Origin: Maritimibacter dapengensis
Lineage (GTDB): Bacteria > Pseudomonadota > Alphaproteobacteria > Rhodobacterales > Rhodobacteraceae
Direction: 5' to 3'
Length of the DNA stretch: 64,000 nucleotides
Assembly: GCF_019218265.1 (NCBI RefSeq)
Contig: NZ_JAHUZE010000003.1
Span: 124,001 to 188,000 of the forward strand
A program made the translations under genes and the position numbers. How positions within the stretch are numbered: the first letter of the stretch is position 1; each line of letters begins with the position of its first letter. The notes beneath the pieces are model-generated. The model saw only the letters and a program-made list of their open reading frames with translations. It was not told the origin of the DNA and did not search any database. Shown here piece after piece: positions 1 through 64,000 of the stretch.

Positions 1-407
1 GACGCCAATTGCGGGCGCCGCAGGTCGAGGTCCAGCACCATCGTGCGGAAATCCGTTCTACGGCCAAAACTGAAGGCAAGGTTCGCCGCCATTGTCGTCT
101 TGCCGCAGCCACTGTCGGGCGAAACGATGGCGACGCGTTTCCATCCATTCGCGCGGGTTTGTTGCAGAATGCGTGTGCGCAACATGTCGAAAGGCGCAGC
201 CTCGTGACCACCAGCCTGTGCATGAAGGTGGTTGTCCCGGACCACCTGCGAGGAAACCGACACCTGTTCCAAAGCGGTCCAGATATCCGTCAGATCGTTC
301 GATTTTGGCGCGACTGTGGTTTTCTTCGCTGTCTTGACGGCATCCGACGCGTTCGCGGTCTCTCGCTGCAAACGGGCCTTTTCGATTGCCGACTGAAGTT
401 TTTCCAT
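1..407 (-). CDS. BY-kinase-type tyrosine autokinase (CpsD/CapB/EpsB class), C-terminus cut off
   Basis: Only the first 135 codons are inside the window; the gene continues past base 1. The start is the ATG at 405-407. A basic, Lys/Ala-rich leader is followed by a P-loop SPDSGCGKTTMAANLAF (about residues 96-112) and a Walker A' motif LDLDLRRP (about 125-132). This pairing is the hallmark of bacterial tyrosine kinases that control exopolysaccharide chain length with a Wzz partner. Such kinases autophosphorylate on a C-terminal Tyr cluster, which would lie outside the window. It sits 35 bp downstream of the Wzz gene and is probably in the same minus-strand operon as the Wzz and the ExeA-like ATPase. 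MinD-like ATPases share the fold, but the neighbours favour the EPS kinase. Confidence 0.8.
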   Translation of the reverse strand, partial: MEKLQSAIEKARLQRETANASDAVKTAKKTTVAPKSNDLTDIWTALEQVSVSSQVVRDNHLHAQAGGHEAAPFDMLRTRILQQTRANGWKRVAIVSPDSGCGKTTMAANLAFSFGRRTDFRTMVLDLDLRRPQLA

Positions 408-442
408 TCCCGTGTCTTCCTTCGTTTACGATCGGCTGGCTA

Positions 443-1975
443 CTACCAGCTAAGGCCCAGTCGGTTCATGACGCGCTGCACGATGACGTCCAACGGTTGA
501 TAGTATTCATGTATCACGTACATCGCTATCGGGATCAGGATCAGCACCGCGACAAGCAAAACGATCCTTCCCCAACGACGCGACCCGCCCGGCGTTCCGT
601 AGTTCGGTATTGTCGCAAGCGGCGTGATACCGAGCTTGTTTACGAGTTCTTCCGGTCGGCGGACCGAACGATTGAGAACTTCAAGCAAAACGACAAGCGC
701 CAGCCCGAGGATAATCCCAAAGATACCACCACCTGCGGCAATTACCGTGCGATTGGGTTTTGAAGGTTGGTTGGGCACGGCTGGCGGTTCGATCACGGAA
801 ATGCGCTGCCCGCGCGCCATGACTTCGATCCGTTCGCCGGTGCTGGCCTGCGAAAGACGGTCCACCGCGATATTGTATTGTCGCTGAACATTCTCGTAGT
901 CCAGTTCAAGTTCATCGAGCTGGATCGCGTTGGTCGGCGTCTTCGAGATCGTCTCCGACAAAGTGCCGAGTTGCTTCTCCGTATCATCACGTTGTTGCTC
1001 AAGCACGGATCGCCGAGCGGCAATTTCCGCCAATTGGACATCCAGCAGAGAATTCCCTGTTCCTTCGGTCGGCTCTTCTGATGCTGCCTGAGCACCAACG
1101 GTTTTCTCGAGTTGTTCGATCCGGGCTTCGAGCATCTTGATCCGCGGGTTTTCCGGTGAATAGACCGCCAACGCTTCGTTCAATTCAGATTTCAGCGTTT
1201 CCAATTGCCGCTGTTCGGGGGTCTGCGCCGCGCCGGCGGCTCCCGAAACCTGCCCGGTGGATTCGAATATCTGGATCAGGCGGTTGCGCTGCTCGTCCAG
1301 GCTCGTCAATTCGCGGTCAAGCGAGTTGAGACTTTGTTGCAGAAGCGTTTGTTGGTTCAACCGGTAGTCGAGGCTTTCTGGGAGCGCATCGATATTGTCG
1401 CTCTTGAACTCCAGAATACGCGCACTCCGCGTCGCAAGCTCTTCACTCAGTCGGGACACTTCCTGTTCGAAGAACTCGAGCGTCTGGCCCGCCCGAACAG
1501 TCCGGGACTCAACGTCCTCCTGCTGGATCATGGTGAGGAACTGATTCAGAACACCGGCGGCCTTTTCGCCCGACGTCGCCTCGAACGTCAGTGTCATCAG
1601 CGCCGCTTCGTTGCGGCCCGCCGAACTCCTGATCGATGTCCGTGCCCGCATGTTGCGCACGATCTGATCAGGCAGCATCCGTGGCTGGTCGTCGAAAACC
1701 TTCAACTCGTTGGCCACGCGCAGAAGGTTGGCGCGTGTCAGCAACCTTTGTTCGATGATCTGAAGCTGCTCTTCCGCCGGTGTGCGGACCGTCGAGGCTG
1801 CAAGTTCCGATGGAATTCGCGGTGACTCCACGATCAGGCGCATCTGCGACTCGTAAACCGGTGGAAGCGACCTGGCGACGATCACCGAGACCGAAGCCAC
1901 GAGGATTGCGACGATCAGGAAGTACGGCGACCGCCGCAGGAAGATCGACCAGTAGAATTTCAGCGTGCTTTTCAT
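443..1975 (-). CDS. Wzz/GumC-type polysaccharide chain-length determinant (exosortase-locus type)
   Basis: 510 residues. There is an N-terminal membrane segment (about residues 12-35), a large periplasmic region with long coiled coils (about 130-380, rich in Glu/Gln/Leu and containing EQLEKTV and LDVQLAEI), then a Pro-rich PPAVPNQPSKPNR element just before a second membrane segment (about 420-445). That proline element before TM2 is typical of Wzz/GumC/EpsB co-polymerases. A short cytoplasmic part follows and a last hydrophobic stretch (about 468-488). It would set chain length together with the downstream kinase (35 bp away). No kinase domain is fused, so the two-protein arrangement applies. 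The order ATPase-Wzz-kinase matches EPS/exosortase loci. ATG start. Confidence 0.85.
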   Translation of the reverse strand: MKSTLKFYWSIFLRRSPYFLIVAILVASVSVIVARSLPPVYESQMRLIVESPRIPSELAASTVRTPAEEQLQIIEQRLLTRANLLRVANELKVFDDQPRMLPDQIVRNMRARTSIRSSAGRNEAALMTLTFEATSGEKAAGVLNQFLTMIQQEDVESRTVRAGQTLEFFEQEVSRLSEELATRSARILEFKSDNIDALPESLDYRLNQQTLLQQSLNSLDRELTSLDEQRNRLIQIFESTGQVSGAAGAAQTPEQRQLETLKSELNEALAVYSPENPRIKMLEARIEQLEKTVGAQAASEEPTEGTGNSLLDVQLAEIAARRSVLEQQRDDTEKQLGTLSETISKTPTNAIQLDELELDYENVQRQYNIAVDRLSQASTGERIEVMARGQRISVIEPPAVPNQPSKPNRTVIAAGGGIFGIILGLALVVLLEVLNRSVRRPEELVNKLGITPLATIPNYGTPGGSRRWGRIVLLVAVLILIPIAMYVIHEYYQPLDVIVQRVMNRLGLSW

Positions 1976-2060
1976 TCAATCCTGCCCCAGCAGTGGTCCG
2001 ACATCACCGCGCAAGCATCTGCGGCCATACCGAATGTGTTCAGACTTTGCGCGGAAGTCA

Positions 2061-2969
2061 TCAGTTCTTTTCCTCCGTCGCATCTGCGCGATATCTCTGA
2101 CTCAAGAACAGGCAATCCGAGCTTGGATCCTCTTTCAGTGACAATCCGCCAAAGAAAACACCGTCGTTCAAGACGTCCTCGACAATTCCTGCGTTCACCT
2201 GCTTCACTTCTTCCCCCCACGCGTAGAGCATCGAGAACTCGCAAAGCTGGTTGACCAATCGCGGGATCCCGCAGGTCGCTTCATGAATTTTTGCAACGGC
2301 CTCATCGCTGAACTCTTCGCCCGTGCCGCCAGCGACCTTGAGCCGATGCGCGATATACTTCCCGACAGTTTCCTCGTCCATGCCGTTCAGATGGAAACTG
2401 GCCGCAACGCGTTGCGCAAGTTGCCGCATGTTCGGGTTCAGGACCATGCCCTTGAGTTCCGGCTGACCGACGAGGATCAGTTGGATCAGTTCGTCCTTGT
2501 TGCTGTTGATGTTGGTGAGCATCCGCAGCTCTTCGAGACCTTCCGTGGAAAGGTTCTGGGCTTCGTCGATGATGAGCACGACGCGACGGCCGGCCGCATA
2601 TTCCTCGATCATAAAGTCCTGAAACTTCTGGAACATCGTGACATAAGAAGCGGAGGGATCGACGGGCACCGACAATGCGTTCAGAACCCATTGCAGCAAT
2701 TCCCCTCGTCCACCTTGAGCGTTCGAAATCAGACCTACGTTCACGGTGTCGTCGAGCTGCTTGAGCAAGTTCTGCAGGAGCGTCGTCTTGCCCGACCCGA
2801 TTTCGCCCGTGATGAGCGTGATCGGTGCGCGCGACATGATTCCGAACTCGAGAATGGAGTGTGCACGCTTGTGCTGTCCAGACCAGAACAGAAAGCTCGG
2901 ATCGGGCACAAGTGTGAATGGCCTCTCGTCCAGGCCGAAATACCCGGCATAAAGTTCTTCGGAATTCAT
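2061..2969 (-). CDS. ExeA-like AAA ATPase of exosortase/EPS loci
   Basis: 302 residues from the ATG at 2967-2969; a GTG three codons upstream (2976-2978) is a possible alternative start. The N-terminus has the family pattern YFGLDERPFTLVPDPSFLF, followed by a Walker A GEIGSGKTTLLQNL and a Walker B with DEAQ (VVLIIDEAQNLS). This is the ExeA/GspA-like secretion ATPase subfamily found in PEP-CTERM/exosortase gene clusters; its exact role there is unproven. It lacks the C-terminal peptidoglycan-binding part of ExeA. It is the first gene of a minus-strand operon with Wzz (85 bp downstream) and the kinase. Confidence 0.82.
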   Translation of the reverse strand: MNSEELYAGYFGLDERPFTLVPDPSFLFWSGQHKRAHSILEFGIMSRAPITLITGEIGSGKTTLLQNLLKQLDDTVNVGLISNAQGGRGELLQWVLNALSVPVDPSASYVTMFQKFQDFMIEEYAAGRRVVLIIDEAQNLSTEGLEELRMLTNINSNKDELIQLILVGQPELKGMVLNPNMRQLAQRVAASFHLNGMDEETVGKYIAHRLKVAGGTGEEFSDEAVAKIHEATCGIPRLVNQLCEFSMLYAWGEEVKQVNAGIVEDVLNDGVFFGGLSLKEDPSSDCLFLSQRYRADATEEKN

Positions 2970-3537
2970 CCTGCTCACTAACTAACGAGTCAATTTATTG
3001 TGCGACGTCCTCTGCCTCGACGTCGAGCCTACATGCTGCCGAAATGGTGCAAAATGTGCAAACCGGCACTTAACCTTTTCCTTGCTTCCGGTGGCGGGCA
3101 CCCCCCCAAGGGATGGCATCGCGCTACGATTCGAGTCCTTGCGCCATTCGCGTACCCGTTCATTAAGGCGATTCTGTGTGAAGTGAAAACAACGAGACCG
3201 TGACAACAGCGGCCAATTTGCGCGTCTGAAAGCCAGTTGACCCTTGCGTGCTCAACCGTTGCCATTTAGGAAACAATGCGAGGGTGAGAACAGTCTGTTT
3301 ACGCCCATTTTATCCATGAAGTTCATGAGCTTATCCAGAATGTGGCACTCAGTGGATCAAATTCGTTACAAATGTGGCAAAATGGTGTTAGGCTCGGATT
3401 CGTAAGAGGGATTTAACTGTCAAGTTAGTGCTGCTGCACATAAAAATTAGAAACATTTCGAGGCTTCGGGCAGTTAACGAAAAGCTGGTCGGCGAGGCAT
3501 TGCCGGCTGGGGGAGCATAAGGTTTGCTGGGGTAATT
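2970..3537. promoter_or_regulatory. Divergent intergenic region, AT-rich, upstream of the ATPase operon and the sugar transferase
   Basis: 568 bp without a convincing gene. It must hold the promoters for both divergent units. Visible elements are a direct repeat AATGTGGCA at 3339-3347 and 3371-3379 (start-to-start 32 bp, about three helical turns), a related AATGGTGCAAAATGTGCA element at 3044-3060, and an inverted repeat TAACT-GTCA-AGTTA at 3414-3427. The 3045-3060 element has GG and GC spaced by 10 bases as in sigma-54 promoters, but matches the rest of that consensus poorly and lies about 490 bp from the plus-strand gene. No clear -35/-10 pair was chosen. Confidence 0.45.
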
Positions 3538-4227
3538 ATGACCACTCATTTCAAAGACGTTTCGTCGATCACGGGACGGCCTGTCTCGATTCCTGATCGG
3601 CAACGTGAGTCGGTGGGGCGACTTACATACCGTAAACACTTCAAACGCGGGCTTGATATCGCGTTTGTGATCGCAGTGGCGCCTATTGCGGTGCCGCTGA
3701 TCGCCGCGATGGCGTTTCTCGTTGCACTCGACGGTGGGCGGCCATTTTACCGCCAGATGCGCGTCGGGCGTCATGGGAAAACGTTCGGGATGGTGAAAAT
3801 GCGTTCCATGGTGCGTGACGCCCATGGTCGTTTGGCTCAACATCTTGCCGAAGATCCCGCCGCTCGCGCGGAATGGGAGCGGACGCAGAAACTAAAGAAC
3901 GACCCGCGCATCACCCGCATTGGCGGCATTCTTCGTCGCACCTCGATGGACGAGTTGCCGCAACTCTGGAACGTGTTGACCGGGGAAATGTCCGTGGTCG
4001 GTCCGCGCCCGATGATGGAGGACCAGAAAGACCTCTATCCTGGCACGGAATACTATGCACTTCGCCCCGGCATTACCGGCGCGTGGCAGGTCTCCGACCG
4101 CAACAACACGGCTTTCGCCGCACGTGCGCATTACGATGCGGACTATTACCGGTCTCTGTCGCTGAAAACAGACACCGCGATCCTGCTTAAGACTTTTCGC
4201 GCAGTTTTGAACTGCACGGGGTATTGA
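3538..4227 (+). CDS. ExoY/PglC-like polyprenyl-phosphate hexose-1-phosphate transferase
   Basis: 229 residues; the short form lacking the N-terminal four-helix region of WbaP. A basic segment KRGLDI precedes one hydrophobic re-entrant helix (about residues 42-65). The family core follows: RQMRVGRHGKTFGMVKMRSM, TRIGGILRRTSMDELPQ with the catalytic Asp-Glu pair D138-E139, and VVGPRP. It would transfer a sugar phosphate from an NDP-sugar to undecaprenyl phosphate, the first committed step of the repeat unit made by region 1. ATG start with a GGGG run shortly upstream. It is the first gene of the plus-strand block leading to the exosortase. Confidence 0.88.
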   Translation: MTTHFKDVSSITGRPVSIPDRQRESVGRLTYRKHFKRGLDIAFVIAVAPIAVPLIAAMAFLVALDGGRPFYRQMRVGRHGKTFGMVKMRSMVRDAHGRLAQHLAEDPAARAEWERTQKLKNDPRITRIGGILRRTSMDELPQLWNVLTGEMSVVGPRPMMEDQKDLYPGTEYYALRPGITGAWQVSDRNNTAFAARAHYDADYYRSLSLKTDTAILLKTFRAVLNCTGY

Positions 4228-4236
4228 GCGAAAGAC

Positions 4237-4288
4237 GACCCGCGGCGTATGCTGCGGGTCGAAGCGGCCTACCAGGGTGACAGGCCGC
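4237..4288. repeat. Two tandem stem-loops between the sugar transferase and the TPR gene
   Basis: First hairpin: GACCCGC (4237-4243) pairs with GCGGGTC (4254-4260). Second hairpin: GCGGCCT (4264-4270) pairs with AGGCCGC (4282-4288). They fill most of the 77-bp gap before the next ATG. Neither has a T-tract on either strand, so they look less like a terminator than mRNA-stability or attenuating structures. Inference from sequence only. Confidence 0.45.
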
Positions 4289-4304
4289 GTGAAGGGATAC
4301 TCTC

Positions 4305-6758
4305 ATGCTGCGACGCCTTTTTACTGGGCTGTTTCTCGTTGCCGGCCTGGCATTTCTGTCGGCCTGCGAATCTGATGAGGAGCGCGCGGAACAGCACTTC
4401 CAGACCGCATTGCAACTTATTGAAGAAGGCGACGAGGAGCGTGCGGTCATCGAACTGCGCAACGTGTTCCAGCTCGACGGCTTCCATGAAGAGGCACGTG
4501 AGACATATGCAGGCCTTCAACGCAGGCGCGGCGAGACATCCGAAGCGTTCCGGCAATATCTTCGCCTGATCGAACAATACCCGGAAAATTTCAACGGTCG
4601 GCTCGCCTTGGCTGAAATGTCCATCGAAGCCGGCGACTGGGAAGAAGCGGAACGGGATGGTCGCGTCGCCGCCGAACTTCGCCCGGAAGATCCCAGTGTT
4701 CGCGCGGTGTTGGTCAATCTTGATTACCGGGATGCGCTTGAAGCTGACGACGCCGAACGCAAGGAAGAGGTGTTCGAAGAGGCGTCCGCCCTGCTTCAAG
4801 AGCATCCTGATGCACGGCTCGCGCTGCGGGTCGTCATCGACCAGCTTCTTCTGCGGCAGGACTGGCAGGGCGCGCTTGCGGCGCTCGACTCGGCAATCGA
4901 AGCGACGCCGGACCGCCAGGATCTTCGAACGCTCCGTCTTGGAGTGATGAACCAGATCGGTGACGAGGATGCGATCGTCGAGGAATTGCTCGCGATGGTC
5001 GAACAGTTTCCCGAGGATGAAAACGTCCGCGACACGCTACTGCGTTGGTACATGTACCGAAACGATGCGGATGCGGCCGAAGAGTTCCTCCGCAGCGAGG
5101 TTGATCCGAACGCAGAAACACCGGACCAGCAAGTCCAGCTCGTCGAGTTTCTGACCGAGGTTCGCGGGCGCGACGTTGCACGTGCCGAGCTCGACAAAAT
5201 CATCGAAAATGGCACCCCGCATGAGGCGACCTTTCGCGCCCTGCGCGCCGCGCTGATCTTCGATGCTGGTGCGAAGGACGAAGCGATTGCCGAAATGGAA
5301 GCGATGCTCGAAGGGGCTGAACCGTCTGCCGATGTGAATGACGCGCGCGTGACCTTGGCGCACATGCTGGTCGCGAACGGGAACCCGGTTGTCGCACGGT
5401 CGCAGATCGAAATGGTGCTCGAAAACGACCGGTCGCATGTTCAGGCCAGCAAGCTCAAGGCGACGTGGCTGATCGAAGACGACGAAACGGACGAAGCGAT
5501 CGCTCTGCTTCGCGAAACCCTGGGCGAAGCACCTCGCGACGCAGAACTCATGACGCTTCTTGCGCGTGCGCATGAACGGGTCGGTCACACGACCCTCATG
5601 GCTGAAATGCTGTCGCTCGCGGTCGAAGCATCCGGGAATGCGCCAGAGGAATCCCTCCGCTACGCGAATTTCCTCGCTGAAAGCGATCGTGAAATCGCGG
5701 CCGAAAGCGTGCTCCTCGACGCCCTGCGCCTCCAGCCCGAAAACATCTCGATCCTGATGACGCTGGGGACGCTCTACATTCAGATCGAGGATTGGGGACG
5801 CACACAGGGCGTGATCGACAAGCTCGAAACGCTCCCCGATGCAACCAACAGGGCCAACGAGCTCACAGCGCGGATGCTCGAAGCTCAAGGGCGGCAAGAT
5901 GCCCTGATGTCTTTCCTGGAAGGTCTCGAAGCAGAGGGCAGCGGTCCTTCTGGCGCGACGCTGGGTGTGGTCCGGTCGCTCGTCGCCCGGGATGATCTCG
6001 ATGGCGCTTTGTCCCACATCGAAAACGCGCTCGAAAGCAAACCCGGCGATGTGGTGCTGCGGTCGGTGCATGCCGCGGTGCTCGTCCTGCATGGACGCAC
6101 GGACCAGGCTGAAACGGAATACCGCGAAGTTCTCGAAGACGCCCCGGAAAATCAGGGCGCATGGCTCGCCCTTTATCGCCTGCAACTGATGTTGGACGAC
6201 CAGGAGAAGGCGTCTGCCGTACTGGACGACGCATTGGCCACACTGCCTGAAAACCCACAACTCATGTGGGCGAAAGCCGAGCGGCTTCAAACCGCTGGGG
6301 ATTTCGAAGGCGCGATCTCCGTTTACGACGCGCTCTATGATCGTTTCAGCGACAGCGCCGTTGTCGCCAACAACCTTGCCTCCCTGCTGACCGATCACAG
6401 CGACGACCCCGAGGATCTGGAACGCGCATGGCGAATCGCCCGTCGGCTTGTCGATACCGAAGAACCGGTTTTTCAGGACACCTATGGCTGGATCATGTCG
6501 CGGCGCGGCGATCACAGGGAAGCTTTCAAGTATCTGATACCGGCGGCCGAGGCTCTCTCGTCAGACCCCTACGTGCAGTACCATCTGGCCGCGACCTACG
6601 CTGCAGCGGGTCAGAACGCCGAAGCTCTCGAGCAATTCAAGGTTGTGCAAAGCCTTGAAACCGATGATAAAATATCGGAGGTGGTCGAGACAGAGATCGC
6701 AAGACTCACCGCTCTCGCCGAAGAAAACCCGGACACGTCCACGACCGAAAACAACTGA
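4305..6758 (+). CDS. PrsT-like TPR-repeat lipoprotein of exosortase/EPS systems
   Basis: 817 residues. The lipoprotein signal ends in LSAC with Cys21 as the lipidation site, so the protein should be anchored in a membrane and exposed to the periplasm. The rest is almost entirely tetratricopeptide-like helical repeats, very rich in Glu, Asp, Ala and Leu, ending in an acidic, disordered tail. The size and makeup fit the PEP-CTERM-system TPR lipoprotein PrsT, thought to scaffold polysaccharide assembly or export complexes; the exact function is unproven. The ribosome site GAAGGGA lies 9 bp before the ATG. The base composition matches the core genome. Confidence 0.82.
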   Translation: MLRRLFTGLFLVAGLAFLSACESDEERAEQHFQTALQLIEEGDEERAVIELRNVFQLDGFHEEARETYAGLQRRRGETSEAFRQYLRLIEQYPENFNGRLALAEMSIEAGDWEEAERDGRVAAELRPEDPSVRAVLVNLDYRDALEADDAERKEEVFEEASALLQEHPDARLALRVVIDQLLLRQDWQGALAALDSAIEATPDRQDLRTLRLGVMNQIGDEDAIVEELLAMVEQFPEDENVRDTLLRWYMYRNDADAAEEFLRSEVDPNAETPDQQVQLVEFLTEVRGRDVARAELDKIIENGTPHEATFRALRAALIFDAGAKDEAIAEMEAMLEGAEPSADVNDARVTLAHMLVANGNPVVARSQIEMVLENDRSHVQASKLKATWLIEDDETDEAIALLRETLGEAPRDAELMTLLARAHERVGHTTLMAEMLSLAVEASGNAPEESLRYANFLAESDREIAAESVLLDALRLQPENISILMTLGTLYIQIEDWGRTQGVIDKLETLPDATNRANELTARMLEAQGRQDALMSFLEGLEAEGSGPSGATLGVVRSLVARDDLDGALSHIENALESKPGDVVLRSVHAAVLVLHGRTDQAETEYREVLEDAPENQGAWLALYRLQLMLDDQEKASAVLDDALATLPENPQLMWAKAERLQTAGDFEGAISVYDALYDRFSDSAVVANNLASLLTDHSDDPEDLERAWRIARRLVDTEEPVFQDTYGWIMSRRGDHREAFKYLIPAAEALSSDPYVQYHLAATYAAAGQNAEALEQFKVVQSLETDDKISEVVETEIARLTALAEENPDTSTTENN

Positions 6759-6812
6759 GCCACGACTTTGCGACATTTCTGCCGCAAAAAGAAGCGTTTG
6801 ACGTTGCTTGTT

Positions 6813-6841
6813 TTGTGCGATTGTTCGAATCTTGTTATAAA
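6813..6841 (+). promoter_or_regulatory. Candidate sigma-70 promoter for the Wza-like/OMP genes
   Basis: A TTGTGC box (6813-6818) lies 17 bases before TATAAA (6836-6841) in an AT-rich gap upstream of the export gene at 6877. The -10 and spacing are good, the -35 is weak. Assigned by eye only. Confidence 0.35.
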
Positions 6842-6876
6842 CCTATGAGCCGACTGTCTGTCGAAGGGGACTAATC

Positions 6877-7485
6877 ATGATCAAGGTGTTCACCAGGACC
6901 TTTGCCGCCATCCTGAGCGTGCTGTTGCTTAGCAATGCCGCAACCGCACAAAACGGGTATCAGATCCGCACCGGGGATACTCTTCAGATCGAGGTCGTCG
7001 AGGACAACAACCTCAATCGCAGCGCCCTCGTCTTGCCGGGCGGGACGATCAGCTTCCCCTTTGCCGGCAACGTCCCGGTTGCAGGCCGCACCACCGGAGC
7101 AGTCGCGAGCGACATCGCGGATCGCCTGTCTTCGAACTTCGCGTCGACGCCCACGGTTTTCGTTTCCGTCGGTCAGCTGGCCGAGCGGCCCGCGGCATTG
7201 GCAGCAGGCCCCTTCGTGCCTCCGACGACCGACATCTACGTCACCGGCGAAATCGCCAATCCGGGCAAACTGGCCGGTTCGCAGGGCATCACCATTCTTC
7301 AAGCCATCGCGCAAGGTGGCGGCCTGACCCGTTTCGCGGCCGGAAAACGCATCCAGCTGCGTCGCGGTGACAAGATTTATCCTTACAACTACCACGCCAA
7401 CGGCGGCGTCAACAGCATCTCGGGCAGCACGATGCTTGCGCCCGGCGACGTGATCGTTGTTCCGCAAAGAAGGCTGTTCGAATAA
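6877..7485 (+). CDS. Wza-like polysaccharide export protein (Poly_export + SLBB)
   Basis: 202 residues with a cleavable signal peptide ending near NAATA-QN (residues 20-26). The Poly_export domain starts at YQIRTGDTLQIEVVED and includes the typical GGTISFPFAGNVPVAG strand pair. One SLBB-type segment follows (DIYVTGEIANPGKL to about residue 165). This is the short periplasmic/outer-membrane exporter class found in EPS loci, smaller than E. coli Wza. It has no lipobox Cys, unlike the second Wza-like protein of this window. The strong ribosome site GAAGGGGA precedes the ATG; the next gene follows after 33 bp. Confidence 0.85.
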   Translation: MIKVFTRTFAAILSVLLLSNAATAQNGYQIRTGDTLQIEVVEDNNLNRSALVLPGGTISFPFAGNVPVAGRTTGAVASDIADRLSSNFASTPTVFVSVGQLAERPAALAAGPFVPPTTDIYVTGEIANPGKLAGSQGITILQAIAQGGGLTRFAAGKRIQLRRGDKIYPYNYHANGGVNSISGSTMLAPGDVIVVPQRRLFE

Positions 7486-7518
7486 CAACACCCCCATAAG
7501 AGAGGTGAGCAGGTGGAC

Positions 7519-8907
7519 ATGACAATTAGGAAGACGGCTCGCCTCGCGAGTACCGCCGCAATCATATCTTTCGCAATTCCAGCCACCGGACAGGATCTGT
7601 TCGGTGGCAGTGCATTTACGTTCGGCGTGAATTCGGAATTGCGCGTGAATGACAATCTTGGTCTGGGCAACCCATCGCCGGGCGTCTCGGCCCTTTGGAC
7701 CAACCGATTCACGATGGGGTTCGAGACGGGAACGCCGATCTCCACCTTCACGTTCAACGCTGGCGTTTCGGCGCGCGGTGCGGCGCTCCCGACCGTACCG
7801 TTCACCGGCCTCCTCGACGAACCTTTCGCAAACGCGACCTACGTCCGCGAGGGCGTCAATTCGCGGCTCGAACTCGCTGCGAGCTATCGGCAGATCAACC
7901 TCGACTTCGCCGATCCTCTCACCTTGATCGACGAGGACGACGAACTCGATGACACCGACCTGATTATCGACAGCGGTTCGCGGGTGACGACGCAGGCCAG
8001 CGTCCTTTTCGAAGGCGGATTACAGGACCCGTTCGGTTACGGCATCGCGCTCGACCACAATCGCACGACCTATACCGGGACCACGGACCCCGCCCTGTTC
8101 GATTCCATGACCAACTCCGCCGAGGTGTTCACGCGATTCCGTTTCTCGCCCGTCCTCGAAGGGCGGCTTGCGGCGAGCAAGACGCTTTACTCGGCCAACG
8201 ACGCCGTGATGACGAACCGTGACACACTCGCCGCGACCGCGGGCCTGACGTATGAGTTCGATCCGATTACGGTGTTCGAGGCCAGCCTCGGATATGACTA
8301 CATCACCGAGACGACGAACGTGCCGACGACCACGGTACGCAGCGGCTTCAGCGGCTCGCTCGGCCTGACCCGTGAAGTGCCGACCGGCTCATATGGGCTG
8401 ATGCTCGACAGCGACCTCTCCATCAACGGTCGACGCAACACGCTGACCGCCAGCCGGGCCTACGAGCTTCCCACTGGATCGCTTGATGCGAGCCTCGGCG
8501 TCACACGCGGACCAAGCGGCATGTTCTTCCCGGTCGGGAGCCTGGCCTACGTCTATGATCTGCCACGTGGACAGATCACCGCGGGCGCCCAACGGCGGGT
8601 GACGACGGGTGACGCGTTGAACGATGTCGTCAGGACCAATCTGAACCTCGGTTATACGACCGATATCAACCAGGTGTCCTCGCTCGCCTTCGAAGCGGAC
8701 TTCGCCGCGGTCGAGGATTTCGGCGTCGCGCCAGTGGACCGCACCATCCTCGCCAGCCTGCGCGCGACCTACTCTTACGAGCTGACCGAAGACTGGGATA
8801 TCTCCGCCGGATACGAGCATAGGATTCGAAGTGATTCTGCCCTGGGTCGACGTCATTCCAACGAGGTTTTCGTCGTGCTCGATTACACCTTCGGCAATCG
8901 CCCCTGA
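7519..8907 (+). CDS. Outer-membrane beta-barrel protein of the exosortase/EPS locus
   Basis: 462 residues from the ATG at 7519; a GTG two codons upstream (7513) is possible and has the better-spaced AGAGGTGA site. A signal peptide ends near ATG-QDLFGG. The body is alternating polar/hydrophobic strands with many Thr, Tyr, Asp and aromatic girdles, closing with a C-terminal strand VFVVLDYTFGNRP. This matches the 'PEP-CTERM-associated outer membrane protein' type that accompanies EPS exporters. It may act as a GumK/AlgE-like secretin or a scaffold; the function is not established. It lies between the Wza-like gene and the exosortase. Confidence 0.72.
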   Translation: MTIRKTARLASTAAIISFAIPATGQDLFGGSAFTFGVNSELRVNDNLGLGNPSPGVSALWTNRFTMGFETGTPISTFTFNAGVSARGAALPTVPFTGLLDEPFANATYVREGVNSRLELAASYRQINLDFADPLTLIDEDDELDDTDLIIDSGSRVTTQASVLFEGGLQDPFGYGIALDHNRTTYTGTTDPALFDSMTNSAEVFTRFRFSPVLEGRLAASKTLYSANDAVMTNRDTLAATAGLTYEFDPITVFEASLGYDYITETTNVPTTTVRSGFSGSLGLTREVPTGSYGLMLDSDLSINGRRNTLTASRAYELPTGSLDASLGVTRGPSGMFFPVGSLAYVYDLPRGQITAGAQRRVTTGDALNDVVRTNLNLGYTTDINQVSSLAFEADFAAVEDFGVAPVDRTILASLRATYSYELTEDWDISAGYEHRIRSDSALGRRHSNEVFVVLDYTFGNRP

Positions 8908-8919
8908 ACTCATGAATTG

Positions 8920-8956
8920 TTTCGTCTGCGCGGCCAAAATGGCTGCGCAGACGAAA
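8920..8956. terminator. Strong 12-bp stem-loop after the barrel gene
   Basis: TTTCGTCTGCGC (8920-8931) pairs perfectly with GCGCAGACGAAA (8945-8956), and GCC/GGC can extend the stem inside. It begins 13 bp after the stop codon of the barrel gene. The T-tract is poor (GTTTG), so it may be a terminator, a 3'-end stabiliser or a processing site that separates the exosortase gene. Confidence 0.5.
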
Positions 8957-9064
8957 GTTTGAAGACCCTTTCCGAGGTTCGTCATCGCTTTTCCATTTTC
9001 TTGCGAATAGAGTATCAACGAAAGGCGGTTTTGCCTTGCTGCTGCATTGTCTGATGAGTCTTTG

Positions 9065-10663
9065 ATGTCCTCTTCCGAGAGTTTGAAAACCCCGTCCTCA
9101 ATCATGCCTGCGCTGAACGTGACGGGCCTGTTTTGGTACATCCTCATGTTGGCCGGCTCGGTCCCGATCTTCTGGATCGGGTTCGTTTCGCTCGCGAAAG
9201 CGTGGTCGACGGCGGAATACAGTCATGGGCCATTGATCCCGCTGATCTCGCTATACCTGTTCCTTCGCGAACTGCGCCGAACACCCTTGCCACGTGACAC
9301 TGTGACTGACCGCGGTGTCGGCGTCGCGGTCATCGTGTTCGGCCTACTGGTCGCGGTCCTCGGCAACCTGACCCGGATCCCCGACATCGTCACCTACGCG
9401 ATGATCATATGGGTCGGTGGCGTCATGCTCACCGTGTTTGGCTGGGAACGTGGGAGGCACCACCTCCTCCCGGTCGTACACCTTGTGTTCATGCTGCCTC
9501 TGCCGAATTTCGTGTACTGGCAGCTCACCATCTTCCTGCAATGGGTGTCCTCCGAACTCGGCGTTTGGTTCCTCAAGCTCGCCGGTGTCTCGGTCTTCCT
9601 CGAAGGCAACGTGATCGATCTTGGCGTCTACAAGCTCCAGGTCGCGGAAGCCTGCTCGGGCCTGCGTTATCTCTTCCCGATCCTGAGCTTCTCGTATCTC
9701 TTCGCGATCCTCTATCGTGGTCCGCTCTGGCATAAGCTCGTTTTGTTGATCTCGGCAGCACCCCTGACCGTCTTGATGAATTCGGTGCGCATCGGCGTGA
9801 TCGGGATGCTCGTGAACAAGCACGGGATCGAACAGGCCGAAGGCTTCCTGCATTTCTTCGAAGGCTGGGTGATTTTCGTTCTCTGCATCATCATCCTGTT
9901 CATCATGGCCATCGCCTTGCAACGCCTGACGCGGGACCCGAAACCTCTGGCCGAGGTGATCGACCTCGACACCAAGGGCTTCGCGCCGATCTTCCTGCGC
10001 ATCTTCGGCATTCGCCCGTCGCGCGCTCTTGCGGCCGGTGCGCTTCTCACGCTCATCGTTTCCGCGGCCTGGATGCTTCAGCCGGCACCGGATTCTGCAA
10101 CGCCAGACCGTGACCCCTTCGCGATCTTCCCGCGCCAGATCGGTGAATGGTCCGGATCGACGTCGAGGCTCGACCCCAAGGTCGAGAAAACTCTAGGCGC
10201 GTCCGATTACCTGCAGTCGACCTACGCCTCCGCACAGGCAAGCGGCTACGTCAGCATGTTCGTTGCATTCTACAAGAACCAGACCGAAGGCGATGGCATC
10301 CACTCTCCGGAAGTGTGCTTGCCTGTCGGCGGTTGGGAGATCTTCAGCCTCGACCCATACGAGGTGCGCTCGGGCGTGGCCGGTTACGAGACGTTCCCCG
10401 TCAACCGCGCCGTCATCCAAAAGGGCACGAACCAGCAGCTTGTCTACTACTGGTTCGAGCAGCGCGGCAAACGTCAGATCAACGATTTCGTCGCGAAGAT
10501 GGGCGTGCTGAAAGACGGGCTTGTGATGGGCCGCACAGACGGCGCCCTCGTACGCTACTCGACCCCAATCCTGCCTGGCGAAACCGAGGCAGACGCCGAC
10601 GCAAGGATCCAAGGGTTTTTAGAGGAAAGCCTACCGAACCTACCGCGTTTCGTTCCGATGTAA
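9065..10663 (+). CDS. xrtD: Exosortase with fused C-terminal EpsI domain (XrtD-like)
   Basis: 532 residues from the ATG at 9065; TTG 9047 is an alternative start. Residues 1-310 hold about eight membrane helices and the exosortase catalytic triad: Cys197 in EACSGLRY, Arg242 in NSVRIG, and His263 in FLHFFEGW. Residues about 330-525 form an EpsI domain with [10 protein letters not shown] and [16 protein letters not shown]. Exosortases cleave short C-terminal sorting signals at the inner membrane. The fused EpsI layout resembles XrtD (VPLPA-CTERM type) of Rhodobacteraceae, by recollection of that family rather than by alignment. No CTERM-tailed substrate is encoded in this window, which is common because substrates are dispersed. 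Confidence 0.83.
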
Positions 10664-10811
10664 TGAGAATTCTCCTCCGAATTGGGGAACGTGATTTTCG
10701 TCCATTTGCATAAAACAGAGTTGCGCGTTCTCGCTTATGCAGAAGCAATGCCGGGTGCGATCAAAACGGTTATATCAACCGTTTGGGCGCAACATACCAA
10801 CCAAGTCAGAT

Positions 10812-12266
10812 ATGGTTTCTGAGTCCAATATGCTTAAGTCAGCTCTATTATTGCTTTCAGGAAACGCGTCTTCCTCTGCCGTGTTATTCATTCGCAACTT
10901 GCTGATCGCCCGACTTATCAGCGTAGAAGACTATGGTATTGCCGCCACCTTTGCCATTAGCATGGGTGCGGTGGAGATGTTGGGAGCAATAGGGCTGCAG
11001 CATCTTATTATTCAAGATGACGACGGAGATAATCCAAAGAAACAAGCGGGTCTTCAAGGTTTCCATCTGTTACGCGGATTTCTGTCCGCAGCAATTTTGT
11101 TCTTTTTGTCTGGACCGATATCGCGATTCATGGGTGTGCCGGAAATCGCATGGGCTTTCCAAGTTCTTGCAATCGTGCCGCTGGTTCGAGGCTTTGTCCA
11201 TTTCGACATTTACCGGCTCCAAAGACAGATGGAGTTTCTCCCACTTGTGTCTAGCGCCTTGGCACCTGCTTTGGTTTCAACTGCATTGGTCTGGCCCATT
11301 TATCTCGTTTTTCCTAACTATCGTGTGATGTTGTTCGCACTGATTATTCAAGCAGTGATATTGGCAGGGGTTTCGCATGCCTTTTCAAAGCGTGCCTACA
11401 GGGTGACACTTGATAGAGGGATAATGACCGAAGCGATTTCATTTGGATGGCCCCTCCTGCTCAACAGCATTTTATTGTTCGGGGTCTTCCAAGGCGAGAA
11501 AATCATTGTTGGACGTGAACTTGGTATGGAGCAACTTGCCCTTCTTGCGATGGGTTTCACTCTTACACTCACACCGACACTTATTCTTGCCAGTAGCGCA
11601 AGGTCATTCTTTCTTCCTCAACTGTCGAGAGCAAAGAACGCTCAACACGATTTTCAATATTTGTCCATCGTCACAATGCAATCAAGTTTGCTAAATGGGG
11701 CTCTGCTCGTAACTGCGATTTTCTTGTTCGGCGGCCCACTCGTTCACTTCGTGCTTGGGCCGAAATACTCGGCACTCATACCATATCTGCCCTGGCTAGC
11801 ACTTCTAAACGCGTTACGAGTATTCAAAGCCGGCTGCGCGGTCGTCGCGTTGGCAAAGGCGCATACTACCAATGCGATGATATCGAATATGTTCAGAGTG
11901 GCCACCCTACCGATTTCCTGGTTCGCCCTGATTTCGGGCGCGGACCTGTATGCAGTCATAATAATTGCAATCGTTGGTGAGATGCTTGGATATTTGGTGG
12001 CATTGGCACTCGTCCATTACAAAGTCGGCGTGATACTGGGGCGCATGATCCTTCCGCTAATTACGACAGGCGTACTGCTGACATACACATTGGCGCAAAC
12101 TTCTTTGGAAGAGTCTAATATACCTTTTTCGCTCCCGCAGATCATTGGGTTTGTTCCTGTAGCATTATTGTTGATACTCTCCCTATACTCTATGTACGAA
12201 TTTCGAAGATACATTAAGAACCATTCAACTTTCATACCCTTTAAGCAGAAAGACCCGAACTCATGA
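10812..12266 (+). CDS. Wzx-like polysaccharide flippase (MOP superfamily)
   Basis: 484 residues from the ATG at 10812, with further in-frame starts at 10737 and 10830. There are about 12-14 hydrophobic helices through the length and no soluble domain. Early residues LIARLISVEDYGIAATF carry the pattern of the polysaccharide-transport (Wzx/RfbX) branch. It would move lipid-linked repeat units across the inner membrane. The gene is visibly AT-richer than its neighbours (many TTA, ATA, AAT codons), suggesting a transferred, serotype-specific cassette. Its stop overlaps the sulfotransferase start by 4 bp (ATGA). Confidence 0.83.
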   Translation: MVSESNMLKSALLLLSGNASSSAVLFIRNLLIARLISVEDYGIAATFAISMGAVEMLGAIGLQHLIIQDDDGDNPKKQAGLQGFHLLRGFLSAAILFFLSGPISRFMGVPEIAWAFQVLAIVPLVRGFVHFDIYRLQRQMEFLPLVSSALAPALVSTALVWPIYLVFPNYRVMLFALIIQAVILAGVSHAFSKRAYRVTLDRGIMTEAISFGWPLLLNSILLFGVFQGEKIIVGRELGMEQLALLAMGFTLTLTPTLILASSARSFFLPQLSRAKNAQHDFQYLSIVTMQSSLLNGALLVTAIFLFGGPLVHFVLGPKYSALIPYLPWLALLNALRVFKAGCAVVALAKAHTTNAMISNMFRVATLPISWFALISGADLYAVIIIAIVGEMLGYLVALALVHYKVGVILGRMILPLITTGVLLTYTLAQTSLEESNIPFSLPQIIGFVPVALLLILSLYSMYEFRRYIKNHSTFIPFKQKDPNS

Positions 12267-13180
12267 CCACGCCTCTTCTCTTGCATATCGGGTACCACAA
12301 AACCGCGACAACTTGGATGCAGAAACAGCTCTTTCTACCTGAACATGGATATCACCAGGTGTCGGGGCATGAGGAGGTTTCAAGATACTTCACAGATATC
12401 CATGGTCTCCAGTTCGACCATGAAGTGCCAAGGGACGCCATTCTGGAAGCATCCTCCGAAGTGCCAAAAGGAAGTACGGCAGTGATCTCGTCGGAACTTC
12501 TTGTCGGCAACCCTTTTTTTGGCGGGCGGGAAAGCGACGTTTATGCAGAACGGCTACATCAGGCTTTCCCTGACGCCTATGTCCTGATCACCATTAGAGC
12601 GCAAGACAAAGTGCTTCGATCGATCTACATGCAGTACGTTTCCCGCGGTGGTACGATGCCACCTGAACTTTTTTTTAACATGCCGAAAACCGCCAGCTTC
12701 CCCGCTTTCTCTGCAACCCACTTTGAATATGACTGGCTGATCGCCCACTACCGCAAGCTCTTTGGTGACGACAAAGTCCTCGTGTTGCCGCAGGAAGCAT
12801 TGCAGGGGAATATGGATCAATCGATACAGGATCTTGCCAGCTTCTGTGCCAATCGCAACTTCAAGGGGATTTCAGACGCGAAAAAGAAAGTCAGAATGGC
12901 AAGCTACCCCGAATACGCTGCGCCATTTCTTAGGCGTTCCAATTATTTTCAGAAAAGCGTCTTGGATCCAAATCCTCTGGTGAGTTTTGGTACGACACCA
13001 GGCGGCCTGTACAAAGGAGTTGGGTTCCTGCTTAAAGGGCCTTTTTTCAAGAAGGCATTCGATTCCTACCGCCCAGTTTCGCGATATGTCGCTACAGAGT
13101 TTTCTGGTCGGTTTACAGAAAGCAATCAAAGGCTTCGCGAACTTCTGGGTGGCGAACTTGATCTCTCAAAATACCCTTGA
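12263..13180 (+). CDS. PAPS-dependent sulfotransferase, probably acting on the polysaccharide
   Basis: 305 residues. The N-terminal LLHIGYHKTATTWMQ is the 5'-phosphosulfate-binding loop of the sulfotransferase family. A 3'-phosphate-binding region follows at about residues 106-122 (LITIRAQDKVLRSIYMQYV, with Arg and Ser in the usual places). It would transfer sulfate from PAPS to a sugar hydroxyl. It is coupled to the flippase by a 4-bp overlap, so the likely substrate is the lipid-linked or nascent EPS of region 1. The base composition is AT-rich like the flippase. Confidence 0.82.
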   Translation: MTTPLLLHIGYHKTATTWMQKQLFLPEHGYHQVSGHEEVSRYFTDIHGLQFDHEVPRDAILEASSEVPKGSTAVISSELLVGNPFFGGRESDVYAERLHQAFPDAYVLITIRAQDKVLRSIYMQYVSRGGTMPPELFFNMPKTASFPAFSATHFEYDWLIAHYRKLFGDDKVLVLPQEALQGNMDQSIQDLASFCANRNFKGISDAKKKVRMASYPEYAAPFLRRSNYFQKSVLDPNPLVSFGTTPGGLYKGVGFLLKGPFFKKAFDSYRPVSRYVATEFSGRFTESNQRLRELLGGELDLSKYP

Positions 13181-13226
13181 AGGACAAACCAAATGGTATT
13201 GGCATCCCTTTACCTTCTGCGATCTT

Positions 13227-13931
13227 CTAAGGTTCGTGCGAAACCTCGGCATTCGATCTGACGTAATCAACCAGGACCGGGACGATGACTTCAGTTGCAA
13301 TAGAGTCTTTCGGGTGCAAGCCATCTGGAAAATGCGTACGAACTTCGTCGACTTCTGTCCATGCTGCTCCCAAATCGAGAAACGAAGCTCCCGTTTTGTC
13401 GGCAAGGTCCTCGTACAATCCGTAGTATCGGTGCAAGCGCGGACGAATGAGGCGACGAAGGCCATATGCGGGGCTCATTGAGGCGAGGACCACCTGTGTC
13501 GCCGGCAGTTCGCGACGAACCTCCTCGATTATATGAAGGTGGTTCGCTCGGCTTCCAGAGAGTGAAATCCATTGCCTTAGATCCGAATCGTTAATTGAGA
13601 ACTCCAAGATCAAAATATCTGGCCGACTTCGGATAATTGTTCCAACTTGCTCAACGCCCCATTCAGAGGTGGCGCCCGGTCGAGAAATGGATTCAACGCG
13701 AACCTCTCTATCAAGATGCTCCCCCAGTCGCCGCTCGACCACTTTCGGCCACGAATATCCGGCGCTGAGGCTGGTTCCAGAAACCACAATCTTCAATCCG
13801 GGCTTTCGCGTGCTGTCTTCAAGAGTTCGCTGGACAGTCATACTATCGGCGGCGGATTCTCCAGGAGCAAGCATTAGTCCGGCGAGAAATGCTATGCTAG
13901 CGAAAATTCGAACACCCATGCACGCCATCAT
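13227..13931 (-). CDS. Secreted SGNH/GDSL-type hydrolase
   Basis: 234 residues with a signal peptide (hydrophobic stretch about residues 8-22, cleavage near ESAAD). SGNH blocks are present: block I VVSGTSLSAG (GTS in place of GDS, keeping the Ser nucleophile), block II Gly in SISRPGATS, block III Asn in FSINDSD, and block V FPDGLHPKD with Asp and His. It probably removes or transfers acyl groups on an extracellular sugar. It overlaps the acyltransferase gene by 4 bp, so the pair may set acylation. It is convergent with the sulfotransferase (46-bp gap). Confidence 0.78.
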   Translation of the reverse strand: MMACMGVRIFASIAFLAGLMLAPGESAADSMTVQRTLEDSTRKPGLKIVVSGTSLSAGYSWPKVVERRLGEHLDREVRVESISRPGATSEWGVEQVGTIIRSRPDILILEFSINDSDLRQWISLSGSRANHLHIIEEVRRELPATQVVLASMSPAYGLRRLIRPRLHRYYGLYEDLADKTGASFLDLGAAWTEVDEVRTHFPDGLHPKDSIATEVIVPVLVDYVRSNAEVSHEP

Positions 13932-14470
13932 ACGAGGCCTTGATCAACCAAATCGCTCTCTGTGGCATCAGCACCCCGAAAACGCCCATATTCTACTACG
14001 TCAATATCCGACTTCAGGATGCGGGCGGGGTTACCTGCAACAAGACTTCGCGGCGGTATCGACTTTGTGACAACCGAACCTGCACCCACGACGCAATTAT
14101 CTCCAATCTCGACACCCGGTAAAATAATACTGCACCCGCCCACAAAACAGTTTCGGCCGACATGAGTATTGAGGTATAGACCGCGGGTTCGATCATGAGT
14201 AAGTATCCGAACATTGAACGCAATGTAGGAGTGCTCCGCAATGTGTATACCCTTTGGAAAAGTTCGATCGGGCTTGGCGGACAACGACATTTGAACGGTC
14301 GGATGAATATCCATTCCCCAAACATGCACATTGATTAACCGCCTGATTGTCACAAGAGCGGATCGTAGAATCCATAGATGATTCAATCCGGACCGCTTTG
14401 CCTTCTTCCTAGGTTTCTCAGACATTGGGGTCAACTTTTCCTTCAAGTGATAATTGCCGGTGAATTCCAT
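13928..14470 (-). CDS. Left-handed beta-helix (hexapeptide) acyltransferase, Maa/WbbJ-like
   Basis: 180 residues; a second in-frame ATG at 14425 has a better upstream AAGGA. Isoleucine-patch hexapeptide repeats run from about residue 75 to 160 (HIAEHSYIAFNVRILTHD, HVGRNCFVGGCSIILPGV, IGDNCVVGAGSVV), with the typical end TKSIPPRSLVAGNPARIL. The catalytic-His position is in THDRTRG. It would O-acetylate a sugar of the repeat unit. The basic N-terminus has no signal peptide, so it is cytoplasmic. Its start lies 52 bp downstream of the asparagine-synthetase-like gene; its end overlaps the SGNH gene. Confidence 0.82.
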   Translation of the reverse strand: MEFTGNYHLKEKLTPMSEKPRKKAKRSGLNHLWILRSALVTIRRLINVHVWGMDIHPTVQMSLSAKPDRTFPKGIHIAEHSYIAFNVRILTHDRTRGLYLNTHVGRNCFVGGCSIILPGVEIGDNCVVGAGSVVTKSIPPRSLVAGNPARILKSDIDVVEYGRFRGADATESDLVDQGLV

Positions 14471-14522
14471 TCTGCGGCTCTATGTAACTTGCTTGTCAGC
14501 AAGAAAGGCAATCCTATTCTTG

Positions 14523-15986
14523 TTACCGCAAAGGCCTGATCAATCGTTTCAAACGACTCGGGATCATGGCTTTGGCCTCCTCTTTCCAAAATTTAAAGCG
14601 GTCTAAACCAATCGCTTTGTTCACCGGAAGTTGCCGCATCTCTGGCCAGACGATGTCCATATACTCGACGTAAGCGCGCCCTTTCGCCCGTTCTGTAGGG
14701 CTTAACGTCAAACAAATTTCATTCCACCACTGTCCCGAGAATGGGTAGAGAGAGGGTAAGGGTATATTATGTCCATAAGTCGCCGCTCCGGCCCAACAAC
14801 CATGTATCTGCTCGATTTTTGCGAGATCCATAATCGTGGCGATGTCTGGACTCCCAGGAATGCCAGCCAACCAATCTTCGGCTGCATCATGGATGACCTT
14901 TGTGTTTGGAACCCTGATACGCTTCAACAACGTAGAAACGTCTATCTCGGGATTACCAATATCTCTGTCGGTCCAATTTGTTGCTCGAGCAAGTTCGGCA
15001 CCGGTCCCACCTATTTGGAACGCGCCGGGCGTTTCTTCTTTGGAAATTGTCGTTGTCAACTCAGATACCGGATCGTACATCGCGTATCCGGTCCTGTGCA
15101 ACCAGGCGCTTACATCTTCCCTTGGTGCAGTAACTACTGACACGTTGCGGAAATTGAAACCGCCCAACTCAGCGACTTTTTGTGCCAAGTAGGCGTTGAT
15201 GGTTTTTTTATCGCCAAACGTTTCGCAGAAAAGCTTTTTCTCGTGCCCTTTACAAGCAGCAATAGTCATCCGCGAGTCGTGGCCACCACTGAGGTACATC
15301 ACCGTATTTCCAGTGCTCAGGATCGCATTGACGACGCTTTTTACATGCTCGGCCGCATCGTTTATCAGGGGTCTGAAGCTCTCTTCGTCACTTTTTCGAT
15401 TGCCAAGGAATTCCGCCGAAGGCCAGAATCGACGTGACTCAAAGCTTTCCAAATCCAACTCGAAATTGGGCATCAACCTATGGACACCTTTGCGGGATGT
15501 GAGTCCGAACGGCAGGAAACCCCGGTTCTCCGGAAAATTGAAGATGCTCGTGACGTCCTTGTCTTCTTCTAGCGTCTCAAGCTCCTGCAGTATTGAAACG
15601 GTGGAGGCAACTGATCTTAGGTCACCTGAGAACACTGCGGGGTAGCCGCCTGACGCATCCTCGCGAACCTTGAGCATTCCGTTTGCGACGCGCCAAATTA
15701 CAACGAACTTACCACTTAAGTCCCTGTAAAAGTTTTCGAACGTCATTCCCGCGTTTAGGCTTATTGATTGACTTTCCTTAAGGAAGCTACCTTGCGAAAT
15801 CGCCCAACCGATTATTCGCCCTATGTCGTTCCCTTTGCTATCTCTAATCTTGACTATGGGGACATCATTCGCTGCTTGGATATTCCAATCTGAGAAGAGA
15901 TCAGAATTTCCCAGACGAGGGTCTTCGTAACGTGTGGCTGTCACTATCCACTGTTTCGGGTACCTCGTGAAATCAATCTGGCCCAA
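14523..15986 (-). CDS. Asparagine-synthetase-like enzyme without a glutaminase Cys
   Basis: 487 residues from a TTG start (15984-15986); no ATG is available nearby. The C-terminal half has the ATP-pyrophosphatase loop VMYLSGGHDSRMTIAAC (about residues 230-246) of AsnB-like synthetases. The N-terminal part resembles a degraded class II amidotransferase domain (LSGKFVVIWRVANG, REDASGGYPAVF) but lacks the N-terminal catalytic Cys2. It may therefore form an amide using ammonia or another amine rather than glutamine. In a sugar cluster it could amidate a uronic acid or attach an amino compound; this is inference. AT-rich composition. Confidence 0.72.
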   Translation of the reverse strand: MGQIDFTRYPKQWIVTATRYEDPRLGNSDLFSDWNIQAANDVPIVKIRDSKGNDIGRIIGWAISQGSFLKESQSISLNAGMTFENFYRDLSGKFVVIWRVANGMLKVREDASGGYPAVFSGDLRSVASTVSILQELETLEEDKDVTSIFNFPENRGFLPFGLTSRKGVHRLMPNFELDLESFESRRFWPSAEFLGNRKSDEESFRPLINDAAEHVKSVVNAILSTGNTVMYLSGGHDSRMTIAACKGHEKKLFCETFGDKKTINAYLAQKVAELGGFNFRNVSVVTAPREDVSAWLHRTGYAMYDPVSELTTTISKEETPGAFQIGGTGAELARATNWTDRDIGNPEIDVSTLLKRIRVPNTKVIHDAAEDWLAGIPGSPDIATIMDLAKIEQIHGCWAGAATYGHNIPLPSLYPFSGQWWNEICLTLSPTERAKGRAYVEYMDIVWPEMRQLPVNKAIGLDRFKFWKEEAKAMIPSRLKRLIRPLR

Positions 15987-16128
15987 TTTCTTGCCTTTCT
16001 TGTCAGTATTCTTGCTCTGGCAATCACTAAGATGTCTAGAGGAATTGTCTTTGAATTGTAGGTTTTATTGAACTGTATTTTGATCAATCACACATACATC
16101 GTAAGCAATGCCGTGCGTTGTCGTCATG

Positions 16129-17634
16129 CTATGTCCTGTCGTCATTGGGATCGAACCGAGTATATTTAGGCGCTTCAGACCGCACGTGGCTTTTGCCATT
16201 CCTGTTCCCCTCGACGGAAACGGTGGGCTCGGCAACATGCATGTCCCTAGAGAAACGTTTCTCATCACCAATCTGATTGTGGCGGAAAGCCATGCCTCGT
16301 TTGGTCATTTCGGGGTTATCGGGCAATTCGCCTTTCATCGTTTGCGCATCGCTCGCCGTTACGAACCACATACCCGCCCCATAAAGGAAGAACACGAAGG
16401 ACAGTACCGCGGTCCAAATATGAACTGTGGCGAGCGTGAATGAGAGCCCGATGAAACAAAATACCCAGGCGCGCCTTAACTGCCAAAGTATCGGATCACC
16501 CGTAAAACGGCGAAGGCTTACGCGCAGCACCCCCACCACAAACCCCGAAAAGAGCAGAAGAAAACCAGGTATCCCATAGGTCATGGCGTTCAGTAGCCAA
16601 AAATTGTCGACGCTTGCGCTGCGCATGAAGTGCGGCCGCACCCAATCATGAAGCCCAATCCCGAAAATTGGGCTTCCTTTGACGTTTATCATTCCCCACT
16701 CGAATATGATGCCCCGCCAGTAGGCATTATGGGCCGAGAAGGTCGCATAACTGAAGAAAACCTTAAGGGGTGTGCGGTTCGAACCTAGATCGATCGCAAC
16801 GTAAAGGAACGCGAAGAGGCCTAAGAGTAGTAGCCACCTTCGTTCGAAATTCCGAAAGACAGTTGCCCAGACAATCAAAAACAGCTGAAGGATAACTGGG
16901 AGCAGGGCACCGCTGGACAGCGACAGGAAGACGCTCAACCCGATCAGCGCCCCTACAATCAGGCGCATAGTCATCGACCAAATACCGCGGAAACCGACCA
17001 TCACGAACGAGAACGCAGCAGAGCAGAACAGTCCGTAGTGAATTGGGTGTGCGAAGACGGCTTGCACCCTCTCGAGCCCCATTCTTTGATAGATATCCAG
17101 GATGCCGACGCTGGAAACGCCTGGCAATTTCCTAATCGTCTCGATAATCGGCGGCCGTCCAGTCAGTGACTCGAATATGGCGAATGGAAGCAGCAACACG
17201 ATAATTATCACGAGAAGGCGGATCAGAGCGACAAAGTCTTCCTTCTTGCGCACGTAAGCTCGACCGATCAAATACCCGCCCAGAAACTCGACGGCGTATG
17301 CTCCAACGAACTCAACGACTCGGTCAGGATTATTGACGATGAGAGCGATCATTGCCCAAGCAACGTACAATCCGAAAAGAATGTCCGTGACCAGGATCCG
17401 CCCGTATTTGCCTCTCAACAGGTTGATGCCCAAAGGCACGACCATGATGATCAAAAAAATCCTTAGCCCCGACAGTAGGAGGGGGCCAACGTTTACTAGT
17501 ATTGGCGTTACGACCGTCAATAGATAGATCAGCACGGGAATCGGGAGGCGCACCCGATTGCCCATGTCAGTTACGTACTTGGCCAGTTCGGAACTGTTTT
17601 TCCCCAAGTCGAAGCTTTGCTCACTCGTCGCCAA
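16129..17634 (-). CDS. Wzy/O-antigen-ligase-like polysaccharide polymerase
   Basis: 501 residues from TTG 17634, or 478 from ATG 17565. There are about 11-12 membrane helices and a large periplasmic loop near residues 290-350 with WGMINVKGSPIFGIGLHDW, the usual Wzy_C/WaaL signature area (conserved Gly-rich G-x-G-x-H region). A long charged cytoplasmic tail (about 430-501, basic with Asp/Asn) is unusual. It would polymerise the region-1 repeat unit in the periplasm. It sits between the beta-helix protein and the modifying enzymes on the minus strand. A WaaL-type ligase cannot be excluded. Confidence 0.77.
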   Translation of the reverse strand: MATSEQSFDLGKNSSELAKYVTDMGNRVRLPIPVLIYLLTVVTPILVNVGPLLLSGLRIFLIIMVVPLGINLLRGKYGRILVTDILFGLYVAWAMIALIVNNPDRVVEFVGAYAVEFLGGYLIGRAYVRKKEDFVALIRLLVIIIVLLLPFAIFESLTGRPPIIETIRKLPGVSSVGILDIYQRMGLERVQAVFAHPIHYGLFCSAAFSFVMVGFRGIWSMTMRLIVGALIGLSVFLSLSSGALLPVILQLFLIVWATVFRNFERRWLLLLGLFAFLYVAIDLGSNRTPLKVFFSYATFSAHNAYWRGIIFEWGMINVKGSPIFGIGLHDWVRPHFMRSASVDNFWLLNAMTYGIPGFLLLFSGFVVGVLRVSLRRFTGDPILWQLRRAWVFCFIGLSFTLATVHIWTAVLSFVFFLYGAGMWFVTASDAQTMKGELPDNPEMTKRGMAFRHNQIGDEKRFSRDMHVAEPTVSVEGNRNGKSHVRSEAPKYTRFDPNDDRT

Positions 17635-17785
17635 TCGTCCTGGGCCTCTCTGGAGATGTGTGTTCTCAAAAAGTAATCTTAGCGTATCTGTCGCACAAGA
17701 AACAGGTAACGGATTTAGCGTTTCGCGAGAAGAAACAGCGGCAGGTCAGACTCGAACAAGGTGCCAGACCGGCCTTGGGAATGCG

Positions 17786-17826
17786 AACAGGCGGCGCGTA
17801 TCGCACCGCCTGTTGAAGCATGCTTC
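17786..17826. repeat. Hairpin plus 12-bp palindrome downstream of the beta-helix gene
   Basis: AACAGGCGG (17786-17794) pairs with CCGCCTGTT (17806-17814) and is followed directly by the perfect palindrome GAAGCATGCTTC (17815-17826). It starts 14 bp past the beta-helix stop. There is no T-tract in the minus direction, so termination is uncertain, but the position fits an operon boundary between the beta-helix gene and the polymerase gene. Confidence 0.4.
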
Positions 17827-17840
17827 AGTTCCTAGCAATG

Positions 17841-19901
17841 TTAGCCGAACATGGTCGCGTCCGCGAACGAGCCTTCTTCAACGAATGCGATATCATCGTC
17901 AATTCGGAAATCCGAGATAACACCATCCACGTCGGCGCTCCATGGGGTGCCCAACATCCAACCCCACTCTCTTCCGCCGTTGCCGACAAAGTCCAAATCA
18001 GTATCAGTCTGATCAAGCACAATGGCATCGTCGACAAGTACTTGAAGATGATCGGATTCTTGATCCACAATCATAGTGATACGATGGGTTTCGGTATCGT
18101 TCAAACCAATGTCGTCGATAGAAATCCTCTCATCTCCAATTCGGAGACGAAGGCCATCATCGTTGACGGCGATGCCAATCTTCTGGTGGTTCCACACCAG
18201 ACGCTGCAAACTTCCATCTGCTTCGTCCCGAGTGAACTCGACAGAAACCGCTATCTGTTCGGATTCTTCGAACTGCTCGATGCGGCCAAGTTTGAGGGAG
18301 TCACCATCGCCGTCAAAAACGACACACAATTCAGAGCCATCAAGTGCGACGTGTGTGTCACCCTTTACTCTGTCGACTTGCGGATTGTCATTCAGGCCAG
18401 CAGCAATATCGAACACATAGTCGTCGAACTGGTTCAGGAAGGTTTCGGCATCTTCAAGACTGCCGCCGACAGAGCCGCTATCCGATTCGTCTTCATCAGC
18501 TTGCTCGCTTTGGTCGTCGCCAGTATCGGTTTCGGTGTCTGTCTCAGAACCGTTGTTGGATCCGGTCTCGGACCCCGCGCCAGCTTCCTCGCTGCCGCCA
18601 TCGGAGCCCGCGTCGTCCTCGTCGGTGGCCTCACCACCATTCGTACCGCCCGCAGAACCTTGGTCCGTCGTCGTGTCTTCTCCAGTGTCATCGCTCCCGG
18701 AATCCGTTTCCGATCCGGTGCTATCGCCTTCGTCGGCTTGCCAACTTGTGTCGCTGCCGCCAGCGATTTGATCAGATGTCAACGTAGCACCAACGCCATC
18801 CACAATCGACCCCGACTTTGGAATGAAGTCCTCCAGATCGCCATTCATGACGAGTCCATTTCGGTAAAGGTCTCCAATGTAATTGGGTTCCATCGGGGAG
18901 TCGCGTTGCACGATAATCGTGCCGGTTTCCGAGATGTTCCTTCCGGCCGCGTCGTCCACTGCTTCGCCAACTGTTTCACTGAAGACCACGTTGTCGATGA
19001 GTTTCACGTTCTGGGTATCGTCTTCGAGACGGATGCGCGGAAGGTTCCGCGATTCAGTATCCGTGCCGATCAGGGTATTGTTGGAAACTACCAAGCCATC
19101 TACGCTGGTCAGCCGCATGCCAGTGCCGTTGCCATTGTGGATGACATTATTGTTGATAACTACGTCCTCGAAGCCGACACCGTATCCCCCTTCGAGGAAG
19201 ATGCCCAAAAGCGCCGTTCCCGAGCCTTGCTCGATGAAGTTGTTTTCTATGACGAAGTTTTCGCTCGGACCATCTTGGGATTTTTTGTTCCAGAAATGGA
19301 TGAAGTCGCCGTGATCGCCGCTTCCACCGAAATCGACAGGGTGAGAACTTGAGAGGTGATTGCCAACGATTGTCACGTTGGTCGCATCGCTGCCGCCGAC
19401 AACCGTGGTGCGATTGTCGTGCACATGGTTGTAGCTGATTTCGACTGTATCGACCGAAACGGTGTGAATACCCCTGCGGAAATTATAAACATCGTTATTG
19501 GTGATCACGATGTCCGTCGTGTCGAAGAAGAACATCCCACGCGCGGTATATTCACCCTCGTCTACGGATACGCCACCATCAAAAACGGAGTTGCTGATGG
19601 TGATGTTGGAAGAATCTTTGACGGTCAATGCGCCGAAATGGTCAGTCGTGTTTCGGTCCGGGGTAAAATCTACGACAATATCGTCCAGCGTGAGATAGCT
19701 CACTTCATGGAGGTCAACTGTATTGAAAACGGCAGGGTCGCTCCCACTTTGGGAGGTGATTGTCACTTCCGAGCCGAAATTCTTGTCGGAGAACGAGAAG
19801 TCACCGTAGCTCCCGCCCGCAAGCCGGATCTCATCTCCGCCGCTCGCATTGTTCAAAGCAGCCGTCAGCTCGCTCGCGGAGCTCACATTGAAAACAGTCA
19901 T
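17841..19901 (-). CDS. Secreted right-handed beta-helix protein with acidic linker and LamG-like domain
   Basis: 686 residues with no N-terminal signal peptide. Residues 1-375 are parallel beta-helix repeats (ITISNSVFDGG, IVITNNDVYN, VEISYNHVHDN, VVSNNTLIG) and include HGDFIHFWNK, as in polysaccharide lyases, epimerases or depolymerases. Residues about 381-482 are a low-complexity Ser/Gly/Asp/Glu/Thr linker. Residues about 485-686 look like a LamG/concanavalin-type sugar-binding domain. Lack of a signal peptide plus an acidic C-terminus, together with the T1SS genes just upstream, suggests type I secretion as for rhizobial PrsDE glycanases. No RTX nonapeptides were seen. AGAGGGA precedes the ATG. 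Confidence 0.72.
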   Translation of the reverse strand: MTVFNVSSASELTAALNNASGGDEIRLAGGSYGDFSFSDKNFGSEVTITSQSGSDPAVFNTVDLHEVSYLTLDDIVVDFTPDRNTTDHFGALTVKDSSNITISNSVFDGGVSVDEGEYTARGMFFFDTTDIVITNNDVYNFRRGIHTVSVDTVEISYNHVHDNRTTVVGGSDATNVTIVGNHLSSSHPVDFGGSGDHGDFIHFWNKKSQDGPSENFVIENNFIEQGSGTALLGIFLEGGYGVGFEDVVINNNVIHNGNGTGMRLTSVDGLVVSNNTLIGTDTESRNLPRIRLEDDTQNVKLIDNVVFSETVGEAVDDAAGRNISETGTIIVQRDSPMEPNYIGDLYRNGLVMNGDLEDFIPKSGSIVDGVGATLTSDQIAGGSDTSWQADEGDSTGSETDSGSDDTGEDTTTDQGSAGGTNGGEATDEDDAGSDGGSEEAGAGSETGSNNGSETDTETDTGDDQSEQADEDESDSGSVGGSLEDAETFLNQFDDYVFDIAAGLNDNPQVDRVKGDTHVALDGSELCVVFDGDGDSLKLGRIEQFEESEQIAVSVEFTRDEADGSLQRLVWNHQKIGIAVNDDGLRLRIGDERISIDDIGLNDTETHRITMIVDQESDHLQVLVDDAIVLDQTDTDLDFVGNGGREWGWMLGTPWSADVDGVISDFRIDDDIAFVEEGSFADATMFG

Positions 19902-20128
19902 GGAAGTCCCTCTTTGGTTTCTTGCCCTGTGGTCTCTTAACTTGACCTTTTCGCAATTGCCCGCCCCCCCTTAACTTCTCCCTAATTCGGGGCAGAAAAA
20001 CGCCGAGCTTTTGGCAGGTAAGTGGTTTTTCGCCAAAATGGACGGATTGTTTCCATCCATTGCTCGGTTTGGGGCTTGACAATCGCTGCGGGCAAATCCG
20101 CCTTGTTTTGTTGGGACTTTTTTCCTTG

Positions 20129-21565
20129 TTAAGTTTTCGACATGCTTTGAATGAGGTCTTCCGGTGTCTGAATTGGGTCACCGGTTGGGCGGCCGACTTG
20201 GCTGCCGGCGCCCAGCGCGACGTTGAGTTGGACGAAGTCTCGGCCCAATTGGCGCATGGAATCCGCCAGAATCACGTCTGCATCGGCCACGCTCCCCTCG
20301 GCGGAGATGAGATCGCGTACGGTTGCGCCCTCACGTTCGACCAGGTTCAACGTCAGATCGCGGGCTTCGCGCTGTAGCCTTGCGTAATTTTGTGCTTCCT
20401 GAACAGCACGCAGACTACCCTGATAGGCCGCATAGGCCGTATCGACTTCCTCGATCGCCGACAGCACGGTCGCTTTCCACGTCGTGTGTGCCTGACGCGC
20501 CCGCGAATGAGCGGCGGCGACCCGCGCCTTCCCTGCTTCATTGAACAAGGACGGGAAGTCCACTGCGGGCCCGAACACGAGTTGCGTTCCCGTAGCACCC
20601 CCCACCAGAACCTGCGAGATGAGGCCGGTCAGCGAGAGCTGTGGATAAAGGTCCGCGCGCGCGATGCCGATTTCGGCCACGGCGGCGTAGTAATTGAGTT
20701 CCGCGATCTGGATGTCTGGACGATTGCGCAGGACATCCGCTGGAATCCCCAGATCCGGCGCTTTCGTAGGGCGCGGTTGGCTCGCATTCGCCGAAAGGTT
20801 CACATCCAGGCGATCGGGCGCAAGCCCGGTTAGCACGGCGATCTCGTTCTTGCGGGCAAGGATCGATGCGCTGACCGGCGGGATTTGCGTTTCGGTTTCT
20901 GCAAGAAGCGCTTCCGTGCGGACGACGTCCAGACGCGTCGCCGCTTCACCCTGGAAAAGAGTCTCTGTCAATGCGACCGCGCGGCGACGCGACCGCAATT
21001 GTTGATGACGCAGATCCATGAGTTTCTGATAATAACGCAGATCGACATAGGCGTTCGCCACATTCAGCGTCAGAACCTGGCGCGCCGCATCCACTTCCGC
21101 TTTGGTCGCCTCGCGCTGTGCGCCGGCCACGAGGAGTTGCTGACGGCGAAGCCCATACGGATCGAGGATCCAACCAAAATTCAGCGACGCATCTCCGCGC
21201 GACACAACGCCACCGAAGGGCTGCTTCTCAACCGTTGCCGATGCCGAAGGCGTCGCGCTGAACGGCGACGATACGCTGTCGACATTGGCGCGCGCCTCGA
21301 TGACCCTTTCGCGCGCAAGCGCGAGATCGAGGTTGCCTTCCAGTGATCGAACCATAAGCGTATTAAGCGTGGGGTCCTTGAAGTCCTGCCACCAGCGGAC
21401 GTCCGACTGGTGCCGTGGCCCATGATGCGGCGCAGACCGATATCCTTTGGAAAAATCGAAAATCGGCTTGTGGTAAGGCTCTTCAGTCGAACAGGCCGCA
21501 AGCGCCAATAGCGCAACCATACCCATTCGCTGAGCGTGCGCTCCGCGCACCCTGAATCGTTTCAT
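20129..21565 (-). CDS. NodT/TolC-family outer-membrane channel lipoprotein
   Basis: 478 residues. The lipobox LAAC places lipid on Cys25. Two outer-membrane efflux protein (OEP) repeats follow, with long helical coils (about residues 90-270 and 275-460), the typical WWQDFKDPTLNTLM start and DIQIAELNYYAAVAEIGIARADLYPQ split below 20 residues: NRPDIQIAEL and GIARADLYPQLSLTG. It would form the outer-membrane conduit for the adjacent ABC-HlyD pair. The NodT-type lipoprotein form is usually seen with RND pumps, so use in a T1SS is inferred from position: 261 bp downstream of hlyD and upstream of the probable substrate gene. Confidence 0.82.
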   Translation of the reverse strand: MKRFRVRGAHAQRMGMVALLALAACSTEEPYHKPIFDFSKGYRSAPHHGPRHQSDVRWWQDFKDPTLNTLMVRSLEGNLDLALARERVIEARANVDSVSSPFSATPSASATVEKQPFGGVVSRGDASLNFGWILDPYGLRRQQLLVAGAQREATKAEVDAARQVLTLNVANAYVDLRYYQKLMDLRHQQLRSRRRAVALTETLFQGEAATRLDVVRTEALLAETETQIPPVSASILARKNEIAVLTGLAPDRLDVNLSANASQPRPTKAPDLGIPADVLRNRPDIQIAELNYYAAVAEIGIARADLYPQLSLTGLISQVLVGGATGTQLVFGPAVDFPSLFNEAGKARVAAAHSRARQAHTTWKATVLSAIEEVDTAYAAYQGSLRAVQEAQNYARLQREARDLTLNLVEREGATVRDLISAEGSVADADVILADSMRQLGRDFVQLNVALGAGSQVGRPTGDPIQTPEDLIQSMSKT

Positions 21566-21826
21566 GTCACTGCCCGTCTGCCTCTGAGGCCATCTTTGTG
21601 GCCTTCTGGTGTATGTTTTTTACTGCTTTTATTGAGGCAAGGATGACATAAGATCGGTTTTCGGACAAGAACTTGGCATTTTGCAACCAATCCGGCGAAA
21701 GCCATTGCAGAAAAGCCACAATTTCACGACGCCGGCCGAGATAGGACACCAGATGTCGGGTTTGGTTGGAGCCCGACCACAATCCTGAAACCAAACCGAA
21801 GGCATCAGATCGCGTCCGCCGCGAAC

Positions 21827-23140
21827 TCAGCTTTCCCGGAAAGCACGCTCGATCTGCTGCATGATCGGTTCGACAAGGTAGGCAAAGACCGACCGCTCCC
21901 CGGCCTGCAGGAACGCTTCCACAGGCATACCCGGGATCAACGTGACCTCACCCAGAAGCGCGAGTTGCGCCTCCGAAAGGTTCAGCTCGATCGGGAAATA
22001 GGTTTCTCCGGTCTCCGGGTCCTCGACCGAAGCCGGCGCGACACCTGAAACCTTGCCGAACAACTCCGGCGTCGTGCGCATGTTGAACGCAGGAAACACG
22101 ACTCGGGCCGTCTGCCCGACGAACACCTGGTCAATCGAGCGTGGATCGACGCGCACTTTGAACTCGACACCATCGGAAAGCGGCACGATCTCGGCCACGG
22201 TACCTTCTGGTGGGACCACCCCGCCTTCCGTCGACACCTGCATCTGGTGGATGATGCCATCGTTGGGCGCGAGGATATCGACCCGCTCGAGCTGCTTGCG
22301 AACGGTTACGATCTGCAGGATCATTTCCTCACGCTGCGCTGTTACTTCGCGCAGTTCACTGACAACCTCTTCCTTGAACTCGCTGTCGGCTTGCAGCATT
22401 TCCAGCTCGGTGTCGCGGATCGAATTGCGGATACGCGCGAGCTCGGACTGGCTTTCGGCGATCTCACCCAGCAAACCGGATTGATTGCGTTGCAACGTCA
22501 GCATCTCGCTTTCACGTGCGAGTCCCTGGGAATTCAGACTACGAACGTTCTCCAATTCCTGTTCGATAAGGCCGCGCTGTTCGTCCTTGGCCGAAATCAA
22601 CGCTTCGACACCCTCGGTTTGGTTGCCGAATTGCCGAATACGTTCGGCGAGCCGCTCTTTCCGGCTGTCGAGGACCTCTTGCCGCGCACGGAACACTTCG
22701 CGTTGTCCGGCGAAATGCGGCTCCATGTCGATACCGTCCAGATATGTCGTGTCGACCTCGAAATCCGGTTCGGACATCCCCTGATATTCCGCTTTGAGCC
22801 GTGCTTCGCGCGCCGTGAGCTCGGCCAGCCGGTTGCGGTACATTTCCAGATTGATCTGCAACAGGCTCGGATCCAGACGGATCAGCACATCGCCCTTGCG
22901 AACCACATCGCCGTCTCGCACGAGGATCGTGTCCACGACACCGCCGTCGAGCGTTTGGACCTGTTTCGTCTGACCGCGCACGACCACTTGGCCCGGCGCG
23001 ATCACCGCGCTTGTGATTTCGGTGAACCACATCCACGCGAATGCCGAGGCGAGGAGCATGAGGCTCACAAGCGCTCCCAGTCGCGCCGGCGCCGCCAATC
23101 CCGTACGCACGGTATTATCGATCTGTTCCGTCTTAGCCAT
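21827..23140 (-). CDS. prsE: HlyD/PrsE-type membrane-fusion protein of type I secretion
   Basis: 437 residues. A short cytoplasmic N-terminus and one membrane helix (about residues 22-44) are followed by the lipoyl-like half-motif (APGQVVVRGQTKQVQTLDGG), a long coiled-coil hairpin (about 95-275) and the beta-barrel domain with VDPRSIDQVFVGQ. The C-terminus carries the family pattern LIPGMPVEAFLQAGERS. It links the inner-membrane ABC exporter to the outer-membrane channel. It begins 4 bp after the ABC gene stop, so they are co-transcribed. The symbol is by analogy with rhizobial PrsE. Confidence 0.88.
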   Translation of the reverse strand: MAKTEQIDNTVRTGLAAPARLGALVSLMLLASAFAWMWFTEITSAVIAPGQVVVRGQTKQVQTLDGGVVDTILVRDGDVVRKGDVLIRLDPSLLQINLEMYRNRLAELTAREARLKAEYQGMSEPDFEVDTTYLDGIDMEPHFAGQREVFRARQEVLDSRKERLAERIRQFGNQTEGVEALISAKDEQRGLIEQELENVRSLNSQGLARESEMLTLQRNQSGLLGEIAESQSELARIRNSIRDTELEMLQADSEFKEEVVSELREVTAQREEMILQIVTVRKQLERVDILAPNDGIIHQMQVSTEGGVVPPEGTVAEIVPLSDGVEFKVRVDPRSIDQVFVGQTARVVFPAFNMRTTPELFGKVSGVAPASVEDPETGETYFPIELNLSEAQLALLGEVTLIPGMPVEAFLQAGERSVFAYLVEPIMQQIERAFRES

Positions 23141-23144
23141 GCTG

Positions 23145-24911
23145 TCAGCCGCTCTTCTTCGTGGGTTCTACGTCGCCTTCGTCATCGACTTCGGATCCTG
23201 ACGGGACGGTCTGCATGGCCTGTTGGAAAATCTCTTCCTTGGGGCCGAACCGGGCGAGCTTGCCTTCGTGGAGGATGAGGATCTTGTTCACTGCATGCAC
23301 GACGCTCGCGCGGTGAGCCATCACGATCACCGTCGTGCCGGTCGCCCTCAAGGAACGGATCGCATTGTCGAGCGCCTCGCTCCCCTTAGTGTCGAGGTTC
23401 GAGTTCGGTTCATCGAGGATCAACAACCGCGGCCTGCCATATAGTGCACGTGCGAGACCCAGACGTTGGATCTGACCGCCTGAAAGGGGCTGTTCGGACG
23501 TGCCGACATGCGTCGCATACCCGTCGGGCATCTTCAGGATCATTTCATGGATGTTCGCCGCCTTGGCCGCTTCGATCACATCCTTGTCCTGGGCCCTGAT
23601 ATCGAAACGAGCGATATTCTCGGCGATGGTGCCCGGCAGCATTTCGACCCGTTGCGGCAGATAGCCGATGTAGCTACCCAGCTCGCGCGGGTGCCATTGG
23701 TCGAGCGTCGCGCCATCGAGCCTTATCTCACCGAGGCTCGGCTCCCAGACGCCTGCGAGCAGACGCGCAAGGCTTGATTTACCTGCCGCGGAATTACCCA
23801 TCACGGCAAGCCCGTCACCCGGCTCGAGTTCGAAGTTGACCCGCTCGAGAATACGCGGACGGTCACTCACCGCGGTGCCGCGCGGCGCAAGCTTGGTGAC
23901 GTTGATCACCTTCAGATGCCCGTTCGGGCGCGGCAGGTCCACGCGCTTCTTCGCAGGCGGAAGCAGATCCAGCGCGCCCTTCAACCTCGTATGCGCCTCG
24001 ATCGCTCGTGCAATGGTGCGCCAATGCCCGATCACCTGGTCGACAGGGGCGAGGGCGCGACCCGCAATGATCGACGTCGCGATGATCATGCCCGGGGAGA
24101 TCTCCTGCCGCAGGGCGAGGAATGCCCCCAGTGTCAGAAGCGCGGATTGCAGAAGAAGGCGAAAGGCCTTGGAAAACGCCGCGAACAACTCGGACCTGTC
24201 GCCGCCTTGTTGATAGCGGGACAAGGTCGCCCGATGCATGTCACGCCACCGCGCGGTCAAGCTGTCCATCATGCCCATCGCGAGGATGGGCTCGGCATTG
24301 CGCCGCGTGTGCTCGACGAACGATCGCTCCACATTGTCCCGCTGGATGGCCTCTTTCGTGGGACCACGTGACATCAACCGGTTCAACCCGGCAGCCACCA
24401 GCACGACAAGCGCACCGAACACGGTCAGCCAGCCAAGCCAGGGATGAATAATGAAGACGACGGTCAGGAAAATCGGGATCCACGGGAGATCGAACAATCC
24501 AAGGATTGCTGGACTGGCCAGAAAGTTCCGGACCATATCGAGATCGCGGACCGGATTGAAATTCTCACGGTTCTCGATCATCCCGGCCTTGAGCCAGAAC
24601 CCGAACGCCGCCTCGCCTACGGCCTGGTCCACGCGGTAGCTCGCACGGGACAAGAGCTTCGTGCGCAGCGCTTCATAGATACCGAGAAACCCGTAAAGGA
24701 TCACCACGATGACAAAGAGCCCTTGCAGGGTGGCAACGGACCCGCTCGACAGGACCCGGTCGTAAACCTGCAACATGTAGAGCGGTCCGGTCAGCATGAG
24801 CACGTTGATCGCGGCGCTGAAAAAGCCCACGATCAGGAACGCACGCTTCAAACGCCGTAACGCGATGCGATACGGATTTTCCGCCTCATTGGTTGGTTCT
24901 TTCTTCGCCAA
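23145..24911 (-). CDS. prsD: Type I secretion ABC transporter (PrsD-type permease/ATPase)
   Basis: 588 residues from a TTG start at 24909-24911 (no early ATG). Membrane helices span about residues 30-300, with no N-terminal peptidase domain. The nucleotide-binding domain has Walker A GNSAAGKSSLARLL, signature LSGGQIQRLGLARAL, Walker B LLILDEPNSNLD and the H-loop VIVMAHRASVV. The PNSNLD form is typical of the PrtD/PrsD group that exports RTX-like or glycanase proteins with C-terminal signals. It is followed 4 bp later by prsE. The beta-helix protein downstream is the obvious candidate substrate. Confidence 0.9.
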   Translation of the reverse strand: MAKKEPTNEAENPYRIALRRLKRAFLIVGFFSAAINVLMLTGPLYMLQVYDRVLSSGSVATLQGLFVIVVILYGFLGIYEALRTKLLSRASYRVDQAVGEAAFGFWLKAGMIENRENFNPVRDLDMVRNFLASPAILGLFDLPWIPIFLTVVFIIHPWLGWLTVFGALVVLVAAGLNRLMSRGPTKEAIQRDNVERSFVEHTRRNAEPILAMGMMDSLTARWRDMHRATLSRYQQGGDRSELFAAFSKAFRLLLQSALLTLGAFLALRQEISPGMIIATSIIAGRALAPVDQVIGHWRTIARAIEAHTRLKGALDLLPPAKKRVDLPRPNGHLKVINVTKLAPRGTAVSDRPRILERVNFELEPGDGLAVMGNSAAGKSSLARLLAGVWEPSLGEIRLDGATLDQWHPRELGSYIGYLPQRVEMLPGTIAENIARFDIRAQDKDVIEAAKAANIHEMILKMPDGYATHVGTSEQPLSGGQIQRLGLARALYGRPRLLILDEPNSNLDTKGSEALDNAIRSLRATGTTVIVMAHRASVVHAVNKILILHEGKLARFGPKEEIFQQAMQTVPSGSEVDDEGDVEPTKKSG

Positions 24912-25080
24912 TCGCCTGCCCCCAGATATCGACTGATGCTACTACACGGAGCACCGCCTGAAGGCGCCCTTCTATGTCCGAACATCCCACTCGTCCAACC
25001 CAGTGTCAGGCGATGGGCGGAATTATGCAAGAACAGATGGGTAGCCAAGCGTTCAACGAGGACCGTGCGCTTCGTGGCAT

Positions 25081-26031
25081 CTACCTCGAGTGCTCAGTGA
25101 AGCCATTTGACCACTCTCCGCGTCGCTGCCAGACCTCTTTCCAGACGTCAGCTGCTTCTCCACGTATTCCCCGTACTTGCAATCTACCTACAAGATACCG
25201 CGTCAAAGGAAAAACTTTGTGAAGCCAAATCGCGAGGTTCCTTTTTAAGTATGGGAAATGGCGTTTCATCAATTCGCTCTTCGCTCTCAGGACTCGGACT
25301 ACGCGGTCGGCCCGTACCGTTTCAGATGCGCCACCGTAGTGTACAATTGTGGCCTCTGGAGTAATCCGAGGTGTTGCTCCCAGGGTGCGGCGCGCGCGCA
25401 TGCAAAGATCTGCCTCCTCGGCATACATAAAAAATGTGAGATCGAAGCCACCAAGTGCATTCCAGTCGTCGCGCCGGATCAAGAAAAAGCACCCCGAGAC
25501 GATCTCTACCTGCCGTTCAGTGTCTCTCATCCAACCGCCGTATGCTTCAGGGTTGAACAGGTCGCTTTCTGGGAAGACGCCTGTGAGACCGGAAGTACGG
25601 CAAAATATCGTCCAAAGGCTTATTTCTCTCCAGCAGGACGTTGGATTTAAGCTCCCATCCGCGAATAATGTACGTCCGCCCCAAATCCGCGCTTCAGGAT
25701 GGCGATCCGCGTAATTGACCAAATTGTCGATCGCCGCATCGAGAACAATCGTATCGGGATTCAGCAGCAACAAATAGTCGCCTCGCGCCTTTGAAGCCGC
25801 GATGTTGTTTCCCTTGGCAAATCCGTGATTTTGTTTTTCCGCCAACAATTTAACATCCGGAAAGTGTTCCGAGATTGCTTCCGCTGAACCATCGTCCGAA
25901 CAATTATCGACCACGATAATCTCGAAGGCTTCCGTAGTTTCCGCGGTTACTGAACGGAGGCACTCTAGCGTCATGTCGCGGGTATTGTAGCTAACCACCA
26001 GGACCGAGACTCTTGGACGCACTTCTTTCAC
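25081..26031 (-). CDS. GT2-family glycosyltransferase (rhamnosyltransferase/WbbL-like)
   Basis: 316 residues from the GTG at 26029-26031, chosen because GAAGGAAAG lies just upstream; a TTG at 26106 would add 25 residues. GT2 signatures are VSVLVVSYNTRDMTLECL, IVVDNCSDDGS, the acceptor-side NHGFAKGNN and the DXD-type LLLLNPDTIVL. A later GCFFLIRRDDWNALGGFD and EEADLCMRAR match the WbbL/rhamnosyltransferase branch. With the dTDP-rhamnose operon 1.2 kb downstream, rhamnose transfer is plausible but unproven. The gene is somewhat AT-richer than core genes. Confidence 0.82.
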   Translation of the reverse strand: MKEVRPRVSVLVVSYNTRDMTLECLRSVTAETTEAFEIIVVDNCSDDGSAEAISEHFPDVKLLAEKQNHGFAKGNNIAASKARGDYLLLLNPDTIVLDAAIDNLVNYADRHPEARIWGGRTLFADGSLNPTSCWREISLWTIFCRTSGLTGVFPESDLFNPEAYGGWMRDTERQVEIVSGCFFLIRRDDWNALGGFDLTFFMYAEEADLCMRARRTLGATPRITPEATIVHYGGASETVRADRVVRVLRAKSELMKRHFPYLKRNLAIWLHKVFPLTRYLVGRLQVRGIRGEAADVWKEVWQRRGEWSNGFTEHSR

Positions 26032-26112
26032 ACACTTTCCTTCGATAATGGATTGATCATTAACGGACGGTACAATGCACGTCGCACGTTTCGCTCCCGA
26101 TTGCAATTGACC

Positions 26113-26241
26113 CTACGCGAGGTGTTTGATTGCAAGAGTCCTGATGCCGCGCTCTTCATAAGGAACGGACGTATTACACCAGCGGAAATGCTTCGGGTAC
26201 GGGCTCACCACCATGAGACTTGAGACAAGTTCAGAAACCAT
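26113..26241 (-). CDS. Possible 42-residue small ORF or gene remnant upstream of the GT2 gene
   Basis: An ATG at 26239-26241 preceded by GGGGTGGA opens a 42-codon frame ending in TAG, 82 bp upstream of the GT2 start. The translation begins MVSELVSSLMVVSPYPKHFR and has ordinary amino-acid composition. Upstream, another frame also reads as protein-like for about 45 codons before a stop, so this could be the tail of a decayed gene. No family is recognised. Weak support. Confidence 0.2.
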   Translation of the reverse strand: MVSELVSSLMVVSPYPKHFRWCNTSVPYEERGIRTLAIKHLA

Positions 26242-26569
26242 GTTGAGTCCACCCCGACGCTTGTTGCCATCAAGACCCGCTTTCAGGTGCCGATCAAAAT
26301 GCGCGTCAGGCCCTTATAATGCGCGGCGTTTCCTTCCATTCCATCAGCCCAGCCGACTGCGATGTCGGCGTCAAGATAAGTATTCGCGCAAATGCTTTTT
26401 GTTAGCCTGTTCTGATCAACAGGACACGCCTTGCACAGTTTTCACCGAGCAACGGAACCCCAAAGAGTAGTGGGTACAGGCGACGCTCTTTTCATCGCGT
26501 TTGCAGCAGATCGAGTATCTCGTTCTGCTCCATAGTGGAATTGCTGTGTCGCTAGATACTTAGGAAGCT
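26242..26569. other. Gene-poor stretch, possible decayed coding DNA
   Basis: No convincing complete gene. On the minus strand between about 26290 and 26440 there is an open, protein-like frame without a start codon that is broken by stops and seems to shift into the small frame at 26113-26241. A TATAAT hexamer at 26315-26320 (plus strand) has no good -35. No inverted-repeat ends of an insertion sequence were found. Confidence 0.3.
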
Positions 26570-26791
26570 TCAACCCGCGCGATGGCCAAACGGCTCCAGA
26601 TCGGCCTGTTCGTTTCGCGTCAAGCGGTTGGCCATCGCTCTGCAGAAATACAGCCCTGTGAAGAGAACGATCGCAGCTCCCGAACCGACAATGGAGTATA
26701 GAACAATTCCGAACACGATAGATTGGCCCGCGAACATCACTGCAGCCGTGGCTCCAAAGATCATCGCTAACGCCAAAACACCAATCACCAT
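26570..26791 (-). CDS. Small two-helix membrane protein, unknown function
   Basis: 73 residues from the ATG at 26789-26791, which has a good GAGGAGA site 9 bp upstream. Two hydrophobic helices (about residues 1-22 and 26-50) are followed by a short charged tail RLTRNEQADLEPFGHRAG. No family recognised. It stands alone in a gene-poor gap between the GT2 gene and the rhamnose operon. Its ribosome site and membrane pattern argue that it is real. Confidence 0.5.
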   Translation of the reverse strand: MVIGVLALAMIFGATAAVMFAGQSIVFGIVLYSIVGSGAAIVLFTGLYFCRAMANRLTRNEQADLEPFGHRAG

Positions 26792-27201
26792 GCTCTCGGT
26801 CTCCTCACACCTTCGCCTTAGCACACAATACAACCAATGGATGTATTGTCCACGCTCCAAAGGCATGGTTTTCAACCATAGCGGTCATGTTTTTTTCATG
26901 ACCCGTGAGAAAACGCTGTTGTCGCAATGTGCGCATAGTCCCGTCCACGCTCCATTTCGGCCCTAGATCTCGAACATCGCGCAAGAATGAGGCAAAAGTT
27001 TGCCCATGTGTCCGGTTCCAGAGTCGCACACTTGAATACTTGATTGTCGTTTCAAACGAAACAGACTTTGGACCGATTAAGCGAAATGCTGCACAGCGAA
27101 TCTGGATCATAGCAGTTAAGATGCGGTTAATTTGAGCTTTTTGGTTGCAGAACGGGTCGCAGCGTTCGACGGTTGCGGCGAAGATTTGAGGAGAACATTG
27201 A
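26792..27201. promoter_or_regulatory. 410-bp intergenic region upstream of the rhamnose operon
   Basis: No gene supported. It contains a hairpin GGTCATG-T7-CATGACC at 26883-26903 and a 12-bp direct repeat GTCCACGCTCCA at 26849-26860 and 26943-26954. The promoters of the small membrane protein (minus) and of rfbC (plus) must lie here, but no clear -35/-10 pair was found. GAGGAGA at 27190-27196 is the rfbC ribosome site. Confidence 0.4.
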
Positions 27202-27759
27202 ATGGAGATCGAGCAGACTGACCTGCCCGACGTGCTGATCATCACTCCGCAGCGCCACGGCGACTCGCGGGGATTCTTTTCCGAAAGCTGGAATCGCGGG
27301 CGTATGCGCGAGGCTGGTCTGGATATCGATTTTGTGCAGGACAACCATTCCCTCTCCGCGAAGAAAGGGACCCTGCGTGGCCTCCACTACCAGTCGCCTC
27401 CCGATGCGCAGGCCAAGCTCGTGCGTTGCGGGCGCGGCGCACTCTTCGACGTTGCCGTCGACATCCGCAAAGGGTCACCCACATACGGCGAATGGGTCGG
27501 TGTCGAACTGAGCTTCGAGAATGGCCGGCAGCTGTTTATCCCCGAGGGCTTTCTGCACGGGTTCGTAACGCTGACCGATGATTGCGAAATCATCTACAAA
27601 TGCTCTGACTATTATGCGCCGGAAAGCGATGGCGCCGTCCGGTGGGATAGCTGCGGCATCGACTGGCCTCTCGAAGGCACCCCCGTCCTGAGCGACAAGG
27701 ATGCCGAGGCGATTTCATTCGACGCGTTCCAGACGCCATTTCAGGAGAACGCCCCATGA
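27202..27759 (+). CDS. rfbC: dTDP-4-dehydrorhamnose 3,5-epimerase
   Basis: 185 residues, the usual length. A cupin fold with family motifs: [20 protein letters not shown] holding the catalytic His, [16 protein letters not shown], and [12 protein letters not shown]. It converts dTDP-4-keto-6-deoxyglucose to dTDP-4-keto-L-rhamnose, step 3 of dTDP-L-rhamnose synthesis in the cytoplasm. First gene of rfbCBDA; its stop overlaps rfbB by 4 bp. GAGGAGA lies 5 bp before the ATG. Base composition as core genome. Confidence 0.95.
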
Positions 27760-28796
27760 AGTTCCTCGTAACCGGCGGGGCCGGTTTCATCGGGTCCGCC
27801 GTGGTCAGATTGGCGGTCGCACGCGGGCATGAGGTGGTGAATCTCGACGCTCTGACCTACGCCGCGTGCCTCGAAAACGTAGCGAGCGTGGCCAAGGCAG
27901 CCGGCTACACGTTCGAACACGCAGACATTCGCGACCGCGAGGCGCTCGATCGAATCTTCGCAAACCACAGGCCCGACGCCGTCATGCACCTCGCCGCAGA
28001 AAGCCATGTCGACCGCTCTATCGACGGACCTGGCGCTTTCATCGAAACCAATGTCAACGGCACCTACAACATGCTCGAGGCTGCCCGCACGTATTGGACC
28101 GGGCAGGGGAAGCCCGAAACGTTTCGTTTCCACCACATTTCCACCGACGAAGTCTTCGGTTCTCTCGGCCCTACCGGACTTTTCACCGAAGATAGCCCAT
28201 ACGACCCCCGCTCGCCTTATTCAGCCTCAAAGGCGTCGAGCGATCACCTCGTCCGGGCCTGGGGCGAAACCTACGGCCTGCCCGTGATCCTGACGAACTG
28301 CTCCAACAATTACGGGCCATATCATTTTCCCGAGAAACTGATCCCCGTCGTGATCCTGAACGCGCTCGCCGGCCGCGATATTCCGGTCTATGGCGACGGC
28401 TCCAACGTACGCGACTGGCTGTATGTCGAGGACCATGCCGAAGCGCTATTGCGCGTTGTTCGGGACGGGGTCGTTGGCCGGAGCTACAACATCGGCGGGC
28501 ATAACGAGGCATCCAACATCGACCTCGTAACCCGCATCTGCGCGATCCTGGATGAGCGCTGCCCGGAAAACGCACCGCACGACCGTCTGATCCGTTTCGT
28601 CACGGATCGCCCCGGACACGACGCCCGTTATGCCATTGACGCAAGCCGGATTGGCAAGGAATTGGGCTGGAAACCCTCGGTCACGCTCGAAGAGGGGCTG
28701 GCGCGCACGGTGGACTGGTATCTTGCCAACGAAGACTGGTGGCGACCGCTTCAGGAGCGGCAAGGCGTAGGTGAACGGCTGGGGGTGTCGGCATGA
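27756..28796 (+). CDS. rfbB: dTDP-glucose 4,6-dehydratase
   Basis: 346 residues. An extended short-chain dehydrogenase: NAD-binding [13 protein letters not shown] at residues about 7-19, [15 protein letters not shown], catalytic [12 protein letters not shown], and the YSASKA Tyr-Lys pair, all as in RmlB. It removes water from dTDP-glucose to give dTDP-4-keto-6-deoxyglucose. It overlaps rfbC and rfbD by 4 bp on each side (ATGA), so the operon is translationally coupled. Confidence 0.95.
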
Positions 28797-29641
28797 CCCT
28801 TCTCGTCTTCGGAAAGACCGGACAGGTCGCGACCGAATTGGCTCGGTTGGCCCCGGATGCAATATTTCTCGGACGTGACGACGCCGACTTGTCGAACCCG
28901 GCGGCCTGCGTTGCTGCAATCAAGCGCCACGCGCCGACAGGCGTCATCAACGCCGCCGCTTTCACCGCCGTAGACAAGGCCGAAGACGAAGAGCCTCTGG
29001 CGACCGTAATCAACGGCGAGGCGCCCGGCGCCATGGCGCGTGCCTGTGCAGAACTGGACATCCCGTTCGTCCACATCTCCACCGACTATGTTTTCGACGG
29101 ATCAGGACAGGACCCTTGGCGCCCTGATGACCAGACTGCGCCTATCGGCGCTTACGGACGTTCGAAACGCGCCGGCGAAGACGCAGTGCGCGCAGCGGGT
29201 GGAACTCACGTGATCATGCGCACGTCATGGGTTTTCTCGGCACATGGCGGCAACTTCGTGAAAACCATGCTCCGCCTCGGGGCCGAACGCGATGCGCTTC
29301 GGATCGTGTCCGACCAAATCGGCGGGCCGACCGGCGCGGCTGACATCGCCACGACTGCTCTCCGAGCCCTCGACACCATCGCCACCAAACCGGACCTGTA
29401 CGGCACCTACCACTATTCCGGCGCGCCGGACACCAGCTGGGCGGGCTTTGCAAAAGCGATCTTCGACGAAGCAGGTCTTTCCGTCGCGGTCGAAGAAATC
29501 CCCACAACAGACTACCCGACACCTGCCGCACGACCTCTCAATTCGCGGATGGATTGCAGCAGTCTGGAGGCAGCTTTCGGCATTGAAAGACCTGACTGGC
29601 GCGCCGGGCTGAAAGACGTAATCAAAGAGTTGAACGCATGA
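28793..29641 (+). CDS. rfbD: dTDP-4-dehydrorhamnose reductase
   Basis: 282 residues. An N-terminal Rossmann motif [12 protein letters not shown], the [10 protein letters not shown] motif, and YGRSKRAGE with the catalytic Tyr-Lys pair match RmlD. It reduces dTDP-4-keto-L-rhamnose to dTDP-L-rhamnose. The GxTGxxG loop here reads GKTGQV, as in this family. ATGA overlaps with rfbB and rfbA. Product supply probably feeds the GT2 enzyme at 25.1-26.0 kb and possibly the second polysaccharide locus. Confidence 0.94.
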
Positions 29642-30516
29642 CGAAACGCAAGGGCATCATACTCGCTGGCGGCACCGGATCGCGGCTGTTCCCGATCACC
29701 ATGGGCGTGTCGAAACAGCTTCTTCCGCTCTACGACAAACCGATGGTCTATTACCCACTGAGCGTCCTCATGCTCGCCGGTATCCGCGAAATCGCCGTCA
29801 TCACCACGCCCGAGGATCAAAGTCAGTTCCAACGGCTGATGGGCGACGGGTCGAAATGGGGCCTGACCTTTACCTGGATCGAACAACCCAGCCCCGACGG
29901 GCTCGCACAGGCCTACCTGCTTGCCGAGGACTTCCTTGACGGCGCGCCATCAGCGATGGTGCTGGGCGACAACATATTCTTCGGACACGGACTGCCTGAA
30001 ATCCTCGCCAGAGCCGACACATCCGATGCTGGCGGCACGGTCTTCGGCTACCAGGTCCGCGACCCGGAGCGCTACGGCGTGGTCAGCTTCGACGAGGGCG
30101 GACAACGGGCCACTTCCATTGTCGAAAAACCTGAAAAACCCGCGTCGAACTACGCGGTCACGGGGCTTTATTTCCTCGACGGCGACGCACCTAACCGCGC
30201 CCGCGGCTTGAAACCCTCCCCGCGCGGCGAGATCGAGATCACGTCGCTACTCGACACCTACCTCGAGGAAGGACGTCTGACGGTCGAGAAGATGGGGCGC
30301 GGGTACGCGTGGCTCGACACCGGAACGCACGGCAGCCTGCTCGACGCGGGCAACTTCGTCCGCACCCTTCAGGATCGTCAGGGTCTTCAGATCGGCTCAC
30401 CGGAGGAAGTCGCCTACACACAAGGCTGGATCGACCACGCACAGATGGAGGAGCACGCAGAGACGTTCTCCAAGACGTCGTACGGCGACTTCCTCAAACA
30501 AGTGCTGGAACGTTGA
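29638..30516 (+). CDS. rfbA: Glucose-1-phosphate thymidylyltransferase
   Basis: 292 residues. The nucleotidyltransferase signature GIILAGGTGSRLFPITMGVS is at the N-terminus, followed by KQLLPLYDKPMVYYPLS, the metal-binding VLGDNIFFGHGL and ERYGVVSFDEG. It activates glucose-1-phosphate to dTDP-glucose, the first rhamnose step, and is normally inhibited by dTDP-rhamnose. Last gene of the operon. No hairpin terminator was seen in the 237-bp convergent gap that follows (30517-30753), which appears empty. Confidence 0.95.
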   Translation: MTKRKGIILAGGTGSRLFPITMGVSKQLLPLYDKPMVYYPLSVLMLAGIREIAVITTPEDQSQFQRLMGDGSKWGLTFTWIEQPSPDGLAQAYLLAEDFLDGAPSAMVLGDNIFFGHGLPEILARADTSDAGGTVFGYQVRDPERYGVVSFDEGGQRATSIVEKPEKPASNYAVTGLYFLDGDAPNRARGLKPSPRGEIEITSLLDTYLEEGRLTVEKMGRGYAWLDTGTHGSLLDAGNFVRTLQDRQGLQIGSPEEVAYTQGWIDHAQMEEHAETFSKTSYGDFLKQVLER

Positions 30517-30753
30517 TGGCCAAATCAGTCCTCCAGCACCTGGGGCGCTGCACGCAATGACTTGAAATGTTCTCTCGCCATGTCGCTCAGTGTCACCTGA
30601 CTGAATGTGTAGCGCATCGCATGCGATCAATTCATGACGGCAGGAGCCAAAGTCCATTTGCGACCCTGGTGCCCTGTGATGCTGCTAAAGGTCACGGCGT
30701 ATAACGCTCATCCGCCGATTCATCGACCGCGACCGCCCGCCCCTACCCGAGAC

Positions 30754-31980
30754 CTACGGAAGCAAAGCGAGTGGCACGGCGGCAACTGCGGATCCGAGGC
30801 CCGAGACATTGGTGACAGCACTGTCGTAACAAGCAATCGCGTCACCTGGGAGAACAAAGGGATCGTAGTCGTCCCGATCCGCCCGACGCATCATGTCCTC
30901 GATGTCGCGCTCAATGACCACGGAAACCTGCGTAAGCGGATTGCGCGAATACAGCGCCGCCGACCGGTGCCCGTTGGTCATGCGGGCCCCGCCGACGCAG
31001 TTCGTATCCACCACGGCCTGCATGTAACGCGTGCCATAGGGCACTTCACGAACGTCCTTGCCAATGCCGGCCAGAGCGTTGCCGGCAGCAGGCTGGGTCA
31101 GGTTCGACAGAAACAGCGAGATCCCCGGCGGGCTGATCGGGCTCGGAACCATCAGGTGATCCTGAAAGCACTGCCGACTGGGCACATGAAGTTCGTCCCC
31201 GGTCAAGAGCATGATGTCGGCACGGTCACGGCCCGTGATGACCTCGCGCAGGTCAAGGGTATGAAGCCGTCCGCCGCGGCGCAGTTCCACGGCCGAGAGG
31301 TCGGCGTCCGGCCTAATCCCACCGGCCGCACGCAAGGCATTCGCGAGATCACGGGCCTCGGTTGAAGCGCCGAGCGTTTCCTGACGTCCCACGTCTATCT
31401 CTGCGCCACGTATGCCACCGATTTCGACGGGACGCGGCTCGAACACGGCGCCGGTCACACCGACACTGGCAGAGGCGTAGTCCTGAAGCCGAACCGAGAC
31501 GAGCGGTCGGGTGGCAAAGTGCCCGGCTTCCATGAGCGCGGCCTCGATGTCGGCTTCGATTTCCTCGATCCGGCGACCCTGCGCGGGCACGGGGTCAAGG
31601 AATGGGAGCCGGATCACACCGTCGCGCGAGACCTCGTAGCGGTCCGAAAAGGTCTCGTCGCCCGATACGAGCACTTCGACCAGATCTCCGCGAGAAAGAA
31701 ACTCGCCCTGAAGCGCCACCATGCTGCCGACAATCCCTTTGCCGCCTTCGAAACTGTCTCCGACCGCGCCCCCACGTTCGGGGAGACATTTCGATGCGTT
31801 GATGTCGCGGGCGCGCAGAAACGCCTCGGTGCCGCGTCGTTCCGGTGTGCGATACTGCGCTTGGTAACCGTCACCTTGGGCGACGGGTTCAAGGTTGTCG
31901 TGTTCGATGGTCGCGCTACAGGCGCTCAGACCAAGCGCAGCAAGAAAAGTGGCCGCGCGGGGGGCGTTGATAAGGGGCAT
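30754..31980 (-). CDS. Wza-like polysaccharide export lipoprotein of the second locus
   Basis: 408 residues. The lipobox LSAC places lipid on Cys21. A Poly_export domain (about residues 95-165: RGDLVEVLVSGDETF, YEVSRDGVIRLPFLDPVPAQG) and an SLBB-type segment (SVGVTGAVFEPRPVEIGG) follow. The C-terminal third (about 280-408) has paired Cys (RQCFQDH, DTNCVGG, IACYDS) and a final hydrophobic stretch. It would form the outer-membrane export channel for region 2. It diverges from the flippase gene; a CTATCC-N4-GGATAG palindrome lies about 90 bp upstream. Confidence 0.85.
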   Translation of the reverse strand: MPLINAPRAATFLAALGLSACSATIEHDNLEPVAQGDGYQAQYRTPERRGTEAFLRARDINASKCLPERGGAVGDSFEGGKGIVGSMVALQGEFLSRGDLVEVLVSGDETFSDRYEVSRDGVIRLPFLDPVPAQGRRIEEIEADIEAALMEAGHFATRPLVSVRLQDYASASVGVTGAVFEPRPVEIGGIRGAEIDVGRQETLGASTEARDLANALRAAGGIRPDADLSAVELRRGGRLHTLDLREVITGRDRADIMLLTGDELHVPSRQCFQDHLMVPSPISPPGISLFLSNLTQPAAGNALAGIGKDVREVPYGTRYMQAVVDTNCVGGARMTNGHRSAALYSRNPLTQVSVVIERDIEDMMRRADRDDYDPFVLPGDAIACYDSAVTNVSGLGSAVAAVPLALLP

Positions 31981-32061
31981 GTCAATCTATCTCGTTTCAG
32001 CGTGTGGATGTCTTTTAAGCCCGGCGAACGAGTCGGACACGGCAGCAAGGGGATGGTTCGG

Positions 32062-32077
32062 CTATCCTGCCGGATAG
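32062..32077. promoter_or_regulatory. Palindromic site A (CTATCC-TGCC-GGATAG)
   Basis: A perfect 6-bp inverted repeat with a 4-bp spacer in the divergent gap between the Wza-like gene (about 90 bp away) and the flippase gene (about 108 bp away). It is one of four copies of the pattern CTAYCC-N4-GGRTAG, all intergenic and all in region 2. The right flank TCG is shared with sites C and D. Likely operator of the NarL-type regulator at 39.2-39.9 kb (inference). Confidence 0.65.
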
Positions 32078-32177
32078 TCGTTTACCCTCCTGTCCGATCC
32101 GGCTCACCCGGTGCGCACAGGACACGACGGGGCATGTGCGCAAGAACAGAACACATCCAATCTGTTCCGAGACCCCA

Positions 32178-33413
32178 ATGCACCGCTCACATCTTACAGG
32201 CCCATTCGCGAGAAACATCGCCGCCTACGGCGCGTCCGAAGTCGCGGCAAAGCTGTCGCGTATTTTCGTTGTCATGGCAGTCGCCCGTAGTCTGGGTGCT
32301 GAAGAGATCGGGATAGCGGCAGCGGCGATGGCGGCCTCGGACATCCTGAAATCCCTCACGGAAAACGGGGTCGGCCAGCGTCTCATCGCGGCGCGGGACA
32401 GCGACCTCGCCGCGCTTTGCCGCACCGCATTGCGCATCTTCTGGGTCTGGGCGCTCGGGCTGTTCGTCGTTCAGCTCGGCATCGGCGCGACCCTTACCTG
32501 GCTGTCTGGCGATCCGATGCTTCTGCTGCTTGTCGCGGTTCTAGCGGGTGAATTTCTGTTCATGCCCGCGGGGCTCGTGCAGGCCGCGCTCGCCATGCGG
32601 GCAGGCAAGCTGAAACAGACCGCCGCTATTGCCGGAGTGCAGGTGGTCGGGGCCAATGCCCTCACCGTCGTACTGGTCCTGATCTGGCCATCACCTCTCG
32701 CGCTGGTCGTTCCAAAGCTCCTGTCCGCGCCGATCTGGCTGATCGCGATGCGCCGCCTTCATCCCTGGTCGCCGGACAGTTGCATCGCGCCGTCGCCGGT
32801 CCGCCCCTTCATGACGTTCGGCGCGCCCGTTCTGGGGGTCGAGATGGTCAAAGCAATGCGGCTTCATGCGGACAAGCTGCTTGTCGGTGCGCTTTTGGGG
32901 CCAGAGGCGCTGGGCCTTTATTTCATGGCCTTCAATGCGGGGCTGGGTCTCGCAAACTCCTTTTCGTTCGCCTTCGCCAGCGTCCTCTTCCCGCACCTCG
33001 TCACCTCGGAAAGCCGCATGAATGCATTGCGGCAGGCATTCGCGCTCGGCATCGGAGTGATCGCGCCGGTCGTGGTCCTCCAATCGCTCGCCGCCCCCTT
33101 CTATGTGCCGATCCTGTTCGGGTCCGAGTGGGCGCACCTGTCCGAGATCGTTTCGATCCTGTGCCTTGCCGCCATCCCTGGCATCGTCTGGACAACGGCG
33201 GCGGGTTGGTTGCGGGCCGAAGCCCGGCCCGGGACCGAGTTCCGCGCCACCGTAATCATGGCGCTCGCACTGCTGGGCAGCACGATCGTCATGGCGCCCC
33301 ATGGCCTCGTCGCAATCGCGACCGGATATCTCGTGACGGCAGCCATAACACAACTGACCCTATCGCTTCCCGCTCTTGCAGCGGCCTTCGTCCAACGTTC
33401 GCAGGAGGTCTGA
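32178..33413 (+). CDS. Wzx-like flippase of the second locus (MOP superfamily)
   Basis: 411 residues from the ATG at 32178; a GTG at 32136 would add 14 residues. About 12 hydrophobic helices are present and the N-terminal part has SEVAAKLSRIFVVMAVARSL as in polysaccharide transporters. It would flip the region-2 lipid-linked repeat. Unlike the AT-rich flippase of region 1, this gene is GC-rich like the core genome. Four bp separate it from the first GT2 gene, which has AGGAGGT inside the flippase end. Confidence 0.82.
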   Translation: MHRSHLTGPFARNIAAYGASEVAAKLSRIFVVMAVARSLGAEEIGIAAAAMAASDILKSLTENGVGQRLIAARDSDLAALCRTALRIFWVWALGLFVVQLGIGATLTWLSGDPMLLLLVAVLAGEFLFMPAGLVQAALAMRAGKLKQTAAIAGVQVVGANALTVVLVLIWPSPLALVVPKLLSAPIWLIAMRRLHPWSPDSCIAPSPVRPFMTFGAPVLGVEMVKAMRLHADKLLVGALLGPEALGLYFMAFNAGLGLANSFSFAFASVLFPHLVTSESRMNALRQAFALGIGVIAPVVVLQSLAAPFYVPILFGSEWAHLSEIVSILCLAAIPGIVWTTAAGWLRAEARPGTEFRATVIMALALLGSTIVMAPHGLVAIATGYLVTAAITQLTLSLPALAAAFVQRSQEV

Positions 33414-33416
33414 CCG

Positions 33417-34334
33417 ATGCCGCGTTTTTCCGTCGTTATCCCCGTATTTAATGCCGCGGACACACTGACCGAAACCATCGAGGCAATCCGCTCCCAGACC
33501 TGCACTGACTGGGAGGTGCTTCTCGTGGATGACGGATCCACGGATGGATCACGCGTTCTCATGGATGCCATCACCCAAGACCCCCGTTTTCGCCAGCTAA
33601 ACAACCCCGGCAAGGGGCCGAGCGCCGCACGGAACTACGGCGTGGTCCGCGCCCGGGGCGAGGTCATAGCGTTTTGCGACGCCGATGACCTTTGGGAACG
33701 CGACAAGCTCGCGCGTGTCGCTGCAATACTCGCGCGCGCCGATGTCTCGGCCGTGTTCGGCAAGGTCGCTTTCTATCCAACCGGGAAACAGGGGCCGCTA
33801 CGCTTGTCCACAGTGCCGGAGGAAGCGTTGACGGTGCCGATGCTGCTTGCAGAAAACCCGGTCTGTACCATGTCGAATCTGTCGATCAGGGCGGACGTTC
33901 TCCAGGCGCACGCCGGGCTGGATGAGGGTATGGTTCACAACGAAGACCTCGACCTGCTCGTGCGGCTCGTCGCCGGGGGTGCGACCATTCTCGGCGACGA
34001 CCGGCTGCACCTGCGATACCGCACCGATGCGCGCGGGTTGTCGTCGAGTCTTACCAAGATGCGGGCTGGGCGGCAGGAAGTGCTGCGGCGTGCTGCCGCG
34101 ATGGGATACCAACCCGACAACCGGCACCATACCGTGTTCCTTCGCTACCTCACCCGCCGTGCGCTCCGGATGGACGACGGGGCCCACGCCGCATTTCGTT
34201 TCGCGCTCGAAGGTTTGTCCACCGCGCCTTGTGCATTTCTGACCCCGGCGCGGCGCGGTGTCCCAACGGCAACGGCCGCCCTCATCGCGCCGCTCTTGCC
34301 CAAACGCCTGCGCCGCGCGCTTTTCGCCACCTGA
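33417..34334 (+). CDS. GT2-family glycosyltransferase
   Basis: 305 residues. A GT-A fold: FSVVIPVFNAADTLTETI, LLVDDGSTDGS, GPSAARNYGVVRARGEVIAF split across the nucleotide site, and the DXD motif CDADDLWERDK (about residues 89-99). The C-terminal part contains HNEDLDLLVRL, the usual acid-base E-D region. It adds one sugar of the region-2 repeat unit at the inner-membrane cytoplasmic face; donor and acceptor cannot be told. It begins right after the flippase and is followed 12 bp later by a second GT2 gene with which it shares layout. Confidence 0.88.
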   Translation: MPRFSVVIPVFNAADTLTETIEAIRSQTCTDWEVLLVDDGSTDGSRVLMDAITQDPRFRQLNNPGKGPSAARNYGVVRARGEVIAFCDADDLWERDKLARVAAILARADVSAVFGKVAFYPTGKQGPLRLSTVPEEALTVPMLLAENPVCTMSNLSIRADVLQAHAGLDEGMVHNEDLDLLVRLVAGGATILGDDRLHLRYRTDARGLSSSLTKMRAGRQEVLRRAAAMGYQPDNRHHTVFLRYLTRRALRMDDGAHAAFRFALEGLSTAPCAFLTPARRGVPTATAALIAPLLPKRLRRALFAT

Positions 34335-34346
34335 AAGGATCCGACC

Positions 34347-35333
34347 ATGCCCCATGCCTCAATCGTCGTCCCCGCGTTCAACGTGGAGGCCACGCTGGCC
34401 GACACGATGGTGTCGCTCCTCAAGCAGAGCTTTCTCGATTTAGAGATCATCGTTGTAGATGACGGCAGTTACGACCGGACACCCGAGATCGCAGATGGGT
34501 TTTGCGCCGATCCCCGCGTGCGGGTCGTGCGCCAGTCGAACCGTGGGCTGGCGGGCGCCCGGAACACCGGAATCGCCGCGGCACAGGGGCAGATCATCGG
34601 GTTCTGCGACTCTGACGATCTCTGGCACCCCGAAAAGCTGTCCGCTCATGTCCACCATCTTCAGATGAACCCGTCCCTGGGGATGAGCTATTCCGGCTCG
34701 GAACTGATCGACGACGATGGAACCTCGCTCGGATTGTTCCAGAAACCGCGCACGCGGCGTATCACGGCCAAGCACATGTTCTTGCGAAATCCGGTCGGCA
34801 ACGGGTCGTCGCCGGTCTTTCGTCGGACCGCACTGGATGACCTGGCATACCGACCGTCCCGGGAAACAATGCGCGATTGGGTCTTCGATGAAACGTTTTC
34901 CCAGTCAGAAGACATCGAGTGCTGGATGCGCCTGATGCTCACCACCGATTGGGAAGTTGAGGGGATCGACGATCCGTTGACGCTCTACCGAGTGAATGGT
35001 GCAGGATTGTCGGCCGGGACCGAGCGTCAACTCGCGAGTTGGGAGCGGATGGTCGAGAAACATGCAGGAATTGCGCCCGTCTTTATCGCGAAACATGCCA
35101 GCCCGGCCCGTGCTTATCAGCTGCGATACCTTGCACGCCGCGCCGTGAGCGCCCGTGACGGAGACCGGGCGCGGGCGTTGATCACACGCTCGTTCCGCGC
35201 CTCATTGCATCCCCTCGTCCATGAGCCGGCCAAGACCATTGCCACGCTTGTCGCCTGCATCCTCGTCGGGACGCCCGGAGCGGTGCTCGTGGACGCGGCC
35301 CAATCCACCCTGCGCCGACTGCGTCGCGCCTGA
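34347..35333 (+). CDS. GT2-family glycosyltransferase
   Basis: 328 residues. Signature strands ASIVVPAFNVEATLADTM, IIVVDDGSYDRTPEI, RGLAGARNTGIAAAQG and the DXD GFCDSDDLWHPEKL; QSEDIECWMRLML carries the E-D catalytic region. It is similar in plan to the preceding GT2 (33417-34334), suggesting old duplication. The C-terminal helix region (about 290-318) is hydrophobic and may touch the membrane. AAAGGA lies just upstream of the ATG. Confidence 0.88.
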   Translation: MPHASIVVPAFNVEATLADTMVSLLKQSFLDLEIIVVDDGSYDRTPEIADGFCADPRVRVVRQSNRGLAGARNTGIAAAQGQIIGFCDSDDLWHPEKLSAHVHHLQMNPSLGMSYSGSELIDDDGTSLGLFQKPRTRRITAKHMFLRNPVGNGSSPVFRRTALDDLAYRPSRETMRDWVFDETFSQSEDIECWMRLMLTTDWEVEGIDDPLTLYRVNGAGLSAGTERQLASWERMVEKHAGIAPVFIAKHASPARAYQLRYLARRAVSARDGDRARALITRSFRASLHPLVHEPAKTIATLVACILVGTPGAVLVDAAQSTLRRLRRA

Positions 35334-35350
35334 ACCTGAAAGGTAAAACC

Positions 35351-36355
35351 ATGACGACAATCATCCATCTGGTCGACGACACGACTCCGGGCGGCGTCAT
35401 GCGCGTCATCGAACACGTCCAGTCCGCAGCGGGCCTGGGACATCTGGGGCGGCATAGTGTCGTTATGATCCCCAAAACCGGGCGCGGTCCAACTCGCATC
35501 CACGGAGACGTCATCGTATCGCATCTCACGATGAACTGGCGTCGGTTGCCGTGGCTGATCCAACTTCGCGCGGCGCATGCGACAACGCCGATGGTGCACG
35601 TCGAGCACAGCTATACCGCTGGCTTCCTGCGCCACAATGTACCGCATCCGGCCCGTTTTATGACCATGGTGCGCGTCGCTTTTTCCCTGTTCGACCGGGT
35701 CGTTCCTGTGAGCGATACGCAAGCGTATTGGGTTCTGGACAAGGGCCTCGCCGATCCGTCCCAAATCACCACGATACCCTCAGCGGTCGACGTGTCGCTA
35801 TTCGACTCGATTCCGTCTGCCACCGGTCCGATTAAGGTCATTGGCGCGTTTGGCCGGTTGGAGCCACAGAAAGGCTTCGATGTCCTGATCCGGGCGATGC
35901 GGGCAAGTCCGCGGCAAGACCTTCAGCTTCACATCTTCGGCCAAGGCAGCGAACGCGAGGCGCTCACGTCCCTTGCCGGGGCTGACCCACGCATCTGCTT
36001 CGGTGGCTTTGTACCGGAACCGGCCAAAGCGATGGCGTCTGTGGATGCGGTCGCGATGCCGTCACGATGGGAAGCCTACGGCCTTGTCGCACTAGAGGCG
36101 CGGGCGGCTGGACGGATGCTTCTGGCGTCTCCCCTTGACGGGCTCAATGACCACATCGCCGCCGGTGCCCACCCCGTTCGTGACAATTCCGTCCGTGGCT
36201 GGAGTGAGACATTGACCGCTCTCGACCGCCCGGACATCGCGAAACTCGACCGTGCCCGTTCCGATGCAAACGCCGCCTCGGCCCGGTTTGCGCAGAGCTG
36301 GACGCTGCTCCTTCATGATCTCCTTGCGCCCGAAGATAAAGCGCAAGCCGCCTGA
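35351..36355 (+). CDS. GT4-family glycosyltransferase
   Basis: 334 residues. A GT-B enzyme: the C-terminal half has GAFGRLEPQKGFDVLIRAM, LHIFGQGSEREAL and the retaining-GT4 motif AMPSRWEAYGLVALEARAAG (EX7E type, near residues 237-256). The N-terminal domain is GDDTTPGGVMRVIEH-like. It adds a further sugar in region 2. Last gene of the plus-strand Wzx-GT-GT-GT unit; a strong terminator follows 21 bp past the stop. AAAGG precedes the ATG. Confidence 0.87.
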   Translation: MTTIIHLVDDTTPGGVMRVIEHVQSAAGLGHLGRHSVVMIPKTGRGPTRIHGDVIVSHLTMNWRRLPWLIQLRAAHATTPMVHVEHSYTAGFLRHNVPHPARFMTMVRVAFSLFDRVVPVSDTQAYWVLDKGLADPSQITTIPSAVDVSLFDSIPSATGPIKVIGAFGRLEPQKGFDVLIRAMRASPRQDLQLHIFGQGSEREALTSLAGADPRICFGGFVPEPAKAMASVDAVAMPSRWEAYGLVALEARAAGRMLLASPLDGLNDHIAAGAHPVRDNSVRGWSETLTALDRPDIAKLDRARSDANAASARFAQSWTLLLHDLLAPEDKAQAA

Positions 36356-36375
36356 TAGCGACAATGCTCGCCAAT

Positions 36376-36407
36376 GGCCGCGTCCGTAACCACGGGCGCG
36401 GCCTTTT
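36376..36407 (+). terminator. Rho-independent terminator of the Wzx-GT operon
   Basis: GGCCGCG-T-CCGT (36376-36387), loop AACC, then ACGG-G-CGCGGCC (36392-36403) followed by TTTT (36404-36407). An 11-pair stem with one T-G wobble, 21 bp after the GT4 stop and just before the 3' end of the convergent polymerase gene. Confidence 0.85.
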
Positions 36408-36411
36408 CGTT

Positions 36412-37677
36412 TCAGTCGTCAGACACTTCACGCGCATGCAGGCCAAGGATCATCAGACCGGGCCAAAGCATGTAGGCCTCGATCTCGACATTCTCGCCGA
36501 AGCTCAGAAGGATCAGGGTCATCATGATCCCCAGCGGCAAGCGACCGCGCGGATTGCGGGTGGAATCGATCACGGCAATCAGGGTTTGCCAGACCATCGG
36601 TACGAGCAACGCCAGAAAACCAACCAACCCTTTGACGAACAACAGACCCCACCATGTGTGATGGCTGCCAATGGGCATGTATTCCACGATATGCGGTCCC
36701 GGCTGGACACGGCCATGGCCGAACCACACGGCCTCCTCGCGCCAGCGTTCTCCGGCAATGCGTTGCAGCGTTTCGCGCACCCGCGTGCTGTCGGCCCGAG
36801 CCTCCTTGAAGGTGCGCACGGCGTCACCCGCAAGCCGGGCGACGGCGGGACCGATCACGGCGAAGGAGGCCGCGATCCCCGCCGCGAGTTTCCAGGCCCA
36901 GCCTTTCAGCAGAAAAGGCAGAAGTCGTGGCCCGATGGTGCAGGCGGTCAGGCCGACCAGCCCCATGCGCGACTTCGAGGCGAGGATCATGAGCGTCGCG
37001 GCGGCAAGCCCGATAGCTTTCCAGCGCGGATTGCGTTCTTCCAACGCAAACAGCGCCATGACGACGCCCAGAAGGGCCGCGAAGGGGGACCACGGGGCAT
37101 AGAACTGCCAGCGCGGCGTCCAGCTTCCGGGATCCCAGGTGAAGAAATAGACACTGAAATATTCCGGTCCCGGCCCACCAACGGCCTTAAGCGGCGAGGT
37201 AAAGATGCGCTCGGGCAACCCGATATAGGGTGCGGCGAGCATGATCGGGGCGAGGATCAGGGTCCACAGACCAATCACCATCTGCCCTCGGACATAGATC
37301 TCGCGGCGAATGGGAAGCACAGCGCCTGCCAGCGGGAATAATGCGACCAGCGCCCAGCCTTTGGCCCAGCCGATAGTCGATTTGATGATCTGGCCGGTCG
37401 AGTAAGTCCAGTTGAGATGCCCTACCCAAAGCGCGATCAGCATGACACCCATACCGATGATCCACGCCCAGACCACGGGCGGAACCCGACCCGTCGCGCG
37501 CAGGTCCGGTCGGATCGCAGGACCGAGGTAAAGGACCAAAACGGCAAGGCCCGCCAGCGTCCAGCCGAGGACCGGGCCGACCACGTAGAGTGCCCCGACG
37601 GCATAGAAACCCCATGTGAAAGTCTGGGTCTTGTAGACGATCCGCTCGGCAAGATTTCTCGGAACAATATCGCTCAT
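36412..37677 (-). CDS. Wzy-like polysaccharide polymerase of the second locus
   Basis: 421 residues with about 10-11 membrane helices. A large periplasmic loop (about residues 290-345) contains RETLQRIAGERWREEAVWFG and GSHHTWWGLLFVKGL, the H-x-x-W/G pattern of Wzy_C/O-antigen ligases. It would polymerise the region-2 repeat. It overlaps the Wzz gene by 4 bp (ATGA at 37674-37677), so length control and polymerisation are translationally coupled. Confidence 0.78.
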   Translation of the reverse strand: MSDIVPRNLAERIVYKTQTFTWGFYAVGALYVVGPVLGWTLAGLAVLVLYLGPAIRPDLRATGRVPPVVWAWIIGMGVMLIALWVGHLNWTYSTGQIIKSTIGWAKGWALVALFPLAGAVLPIRREIYVRGQMVIGLWTLILAPIMLAAPYIGLPERIFTSPLKAVGGPGPEYFSVYFFTWDPGSWTPRWQFYAPWSPFAALLGVVMALFALEERNPRWKAIGLAAATLMILASKSRMGLVGLTACTIGPRLLPFLLKGWAWKLAAGIAASFAVIGPAVARLAGDAVRTFKEARADSTRVRETLQRIAGERWREEAVWFGHGRVQPGPHIVEYMPIGSHHTWWGLLFVKGLVGFLALLVPMVWQTLIAVIDSTRNPRGRLPLGIMMTLILLSFGENVEIEAYMLWPGLMILGLHAREVSDD

Positions 37678-39131
37678 GCGGGGTCAGGCTTGGCGAGAAG
37701 TTTCGAAATCAGCGGTCGCCGCATCCAGCCCAATCCAAGGCCCATTAGAAGCATCAGCGTTGCCGCAAAACCGGCCGCATAGGCCAGCTTCTCGCGAGGG
37801 GAAGACGGCGTGTCCGGCAACGACGGATCTTCCAGCACCTGCACCAGAGGATATGAGGCATAGACATCTGATTTCGTTGTCTGGGACCGCGCCATTGCCG
37901 AGGCGAACACCGCTTCTGCCACCTGGAAGTCCCGTTGCAGGTCTTCGAGACGGGCGGCGGGCTCCATAAGCGCCGCGACCTTGTCCTCGTCGGCGGCGAG
38001 TTGCGCTTCGAGTGTGGCGAGCTCGGCCCCGGTGCCCGCGCGCGCCACATCCGCCGCGACGAGATCGGACAGAAGCGCCGCGCGGCCACCAATCGGCGCG
38101 AGATCAAGCTTTTCGATTTCATCCCCGCTCAGACCGGTGATGTGGCGCGCGCGATTGCGGGCTTCCTCCAGTGTCGCTGTGTAATTCGTTGCCTGACCCA
38201 CGCGCACCGGATGCGCCGGCCCATATTGTTGTGCCGCGATGGCGAGCGTCGCGCTCTGCAAGGCCATCTGCTCGGCAAGCGCAGCGAATTCGCTGTCGGC
38301 ATGGAGCTTGATCGTCGCCGCTGCAAGGCGCGGGGACAGGCCGAGTGTCGCGGTAAGGGCCGCGACCTTTTGCTCGGCCTCGTCCTGCTCCGACCGCAGA
38401 TCGAGCACGCGGCGGCGCAGGGTGTCGGTTTCTTCCACAATCTGTTCATATTGATCGGGAGAGATCAGGCCGGTCTCACGTTGCAACGCCTCCATCTCGG
38501 CGCGGGTCGCGGCGACCGAGGCACGGTAATCGCCGATCGCGCCTTCGCCACTGGTTTCACGGGTGCCAAGCTCGTCGGCGCGCAACACGTCGAGTTCCGC
38601 GAAAAAGGCCGCAATCAAGGCCGTTCCGCGCTCCTGCGCGGCGTCCGGCGAACCTGCGGTGAGTGACAGGCGGATCATGCCGGTCTGGTCGATCAGTTCC
38701 ACCCGCGGCGCGCCGAAATCACGGCGGCTCGTCCCGACGGCGTCTGCCGCCCGTACGATGATCCGGTCCGCGCCGATCAGTCGCTTGTAGGTCACTGTCG
38801 GGCTGACCGCGGAATTCGCGAACGGGGAACTGGCGTGCGAGGATGCCTGACCGATACTGTCGAGCGTGACCGAAGCCGAGGCCCCGGAACCCGGCAGGAT
38901 CAGAACCGCGTCGCTGGTATAGCGGGCAGGCGCGGTCGAGAGGTAGCCGAGGATCGGAGACCAGATCATTGCAGCACCCATGAGCGTGACGCCGGCATAT
39001 CGCGGGAGCCTTTGCAGATCATCCAGCCGCCCACCAAGCAGGAGCCGAATGAGGCCGAGCTGACGCAGCGGCATACGGATCGGGCGCAAGGCGCGCAGGG
39101 GCGCGAGAAAGGGCAATATCGACACGGTCAT
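37674..39131 (-). CDS. Wzz/GumC-like chain-length determinant of the second locus
   Basis: 485 residues. TM1 at about residues 48-70 (VTLMGAAMIWSPILGYLST), a periplasmic region with coiled coils (about 200-300 and 330-420: DTLRRRVLDLRSEQDEAEQK), and TM2 near 452-472 preceded by LPDTPSSPREK. No kinase domain and no adjacent kinase gene, so it is a stand-alone PCP co-polymerase. The ribosome site GAAGGAGA lies in a hairpin directly upstream (see 39136-39152), and the operator-like palindrome B is about 98 bp upstream. Confidence 0.83.
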   Translation of the reverse strand: MTVSILPFLAPLRALRPIRMPLRQLGLIRLLLGGRLDDLQRLPRYAGVTLMGAAMIWSPILGYLSTAPARYTSDAVLILPGSGASASVTLDSIGQASSHASSPFANSAVSPTVTYKRLIGADRIIVRAADAVGTSRRDFGAPRVELIDQTGMIRLSLTAGSPDAAQERGTALIAAFFAELDVLRADELGTRETSGEGAIGDYRASVAATRAEMEALQRETGLISPDQYEQIVEETDTLRRRVLDLRSEQDEAEQKVAALTATLGLSPRLAAATIKLHADSEFAALAEQMALQSATLAIAAQQYGPAHPVRVGQATNYTATLEEARNRARHITGLSGDEIEKLDLAPIGGRAALLSDLVAADVARAGTGAELATLEAQLAADEDKVAALMEPAARLEDLQRDFQVAEAVFASAMARSQTTKSDVYASYPLVQVLEDPSLPDTPSSPREKLAYAAGFAATLMLLMGLGLGWMRRPLISKLLAKPDPA

Positions 39132-39135
39132 GACG

Positions 39136-39152
39136 GTCTCCTTCGCGGAGAC
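39136..39152 (-). promoter_or_regulatory. Stem-loop containing the Wzz ribosome-binding site
   Basis: Read on the minus strand: GTCTCC-GCGAA-GGAGAC, a 6-bp perfect stem with a 5-base loop. Its 3' arm is the Shine-Dalgarno AAGGAGA, 5 bases before the ATG of the Wzz gene. When folded the ribosome site would be hidden, so translation of Wzz-Wzy may be controlled. Inference from sequence. Confidence 0.45.
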
Positions 39153-39220
39153 TTTAGGTCACGCGTCGCGGTCCTGCGCGGGTGGAAAAGGCGGGCGGGC
39201 GGGCGCGGATGCGTGGCCCC

Positions 39221-39236
39221 CTATCCGGTCGGGTAG
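39221..39236. promoter_or_regulatory. Palindromic site B (CTATCC-GGTC-GGGTAG)
   Basis: Second copy of CTAYCC-N4-GGRTAG, with one mismatched (T/G) pair. It lies between the regulator gene's stop (39244) and the Wzz start, about 98 bp upstream of the Wzz ATG, so it probably controls the Wzz-Wzy operon. Confidence 0.65.
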
Positions 39237-39243
39237 TCCGGTG

Positions 39244-39855
39244 TCAGTAAAGCCCCGCTTCGCGGGCGACGAGCGCAGCCTGCGTGCGATTGTTGACGTC
39301 GATCTTTCGATACAGTGTCTTGAGATAGAGTTTGATCGTCGGCTCGGTCAGGTCGAGATCACGCGCGATTTCCTTGTTCGACTTGCCTTCGGTCAACCCT
39401 TTGAGAACCTGCATTTCGCGATCGGCGAGCTTCTCGGCAAGGGGATGCTTCTGTTCCGCTTTCGCCTGCATGAAGTCGATCGGCACGTATTGCTCACCCA
39501 TCGCCATGAACCGCACTGCATTGATCAACGACTTTGCAGAAAGGGTCTTCGGCAAGAATCCGGCCGCTCCAAGCGCCAACGCCTTCTCCGCTACACCGCG
39601 GTTCGCGTTCCCGGTGATAAGCGCGACCTTCTGGTCGCCCTCACGCGCAAGGGCCGATTCGAGCCCGTCGAACCCGTTCATGCCAGGCATGTTCAGATCG
39701 AGCAGAACCAGATCAAAGGCATCGCCTTCATCCATCGCCGTCATCGCACCTGGAAAATCAGCAGCGGTCTCGGTTTCGAATCCGTCCACCGTATCGAGAA
39801 AAGCGACGAGCGTGTCGCGCAGAAGATCATGATCGTCGGCAATTAGAATTCGCAT
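39244..39855 (-). CDS. NarL/FixJ-family response regulator (orphan)
   Basis: 203 residues. The receiver domain (1-118) has the acidic pair D7-D8, phospho-acceptor Asp53 in LVLLDLNMPG and Lys103 in GFLPKTLS. The LuxR-type HTH (about 140-200) shows LADREMQVLKGLTEGKSNKE and IARDLDLTEPTIKLYLKTLY. It is a transcription factor controlled by phosphorylation. No kinase is adjacent; the nearest is the hybrid kinase with an Hpt domain 3.2 kb away, past the polysaccharide genes. It lies between two copies of the palindrome, so it is the best candidate to bind them. Confidence 0.9.
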   Translation of the reverse strand: MRILIADDHDLLRDTLVAFLDTVDGFETETAADFPGAMTAMDEGDAFDLVLLDLNMPGMNGFDGLESALAREGDQKVALITGNANRGVAEKALALGAAGFLPKTLSAKSLINAVRFMAMGEQYVPIDFMQAKAEQKHPLAEKLADREMQVLKGLTEGKSNKEIARDLDLTEPTIKLYLKTLYRKIDVNNRTQAALVAREAGLY

Positions 39856-39947
39856 TGGTCTGCTCTTTGGGATCGGTCAGTCGGTCGTTCCGCCAAATTG
39901 AACCGAAATTGGGTCAAAATTTAGGTGCAGGTAACACTTATCGGTTG

Positions 39948-40053
39948 ATTGGATTCTCGGCAAAGGCAATTCCGGCGGGTGTACTACCCGAATGGATAGT
40001 CGCCAACGACGAACGCGGCAACCGTCACTCGTCGGAGCATTCGAGAATCCGAT
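39948..40053. repeat. Inverted repeat arms flanking palindrome C
   Basis: ATTGGATTCTCG (39948-39959) and CGAGAATCCGAT (40042-40053) are inverted copies, 11 of 12 bases matching, 82 bases apart. Palindrome C (39984-39999) lies between them. This could be a looping or second regulator site in the divergent gap between the response regulator and the fused transferase gene. Confidence 0.4.
39984..39999. promoter_or_regulatory. Palindromic site C (CTACCC-GAAT-GGATAG)
   Basis: Third copy of CTAYCC-N4-GGRTAG. It is about 129 bp upstream of the response-regulator start (minus strand) and 140 bp upstream of the fused WecG/sugar-transferase ATG (plus strand), so it may serve either or both, including autoregulation. 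Confidence 0.65.
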
Positions 40054-40138
40054 TTGGCTGCCGTCCTGTCCCTCTGCTCAGTGGAAATACATCACTCGTT
40101 TCAGGACCTTAGGTTCAAGCAACCGAAGGACCCACGCA

Positions 40139-41491
40139 ATGAAACACATCCGCGAGTTCGATCTCCAACCGCTGGCACCGACCACAAAATCCCTGTTCGG
40201 GCTGAACGTGGTTAACGAAACCCGTGCCCACACCATTGACGTCTTGCTGTCGGGCGGCCGTTCTCGCGTGGCTTTTCTGAACGCACATTGCGTCAACGTC
40301 GCTGCACGGGATCGGGCCTATGCCAATGCGCTCAGGTCGGCAGACGCGATCTTGCCCGACGGAGCCGGTATCGAAATCGCGCATAAGTTCATCGGCAGCC
40401 GCATGACCGAAAACCTCAACGGCACCGATTTTACACCGCTTCTACTTGCCGAAGCGGCGCAGCGCGGGAAATCGGTTTTTCTGTTCGGCGGTCGCCCGGG
40501 CACCGCAGAGGCGGCCGCCGAAAAACTCATGGATGATATTCCCGGCCTCGTCATAGCAGGCACGCGGGACGGGTTTGGAGGCGCAGTCGACACCGACGCA
40601 GCCATCCGGGCGATCAATGCGAGCGAAGCAGATATCCTGCTTGTCGCCATGGGCGTACCCCGCCAGGACCTCTGGCTGGCCGAAAATGGGCATCTGCTCA
40701 GGCCCGGCCTTCTAATCGGCGTCGGTGCGCTTTTCGATTTTCTCGCCGGCAACGTTTCCCGTGCGCCGCGTGCGCTCCGGGCAATGCGTGGCGAGTGGCT
40801 CTGGCGGCTGGCGTCCGAACCGCGCCGGATGTTTCGCCGCTACGTGATCGGCAATCCGGAATTCATCCTGCGGGCGCTGACACAGGTTTCAGGCGACACC
40901 ATCGCCAAGCGCGTCTTCGATATTCTTGTGGCCTCGGCAGTGATCCTTGCCTTCGCGCCGCTTTTTGCCATTGCGGCGCTTGCGATCCGAACCGAAACTC
41001 GGGGGCCGGTGTTCTTCCGTCAAACCCGTGTCGGGCGCGGCGGCCAGACGTTTTCCATGCTGAAGTTCCGGTCGATGGTGGTCGACGCCGAGGCGCGGCG
41101 CGCTGCGCTCCTCGACAAATCGGACCGGACCGGGGTCTGCTTCAAGTCCCGCACCGACCCGCGCATCACACGTGTCGGTCGTATACTGCGCCGCTATTCC
41201 ATCGATGAATTGCCGCAGATCTTCAACGTTCTCAAAGGCGAAATGTCCATCGTCGGACCCCGCCCAGCGCTTCCGAGCGAAGTCGCGGCATACCCCAAAC
41301 GCGCCGTCGAGCGGCTCAGCGTCAAACCTGGTCTCACCGGTGTCTGGCAGGTTTCGGGCCGTGCCGAGATCGGGTTCGACAAGATGGTGGACATGGATCT
41401 GGCCTACGTCCGCTCGCGCTCGGTCCTGCTCGACGTCGTCCTTCTCGCACTCACCTTCCGCGCCGTGATCGGCGGTCGCGGTGCCTATTGA
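40139..41491 (+). CDS. Fused WecG/TagA glycosyltransferase + polyprenyl-phosphate sugar-phosphate transferase
   Basis: 450 residues from the ATG at 40139, which has GAAGGA upstream; an upstream in-frame start at 39992 runs through the operator region and is unlikely. Residues about 18-240 are a GT26 WecG/TagA/CpsF domain (LPDGAGI with Asp74, LFGGRPGTAEAAAEKL, GVGALFDFLAGNVSRAP, GEWLWRLASEPRRM). Residues about 255-450 are a short-form PHPT: KRVFDILVASAVIL membrane helix, FRQTRVGRGGQTFSMLKFRS, YSIDELPQ with catalytic D356-E357, VVGPRP. One protein could load the first sugar phosphate on undecaprenyl phosphate and add the second sugar. Confidence 0.88.
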   Translation: MKHIREFDLQPLAPTTKSLFGLNVVNETRAHTIDVLLSGGRSRVAFLNAHCVNVAARDRAYANALRSADAILPDGAGIEIAHKFIGSRMTENLNGTDFTPLLLAEAAQRGKSVFLFGGRPGTAEAAAEKLMDDIPGLVIAGTRDGFGGAVDTDAAIRAINASEADILLVAMGVPRQDLWLAENGHLLRPGLLIGVGALFDFLAGNVSRAPRALRAMRGEWLWRLASEPRRMFRRYVIGNPEFILRALTQVSGDTIAKRVFDILVASAVILAFAPLFAIAALAIRTETRGPVFFRQTRVGRGGQTFSMLKFRSMVVDAEARRAALLDKSDRTGVCFKSRTDPRITRVGRILRRYSIDELPQIFNVLKGEMSIVGPRPALPSEVAAYPKRAVERLSVKPGLTGVWQVSGRAEIGFDKMVDMDLAYVRSRSVLLDVVLLALTFRAVIGGRGAY

Positions 41492-41515
41492 TACTCAAGA
41501 AACAGGAGTTAATTC

Positions 41516-42403
41516 ATGACCCGTATTCGTAAAGCCGTTTTTCCCGTCGCCGGTCTCGGCACCCGGTTCCTGCCCGCCACCAAGTCGGTGCCCAAGGAGA
41601 TGTTGCCGCTCATCGACCGCCCGTTGATCCAATACGCCATTGATGAAGCACGTGCGGCGGGCATCGAAGAATTCATCTTCGTGACCGCCGTAGGAAAGGG
41701 GGCGCTCGAGGATTACTTCGACACCGCCGAAATGCTGGAGAAACGCCTTGAGGCATCCGGCAAGACCGAACTTCTCGCGCGGCTGGAGCAGACCCGGATG
41801 AAAGAAGGCGCCTTGACAATTCTGCGCCAAGACCGCCCGCGCGGCCTGGGTCACGCCGTGAGGATCGCCCGTCGTGCGGTCGGGGACGAACCCTTCGCCG
41901 TGTTGCTCCCCGATGATGTGATCCGCGCGGATCGCCCTGCGCTCGCCCAGATGGTCGAGGCATATAGCAACACCGGGGGCCACATGGTCGCGACGATGGA
42001 AGTTCCGCGTCAGGATGTCTCGAAATACGGTGTGCTCGACGTGGCCAGCCGGGATGGCGCGCTGACCCTTGCCGCAGGCATGGTCGAAAAGCCGCGCCCC
42101 GACATCGCGCCCTCGCGTGAGGCCGTGGTCGGACGTTACATCCTAGACCCGTCGATTTTCGGCCGACTGGCCGATGCGGCACCTGGCGCGGGCGGCGAGA
42201 TACAATTGACCGATGCCATCAACGCAGACGCCGCAAGCCGACCAATTCACGGGTGGCGCTTTGCGGGCGAGCGGTTCGACTGCGGGTCACAAGCGGGTTA
42301 CGTCGCCGCCACATTGCGGTACGCGCTGGCCTGCCCCGAACTGGCATCCGTCGTGCATCGAACGATTGACCGGTCGGAGGCGCCGGTGGCTCTGGCCGGT
42401 TGA
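41516..42403 (+). CDS. galU: UTP-glucose-1-phosphate uridylyltransferase
   Basis: 295 residues. N-terminal nucleotidyltransferase motif KAVFPVAGLGTRFLPATKSV and KEMLPLIDRPLIQYAIDEA as in GalU/ExoN, then FAVLLPDDVI and VEKPRPDIAPS. It makes UDP-glucose for EPS donors. The ribosome site AGGAG precedes the ATG by 9 bp; the gene follows the fused transferase after 24 bp and is probably co-transcribed with it. Palindrome D begins 11 bp past its stop. Confidence 0.94.
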   Translation: MTRIRKAVFPVAGLGTRFLPATKSVPKEMLPLIDRPLIQYAIDEARAAGIEEFIFVTAVGKGALEDYFDTAEMLEKRLEASGKTELLARLEQTRMKEGALTILRQDRPRGLGHAVRIARRAVGDEPFAVLLPDDVIRADRPALAQMVEAYSNTGGHMVATMEVPRQDVSKYGVLDVASRDGALTLAAGMVEKPRPDIAPSREAVVGRYILDPSIFGRLADAAPGAGGEIQLTDAINADAASRPIHGWRFAGERFDCGSQAGYVAATLRYALACPELASVVHRTIDRSEAPVALAG

Positions 42404-42413
42404 TCCAAAGCGA

Positions 42414-42429
42414 CTATCCGTTCGGGTAG
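42414..42429. promoter_or_regulatory. Palindromic site D (CTATCC-GTTC-GGGTAG)
   Basis: Fourth and longest copy: the arms extend to CGACTATCC and GGGTAGTCG, nine base pairs with one T/G mismatch. It lies 80 bp upstream of the periplasmic-protein/kinase pair, and another CTATCC half-site follows at 42434-42439. This would place the sensor genes under the same control as the polysaccharide genes. Confidence 0.68.
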
Positions 42430-42508
42430 TCGCTCTATCCCATGGTCCGCTAACGCCCTCAAGGTCCACTGTGGTAGGAAACCACATCGGTAGTTGAAGG
42501 TTGTCGAA

Positions 42509-43033
42509 ATGAGCACGACTCAAGGAACCCTCAGCGGCAAGCTCGCGCTTGTCGCATGGATCATCTTCCATCCCTTAGCGGCTGGGGCGAACGACCTTCA
42601 GATGCCGACAGGCGATGTTGTTCTCAGCGTGACCGGCAACATCGCCGCCACCAATGACGGCAATGCGGCAATCTTCGACGAGGACATGCTACGCGCCCTT
42701 GGCGAAACGACCTTTGAAACGACCACGATCTGGACCGATGGCGTTCAGAGTTTCACCGGCGTTTCGCTGAAAGACCTTCTTGACGAACTCGGCGTGGACA
42801 ACGGTACGCTGGAGGCCAGGGCGCTCAACGACTATGCCGTCGAGATTCCTGTTTCCGACGCCGTCGACGGGGGTCCAATCGTGGCCTACGCCCGCAACAA
42901 TAACGCCATGTCCATCCGTGACAAGGGCCCGCTCTGGATCGTCTATCCCTACGATTCCAACGATGACTACGCGAGCGAAACGATCTATTCGCGATCGATC
43001 TGGCAACTGGACCGGATAGACGTGCAGGATTAA
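42509..43033 (+). CDS. Periplasmic SUOX-fold (oxidoreductase molybdopterin-binding-like) protein without cysteine
   Basis: 174 residues from ATG 42509 (TTG 42494 possible). A signal peptide ends near AAGAN-DLQM. The body resembles the small periplasmic SUOX/YedY-like domain: VVLSVTGNI, SFTGVSLKDLLDELG, VEIPVSDAVDGGPIVAY, GPLWIVYPYD. The whole protein has no Cys, so the molybdenum-ligating Cys of true sulfite-oxidase-type enzymes is missing; a binding or sensing role is more likely than redox catalysis. The hybrid kinase starts 37 bp downstream, suggesting a sensor partner. No cofactor can be assigned. Confidence 0.68.
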   Translation: MSTTQGTLSGKLALVAWIIFHPLAAGANDLQMPTGDVVLSVTGNIAATNDGNAAIFDEDMLRALGETTFETTTIWTDGVQSFTGVSLKDLLDELGVDNGTLEARALNDYAVEIPVSDAVDGGPIVAYARNNNAMSIRDKGPLWIVYPYDSNDDYASETIYSRSIWQLDRIDVQD

Positions 43034-43070
43034 CCCTGACGGGCACTGCTCATGTCAATACAGGACCGGC

Positions 43071-45614
43071 ATGGAAAATCTGCGCCAAAGCTACGTGTTC
43101 CGCAATCTCGCGATTGCCTTCGCCGCGGTCCTCGGGATCGCGGTCGCGGTGTATCTTGGCGGTGAGGTCCTGCGAAAATTGAACCTATTGGAGACGGCGG
43201 CGTCGGACAACGTGCAATGGACGCTCAGCCAGGTCGAGGTGGAATTCCTGGATCTCGATCTGGCAACCAAATCCTACATGATCGGCGACATCGACGATCT
43301 CGACGTGATCCGGCGCGAGTTCGATATATTCTACAGCCGGATTGGAACCCTGTCCGAAGGCGACCTGTATCTCGGTCTTCGAAACGAAACAACCTTTGCC
43401 GACGCGCTCGCCACCATTCGCGGGTTTCTCGAGGCTGCGGTGCCGATCATCGACAGCACCGACTCCGAAATGGAGGCCGACCTCCCCGAACTCAGCCGCG
43501 ACATCGACGCAATCCGGTTGCCCGTGCGGGAACTGTCGGCGACAGGCCTCACCTATTTCGCGGAACAAGCCGACATGCGCCGAGGCGAGACCGCAGATAC
43601 ACTCGCGTTTCTCGCAGCCGTAACGCTAGCGGTTCTTTCCGCCCTCGCATTGGTTTCCATCGTCCTGTTCCGGGTGAACCGGATAAACGTGCAACGGGCG
43701 GCGACAATCGAGATGTCGTCGCGCCGAATGGCGACGATCGTGCAATCGTCGCTCGACGCCATCGTCGCCGTCGACCGCGCTGGCAGGATTATTGAGTTCA
43801 GCGCGGCAGCCGAAGAAATTTTCGGGCATCGGAAATCCGATGTGGTCGGGCGCGACATGGGTGAGATCATCGTGCCAGACGCCCTGCGCGGCGCTCATGA
43901 AGCGGGCATGTCGCGCTATCGCGAGACCGGCGAAAAGCGTGTCGCCGGAAAAGGCCGGATCAACGTCGAAGCCATCCGTGCCGATGGCACGGTCTTTCCG
44001 GTCGAGATATCGATCCAATCCGCCGACAGCAGCGATGGAGAGATTTTCGTCGGGTTCCTGCGCGACATTTCCCGCCGTGTGGCCGCCGAACGCGAATTGG
44101 TCGAAGCACGAGACAAGGCGGTCGCCGGCGAGAAGGCGAAGTCCGAGTTCCTTGCCGTCATGAGCCACGAAATGCGTACGCCGCTGAACGGTCTTCTGGG
44201 CACGCTTTCCCTACTCAAAGACACGCGCCTGACATCGAAACAGGCGGATTATGTCGACAACCTCCAGGTCTCGGGCGACCTGTTGCTGTCGCATATCAAC
44301 GACGTTCTGGACGTCACGAAATATGAGGCAGGCGCACTGACCATAAAGCCTGTGCCGACCGACCTCTCGGCCCTTGTGCAGAACGTGGTCGACAGCCAGC
44401 GGGACCTCGGCTCCGAAGCGGGCAATACGATCCAGTGGCGCTGGGTTGGAGAGCCTTTGCACCATGTGATGACCGAACCCATGCGGCTGAGCCAGGTGTT
44501 GATCAACCTTGTCGGGAACGCGGTCAAATTCACCCAGAACGGCACGATCACGATAGAACTGCTTGCGGAAAACACAGACACCGGGGCTGATCTGACAATT
44601 CTCGTTCAGGACACCGGTATCGGGATCGCACCGGAAGACATCGAACGCATGTTTCAGGATTTTGCGACCGCCGACACCTCCTACGGCCGCGCGCGCAGCG
44701 GCACTGGACTGGGCCTTGGAATTGCGCGGCGTCTCGTCACGGCGCTTGGCGGCAAGATTGGCGCCGAGAGCGAACTGGGTGAGGGCAGCACGTTCTGGGT
44801 GCGCCTTCCCGTCACACTTGCAGCGCCAGTGGGCAAGACTCGCGAAACCGCGGCAACTGCCGACAACCATCACGCCGAACGCCGAAATGTCCTGATCATC
44901 GAAGACAACGAGATCAACCGTATCGTGCTGAAAGACATGCTTCTTGCGGAAGGGCATCGCGTCACGGAAGCCGTCGACGGGCTGGAGGGCGTGGACCACG
45001 CGCAGCAACAGCCATTCGACCTCATCCTGACCGACATTTCCATGCCCGTGCTGGACGGCATCGCCGCCACACAGGTCATACGCGAGAAGCACGGGCCAAA
45101 TCATACGACGCCAATCTACGCTGTGACCGCCCACGCGATGCCCGACGAAATTAACAGGTTCCTGCAAGCCGGCATGAGCGGCGTCCTGGCAAAGCCGATC
45201 AACAGGGCCGAACTTCGAAAAATTCTGGCGTCTCGGCAACTCGAACCAACGCAACAATCAACTCAGACTGTCATCGTGAACGAGAAGAGCGTGGAGGGGC
45301 TTCGCCGCGATATCGGGATCGAAACCGTCTCAAATCTCTACAGGAAATTCCGCACCGATGCGTCGACGATCCTGAACGACATGTCGGAACATCCGCCGCA
45401 AACCGACCCGCGACCGAAGATCGGACACCTGAGCCATAAACTCGCGGGGAGCGCTTCGATATTCGGCGCCGAAGAATTCGTGCAATCCTTGAGAGACATC
45501 GAACAGGACGCCACGTCGAACGAGGACACGACCCTCATTCTGAAAAAAGTCGAAGCCGCGAAAGGCGTTTGGAAAAGCACCGAAGCCGTGCTCGATCGAG
45601 CCTTCAAAGAGTAG
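43071..45614 (+). CDS. Hybrid histidine kinase: periplasmic sensor, PAS, HisKA, HATPase, REC, Hpt
   Basis: 847 residues. TM1 about 12-32, a helical periplasmic sensor region (about 33-183), TM2 about 184-207, PAS (about 222-345: IVQSSLDAIVAVDRAGRI), HisKA with His366 in AVMSHEMRTPLNG, an ATPase with LINLVGNAVKFTQNG, DTGIGIAPED and GTGLGLGIARRL, a receiver with Asp655 in LILTDISMPVLDG, and a C-terminal Hpt with His789 in LSHKLAGSA. The layout gives a full phosphorelay ending on Hpt, which needs a separate response regulator. The orphan NarL-type regulator at 39.2-39.9 kb is the likely one. The co-located SUOX-like protein may feed the periplasmic sensor. Confidence 0.92.
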   Translation: MENLRQSYVFRNLAIAFAAVLGIAVAVYLGGEVLRKLNLLETAASDNVQWTLSQVEVEFLDLDLATKSYMIGDIDDLDVIRREFDIFYSRIGTLSEGDLYLGLRNETTFADALATIRGFLEAAVPIIDSTDSEMEADLPELSRDIDAIRLPVRELSATGLTYFAEQADMRRGETADTLAFLAAVTLAVLSALALVSIVLFRVNRINVQRAATIEMSSRRMATIVQSSLDAIVAVDRAGRIIEFSAAAEEIFGHRKSDVVGRDMGEIIVPDALRGAHEAGMSRYRETGEKRVAGKGRINVEAIRADGTVFPVEISIQSADSSDGEIFVGFLRDISRRVAAERELVEARDKAVAGEKAKSEFLAVMSHEMRTPLNGLLGTLSLLKDTRLTSKQADYVDNLQVSGDLLLSHINDVLDVTKYEAGALTIKPVPTDLSALVQNVVDSQRDLGSEAGNTIQWRWVGEPLHHVMTEPMRLSQVLINLVGNAVKFTQNGTITIELLAENTDTGADLTILVQDTGIGIAPEDIERMFQDFATADTSYGRARSGTGLGLGIARRLVTALGGKIGAESELGEGSTFWVRLPVTLAAPVGKTRETAATADNHHAERRNVLIIEDNEINRIVLKDMLLAEGHRVTEAVDGLEGVDHAQQQPFDLILTDISMPVLDGIAATQVIREKHGPNHTTPIYAVTAHAMPDEINRFLQAGMSGVLAKPINRAELRKILASRQLEPTQQSTQTVIVNEKSVEGLRRDIGIETVSNLYRKFRTDASTILNDMSEHPPQTDPRPKIGHLSHKLAGSASIFGAEEFVQSLRDIEQDATSNEDTTLILKKVEAAKGVWKSTEAVLDRAFKE

Positions 45615-45699
45615 TCTCGATCAAGCACCGTCGTCGGTCACATCAATACTCACCGATTGACGTTTGTGACGAGACCTTCCTCGGCGATCCTACAAGACC

Positions 45700-48258
<2,559 letters not shown>

Positions 48259-48308
48259 TCACCGGTGTGCCGTACGGCGCTTTTTCGAAGGAATATGCGG
48301 ACTTCGTA

Positions 48309-48929
48309 TCAGGTAAACGGAATGATCGCCGCAACGACGATCAGCAGCGCACCCGCCGAGATGTTCAGCCGCTTCAGCGCCGTGGGTGACGTGAGGAGAG
48401 CCCGCAATCTCCCGATAAACGCCGCCATGATGACATTACCAAACAGCGGCACAGCCATCGAAAGTGCGACGATCACGCCGATATCCGGCCAAGTCAGCGC
48501 AGTAAGATCGAAGAACCCCGGCAACATCCCCATGTAGAAAAGGATCGCCTTCGGGTTTGCCAGGATCACGACCACGCCCGCCATGAACCCCGCCCACATA
48601 CCGGGTCGCGTCAAGCGGCTGTCCGCCGCGATCTGCTTGTCCGCATGGCGAATGATGGTCCAGCCAAGCCACAGAAAGAATGCCGAGGCCACGAACTTCA
48701 AGACGACGGTGAGACCCTCGAACTCCGTCGCCACCCAGCTCATCCCGAGGATCGCGAGCAGCGGCCACAGTGCGTCTCCCACCGTGACGCCCAGCGCCAG
48801 CGGCCAGGCCGCGCGAAAGCCCCCCGACATGGCGCGCGCCAGGAGCGCCATCCACACAGGCCCCGGTGTCAGGAAAAGAACCAGAAGCGCGAAGGCATAA
48901 AGCCCCGCATCACCAAGCGAGAGCGTCAC
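48309..48929 (-). CDS. LysE/RhtB-family amino-acid or metabolite exporter
   Basis: 206 residues from the GTG at 48927-48929, which overlaps the upstream stop as GTGA and gives the family length. Six membrane helices; the N-terminal FLTPGPVWMALLARAMSGGF and later NPKAILFYMGMLPGF are LysE-family motifs. It exports small amphipathic compounds; the substrate is unknown. Translational coupling to the glyoxalase-fold gene and to recF is unusual for this family and may just reflect compact genome layout. Confidence 0.86.
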   Translation of the reverse strand: MTLSLGDAGLYAFALLVLFLTPGPVWMALLARAMSGGFRAAWPLALGVTVGDALWPLLAILGMSWVATEFEGLTVVLKFVASAFFLWLGWTIIRHADKQIAADSRLTRPGMWAGFMAGVVVILANPKAILFYMGMLPGFFDLTALTWPDIGVIVALSMAVPLFGNVIMAAFIGRLRALLTSPTALKRLNISAGALLIVVAAIIPFT

Positions 48930-49342
48930 GCGATCCGCCCATCCCCGTCGAGCGTCCAGAATGGATTGTGCGCGAATTCCCAAAGATGCCCGTCGGGGTC
49001 CGCGACATAGGACGAATACCCGCCCCAATCCGTCTTGAACGGCTCGCGAACCGCCTCCGCCCCGGCTTCGACCGCTTTCGCGAACATCGCGTCCACACCC
49101 TCCGGCGAGGCGAAATTCTGGGCAAGCGTCATCGCCCCGGTCTTGAGCGCCTCGACAGGGCGCCCGGTCTCCGCCGCCAGCCCCTCGAGCGTGAAAAACC
49201 CGAACTTCATGCCATCCATGGCATAAAACACGGCCTCGCCCACATCTTCCTCAAGCTCCCATCCCAGCGCCTCGTAATAGGCACGGGCACGCTTCGGGTC
49301 CGCGACCGCAAGGGTAATGAGCGTCACGCGATTGGTCTTCAT
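48926..49342 (-). CDS. VOC-family (glyoxalase/bleomycin-resistance fold) protein
   Basis: 138 residues. Two beta-alpha-beta-beta-beta modules: TLAVADPKRARAYYEALGWE at the start, then AEAVREPFKTDWGGYSSYVA and PDGHLWEFAHNPFW at the end (the metal-ligating Glu in LWEF is present). The substrate is unknown; a dioxygenase, isomerase or binding protein is possible. Its ATG overlaps the recF stop by 4 bp and its stop overlaps the LysE start by 4 bp. Confidence 0.85.
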   Translation of the reverse strand: MKTNRVTLITLAVADPKRARAYYEALGWELEEDVGEAVFYAMDGMKFGFFTLEGLAAETGRPVEALKTGAMTLAQNFASPEGVDAMFAKAVEAGAEAVREPFKTDWGGYSSYVADPDGHLWEFAHNPFWTLDGDGRIA

Positions 49343-50454
49343 GGGTCCACCTCCTCGATACGGCTCTGCCCCGCATCCTCCGACACGTGAATATGCATGG
49401 CCCGGTCGCCGAGCTCTGTAAACAGCTCCGGGCCAGTTCCCGTCATGAACGCCTGCGCGCCCAGCGCAACGATCTCGTCATAAAGCGCGGCGCGACGGTC
49501 GGCGTCCAGATGCGCCGACACCTCGTCCAGAAGCAACATCGGCGGCGCCCCGAAATCCTGCGACAGCGCGCGACCGTGGGCCAGGATGAGCGAGACGAGC
49601 AGCGCCTTCTGCTCCCCCGTCGAACATTCCTTCGCGGGCATCCCCTTTTCGGCATAGACCGCGGCCAGATCGGCACGATGCGGGCCGACCAATGTCCGGC
49701 CGGCCATCAGGTCACGCGGACGGCTTTCGGCAAAAGCATCTGCCAGCGCCTCTTCGCCCTCGGGACCGTCCGCGGCCCCCTCGGCATGAAGCAACTGCAA
49801 CTCGGCAGCCGGAAATGCGGTCTCCGCCTGCATCTGCGCGCCGATGATAAGCGCCACGGTCCGCGCGCGGTTGGCTTGGATATCACCCCCCGCTTTGGCC
49901 ATCTGCGCTTCGAGCGCGGCGTACCAATGCGCGTCCCGCTGCTGATCTTTCAAGAGCCTGTTCCGCTCTCTCATTGCCTTTTCATAGGTCAGAACCGCCT
50001 GCGCATGGTTCGGCTCGAAACTCATCGCAAGCCGGTCGAGGAACTTCCGGCGTCCATCCGCGCCCTCGATCCAAAGCCGGTCCATCACCGGGACCAGCCA
50101 GGTCATCCGCGCGATCCGGCCCAGCGCCACCTGCGCCGCCGCCTTGTCGTCGATCGTCACCTGCCGCGAAGCACCCGGTTCGGCCCATGTGACCACCTCA
50201 TGCACCTGGTGAAGCGATTGCAGCACGCCGCTGAGCTTCCAACCAACGCCCTCCGGCTTGCGCCCCATATCTTCCGCCGCCGCCCCGCGAAGGCCCCGAC
50301 CGGGGGACATAAGGCTCACGGCTTCAAGGATATTGGTTTTGCCCGCTCCGTTGGCCCCGAAAATGGCGACGGGCCGCCCGTCAAGCGTCAGCTCCGCGCG
50401 ACGGTGCGAGCGGAAATGACTGAGCGTGAGGGATTTCAGGTAGAGGCCGGTCAT
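49339..50454 (-). CDS. recF: DNA replication/repair protein RecF
   Basis: 371 residues from the ATG at 50452-50454. Walker A FGANGAGKTNILEAVSL near residue 30-46, ABC-type signature GEQKALLVSLILAHG and Walker B/D-loop LLLDEVSAHLDADRRAAL match SMC-like RecF. It loads RecA at gapped DNA and helps restart forks. It lies 67 bp downstream of dnaN in the classic dnaA-dnaN-recF order. Downstream coupling to the VOC gene by 4 bp. Confidence 0.96.
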   Translation of the reverse strand: MTGLYLKSLTLSHFRSHRRAELTLDGRPVAIFGANGAGKTNILEAVSLMSPGRGLRGAAAEDMGRKPEGVGWKLSGVLQSLHQVHEVVTWAEPGASRQVTIDDKAAAQVALGRIARMTWLVPVMDRLWIEGADGRRKFLDRLAMSFEPNHAQAVLTYEKAMRERNRLLKDQQRDAHWYAALEAQMAKAGGDIQANRARTVALIIGAQMQAETAFPAAELQLLHAEGAADGPEGEEALADAFAESRPRDLMAGRTLVGPHRADLAAVYAEKGMPAKECSTGEQKALLVSLILAHGRALSQDFGAPPMLLLDEVSAHLDADRRAALYDEIVALGAQAFMTGTGPELFTELGDRAMHIHVSEDAGQSRIEEVDP

Positions 50455-50521
50455 CACCGCCCCGGTTTCCGGTCCGGAAATATCCCCGCCGGAGGCAAGA
50501 AAGTTTCCGCGCCGACCCGTG

Positions 50522-51640
50522 TCACACGCGCATCGGCATGACGACGTAGACCGCGGACGTGTCGTTGCCTTCACGCATCAACACCGGCTGGCCCGAACTG
50601 TCGAACATGAAAACAGCATTCTCGCGATCCACCTGGCTCGCGATTTCCAACAGGTACTTTGCGTTGAACCCGATCTCGAGCGGCTCGTCGCCATAGGCCA
50701 CGACCAACTCCTCCTCGGCCGCACCGGCATCCGGCGCATTGACCGAAAGCACCAGCTTGTCTTCGCCCAGCGCCAGTTTCACGGCACGCGAACGTTCGGA
50801 TGAAACCGTCGCAACGCGGTCCACGGCCTGCGCGAACTCGGAAGCGTCGACTTCCATCTTCTTGGTATTGCCCTGCGGAATGACCCGCGTGTAATCCGGG
50901 AACGTGCCGTCGATGACCTTCGAGGTCAGCGTAATATCCGGCGTCGCGAACCGCACCTTGGTTTCCGACACGCTTACAGCGACCTCGGTGTCGTCGTCGT
51001 CGAGCAGCTTGCGAAGCTCACCCACCGTCTTGCGCGGCACGATCACGCCCGGCAGGTTCTCGGCCCCCGCAGGAAGCTCGGCGTCGATCCGGGCCAGCCG
51101 GTGACCATCGGTCGCGACGCAGCGAAGCACCTTGCCGCCGTCGGCATCCGACACATGCATGTAGACGCCGTTGAGGTAGTAGCGGGTCTCTTCCGTCGAA
51201 ATCGCGAATTTCGACTTGTCGAACAGCCGCCGCAAGACCGGCGCCTTGGCCGAGAAATTGGCATCGTATTCCGACGAGGCCATGACCGGGAAATCTTCCT
51301 TGGGCAGCGTCGCGAGCGAGAAGTTGGAACGCCCCGCCTCGACCGTGAGCCGCCCGGCGGCCCCATCGTCAGTGAGTTGAACCATCGCCCCATCGGGCAA
51401 TTTGCGCACGATCTCATGCAACGTCACCGCGCTCACGGTCGTAGCGCCGGCGCGTTCGACCATCGCTGAGGCCTTGTCCACAACCTCGATATCAAGATCC
51501 GTGGCACGGAAGCTCACCGTATCGCCTTCGGCTTCGATCAGAACATTGGCGAGGATCGGGATGGTGTTGCGACGCTCGACGACGGACTGCGCCTGTCCCA
51601 CTGCTTTGAGCAGCGTGGCACGTTCAACGGAAATCTTCAT
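50522..51640 (-). CDS. dnaN: DNA polymerase III beta subunit (sliding clamp)
   Basis: 372 residues, standard length. Three clamp-fold repeats begin MKISVERATLLKAVGQAQSV; later regions include RATDLDIEVVDKASAMVE, VAVSVSETKVRFATPDITLT and the C-terminal VYVVMPMRV. It holds the polymerase and other proteins on DNA. It follows dnaA by 105 bp (intergenic 51641-51745). Confidence 0.97.
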   Translation of the reverse strand: MKISVERATLLKAVGQAQSVVERRNTIPILANVLIEAEGDTVSFRATDLDIEVVDKASAMVERAGATTVSAVTLHEIVRKLPDGAMVQLTDDGAAGRLTVEAGRSNFSLATLPKEDFPVMASSEYDANFSAKAPVLRRLFDKSKFAISTEETRYYLNGVYMHVSDADGGKVLRCVATDGHRLARIDAELPAGAENLPGVIVPRKTVGELRKLLDDDDTEVAVSVSETKVRFATPDITLTSKVIDGTFPDYTRVIPQGNTKKMEVDASEFAQAVDRVATVSSERSRAVKLALGEDKLVLSVNAPDAGAAEEELVVAYGDEPLEIGFNAKYLLEIASQVDRENAVFMFDSSGQPVLMREGNDTSAVYVVMPMRV

Positions 51641-51745
51641 GTCCCACTCCTGACACCAATCGGGACGGCGACCATAGCGGGTCCACCATCCGTCTCAAGG
51701 TTTTTTGGCACTTTCTTTGGGAAACCACGGGGGGTCAAGAGGTGC

Positions 51746-53122
51746 TTAGTGCTCCAGCGCCTTGCGAAGCAGCTCAAGGTCTTCCGCGATCTGCTGGTCG
51801 GTAGTGACAAGCTCCTCGACCCGCTTCACGGCGTGCATCACCGTCGAATGGTCACGTCCGCCGAAACGCCGTCCGATATCGGGATAGGAACGGGTGGTCA
51901 GATCCTTCGACAGTTTCATCGCCACCTGCCGCGGCCGCGCGATGGAACGAAGGCGCTTCGGACCGATCATGTCCGAAAACCGGATACCATAATGCTCGGC
52001 GACCTTGCGCTGTATTTCCTCGACCGTGACCTTGCGGTCCGACGCACGCAGCACGTCTGTCAGACACTCCTGAGCGCGCTCCAGGGTGATTTCGCCCCCG
52101 ACCAGCGACGCGAAGGCGAATAGCCGCATCAGCGCGCCCTCGAGAACGCGCACGTTCGTGGTGATCCGATGCGCAAGGAACTCCAGCACACCGTCCGCAA
52201 TGGTGAGGTCAGGATAGGCATCCTTGTAGGCCGCGACCTTGGATTGAAGGACGCCGAGCCTAAGCTCGTAATCGGTCGGGTGAAGGTCGACGACCAACCC
52301 GCATTGCAGGCGGCTCTTGATCCGCTCCTCCAGATCCTTGATCTCGCCCGGCGCGCGGTCGGCGGAGATGATGATCTGCTTGTTCTGGTCCACCAGCGCG
52401 TTGAAGGTGTGGAAAAACTCTTCCTGCGTCGAATCCTTGCCCGCGATGAACTGCACGTCGTCCACCATCAGCACGTCGACCGAGCGGAACAGATGCTTGA
52501 AATCCATCATCGTCTTGTCGCGCAGCGCCTGAATGAAGCGATACATGAACTGTTCGGCCGAGAGGTAGACGACCCGAAGCTCCGGGTTCCGCTCCTGAAT
52601 CTCCCATGCGATCGCGTGCATGAGGTGCGTCTTGCCCAGCCCGACGCCGCCGTAAAGAAACAGCGGATTGAACGTAACCGGCCCGCCCTCGGCCACCCGG
52701 CGGGCAGCGGCGTGGGCAAGCTCGTTCGGCTTGCCGACCACGAAACTGTCGAAGGTGAAACGCTTGTCGAGCGGCGCGCCGGGAAGATCCTCGGCTTGAT
52801 CGGACTGCGCAACAGGGCGCGGATTGCCGGTCGAACTTGCGGTCGGTTCAGACGGGGCGGCTTGCCTGGTGCGCGGCCCGGACTTCGGAACCTGGAAGTC
52901 CAGACGCGTGACGCGGGCCCCCGCATGTGTCATCTGGCGCAGAATCTGGTCTCCGAAATTCCGCTCGACCCAGTTTGCCATGAAGGTCGTGGGCACGAGG
53001 AACGTCGCGACTCCCCCGTCGATCTCCGCGAATTCCAGAGGTTCGATCCAGTTCCGGTAATTGTTCTGCCCAACCGAATGCTCGAGCTTTTCGCGAACCT
53101 GTCCCCACATGCTATCTGCCAT
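51746..53122 (-). CDS. dnaA: Chromosomal replication initiator DnaA
   Basis: 458 residues. Domain I (1-75: WGQVREKLEHSVGQNNYRNW), a variable Ser/Pro/Thr linker (about 80-125), AAA+ domain III with LYGGVGLGKTHLMHAIAWEI and the sensor VDDVQFIAGKDSTQEEFF, and domain IV with the DnaA-box recognition helix FGGRDHSTVMHAVKRVEEL. It opens the origin and is also a transcription factor. The weak AGGT ribosome site is 9 bp upstream of the ATG. In many alphaproteobacteria oriC is not beside dnaA. Confidence 0.97.
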   Translation of the reverse strand: MADSMWGQVREKLEHSVGQNNYRNWIEPLEFAEIDGGVATFLVPTTFMANWVERNFGDQILRQMTHAGARVTRLDFQVPKSGPRTRQAAPSEPTASSTGNPRPVAQSDQAEDLPGAPLDKRFTFDSFVVGKPNELAHAAARRVAEGGPVTFNPLFLYGGVGLGKTHLMHAIAWEIQERNPELRVVYLSAEQFMYRFIQALRDKTMMDFKHLFRSVDVLMVDDVQFIAGKDSTQEEFFHTFNALVDQNKQIIISADRAPGEIKDLEERIKSRLQCGLVVDLHPTDYELRLGVLQSKVAAYKDAYPDLTIADGVLEFLAHRITTNVRVLEGALMRLFAFASLVGGEITLERAQECLTDVLRASDRKVTVEEIQRKVAEHYGIRFSDMIGPKRLRSIARPRQVAMKLSKDLTTRSYPDIGRRFGGRDHSTVMHAVKRVEELVTTDQQIAEDLELLRKALEH

Positions 53123-53607
53123 CGTTTATTACCTGTCTCTCGATCTACGTCGCGCAATCACAATCAAACCCCGGACCGCAAGATTTCCGGAACCCACCCG
53201 ATACAAGCGCACCGGGTCACGACTCATTTGACTGAACTTCAACGGCATATCGAGCACTGCCCGGTGCATGGATTGCACCCGGTCGCGCGATACAGATAAG
53301 GGGTTTTCCCCTGATTTTCCTTTGCAGCACGACGAATTTGAGGTCCCCACCCCGTCCTTCGTCTGTGCTCCGTCCCAAGTCAGCGATGTGAATCGCAGGA
53401 CCAAAATAGAAAGGTGCGCGACCGCACTTCAACTCATCAATGCGCTTGACTCCGACAATGGGAAAACGAATCCCGGTCGCGTTTCACAAAACCGATTATT
53501 TCCCTGAGTTTTTGGGCAGCGAGCCGAATCGTGCGACCGGACGCCACAGACCTGAGGCGTGTGAATTGTGGCAGCGGCGCATCATCCCTACGCGGTCGTA
53601 GGGCACG
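53123..53607. other. Intergenic region upstream of dnaA
   Basis: 485 bp between dnaA (minus) and the rpsT terminator. No gene supported. A short hairpin AGGGG-TTTT-CCCCT is at 53299-53312. No cluster of DnaA boxes (TTATCCACA) was found; the closest are TGTGAATCG and TGTGAATTG, too far from consensus, so there is no visible oriC. The dnaA promoter must lie here but was not pinpointed. Confidence 0.5.
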
Positions 53608-53636
53608 AAAAAGGGCGCGGAGAAACATCCGCGCCC
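53608..53636 (-). terminator. Rho-independent terminator of rpsT
   Basis: On the minus strand: GGGCGCGGA - loop - TCCGCGCCC followed by TTTTT; the plus-strand arms are 53613-53621 and 53628-53636, with the A5 tract at 53608-53612. It ends the rpsT transcript just past its stop codon. Confidence 0.88.
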
Positions 53637-53659
53637 TTCATCGAAAAGAATCGTCTTGA

Positions 53660-53923
53660 TCAGGCCAGCGCTTTGACCCGCGCCGACAGACGCGACATTT
53701 TCCGCGCTGCGGTGTTCTTGTGGTAAACGCCTTTGGTGACGCCGCGCATCAGCTCCGGCTGGCATTCCTTGAGCGCGGCCTGCGCTGCATCCTTGTCGCC
53801 CGAAGCGATGGCTTCTTCGACCTTGCGGAGATGGGTGCGGATGCGCGAACGGCGGGCTTTGTTGACAGCAAAACGGCGCTCGTTCTGACGGGCGCGCTTC
53901 TTGGACTGGGGCGTATTCGCCAT
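53660..53923 (-). CDS. rpsT: 30S ribosomal protein S20
   Basis: 87 residues from the ATG at 53921-53923. The family start [17 protein letters not shown], a very basic helical protein with [20 protein letters not shown], ending RVKALA. It binds 16S rRNA in the small subunit. It is monocistronic with a strong terminator 24 bp downstream. Upstream in-frame ATG at 53953 would add ten residues not typical of S20. Confidence 0.96.
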
Positions 53924-54204
53924 GGTGTGTTTCCCTTCATCGGGTTGTTTCAAATTCGGTTGCGTGATCGAAACGACCCGACCGGGTTCAGTACCGGCAC
54001 AGTCCGACCTAAGCGGGTCTCACACGCATGATGCGCGGCGTATAAGGGGAATCGCTTGGCTTGTGAAGCCATAAATGGCGCGCAATCGCCTGTAACCACG
54101 TATTCCCCATATACAAAGCGCGTCCGGCGCGTTAAACGGCCCGATCTCAGCGCAGAGAATCTGCGCCCCATGGCGCGCTCCGCGCCGCAGATTTGGACGA
54201 CCCC

Positions 54205-56235
54205 ATGCACCCCCTGATTTCCGAAGCGCTGGCCGAGCGCGGATACGAGACTTTGACCCCCGTGCAGGAGGCCGTGTCGGATCCCGCACTCGTGGACGAA
54301 GACCTGCTCGTGTCCGCGCAGACCGGATCCGGCAAGACTGTGGGTTTCGGCCTCGCCATTGCACCGACGCTTCTGTCGGGCGATGACGGCTTCGGACCCG
54401 CCGCCGCACCCCTCGCGCTCATCGTCGCGCCTACACGCGAACTGGCACTTCAGGTGAAGCGCGAGCTTGGCTGGCTCTACGGCAAAACCGGCGCACGGCT
54501 CGCCTCCTGCGTGGGCGGCATGGATATGCGAGACGAACGCCGCGCGCTCGAACGTGGCGCGCATATCGTCGTCGGCACACCTGGCCGCCTGCGCGACCAT
54601 ATCCAGCGCGGCTCGCTCGACATGGACGCTTTGCGTGCCGTGGTGCTCGATGAAGCCGACGAGATGCTCGACCTCGGCTTCCGCGAAGATCTCGAATTCA
54701 TGCTTGGTGAAGCACCCGAAGATCGCCGGACGCTGATGTTCTCGGCCACGGTGCCGCCGATGATCGCAAAACTCGCGGGCGAATTCCAACGCGACGCCAA
54801 GCGCGTGAACACGGTCGGCGATGCGAAACAGCACACCGACATCGCCTACCAGGCGCTGCGCGTTGCCGACCGCGATTCCGAAAACGCGATCTTCAACCTC
54901 CTGCGCTTCCACGACGCCGAGAACGCCATCGTCTTCGCCAACACCCGCGCCGCCGTCGCCCACCTGACGGCGCGGCTGTCGAACCGAGGCCTCGCCGTCG
55001 TGTCGCTCTCGGGCGAACTCAGCCAGAACGAACGCACCCATGCATTGCAGGCGATGCGCGACGGACGCGCGCATGTCTGTGTGGCGACCGACGTGGCCGC
55101 ACGCGGCATCGACCTGCCGAACCTCGACCTCGTGATTCACGCCGACCTGCCCTCTAACACCGAAGGTCTCCTGCACCGCTCCGGGCGCACGGGCCGCGCT
55201 GGGCGAAAGGGGATCTCGGCACTCATCGTGCCCCCGAAGGCGACCAAGAAAGCCGAGCGACTTCTGAAATGGGCCAAGATCACCGCCGAGTGGACGACGC
55301 CACCCTCTGCCGACGATATCGCCGTGCGGGACGAAGAGCGCCTGCTCGCAGATCCAGCATGGACCGAGGAACCGACCGAGGCGCAGCGCAGCTTCGCCAC
55401 GAAACTGCTGGAGCGCTATGACGCCGAAACCATCGCGGCAGCCTATCTGCGGCTCTATCAATCCGGGCAGGGCGCGCCCGAAGACCTGCTACCCCCGGAC
55501 ACCAGACCCGAGCGCAAGGAACGCGCGCCTTTCGGCCCGTCTCGCTGGATCGCACTGTCGGTCGGGCGCGGCGACAACGCAGAAGCACGTTGGCTTCTGC
55601 CGCTTCTCTGCCGCGCGGGGAATCTCGACAAATCGGCCATTGGCGCAATCCGTGTTCAGGACAGCGAGACCTTCGTGGAACTCACCGAGGCGAGCCTTGA
55701 TGGTTTCCTCGGCAATCTCGGCGCGGATGGCGAGCTGGACGAGGGCGTGAAGGCCCGTGTCCTCGACGCCGCCCCCGACCTCGCCCCGCAGCCGCGGCAG
55801 GATCGTGGTCCGCGCCGTGACGGACCCTCCGGCAAGCCTCATCGCAAGGGCGGCAATCCCCGTGAAGACCGGGGCGAGCGCAAGCCACGCGACCACGGCG
55901 GGGCGAAAAAGAAATTCGACGACAAGCGCCGGACCCAAGAGGCCGAAGGCGTCACCGCTCCATACAAGCCCAAAGGCAAGCCGGGCGGCAAGGATGCCAA
56001 GCCGAAATGGGACAAACCAAAGGGTAACGGCCCGAAGGGGGGCAAGCCCAAAGGCGCCGCTGCGAAACCCGCATCCAAGCCCGCCCCGAAACCCGCGCCG
56101 AAACCCAAGGGCAAACCCGGCGCGTTGGACACCTCAAAAAGCTTCCGCAAACCCGGCGGAGCGAAAGGGCCAAAGGGCGCAAAAGGAAAGCCGCCCCGGC
56201 AGGGCGGCTTCGATAAACCCAAGCGCAAAGGCTGA
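54205..56235 (+). CDS. DEAD-box RNA helicase with DbpA-like RNA-binding domain
   Basis: 676 residues from the ATG at 54205 (TTG 54193 possible). Helicase core: TLTPVQEAV Q-motif, AQTGSGKTVGFGLA, PTRELALQ, GTPGRLRDH, VVLDEADEMLDLG, MFSATVPP, and ATDVAARGIDLPNLD with HRSGRTGRAG. Residues about 435-520 look like the DbpA C-terminal RNA-recognition domain (SRWIALSVGRGDNAEARWLL). The tail from about residue 530 to 676 is Lys/Gly/Pro-rich and disordered. It remodels RNA, probably ribosome assembly intermediates. Convergent with the enoyl-CoA hydratase gene. Confidence 0.92.
   Translation: MHPLISEALAERGYETLTPVQEAVSDPALVDEDLLVSAQTGSGKTVGFGLAIAPTLLSGDDGFGPAAAPLALIVAPTRELALQVKRELGWLYGKTGARLASCVGGMDMRDERRALERGAHIVVGTPGRLRDHIQRGSLDMDALRAVVLDEADEMLDLGFREDLEFMLGEAPEDRRTLMFSATVPPMIAKLAGEFQRDAKRVNTVGDAKQHTDIAYQALRVADRDSENAIFNLLRFHDAENAIVFANTRAAVAHLTARLSNRGLAVVSLSGELSQNERTHALQAMRDGRAHVCVATDVAARGIDLPNLDLVIHADLPSNTEGLLHRSGRTGRAGRKGISALIVPPKATKKAERLLKWAKITAEWTTPPSADDIAVRDEERLLADPAWTEEPTEAQRSFATKLLERYDAETIAAAYLRLYQSGQGAPEDLLPPDTRPERKERAPFGPSRWIALSVGRGDNAEARWLLPLLCRAGNLDKSAIGAIRVQDSETFVELTEASLDGFLGNLGADGELDEGVKARVLDAAPDLAPQPRQDRGPRRDGPSGKPHRKGGNPREDRGERKPRDHGGAKKKFDDKRRTQEAEGVTAPYKPKGKPGGKDAKPKWDKPKGNGPKGGKPKGAAAKPASKPAPKPAPKPKGKPGALDTSKSFRKPGGAKGPKGAKGKPPRQGGFDKPKRKG
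56181..56210 (-). terminator. Terminator of the enoyl-CoA hydratase transcript, inside the helicase 3' end
   Basis: AAGCCGCCC (56188-56196) and GGGCGGCTT (56202-56210) form a 9-bp stem. Read on the minus strand it is followed by TTTCCTTTT (56181-56189). It lies 29 bp past the stop of the minus-strand gene and overlaps the coding end of the convergent helicase. Confidence 0.55.
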
Positions 56236-56238
56236 AGG

Positions 56239-57015
56239 TTACTTATCCCGGAACTGCGGCTCGCGTTTTTCGACGAAGGCCGCCATACCCTCTTTCTGAT
56301 CCTCGGTCGCGAACATCGAGTGAAACAGCCGGCGCTCGAACAGCACCGCTTCGGTCAAAGGCATCTGATCGGCGCGGTGCACCGCTTCCTTGATCGCCAT
56401 TACGGAAATCATCGACTTCTCGGCGATCTTCTTCGCCGCCCCGGTCGCTTCCTTCATCAGCTCCTTGCAGGGCACGACGCGGCTCACGAGCCCGGCGCGC
56501 TCGGCTTCCTCCGCGTCCATGAAACGACCCGTCAAGTTCATGTCCATCGACTTCGCCCGACCCACCAGCCGTGTCAGACGCTGCGTGCCGCCCATCCCGG
56601 CCATGACCCCGAGGTTCACTTCGGGCTGACCGAACTTGGCCGTGTCGGACGCGATGATGAAATCGCACATCATCGCCAGCTCGCAACCGCCGCCCAGCGC
56701 ATAGCCGGACACCGCCGCGATGATCGGCTTGCGAATGCGCATGACCGCCGCCTCTTCCGGCGTGAACAGATCGCCAAGGAAAACGTCGGTGAAACTCTTC
56801 TCCGACATCATCTTAATGTCCGCCCCGGCCGCAAACGCCTTTTCCGACCCCGCGATGATGATGCAGCGCACCTTGTCGTTCTTCTGCGCTTCGCCCAGCG
56901 CCTTGCCCAACTCCCGAAGCAATTCGAGGTTCAGAGCGTTAAGCGCATCCGGGCGGTTCAGCCGCACCGTGCAGATGTGTTCTTCGATTTCGACAATGAT
57001 GTTGTCGTAAGCCAT
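56239..57015 (-). CDS. Enoyl-CoA hydratase
   Basis: 258 residues, the usual crotonase length. Motifs LNRPDALNALNLELLRELG, AFAAGADIKMM forming the oxyanion hole, ALGGGCELAMMCDFIIA and GQPEVNLGVMAGMGGTQRL with both catalytic Glu positions. It hydrates enoyl-CoA in beta-oxidation and related pathways. It is 77 bp downstream of mutM, so probably in one transcript. A terminator follows past the stop. Confidence 0.93.
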   Translation of the reverse strand: MAYDNIIVEIEEHICTVRLNRPDALNALNLELLRELGKALGEAQKNDKVRCIIIAGSEKAFAAGADIKMMSEKSFTDVFLGDLFTPEEAAVMRIRKPIIAAVSGYALGGGCELAMMCDFIIASDTAKFGQPEVNLGVMAGMGGTQRLTRLVGRAKSMDMNLTGRFMDAEEAERAGLVSRVVPCKELMKEATGAAKKIAEKSMISVMAIKEAVHRADQMPLTEAVLFERRLFHSMFATEDQKEGMAAFVEKREPQFRDK

Positions 57016-57091
57016 GAATGCCTGCCCTTCCCGGCGTCGTTCAGAGATGTCACGAAGCCCTGCCTACCCACTTTGTTCGTCGCGGTTCAAG

Positions 57092-57943
57092 TCATCTTTG
57101 ACATGCGGGACAATAGAACGACGACCGCCCCGATTGCACGATCCGCGCGACGACACCGCCGCAATCCGGCTTTCGGCAAGTCTCGCCTTCGCGACCGTAG
57201 ACCCGGAACGTATGTTGAAAATATCCAAGCTCTCCATCGGCTTGCCGGTAATCACGAAGCGACGAACCGCCAGCGGCAATTGCTTCCGTCAACACCTCCC
57301 GGATGATCGGAACAAGCGCCGCGACGCGGCTGGAAGAAATCCGACCCGCCTTCCGCGCCGGATGGACACCGGCCCGATGTAGCGCCTCGCAGACATAGAT
57401 ATTGCCCAGCCCTGCAACGATTCGCTGGTCCAGTAGTGCCGCCTTGATCGGCGTGTTCCGCCCCTTGAGCGCCGCGACGAGATAGGCCTCGTCGAACCTG
57501 TTCCCCAACGGCTCCGGCCCCAGCCGCTTTAAAAGCATATGCTCGTCTTCTGTGCCGGTCGTCATCAGGTCCAGCGCCCCGAACCGCCGCGCGTCGTTCA
57601 ACGTCACCCGCGCCCCGTTCTCCATGTCGAGCACGACATGATCGTGTTTTTCGGTCGCCGGATGGTCATGCACGAACTGCCCGAGCGGATCGCCTGAAAT
57701 CAGGATACGCCCGGACATCCCGAGGTGGAGGAGAAACGTCTCACCCGTGTCCAGATCGCCAAGGATGAATTTCGAACGACGACGAAGACGTTCCACCCGC
57801 GCGCCGGTCAAGCGGTCCGCCAACCCGGACGGAAACGGCCAGCGCAACCCCTCGCGCCGCGTTTCAGCCCGCGCGATCCGCACACCTGTCATCGCCGGTT
57901 CCATCCCCCGGCGCACCGTTTCAACCTCGGGAAGTTCGGGCAT
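57092..57943 (-). CDS. mutM: Formamidopyrimidine-DNA glycosylase
   Basis: 283 residues. The N-terminal [15 protein letters not shown] gives the catalytic Pro2-Glu3; [10 protein letters not shown] holds the conserved Lys. The H2TH region is followed by a C-terminal zinc finger [10 protein letters not shown]...CPACQR with four Cys. It removes oxidised purines (8-oxoG) and nicks the site. The ATG directly abuts the stop of the 151-residue membrane-protein gene upstream. Confidence 0.96.
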
Positions 57944-58399
57944 TCAGACGAGATGCGCCCGCAAACGATTGATCATGTCCTGCATCCCCCTGACCTGCTT
58001 CATCAGATCGCCCTTGCGACCATCCTCGAAATATAGGCGAAGCCCATGCGGCCCACCATCCTCGATCCGATCAAGTTTGCGAAGGTCATGCCGGGCCATT
58101 CGGAAGCCCGGGCGGGAAAAGGTGATCTGCGTCCCGTCAAGCTCGACCCGATAGGTCCAGATGTAATGAACATAGAGAAACGCGACGAAGGCGACCGCCG
58201 AAAAGATGTACCATGCGTTCGGCCCCGAAAGTGCAAGTCCGGGAACCCGAAGAAACCCCGGAACACTGCCGACACCACGCGCCACTTCACCCGGCAGATC
58301 GGGCCGGACCAGCCACAGAACCGCAGCAGCCCCGAAAAGCGTCAAGAGCTTGATCCCCGACGCCGCGCGGTAAGTCCGCGTGGTCGCACCAATCTCCAT
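57944..58399 (-). CDS. Two-helix membrane protein of unknown function
   Basis: 151 residues. Two hydrophobic helices (about residues 15-33 and 62-85) flank a short loop; the C-terminal half is soluble and beta-rich (RVELDGTQITFSRPGFRMAR, LRLYFEDGRKGDLMKQ), recalling a small PH-like membrane-tethered domain. No family was recognised with confidence. It sits between a 68-residue membrane protein and mutM with no spacing, so the three are surely co-transcribed. Confidence 0.68.
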   Translation of the reverse strand: MEIGATTRTYRAASGIKLLTLFGAAAVLWLVRPDLPGEVARGVGSVPGFLRVPGLALSGPNAWYIFSAVAFVAFLYVHYIWTYRVELDGTQITFSRPGFRMARHDLRKLDRIEDGGPHGLRLYFEDGRKGDLMKQVRGMQDMINRLRAHLV

Positions 58400-58606
58400 C
58401 TAGTCCTGACCGACCGTCGGTATGCGGGACGGCTCCGTCATCGGGTCGAGCCGAACGGTTTTCGCGCGCCCGATCCCCACCCGCCTGAGGACGATTTTCA
58501 AAAGCGCCGCCGCGAGCAGGACAGCGACAGCAAAACTCACGACCATAAACAGTGGGTTGAAACCCGGCCCATCGACACCGGTGCCCTCGAGCAAATCGAA
58601 ATTCAT
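58400..58606 (-). CDS. Small single-helix membrane protein of unknown function
   Basis: 68 residues. One membrane helix (about residues 17-40) is followed by a basic/charged cytoplasmic tail. The stop TAG touches the start of the next gene, and CAGGA precedes the ATG, both supporting it as a real gene of the mutM operon. No family recognised. Confidence 0.65.
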   Translation of the reverse strand: MNFDLLEGTGVDGPGFNPLFMVVSFAVAVLLAAALLKIVLRRVGIGRAKTVRLDPMTEPSRIPTVGQD

Positions 58607-58794
58607 GAACGTCCTGTCCGGGTTGTTTTGGTTCAGACGCCTCCTCCCACAGGAACCTGTCGAAAGTTTGGCGCAATCTCCACGTCACTTCCGACGGGGC
58701 AACGCCCTGCGGCACAATGAGGATTTGTCCTTTGCGCTCCGGCAATATATCCCCCTGTTTGACCAAAAGGTCGAAGACGAGCGTAGGCAGGACC

Positions 58795-59544
58795 ATGACG
58801 GACGAGCAGAAAACCACACATTTCGGGTTTCAGACCGTGGACGAAGACCAGAAGGCCGGAATGGTCCATGGCGTTTTCACCAATGTCGCTTCGAAATACG
58901 ATGTGATGAACGACGCCATGTCGCTCGGCATCCACCGCGTCTGGAAGGACGCCATGATGGATTGGCTTGCGCCGCGTCCCGGTCAAAAACTCCTCGATGT
59001 CGCCGGAGGCACGGGTGATGTGTCCTTCCGCTTCCTGAAACGCGCACCGGGCGCACACGCGACAGTGCTTGACATGACCGAGTCCATGCTCATCGAGGGC
59101 CGCAAGCGCGCCGAAGCAGAACAGATGGCCGGTAGCCTCGAGTGGGTCGTGGGCGATGCGATGGCATTGCCCTTTCCCGACAATACGTTCGACACATATA
59201 CGATCAGCTTCGGCATCCGGAACGTGACCCGCATCCCCGAAGCGCTGTCCGAAGCCTACCGGGTGCTGCGCCCCGGAGGCCGGCTGATGGTCCTGGAATT
59301 CTCCCAGATTCCCAACGACATGATGCAGAAGGTCTACGACCTCTATTCCTTCAACGTCATCCCGCGCATGGGCAAAGTCATCGCCAATGACAGCGAAAGC
59401 TACCAATACCTCGTCGAGTCGATCCGCAAGTTCCCGGATCAGGAAACCTTCGCCCAGATGATCCGCACTGCCGGATTCGACAACGTGAAGTATCGCAATC
59501 TCACCATGGGTATCGCGGCGCTCCATTCCGGCTGGAAAATCTGA
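58795..59544 (+). CDS. ubiE: Ubiquinone/menaquinone methyltransferase UbiE
   Basis: 249 residues from the ATG at 58795 with AGGCAGGA upstream. UbiE signatures: [19 protein letters not shown] and the SAM motif [17 protein letters not shown], then [17 protein letters not shown] and [20 protein letters not shown]. It C-methylates the quinone precursor in ubiquinone synthesis. Its stop overlaps the ubiB start (TGATG). It diverges from the mutM operon. Confidence 0.96.
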
Positions 59545-61073
59545 TGCGCGGCCCGATCAACATCTGGCGGCTGATCCGCACCGGCGCGACCTTTGCGCGG
59601 ACCGGCGCGCTCGGAGAAATCCTCGACGCGATGAACGCACCCGTTCTGGTGCGTGTGACCAGCCGCGCCGTAAGCTGGGCGTTCGCTTGGCTCGGCAAGA
59701 AGGGCGACAAGTCCCTCCCGCCGGTCACACGCGCCGTCACCGCACTGGGCCCGGCCTATGTGAAATTCGGTCAGATCCTGTCGACCCGCCCCGATGTCGT
59801 GGGGCAGGAGATGGCCGAACAACTCACCTACCTTCAGGACAAGCTCGACCCATTCCCGACCTCGGTCGCGCGCGCAACGATCGAACGCGAGCTCGGCATC
59901 AAGGTCGACGATGTATTCTCGGACTTCTCCGATTCCATAGCCGCCGCTTCCATCGCCCAGGTCCACGCCGCGCATCTTCGGGACACGGGCGAGAAAGTCG
60001 CGGTGAAGGTGCTGCGCCCCCGGATCGAACGCGCCTTCCGCACCGATCTCGACGCATTCCACTTCACCGCGAAGGTGATCGAATTCCTCCTGCCCCAGAC
60101 CCGCCGCTTGCGGCCTCAGGACGTGGTTAACCACTTTGAGAACGTCGTGATGGGCGAGCTGGACCTCCGCCAGGAAGCATCCTCCGCTTCCGAGTTCGCC
60201 GAGAACACCAGGAACGACGCCGGCTTCGTCGTGCCCGAGATCCGCTGGCACCTGTCCTCGCGCCGGGTCATGACGATGGATTGGGCCGAAGGCATCGCCG
60301 CAAACGAGGAGGAAAAACTCGCGAATTCAGGCCTCGATCTCGAAGACCTCGGGAACCGCGTGCTGCGTCTCTTCCTCAGCCACGCACTTCGCGACGGCCT
60401 ATTTCACGGCGACATGCACCACGGCAACCTGAAATTCACCAGCAACGGCAACATCGTCGCCATCGACTTCGGCATCATGGGCCGGATCGACGAATACACC
60501 CGCCGTGTCTATGCCGAGATCCTCTACGGCTTCATCAAGCGCGACTACAAGCGCGTGGCCGAAGTTCATTTCGAAGCAGGTTACGTCCCGGCAGACAAGG
60601 ACGTCGACGAATTCGCCCGTGCGCTCCGTGCCGTGGGCGAACCGATCTTCGGCATGGATGCGACGCGTATCTCCATGGGCCGACTGCTCGCCTACCTGTT
60701 CGAGGTGACCGAGAAATTCGGGATGCAGACCCGAACCGAACTGATCCACTTGCAACGCACCATGGTAATCGTCGAGGGCGTGGCGCGCTCGCTCAACCCG
60801 CACATCAACATCTGGCAGGTCGCCCAACCCGTTGTCGAAGGTTATATCGCCGGCGCGATTGGCCCGCGCGCGGTGGCCGACGACCTGTTGAAAACGCTCA
60901 AGGTGCTGTCCCGTTTCGGCCCGCGCTTGCCCGGCCTTGCCGAAGCCGCCCTGATCCGGCAGGCAGAACCACCGAAGGACCTCGACCGCGCCCGCCCGCT
61001 CCGCGCAATGGGTTATTTCGCGCTCGGCGGCACGATGGCCCTGATCGGCGTCGCCATAACCGCTTTCCTCTGA
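59544..61073 (+). CDS. ubiB: UbiB-family atypical kinase/ATPase for ubiquinone synthesis
   Basis: 509 residues. The KxGQ motif VKFGQILSTRPDVVG, the Ala-rich loop region AAASIAQVHAAH, the ExD-type ELDLRQEASSASEF and the metal-binding HGDMHHGNLKF with IVAIDFGIMG. Two hydrophobic helices close the C-terminus (about 485-508). It supports ubiquinone biosynthesis at the membrane, partly by extracting precursors. Coupled to ubiE by a one-base overlap. Confidence 0.95.
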   Translation: MRGPINIWRLIRTGATFARTGALGEILDAMNAPVLVRVTSRAVSWAFAWLGKKGDKSLPPVTRAVTALGPAYVKFGQILSTRPDVVGQEMAEQLTYLQDKLDPFPTSVARATIERELGIKVDDVFSDFSDSIAAASIAQVHAAHLRDTGEKVAVKVLRPRIERAFRTDLDAFHFTAKVIEFLLPQTRRLRPQDVVNHFENVVMGELDLRQEASSASEFAENTRNDAGFVVPEIRWHLSSRRVMTMDWAEGIAANEEEKLANSGLDLEDLGNRVLRLFLSHALRDGLFHGDMHHGNLKFTSNGNIVAIDFGIMGRIDEYTRRVYAEILYGFIKRDYKRVAEVHFEAGYVPADKDVDEFARALRAVGEPIFGMDATRISMGRLLAYLFEVTEKFGMQTRTELIHLQRTMVIVEGVARSLNPHINIWQVAQPVVEGYIAGAIGPRAVADDLLKTLKVLSRFGPRLPGLAEAALIRQAEPPKDLDRARPLRAMGYFALGGTMALIGVAITAFL

Positions 61074-61075
61074 CG

Positions 61076-61873
61076 TCAGTTCGCCGTCTGTTCGAGCGCG
61101 GCAGCACGCCCGTATCCCTGATCGCCCCGCGCGGCGCGCCATTGGCAATACGCCCGCATCCGCGCGGAATAGAGCGGCGCAAGCGCACGATAGCGCGCCG
61201 TGACGTCCTCTTCCCCATACGCTTCGAGAAACGCGTCGACCTGCGCCGCGTCCAGCGGCTCGTTGCCAGACATGAACTGCATCGCGGGTGACAGGAACAC
61301 CGCCAGATCGCTCGCCGCATCGCCGTAGGCCGGGCATTGCCAGTCGATGAAGGTCACTCCGCTCTCGTCGACCAGCACATTCGCCGCAGTCGCATCGCCA
61401 TGCAGGAACACCTGCTTTTCCGGCGGCAACTCTGCAGGCACGCGCGGCACTTTCCCGTTCATTGAAAGCGTCTGCCGCGCCATCGCATCCTTGCGCAGGT
61501 CCACATGGCTCAATTCGTCGGGGATCGGCTGCGCATGGAGCGCACGAAGCGCCTCGGCCACCATCTCGACCCCGTCTTCGGGACGCCACCCGTGCCCGAT
61601 GACGCGCTCGTAGACGACCGTATCGCCTTTCGCATCCACGAGTTCCGGGGCCAGCCCGGTGCCCTTCAGCGCCTTGAGCGCCAACCGCTCCGACCTCACG
61701 TCATTGCCGAAGATCGGCGTCTCGCCGCCCTCCCGAAACCGCTTCACGATCCGACTGCCAACACGCCACGTCTCGTTCGTGTTGCCGCCAGTCAAAAGCT
61801 CCCACGTCTCGGCACCATCGACCGCGCCTCGCGCGATCCAAAAATGCCTGAATTCAGCGTCCGGGGATGACAC
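61076..61873 (-). CDS. Aminoglycoside phosphotransferase (APH)-family kinase
   Basis: 265 residues from a GTG start. A small kinase fold: N-terminal TGGNTNETWRVGSRIVKRF, catalytic FLHGDATAANVLV (HGDxxxxN) and FIDWQCPAYGDAASDLAVFL in place of DFG. The family includes choline, thiamine and antibiotic kinases; the substrate cannot be told. It overlaps the LOG-family gene by 20 bp and converges with ubiB with a 2-bp gap. Confidence 0.86.
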   Translation of the reverse strand: MSSPDAEFRHFWIARGAVDGAETWELLTGGNTNETWRVGSRIVKRFREGGETPIFGNDVRSERLALKALKGTGLAPELVDAKGDTVVYERVIGHGWRPEDGVEMVAEALRALHAQPIPDELSHVDLRKDAMARQTLSMNGKVPRVPAELPPEKQVFLHGDATAANVLVDESGVTFIDWQCPAYGDAASDLAVFLSPAMQFMSGNEPLDAAQVDAFLEAYGEEDVTARYRALAPLYSARMRAYCQWRAARGDQGYGRAAALEQTAN

Positions 61874-62702
61874 CGCGCTTCTCCCCTTTTCCGGCCCAGT
61901 TCTCCATTGCTGCCATCGCCTCCTCGGCCGTTTCCACGAACCGGAACAGTTTCAGATCGTCAGGCGAAATCGTTCCGGCATCAGCCAACGCATCCCAGTT
62001 CACGATGGTTTCCCAGAATTCGCGCCCAAACAGCAGAATGGGAATCTGCTTCATCCGTCCGGTCTGGATCAACGTCAGGCTCTCGAACAATTCGTCAAGC
62101 GTCCCGAACCCGCCGGGAAACACGGCAATCGCCTCGGCCCGCATCAGGAAATGCATCTTCCGGATCGCGAAATAATGGAAGTTGAAGCAAAGCTCCGGCG
62201 TCACGAATTCATTCGGCGCCTGCTCGTGCGGCAACACGATGTTAAGCCCGATGGACACGCCACCGGCATCCAACGCGCCGCGGCTTCCAGCTTCCATCAC
62301 GCCCGGTCCACCGCCCGTGACGACGACTTTCTCAAGCTCGGGGGTCTTCAGCCCCTCCTCTGTCAGCAGCCGCGCGAACTTGCGCGCTTCGTCGTAATAT
62401 TTCGACAGATCGCGAAGCGTCTCGGTCCGGGCGCTGTCCTTCTGGCGCGGCGCGGGGATGCGCGCACCGCCGAACATGACGACCGTCGATTTGATCCCGG
62501 CTTCGTTCATCACCAGCTCGGGCTTCAAAAGCTCCAATTGAAGCCGCACCGGGCGCAACTCCTCACGCTGAAGAAAGTCCGTATCGTCGAACGCCAACGC
62601 ATAGGTCGGCGAGCGTGTTTGCGGCGTGTCGGGAATGTGGTGGCTCGCTTCCCGATCCTCGACCGAATGTCGAAACGGGTGCGCGCGCTTGTGTTCTGTC
62701 AT
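61854..62702 (-). CDS. LOG/TIGR00730-type Rossmann-fold nucleotide hydrolase
   Basis: 282 residues, larger than typical LOG proteins because of an N-terminal 70-residue extension with charged helices. Core motifs [20 protein letters not shown] and [16 protein letters not shown] (PGGxGTxxE) place it in the lysine-decarboxylase-like LOG family, which cleaves nucleoside 5'-monophosphates to base and ribose-5-phosphate. Whether it acts on cytokinins is unknown. Divergent from dapD. Confidence 0.88.
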
Positions 62703-62794
62703 CTGCTCGTCCTTTTCTGCGCATTGCGCGGGATTGTCACAGCCCTTATAGCCTTGCGCCGAACGAGACGAAAACGCCGATTTTGGGAGAGACC

Positions 62795-63622
62795 ATGTCC
62801 AACGAACAGCTAGAAGTCGCCATCGAAGCCGCGTGGGACGCCCGCGATACGATCACGCCCTCCACCGGCGGCGAAACCCGCGAAGCCATCGAAGACACGC
62901 TGAACGCGCTGGATTCCGGCAAACTCCGCGTGGCGGAGCGGCAGGCAAACGGCGACTGGCACGTGAACCAATGGGCCAAGAAAGCCGTGCTTCTGGGTTT
63001 CCGCATCAAGGACATGGAGTTTCAACCGGGCGGCCCGCAGGGCTCCGGCTGGTGGGACAAGGTCGACAGCAAATTCGCAGGCTGGGGTGAAAACCAGTTC
63101 GGCGCAGCCGGCTTCCGCGCCGTGCCCAATGCAATCGTGCGCAAATCTGCTTACATCGCCCCCGGCGTGGTGCTGATGCCCTCGTTCGTGAACCTCGGCG
63201 CTTACGTGGACGAAGGCACCATGGTCGACACGTGGGCCACCGTCGGCTCCTGCGCCCAGATCGGCAAGGGCGTCCACCTGTCGGGCGGCGTCGGGATCGG
63301 CGGCGTGCTGGAACCCATGCAGGCGGGCCCGACCATCATCGAGGACAATTGCTTCATCGGGGCGCGCTCGGAAGTCGTCGAAGGCTGCATTGTCCGCGAG
63401 GGCTCGGTCCTCGGCATGGGCGTCTTCATCGGCCAATCCACCAAGATCGTCGATCGCGAAACCGGCGAGGTCTTCATGGGCGAAGTGCCGCCTTACTCGG
63501 TGGTCGTTGCAGGCTCCATGCCCTCGACCGGCGGCGTGAACCTCTATTGTGCGGTAATCGTGAAACGCGTGGACGAGAAAACCCGCTCCAAGACCGGCAT
63601 CAACGAGCTTCTCCGCGACTGA
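62795..63622 (+). CDS. dapD: Tetrahydrodipicolinate N-succinyltransferase
   Basis: 275 residues from the ATG at 62795, with GGGAGAGA upstream. N-terminal helical domain, then left-handed beta-helix hexapeptides ([56 protein letters not shown]). It acylates tetrahydrodipicolinate in the succinylase branch of lysine/diaminopimelate synthesis. An upstream in-frame start at 62615 overlaps the divergent gene and is unlikely. Confidence 0.96.
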
Positions 63623-63645
63623 TCCAGCAGATTCGGCACTTTGCC

Positions 63646-63676
63646 GCCCCGGCCCGGAATTGGGCCGGGGCTTTTT
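63646..63676 (+). terminator. Rho-independent terminator of dapD
   Basis: GCCCCGGCCC (63646-63655), loop GGAATT, then GGGCCGGGGC (63662-63671) followed by TTTTT (63672-63676). A perfect 10-bp stem 23 bp after the dapD stop. Confidence 0.92.
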
Positions 63677-63756
63677 CTTGCGACCCATTGAAAACCGGCA
63701 CGGCAGGGTCATTTGAAGTTGGCGCATCCCGCGCTGGTTTCCCGGGCACCCCCCCC

Positions 63757-64000
63757 ATGCATGACGTCATCCTTATCGTCCTGGGCCTTTTTGGCCTGAT
63801 CCTTGCCGGCGACTTGCTGGTTCGCGGTTCCGTCGCAATTGCCTGGGCCGCAGGTCTGTCGCCAATGGTCATCGGCCTGACACTGGTCGGTTTCGGAACA
63901 TCCGCGCCGGAACTCATGACCTCACTGCAAGCCGCCGCTGCCGGATCGCCGGGGATCGCGATCGGAAATGTCATCGGCTCGAATATCGGAAATATTCTCC
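63757..64000 (+). CDS. Calcium/sodium antiporter (CaxA/YrbG family), C-terminus cut off
   Basis: 81 codons inside the window, starting at ATG 63757. Two hydrophobic helices with the alpha-1 repeat signature GFGTSAPELMTSLQAA and GNVIGSNIGNIL, both hallmark ion-coordinating motifs of the Na+/Ca2+ exchanger family. The remainder of the gene lies beyond the window. A strong dapD terminator precedes it by 80 bp, so it has its own promoter. Confidence 0.85.
   Translation, partial: MHDVILIVLGLFGLILAGDLLVRGSVAIAWAAGLSPMVIGLTLVGFGTSAPELMTSLQAAAAGSPGIAIGNVIGSNIGNIL

Follow-up and report, generated by a model that had tools for sequence, protein, structure and literature searches.

Four palindromes of the form CTAYCC-N4-GGRTAG surround the genes of a Wzx/Wzy-type exopolysaccharide (EPS) locus in the 64-kb stretch of DNA analysed here (the window). 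We consider that they are probably the operator of a LuxR/NarL-type response regulator encoded in the same window, and that a PruR-DTB two-component system encoded 3 kb away probably acts through this regulator, which would control both the EPS genes and itself. The identities of the parts, the conservation of the operator and its co-variation with the regulator support this reading at the sequence level, while phosphotransfer, the pterin signal, DNA binding and the sign of regulation are inferred, without binding, expression or pterin data. The individual parts are of known kinds; the link between sensor and regulator and the operator are what we propose here. Coordinates are collected in Table 1.

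Table 1. Features of the locus, with positions counted along the window
Feature	Position	Strand	Remarks
Wza-like polysaccharide export protein	30754..31980	-	PF02563 2.7e-13; proposed target
Site A	32062..32077	.	CTATCC-TGCC-GGATAG; gap between the divergent Wza-like and Wzx-like genes
Wzx-like flippase	32136..33413	+	PF13440 1.6e-29; proposed target
GT genes	33417-36355		downstream of the Wzx-like flippase
Wzy-like membrane protein	36412..37677	-	next after the Wzz-like gene; context only
Wzz-like chain-length protein	37674..39131	-	proposed target; no Pfam match; TIGR03007 2.3e-10, under its cut-off
Site B	39221..39236	.	CTATCC-GGTC-GGGTAG; regulator / Wzz-like gap
LuxR/NarL-type response regulator	39244..39855	-	receiver with Asp53 and GerE HTH; proposed binder
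Site C	39984..39999	.	CTACCC-GAAT-GGATAG; regulator / WecG-transferase fusion gap
WecG-type + Bac_transf fusion transferase	40139..41491	+	proposed target; start 40139 inferred
GalU-like nucleotidyltransferase	41516..42403	+	PF00483 4.6e-24
Site D	42414..42429	.	CTATCC-GTTC-GGGTAG; promoter region of the PruR-type/kinase operon
Half-site TATCC	42436..42440	+	beside site D, 21 bp from its first TATCC; read in the window
PruR-type periplasmic pterin-binding-like protein	42509..43033	+	no Cys; structural relatives in PDB
DTB-type hybrid histidine kinase	43071..45614	+	periplasmic domain, PAS, HisKA, HATPase, REC, Hpt (Pfam)

Sensor and polysaccharide genes of the locus

Among the parts expected of a Wzx/Wzy locus, the Wza-like, Wzx-like and transferase assignments are supported by Pfam; that of Wzz is weak and that of Wzy rests on context. 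The Wzy-like protein had no family match in Pfam or NCBIfam, and a homologue was present in 45 of the 80 loci that we gathered by homology to the regulator (some of them near-duplicates). The fusion transferase was matched over its longer ORF (39992-41491) by PF03808 (2.1e-56) and PF02397 (2.5e-65).

A preliminary description of this DNA had taken the first gene behind site D for a sensor. This gene instead encodes a small secreted protein, and the kinase follows. The small protein has 174 residues, no cysteine, a tryptophan in a TIWTDG block and a hydrophobic N-terminus, judged by eye to be a signal peptide. Compared with PDB, it matched 7kos/7kou (4.6e-36), 7rkb (1.7e-32) and 7kp2 (8.2e-23). 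The hallmarks of PruR, as given in the review PMC13259868, are a length of about 170 residues, a secretion signal and the lack of the Mo-ligating cysteine, with a tryptophan instead; we read the tryptophan of the TIWTDG block as the one meant there. A molybdenum-enzyme reading of 42494-43033, based on an Oxidored_molyb match (26.5 bits, cut-off 24), was rejected, as the closest solved relatives are PruR-type.

Regulator and operator might still act as proposed while the ligand of the PruR-type protein is a different one, or is absent, so that the system does not respond to pterins. Pterin binding is indeed backed by homology alone, 38 of 87 aligned PruR-type relatives have at least one cysteine (the other 49 have none), and a residue difference between PruR groups may affect pterin specificity, according to PMC13259868. 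We nevertheless find this unlikely, since the closest solved structures are pterin-binding proteins, the window protein is itself free of cysteine, the TIWTeG and NDY blocks are conserved among PruR-type sequences and a candidate FolM/PruA-like reductase is present in the genome.

The pterin-responsive reading also draws on the kinase, which displays the WX7E motif (W50-x7-E58) between two hydrophobic segments. In the alignment, the tryptophan column was kept in 86 of 87 sequences and an E or D was found in 86 of 87, with an exact W-x7-E in 74 of the 87 ORFs. In 71 of the 74 kinase loci found among the 80, a PruR-type relative is encoded ahead of the kinase. The best NCBIfam match of the kinase was TorS (8.9e-112), at 374.9 bits against a curated cut-off of 676.5; the TorS/BaeS-type kinase domain that serves as a criterion for PruR-DTB is thus met by the best match, although below cut-off. 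A partner of the PruR-DcpA kind should carry GGDEF/EAL domains, and none appeared in the Pfam listing of the kinase, so this criterion was not met.

As described in PMC13259868, PruR-DcpA of Agrobacterium tumefaciens resembles the window in that the gene of a secreted pterin-binding protein with the SUOX fold immediately precedes that of a membrane regulator, in the WX7E motif of the partner's periplasmic domain and in its polysaccharide/biofilm output. DcpA, however, makes and breaks down c-di-GMP, whereas a hybrid histidine kinase and a proposed DNA-binding output are found here. In the same source, Ruegeria pomeroyi (WP_011045932.1) has, as here, PruR with a kinase composed of a DcpA-like periplasmic domain, PAS, HisKA, HATPase and REC; the window kinase has an Hpt in addition, and regulator, operator and targets are proposed in the present work. 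PMC13259868 does not name any output regulator for PruR-DTB, and 'response regulator' and 'exopolysaccharide' have 0 occurrences each in it. Neither the operator motif nor the link from PruR-DTB to a regulator was found in print, which does not establish their absence.

Positions and conservation of the palindrome

Scanning of the window confirmed the coordinates of the four palindromes in the preliminary description, together with their symmetry (perfect arms in A, one mismatch each in B, C and D) and the lack of any further copy: exactly four matches were obtained, even with one mismatch allowed, while 100 dinucleotide shuffles of the window gave a mean of 0.12 matches and a maximum of 2. 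The arms of D are longer than 6 bp, as had been stated, and reach 11 bp with that mismatch rather than 9. All four sites had been called intergenic, which holds if the fusion starts at the inferred 40139 but not for its longest ORF, which overlaps site C.

Between site A and the start of Wza there are 81 bp; the flippase start is 58 bp (GTG 32136) or 100 bp (ATG 32178) away from the site. Site B is 7 bp past the regulator stop and 89 bp ahead of the Wzz start, site C is 128 bp ahead of the regulator and 139 bp ahead of the fusion ATG, and site D is 10 bp past the GalU stop and 79 bp ahead of the PruR-type ATG. In related kinase-operon promoters, a TAYCC comparable to the additional half-site beside D occurred at 20 bp in 28 of 55, other offsets averaging 0.15 each. 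Promoter prediction gave nothing sigma-70-like at the four sites. A -35-like hexamer was seen at +57 in 8 of 18 Wzx-side sites and at +37/38 in 8 of 17 Wza-side sites, a weak hint of a fixed-distance promoter.

A genome-wide scan, as recommended in the preliminary description, covered 3,959,618 bases in 20 contigs and returned the exact motif at 6 places, 4 of them in the window; the motif is therefore not scattered through coding DNA. One outside site (C1; L001/L107) overlaps the end of a gene, and the other (C2; L002/L108) is 264 bp ahead of an RTX-like ORF. Neither was convincing, and a regulon beyond the locus was not retained for this genome. With one mismatch, 15 places were found in all, compared to 34 for a reversed control pattern. 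Since the control gave more, we regarded these matches as noise and rejected them as extra targets.

In the 80 loci, 109 exact copies occurred in 58, none inside a matched gene. Nearly all (107) were in gaps matching the four of the window or at the same promoters, 55 of the 109 preceding the kinase operon; two of the 109 assignments rest on an out-of-frame PruR query (42510 instead of 42509). The 109 copies have a spacer of 4, a spacer of 5 was found twice and other spacers from 0 to 15 never. A site (PWM score of at least 12) was present in the Wzx/Wza gap in 31 of 41 loci, as site A; the gap between regulator and Wzz had one in 38 of 43, as site B, and that between WecG and regulator in merely 23 of 48, as site C. 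Control gaps had sites in 1/47, 0/44 and 0/42 cases and mid-gene windows of 300 bp in 0/223, the control gaps being shorter (mean 144, 33 and 40 bp versus 229-327 bp). The PWM was trained on the 109 copies and the 4 window sites, so that PWM counts in these loci are partly circular. Less circular are the set with less similar regulators and the count of CTA-N10-TAG, though the latter fixes the outer letters. The 22 loci without an exact site comprised 10 with a PWM site above 12 and 12 without, several being on short contigs. The wider consensus CGACTAYCC suggested earlier is not family-wide; CCTAYCC-N4-GGRTAGG was found instead, and the extension of D does not belong to it. Chance clustering of the sites was rejected on account of the shuffles, the genome count and this conservation.

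The regulator as predicted binder

The regulator matched PF00072 (1.5e-21) and PF00196 (1.1e-18) and has the domain make-up of NarL/FixJ regulators, with a receiver carrying the phospho-acceptor Asp in LLDLNMPG and a GerE HTH. Dimeric binding to a palindromic operator, a further trait of these regulators, has indirect support only, from the palindrome and its co-variation with the recognition helix. Its best two NCBIfam equivalog-type matches were far under cut-off (ErdR, 104 of 390 bits; NarL, 103.5 of 250). NarL/FixJ (LuxR-type) regulators likewise have a receiver, a GerE HTH and a palindromic operator, the operator here differing by its 6-N4-6 architecture; its TAYCC half-site resembles the NarL heptamer TACYYMT. 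The regulator had been described as an orphan, which no longer holds, because the hybrid kinase lies at a distance of 3.2 kb and 76 of the 80 loci contain a kinase match (74 at a stricter cut-off).

Conservation beside homologous regulators, the further check put forward with the palindromes, was borne out by the 58 of 80 loci above and by a sample of 149 genomes. In this sample, the motif was present in all 31 genomes that encode a close regulator (61% identity or more), and the exact motif in 9/17, 13/34 and 4/14 of those with a best regulator at 55-60%, 50-54% and below 50%, respectively. Upstream of PruR genes, CTA-N10-TAG was found in 36 of 56 cases with a linked regulator below 61% identity versus 3 of 28 in which no regulator is linked (L119, L127 and L157 omitted as repeats; L143 linked via a 33% match). 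It was missing before PruR in 30 of 128 linked pairs, and no palindrome accompanied the single adjacent pair detected beyond the family of the window (G264). In another genome (G144), the EPS cluster and the regulator are on different contigs and the cluster retains its sites.

The half-site also co-varied with the recognition helix: it was CTAYCC in 125 of 134 cases when regulator residue 172 was Pro and residue 182 Tyr/Phe, and in 15 of 58 when residue 172 was Val. P-values for such comparisons treat related sequences as independent. The window regulator has Tyr177, compared to His in all 100 aligned relatives. On the grounds of conservation, co-occurrence and co-variation, the regulator is very probably the binder of the palindrome; the LuxR/NarL-type assignment proposed earlier is supported to this extent, binding itself not being shown.

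Could a different transcription factor act on the palindrome, the response regulator being a mere neighbour? Binding data are lacking, and the motif occurred, with one exact site each, in 9 of 53 genomes of the sample without a detected regulator homologue. Moreover, 20 of the 28 unlinked PruR genes have a family regulator elsewhere in the genome, and the palindrome is at only 3 of these 20 (and at 0 of the other 8), so that the presence of a regulator at a distance mostly goes without the site. Several stray sites in other genomes, however, adjoin TetR-looking genes and may be a different operator, as judged by eye. Of 16 loci where the regulator has only kinase and/or PruR-type matches, 7 still had an exact site and 4 more had one by PWM. 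With the co-variation described above, this makes another binder improbable. Off-locus sites in other genomes were viewed in 18 hand-picked stretches among the matches listed, with no full survey, and two were not off-locus (L113 corresponds to the G144 EPS cluster; the L119 site precedes a PruR gene).

An RNA hairpin, terminator or attenuator is scarcely tenable and was rejected: although B and D closely follow stop codons, none of the four sites was among the predicted terminator-like sites, and, read along the transcript strand, asymmetric copies in the 80 loci were G-U as often as C-A, 4:4 before PruR and 2:2 past the regulator stop.

Proposed pathway and its meaning

In the mechanism that we propose for the regulator and its operator, the secreted PruR-type protein would take up a small, reduced pterin within the periplasm and would dock on the hybrid kinase at its periplasmic domain. 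Phosphate would pass from His to Asp, to the Hpt His and finally to Asp53 of the regulator. A regulator dimer is predicted to occupy the palindrome; at the promoter of the sensor operon, a second half-site stands two turns of the helix away. The putative operator stands ahead of the Wza, Wzx, Wzz-Wzy and WecG/transferase units and also ahead of the regulator and the sensor operon, implying autoregulation; from these positions we infer that the system would control polysaccharide production as well as its own level. As to the sign, likewise an inference, we favour activation, given that most start codons have a site about 80-140 bp ahead of them.

The Rcs phosphorelay similarly leads from a hybrid kinase and an Hpt to a LuxR-type regulator that controls the colanic acid capsule/EPS locus. 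Here, by contrast, the sensor side is PruR-type, the Hpt is on the same protein and the operator is different.

It has recently become clear that pterins serve bacteria as biofilm signals. Whether PruR-DTB and this regulator form a pathway common in the Rhodobacterales, in which pterins outside the cell, perhaps as reporters of redox state or of neighbours, directly set EPS transcription via a dedicated operator with a readable recognition code, in parallel to c-di-GMP control by PruR-DcpA, we regard as evenly balanced. Our analysis proposes the missing regulator, the exact DNA site and the targets for PruR-DTB in many members of a large bacterial group that is mostly marine, and this kinase branch thereby becomes experimentally testable. 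The natural co-variation of the operator with the recognition helix is also a starting point towards a DNA-recognition code for these regulators.

Occurrence of the palindrome in the window and at related loci

The preliminary description had placed four CTAYCC-N4-GGRTAG palindromes in the polysaccharide (EPS) locus, with no further copy in the window. A pattern search recovered all four at their positions (see table) and no fifth, with 4 matches in total even when one mismatch was allowed. Shuffled windows gave a mean of 0.12 and a maximum of 2 matches (100 shuffles). The genome as a whole (3.96 Mb, 20 contigs) carries the exact motif at 6 places, 4 of these inside a single 10.4-kb stretch of the window; with one mismatch allowed, 15 places were found, compared to 34 for a reversed control pattern.

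Features of the window, placement of exact motif copies at related loci, and positions elsewhere
Feature	Position	Exact copies (of 109, 80 loci)	Remark
Palindrome, site A	32062-32077		
Palindrome, site B	39221-39236		
Palindrome, site C	39984-39999		
Palindrome, site D	42414-42429		
Response regulator (RR) gene	39244-39855 (-)		LuxR/NarL type
PruR-type gene	42509-43033 (+)		first gene behind site D
Kinase (HK) gene	43071-45614 (+)		DTB-type hybrid histidine kinase
Terminator-like hairpin, strong	36376-36403		12 pairs, 10 G-C; between convergent GT4 and Wzy-like genes
Upstream of kinase operon		55	RR on opposite side in 11
RR-Wzz gap		24	
Wzx-Wza gap		16	
Wzx-HK gap		1	
Between transferase or GalU and RR		11	
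GT2-HK gap		2	
Motif beside RTX-like gene, window's genome (G000)	G000:C2:563878		L108, L002
Motif beside RTX-like gene, comparison genome G144	G144:C58:25259		L112
SDR ORF, window's genome	L237:141-1043		G000:C1, about 61 kb

Conservation was assessed at the loci of the best 80 of 543 RR relatives from a protein search (identity 63-71%), whose titles mostly give Rhodobacteraceae-type genera or MAGs of unclassified alphaproteobacteria, with actinobacterial names in 2 titles. Since their RR loci are Rhodobacteraceae-like (identity 68 and 67%), the records named Nocardioides marinus (L027) and Enemella evansiae (L048) look mislabelled or contaminated. Loci are related and several are near-duplicates, so that counts are not independent. 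The same polysaccharide cluster is present at many of the 80 loci, with matches to the kinase (76), WecG-transferase (48), Wzz (45), Wzy (45), Wzx (44) and Wza (41).

The exact motif is present in 109 copies in 58 of these 80 loci (1.53 Mb), none of them inside matched genes. When spacers of 0-15 were allowed, a length of 4 was found exclusively, except for 2 matches at 5. Permutation of the arm letters (120 permutations) gave a median count of 0, the sole other high count being that of CYATCC (88), which overlaps CTATCC. The family consensus reads CCTAYCC-G-W-W-C-GGRTAGG. Using a matrix (PWM) built from the 109 matches and the four window sites, and thus partly circular here, with a threshold score of at least 12, sites were detected in the Wzx-Wza (31/41), RR-Wzz (38/43) and WecG-RR (23/48) gaps, against 1/47, 0/44 and 0/42 in control gaps, which are shorter than the tested ones, and 0/223 in mid-gene windows. 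Exact sites are missing from 22 loci; the PWM scores above 12 at 10 of them and detects no such site at the other 12. Kinase-operon promoters carry an extra TAYCC at an offset of 20 bp from the first in 28/55 cases (other offsets, mean 0.15 each); the window's own extra half-site is offset by 21 bp, not 20.

Exact copies also lie elsewhere. Those outside EPS loci in two genomes, beside genes resembling RTX/calcium-repeat secreted proteins by eye, could mark co-regulated adhesins or be chance. Stray matches at or near starts of ORFs that by eye are TetR-family-like (L110, L123, L125, L126), mostly TCTATCC-N4-GGATAG, possibly represent a different operator.

The PruR-type protein and its kinase

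The product of the first gene behind site D matches the molybdopterin oxidoreductase family (Pfam PF00174, 26.5 bits, cut-off 24), and its closest solved relatives are the pterin-binding proteins 7kos, 7kou, 7rkb and 7kp2. According to the review PMC13259868, 7KOS is PruR of A. tumefaciens and 7KP2 that of a V. species. The window protein carries a TIWTDG block and no cysteine, which is also absent in 49/87 aligned relatives. A PruR-type gene precedes that of the kinase in 71 of the 74 kinase loci among the 80. The kinase carries W50-x7-E58 in a domain flanked by two hydrophobic segments; in an alignment of 87 ORFs, the W column and E or D are each kept in 86, and the exact W-x7-E in 74. A PruR-type gene followed by a WX7E kinase is the arrangement described for PruR-DTB in PMC13259868.

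A sample of 149 genomes was drawn for the order, and every one carries the label of the window's own family. Of the 122 PruR-type genes in it, 93 have a family RR within 5 kb, and 30/34 of the closest RRs have a PruR-type gene within that distance. Beyond the family such pairs are rare. A class-level set of 190 genomes, including 3 from the window's family, contains a PruR-type gene in 30 and an RR match (E 1e-30) in 24; outside that family only one, G264, has the pair within 5 kb (by coordinates), without the palindrome.

Association of the palindrome with the regulator

In the 149 genomes, the motif is present in 31/31 with an RR at least 61% identical (mean 2.52 copies) compared to 9/53 in which E 1e-35 gave no RR homologue (mean 0.17, at most one copy each), and in 9/17, 13/34 and 4/14 at identities of 55-60%, 50-54% and below 50%, respectively. 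The reversed control pattern followed no such trend (23/31 versus 40/53 at the two ends). Of 20 loci fetched for less similar RRs, 8 contained the exact motif at some point along the fetched sequence, and others contained a variant. In G144, the EPS cluster (contig C43) is separated from RR and sensor (C38) and retains motif sites.

CTA-N10-TAG occurs upstream of the PruR gene in 98/128 RR-PruR pairs (within 5 kb) versus 3.65% of random 360-bp windows. With Pro172 and Tyr/Phe182 in the RR, the half-site is CTAYCC in 125/134 cases; with Val172 it is so in 15/58, the remainder being chiefly CTATAC, CTAACC and CTATGC, and other helix classes (4 loci) are too few for judgement. The half-site follows the RR recognition helix; this pattern is clade-structured and may stem from few independent changes. 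In that helix, residue 177 of the window RR is Tyr (KLY), where 100/100 aligned relatives have His (KLH); 3 of the 4 window operators show the rarer asymmetric Y/R variant, and the two are possibly linked.

Where no RR is linked, the palindrome precedes PruR in 3/28 cases (L129, L130, L135), versus 36/56 for linked pairs below 61% identity (p 2e-6, overstated since relatedness was not corrected). All 3 positive genomes encode a family RR elsewhere, which carries little weight alone because those of 17/25 negative cases do so too. Combined, these observations make the neighbouring RR the likely binder, in the absence of binding or expression data.

Possible pterin supply and the proposed pathway

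A pteridine reductase was sought among 49 SDR matches in the window's genome (48 places fetched), which yielded 42 ORFs with both SDR motifs. The TGX3RXG form, tied to pteridine reductases in PMC13259868, occurs in 1 of these 42, the L237 ORF. Its best solved relatives are 5bt9, a 3-oxoacyl-ACP reductase entry (5.7e-53), and 5tgd, FolM (8.7e-53). Among the 25 NCBIfam matches listed, only PRK09134, an unnamed SDR family, scored above cut-off, and the pteridine reductase model fell below it. This ORF is only a candidate FolM/PruA-like enzyme; with it, the cell itself could produce the pterin signal.

Identity of the parts, operator conservation and RR-operator co-variation are supported at the level of sequence comparison. 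Novelty of the proposed system rests on open-access literature only. The steps that would join these parts are inferred: a phosphorelay ending at Asp53 of the RR, which would bind the palindrome as a dimer. The sign of regulation is likewise inferred, as are pterin as the input and an EPS output that would be under RR control.
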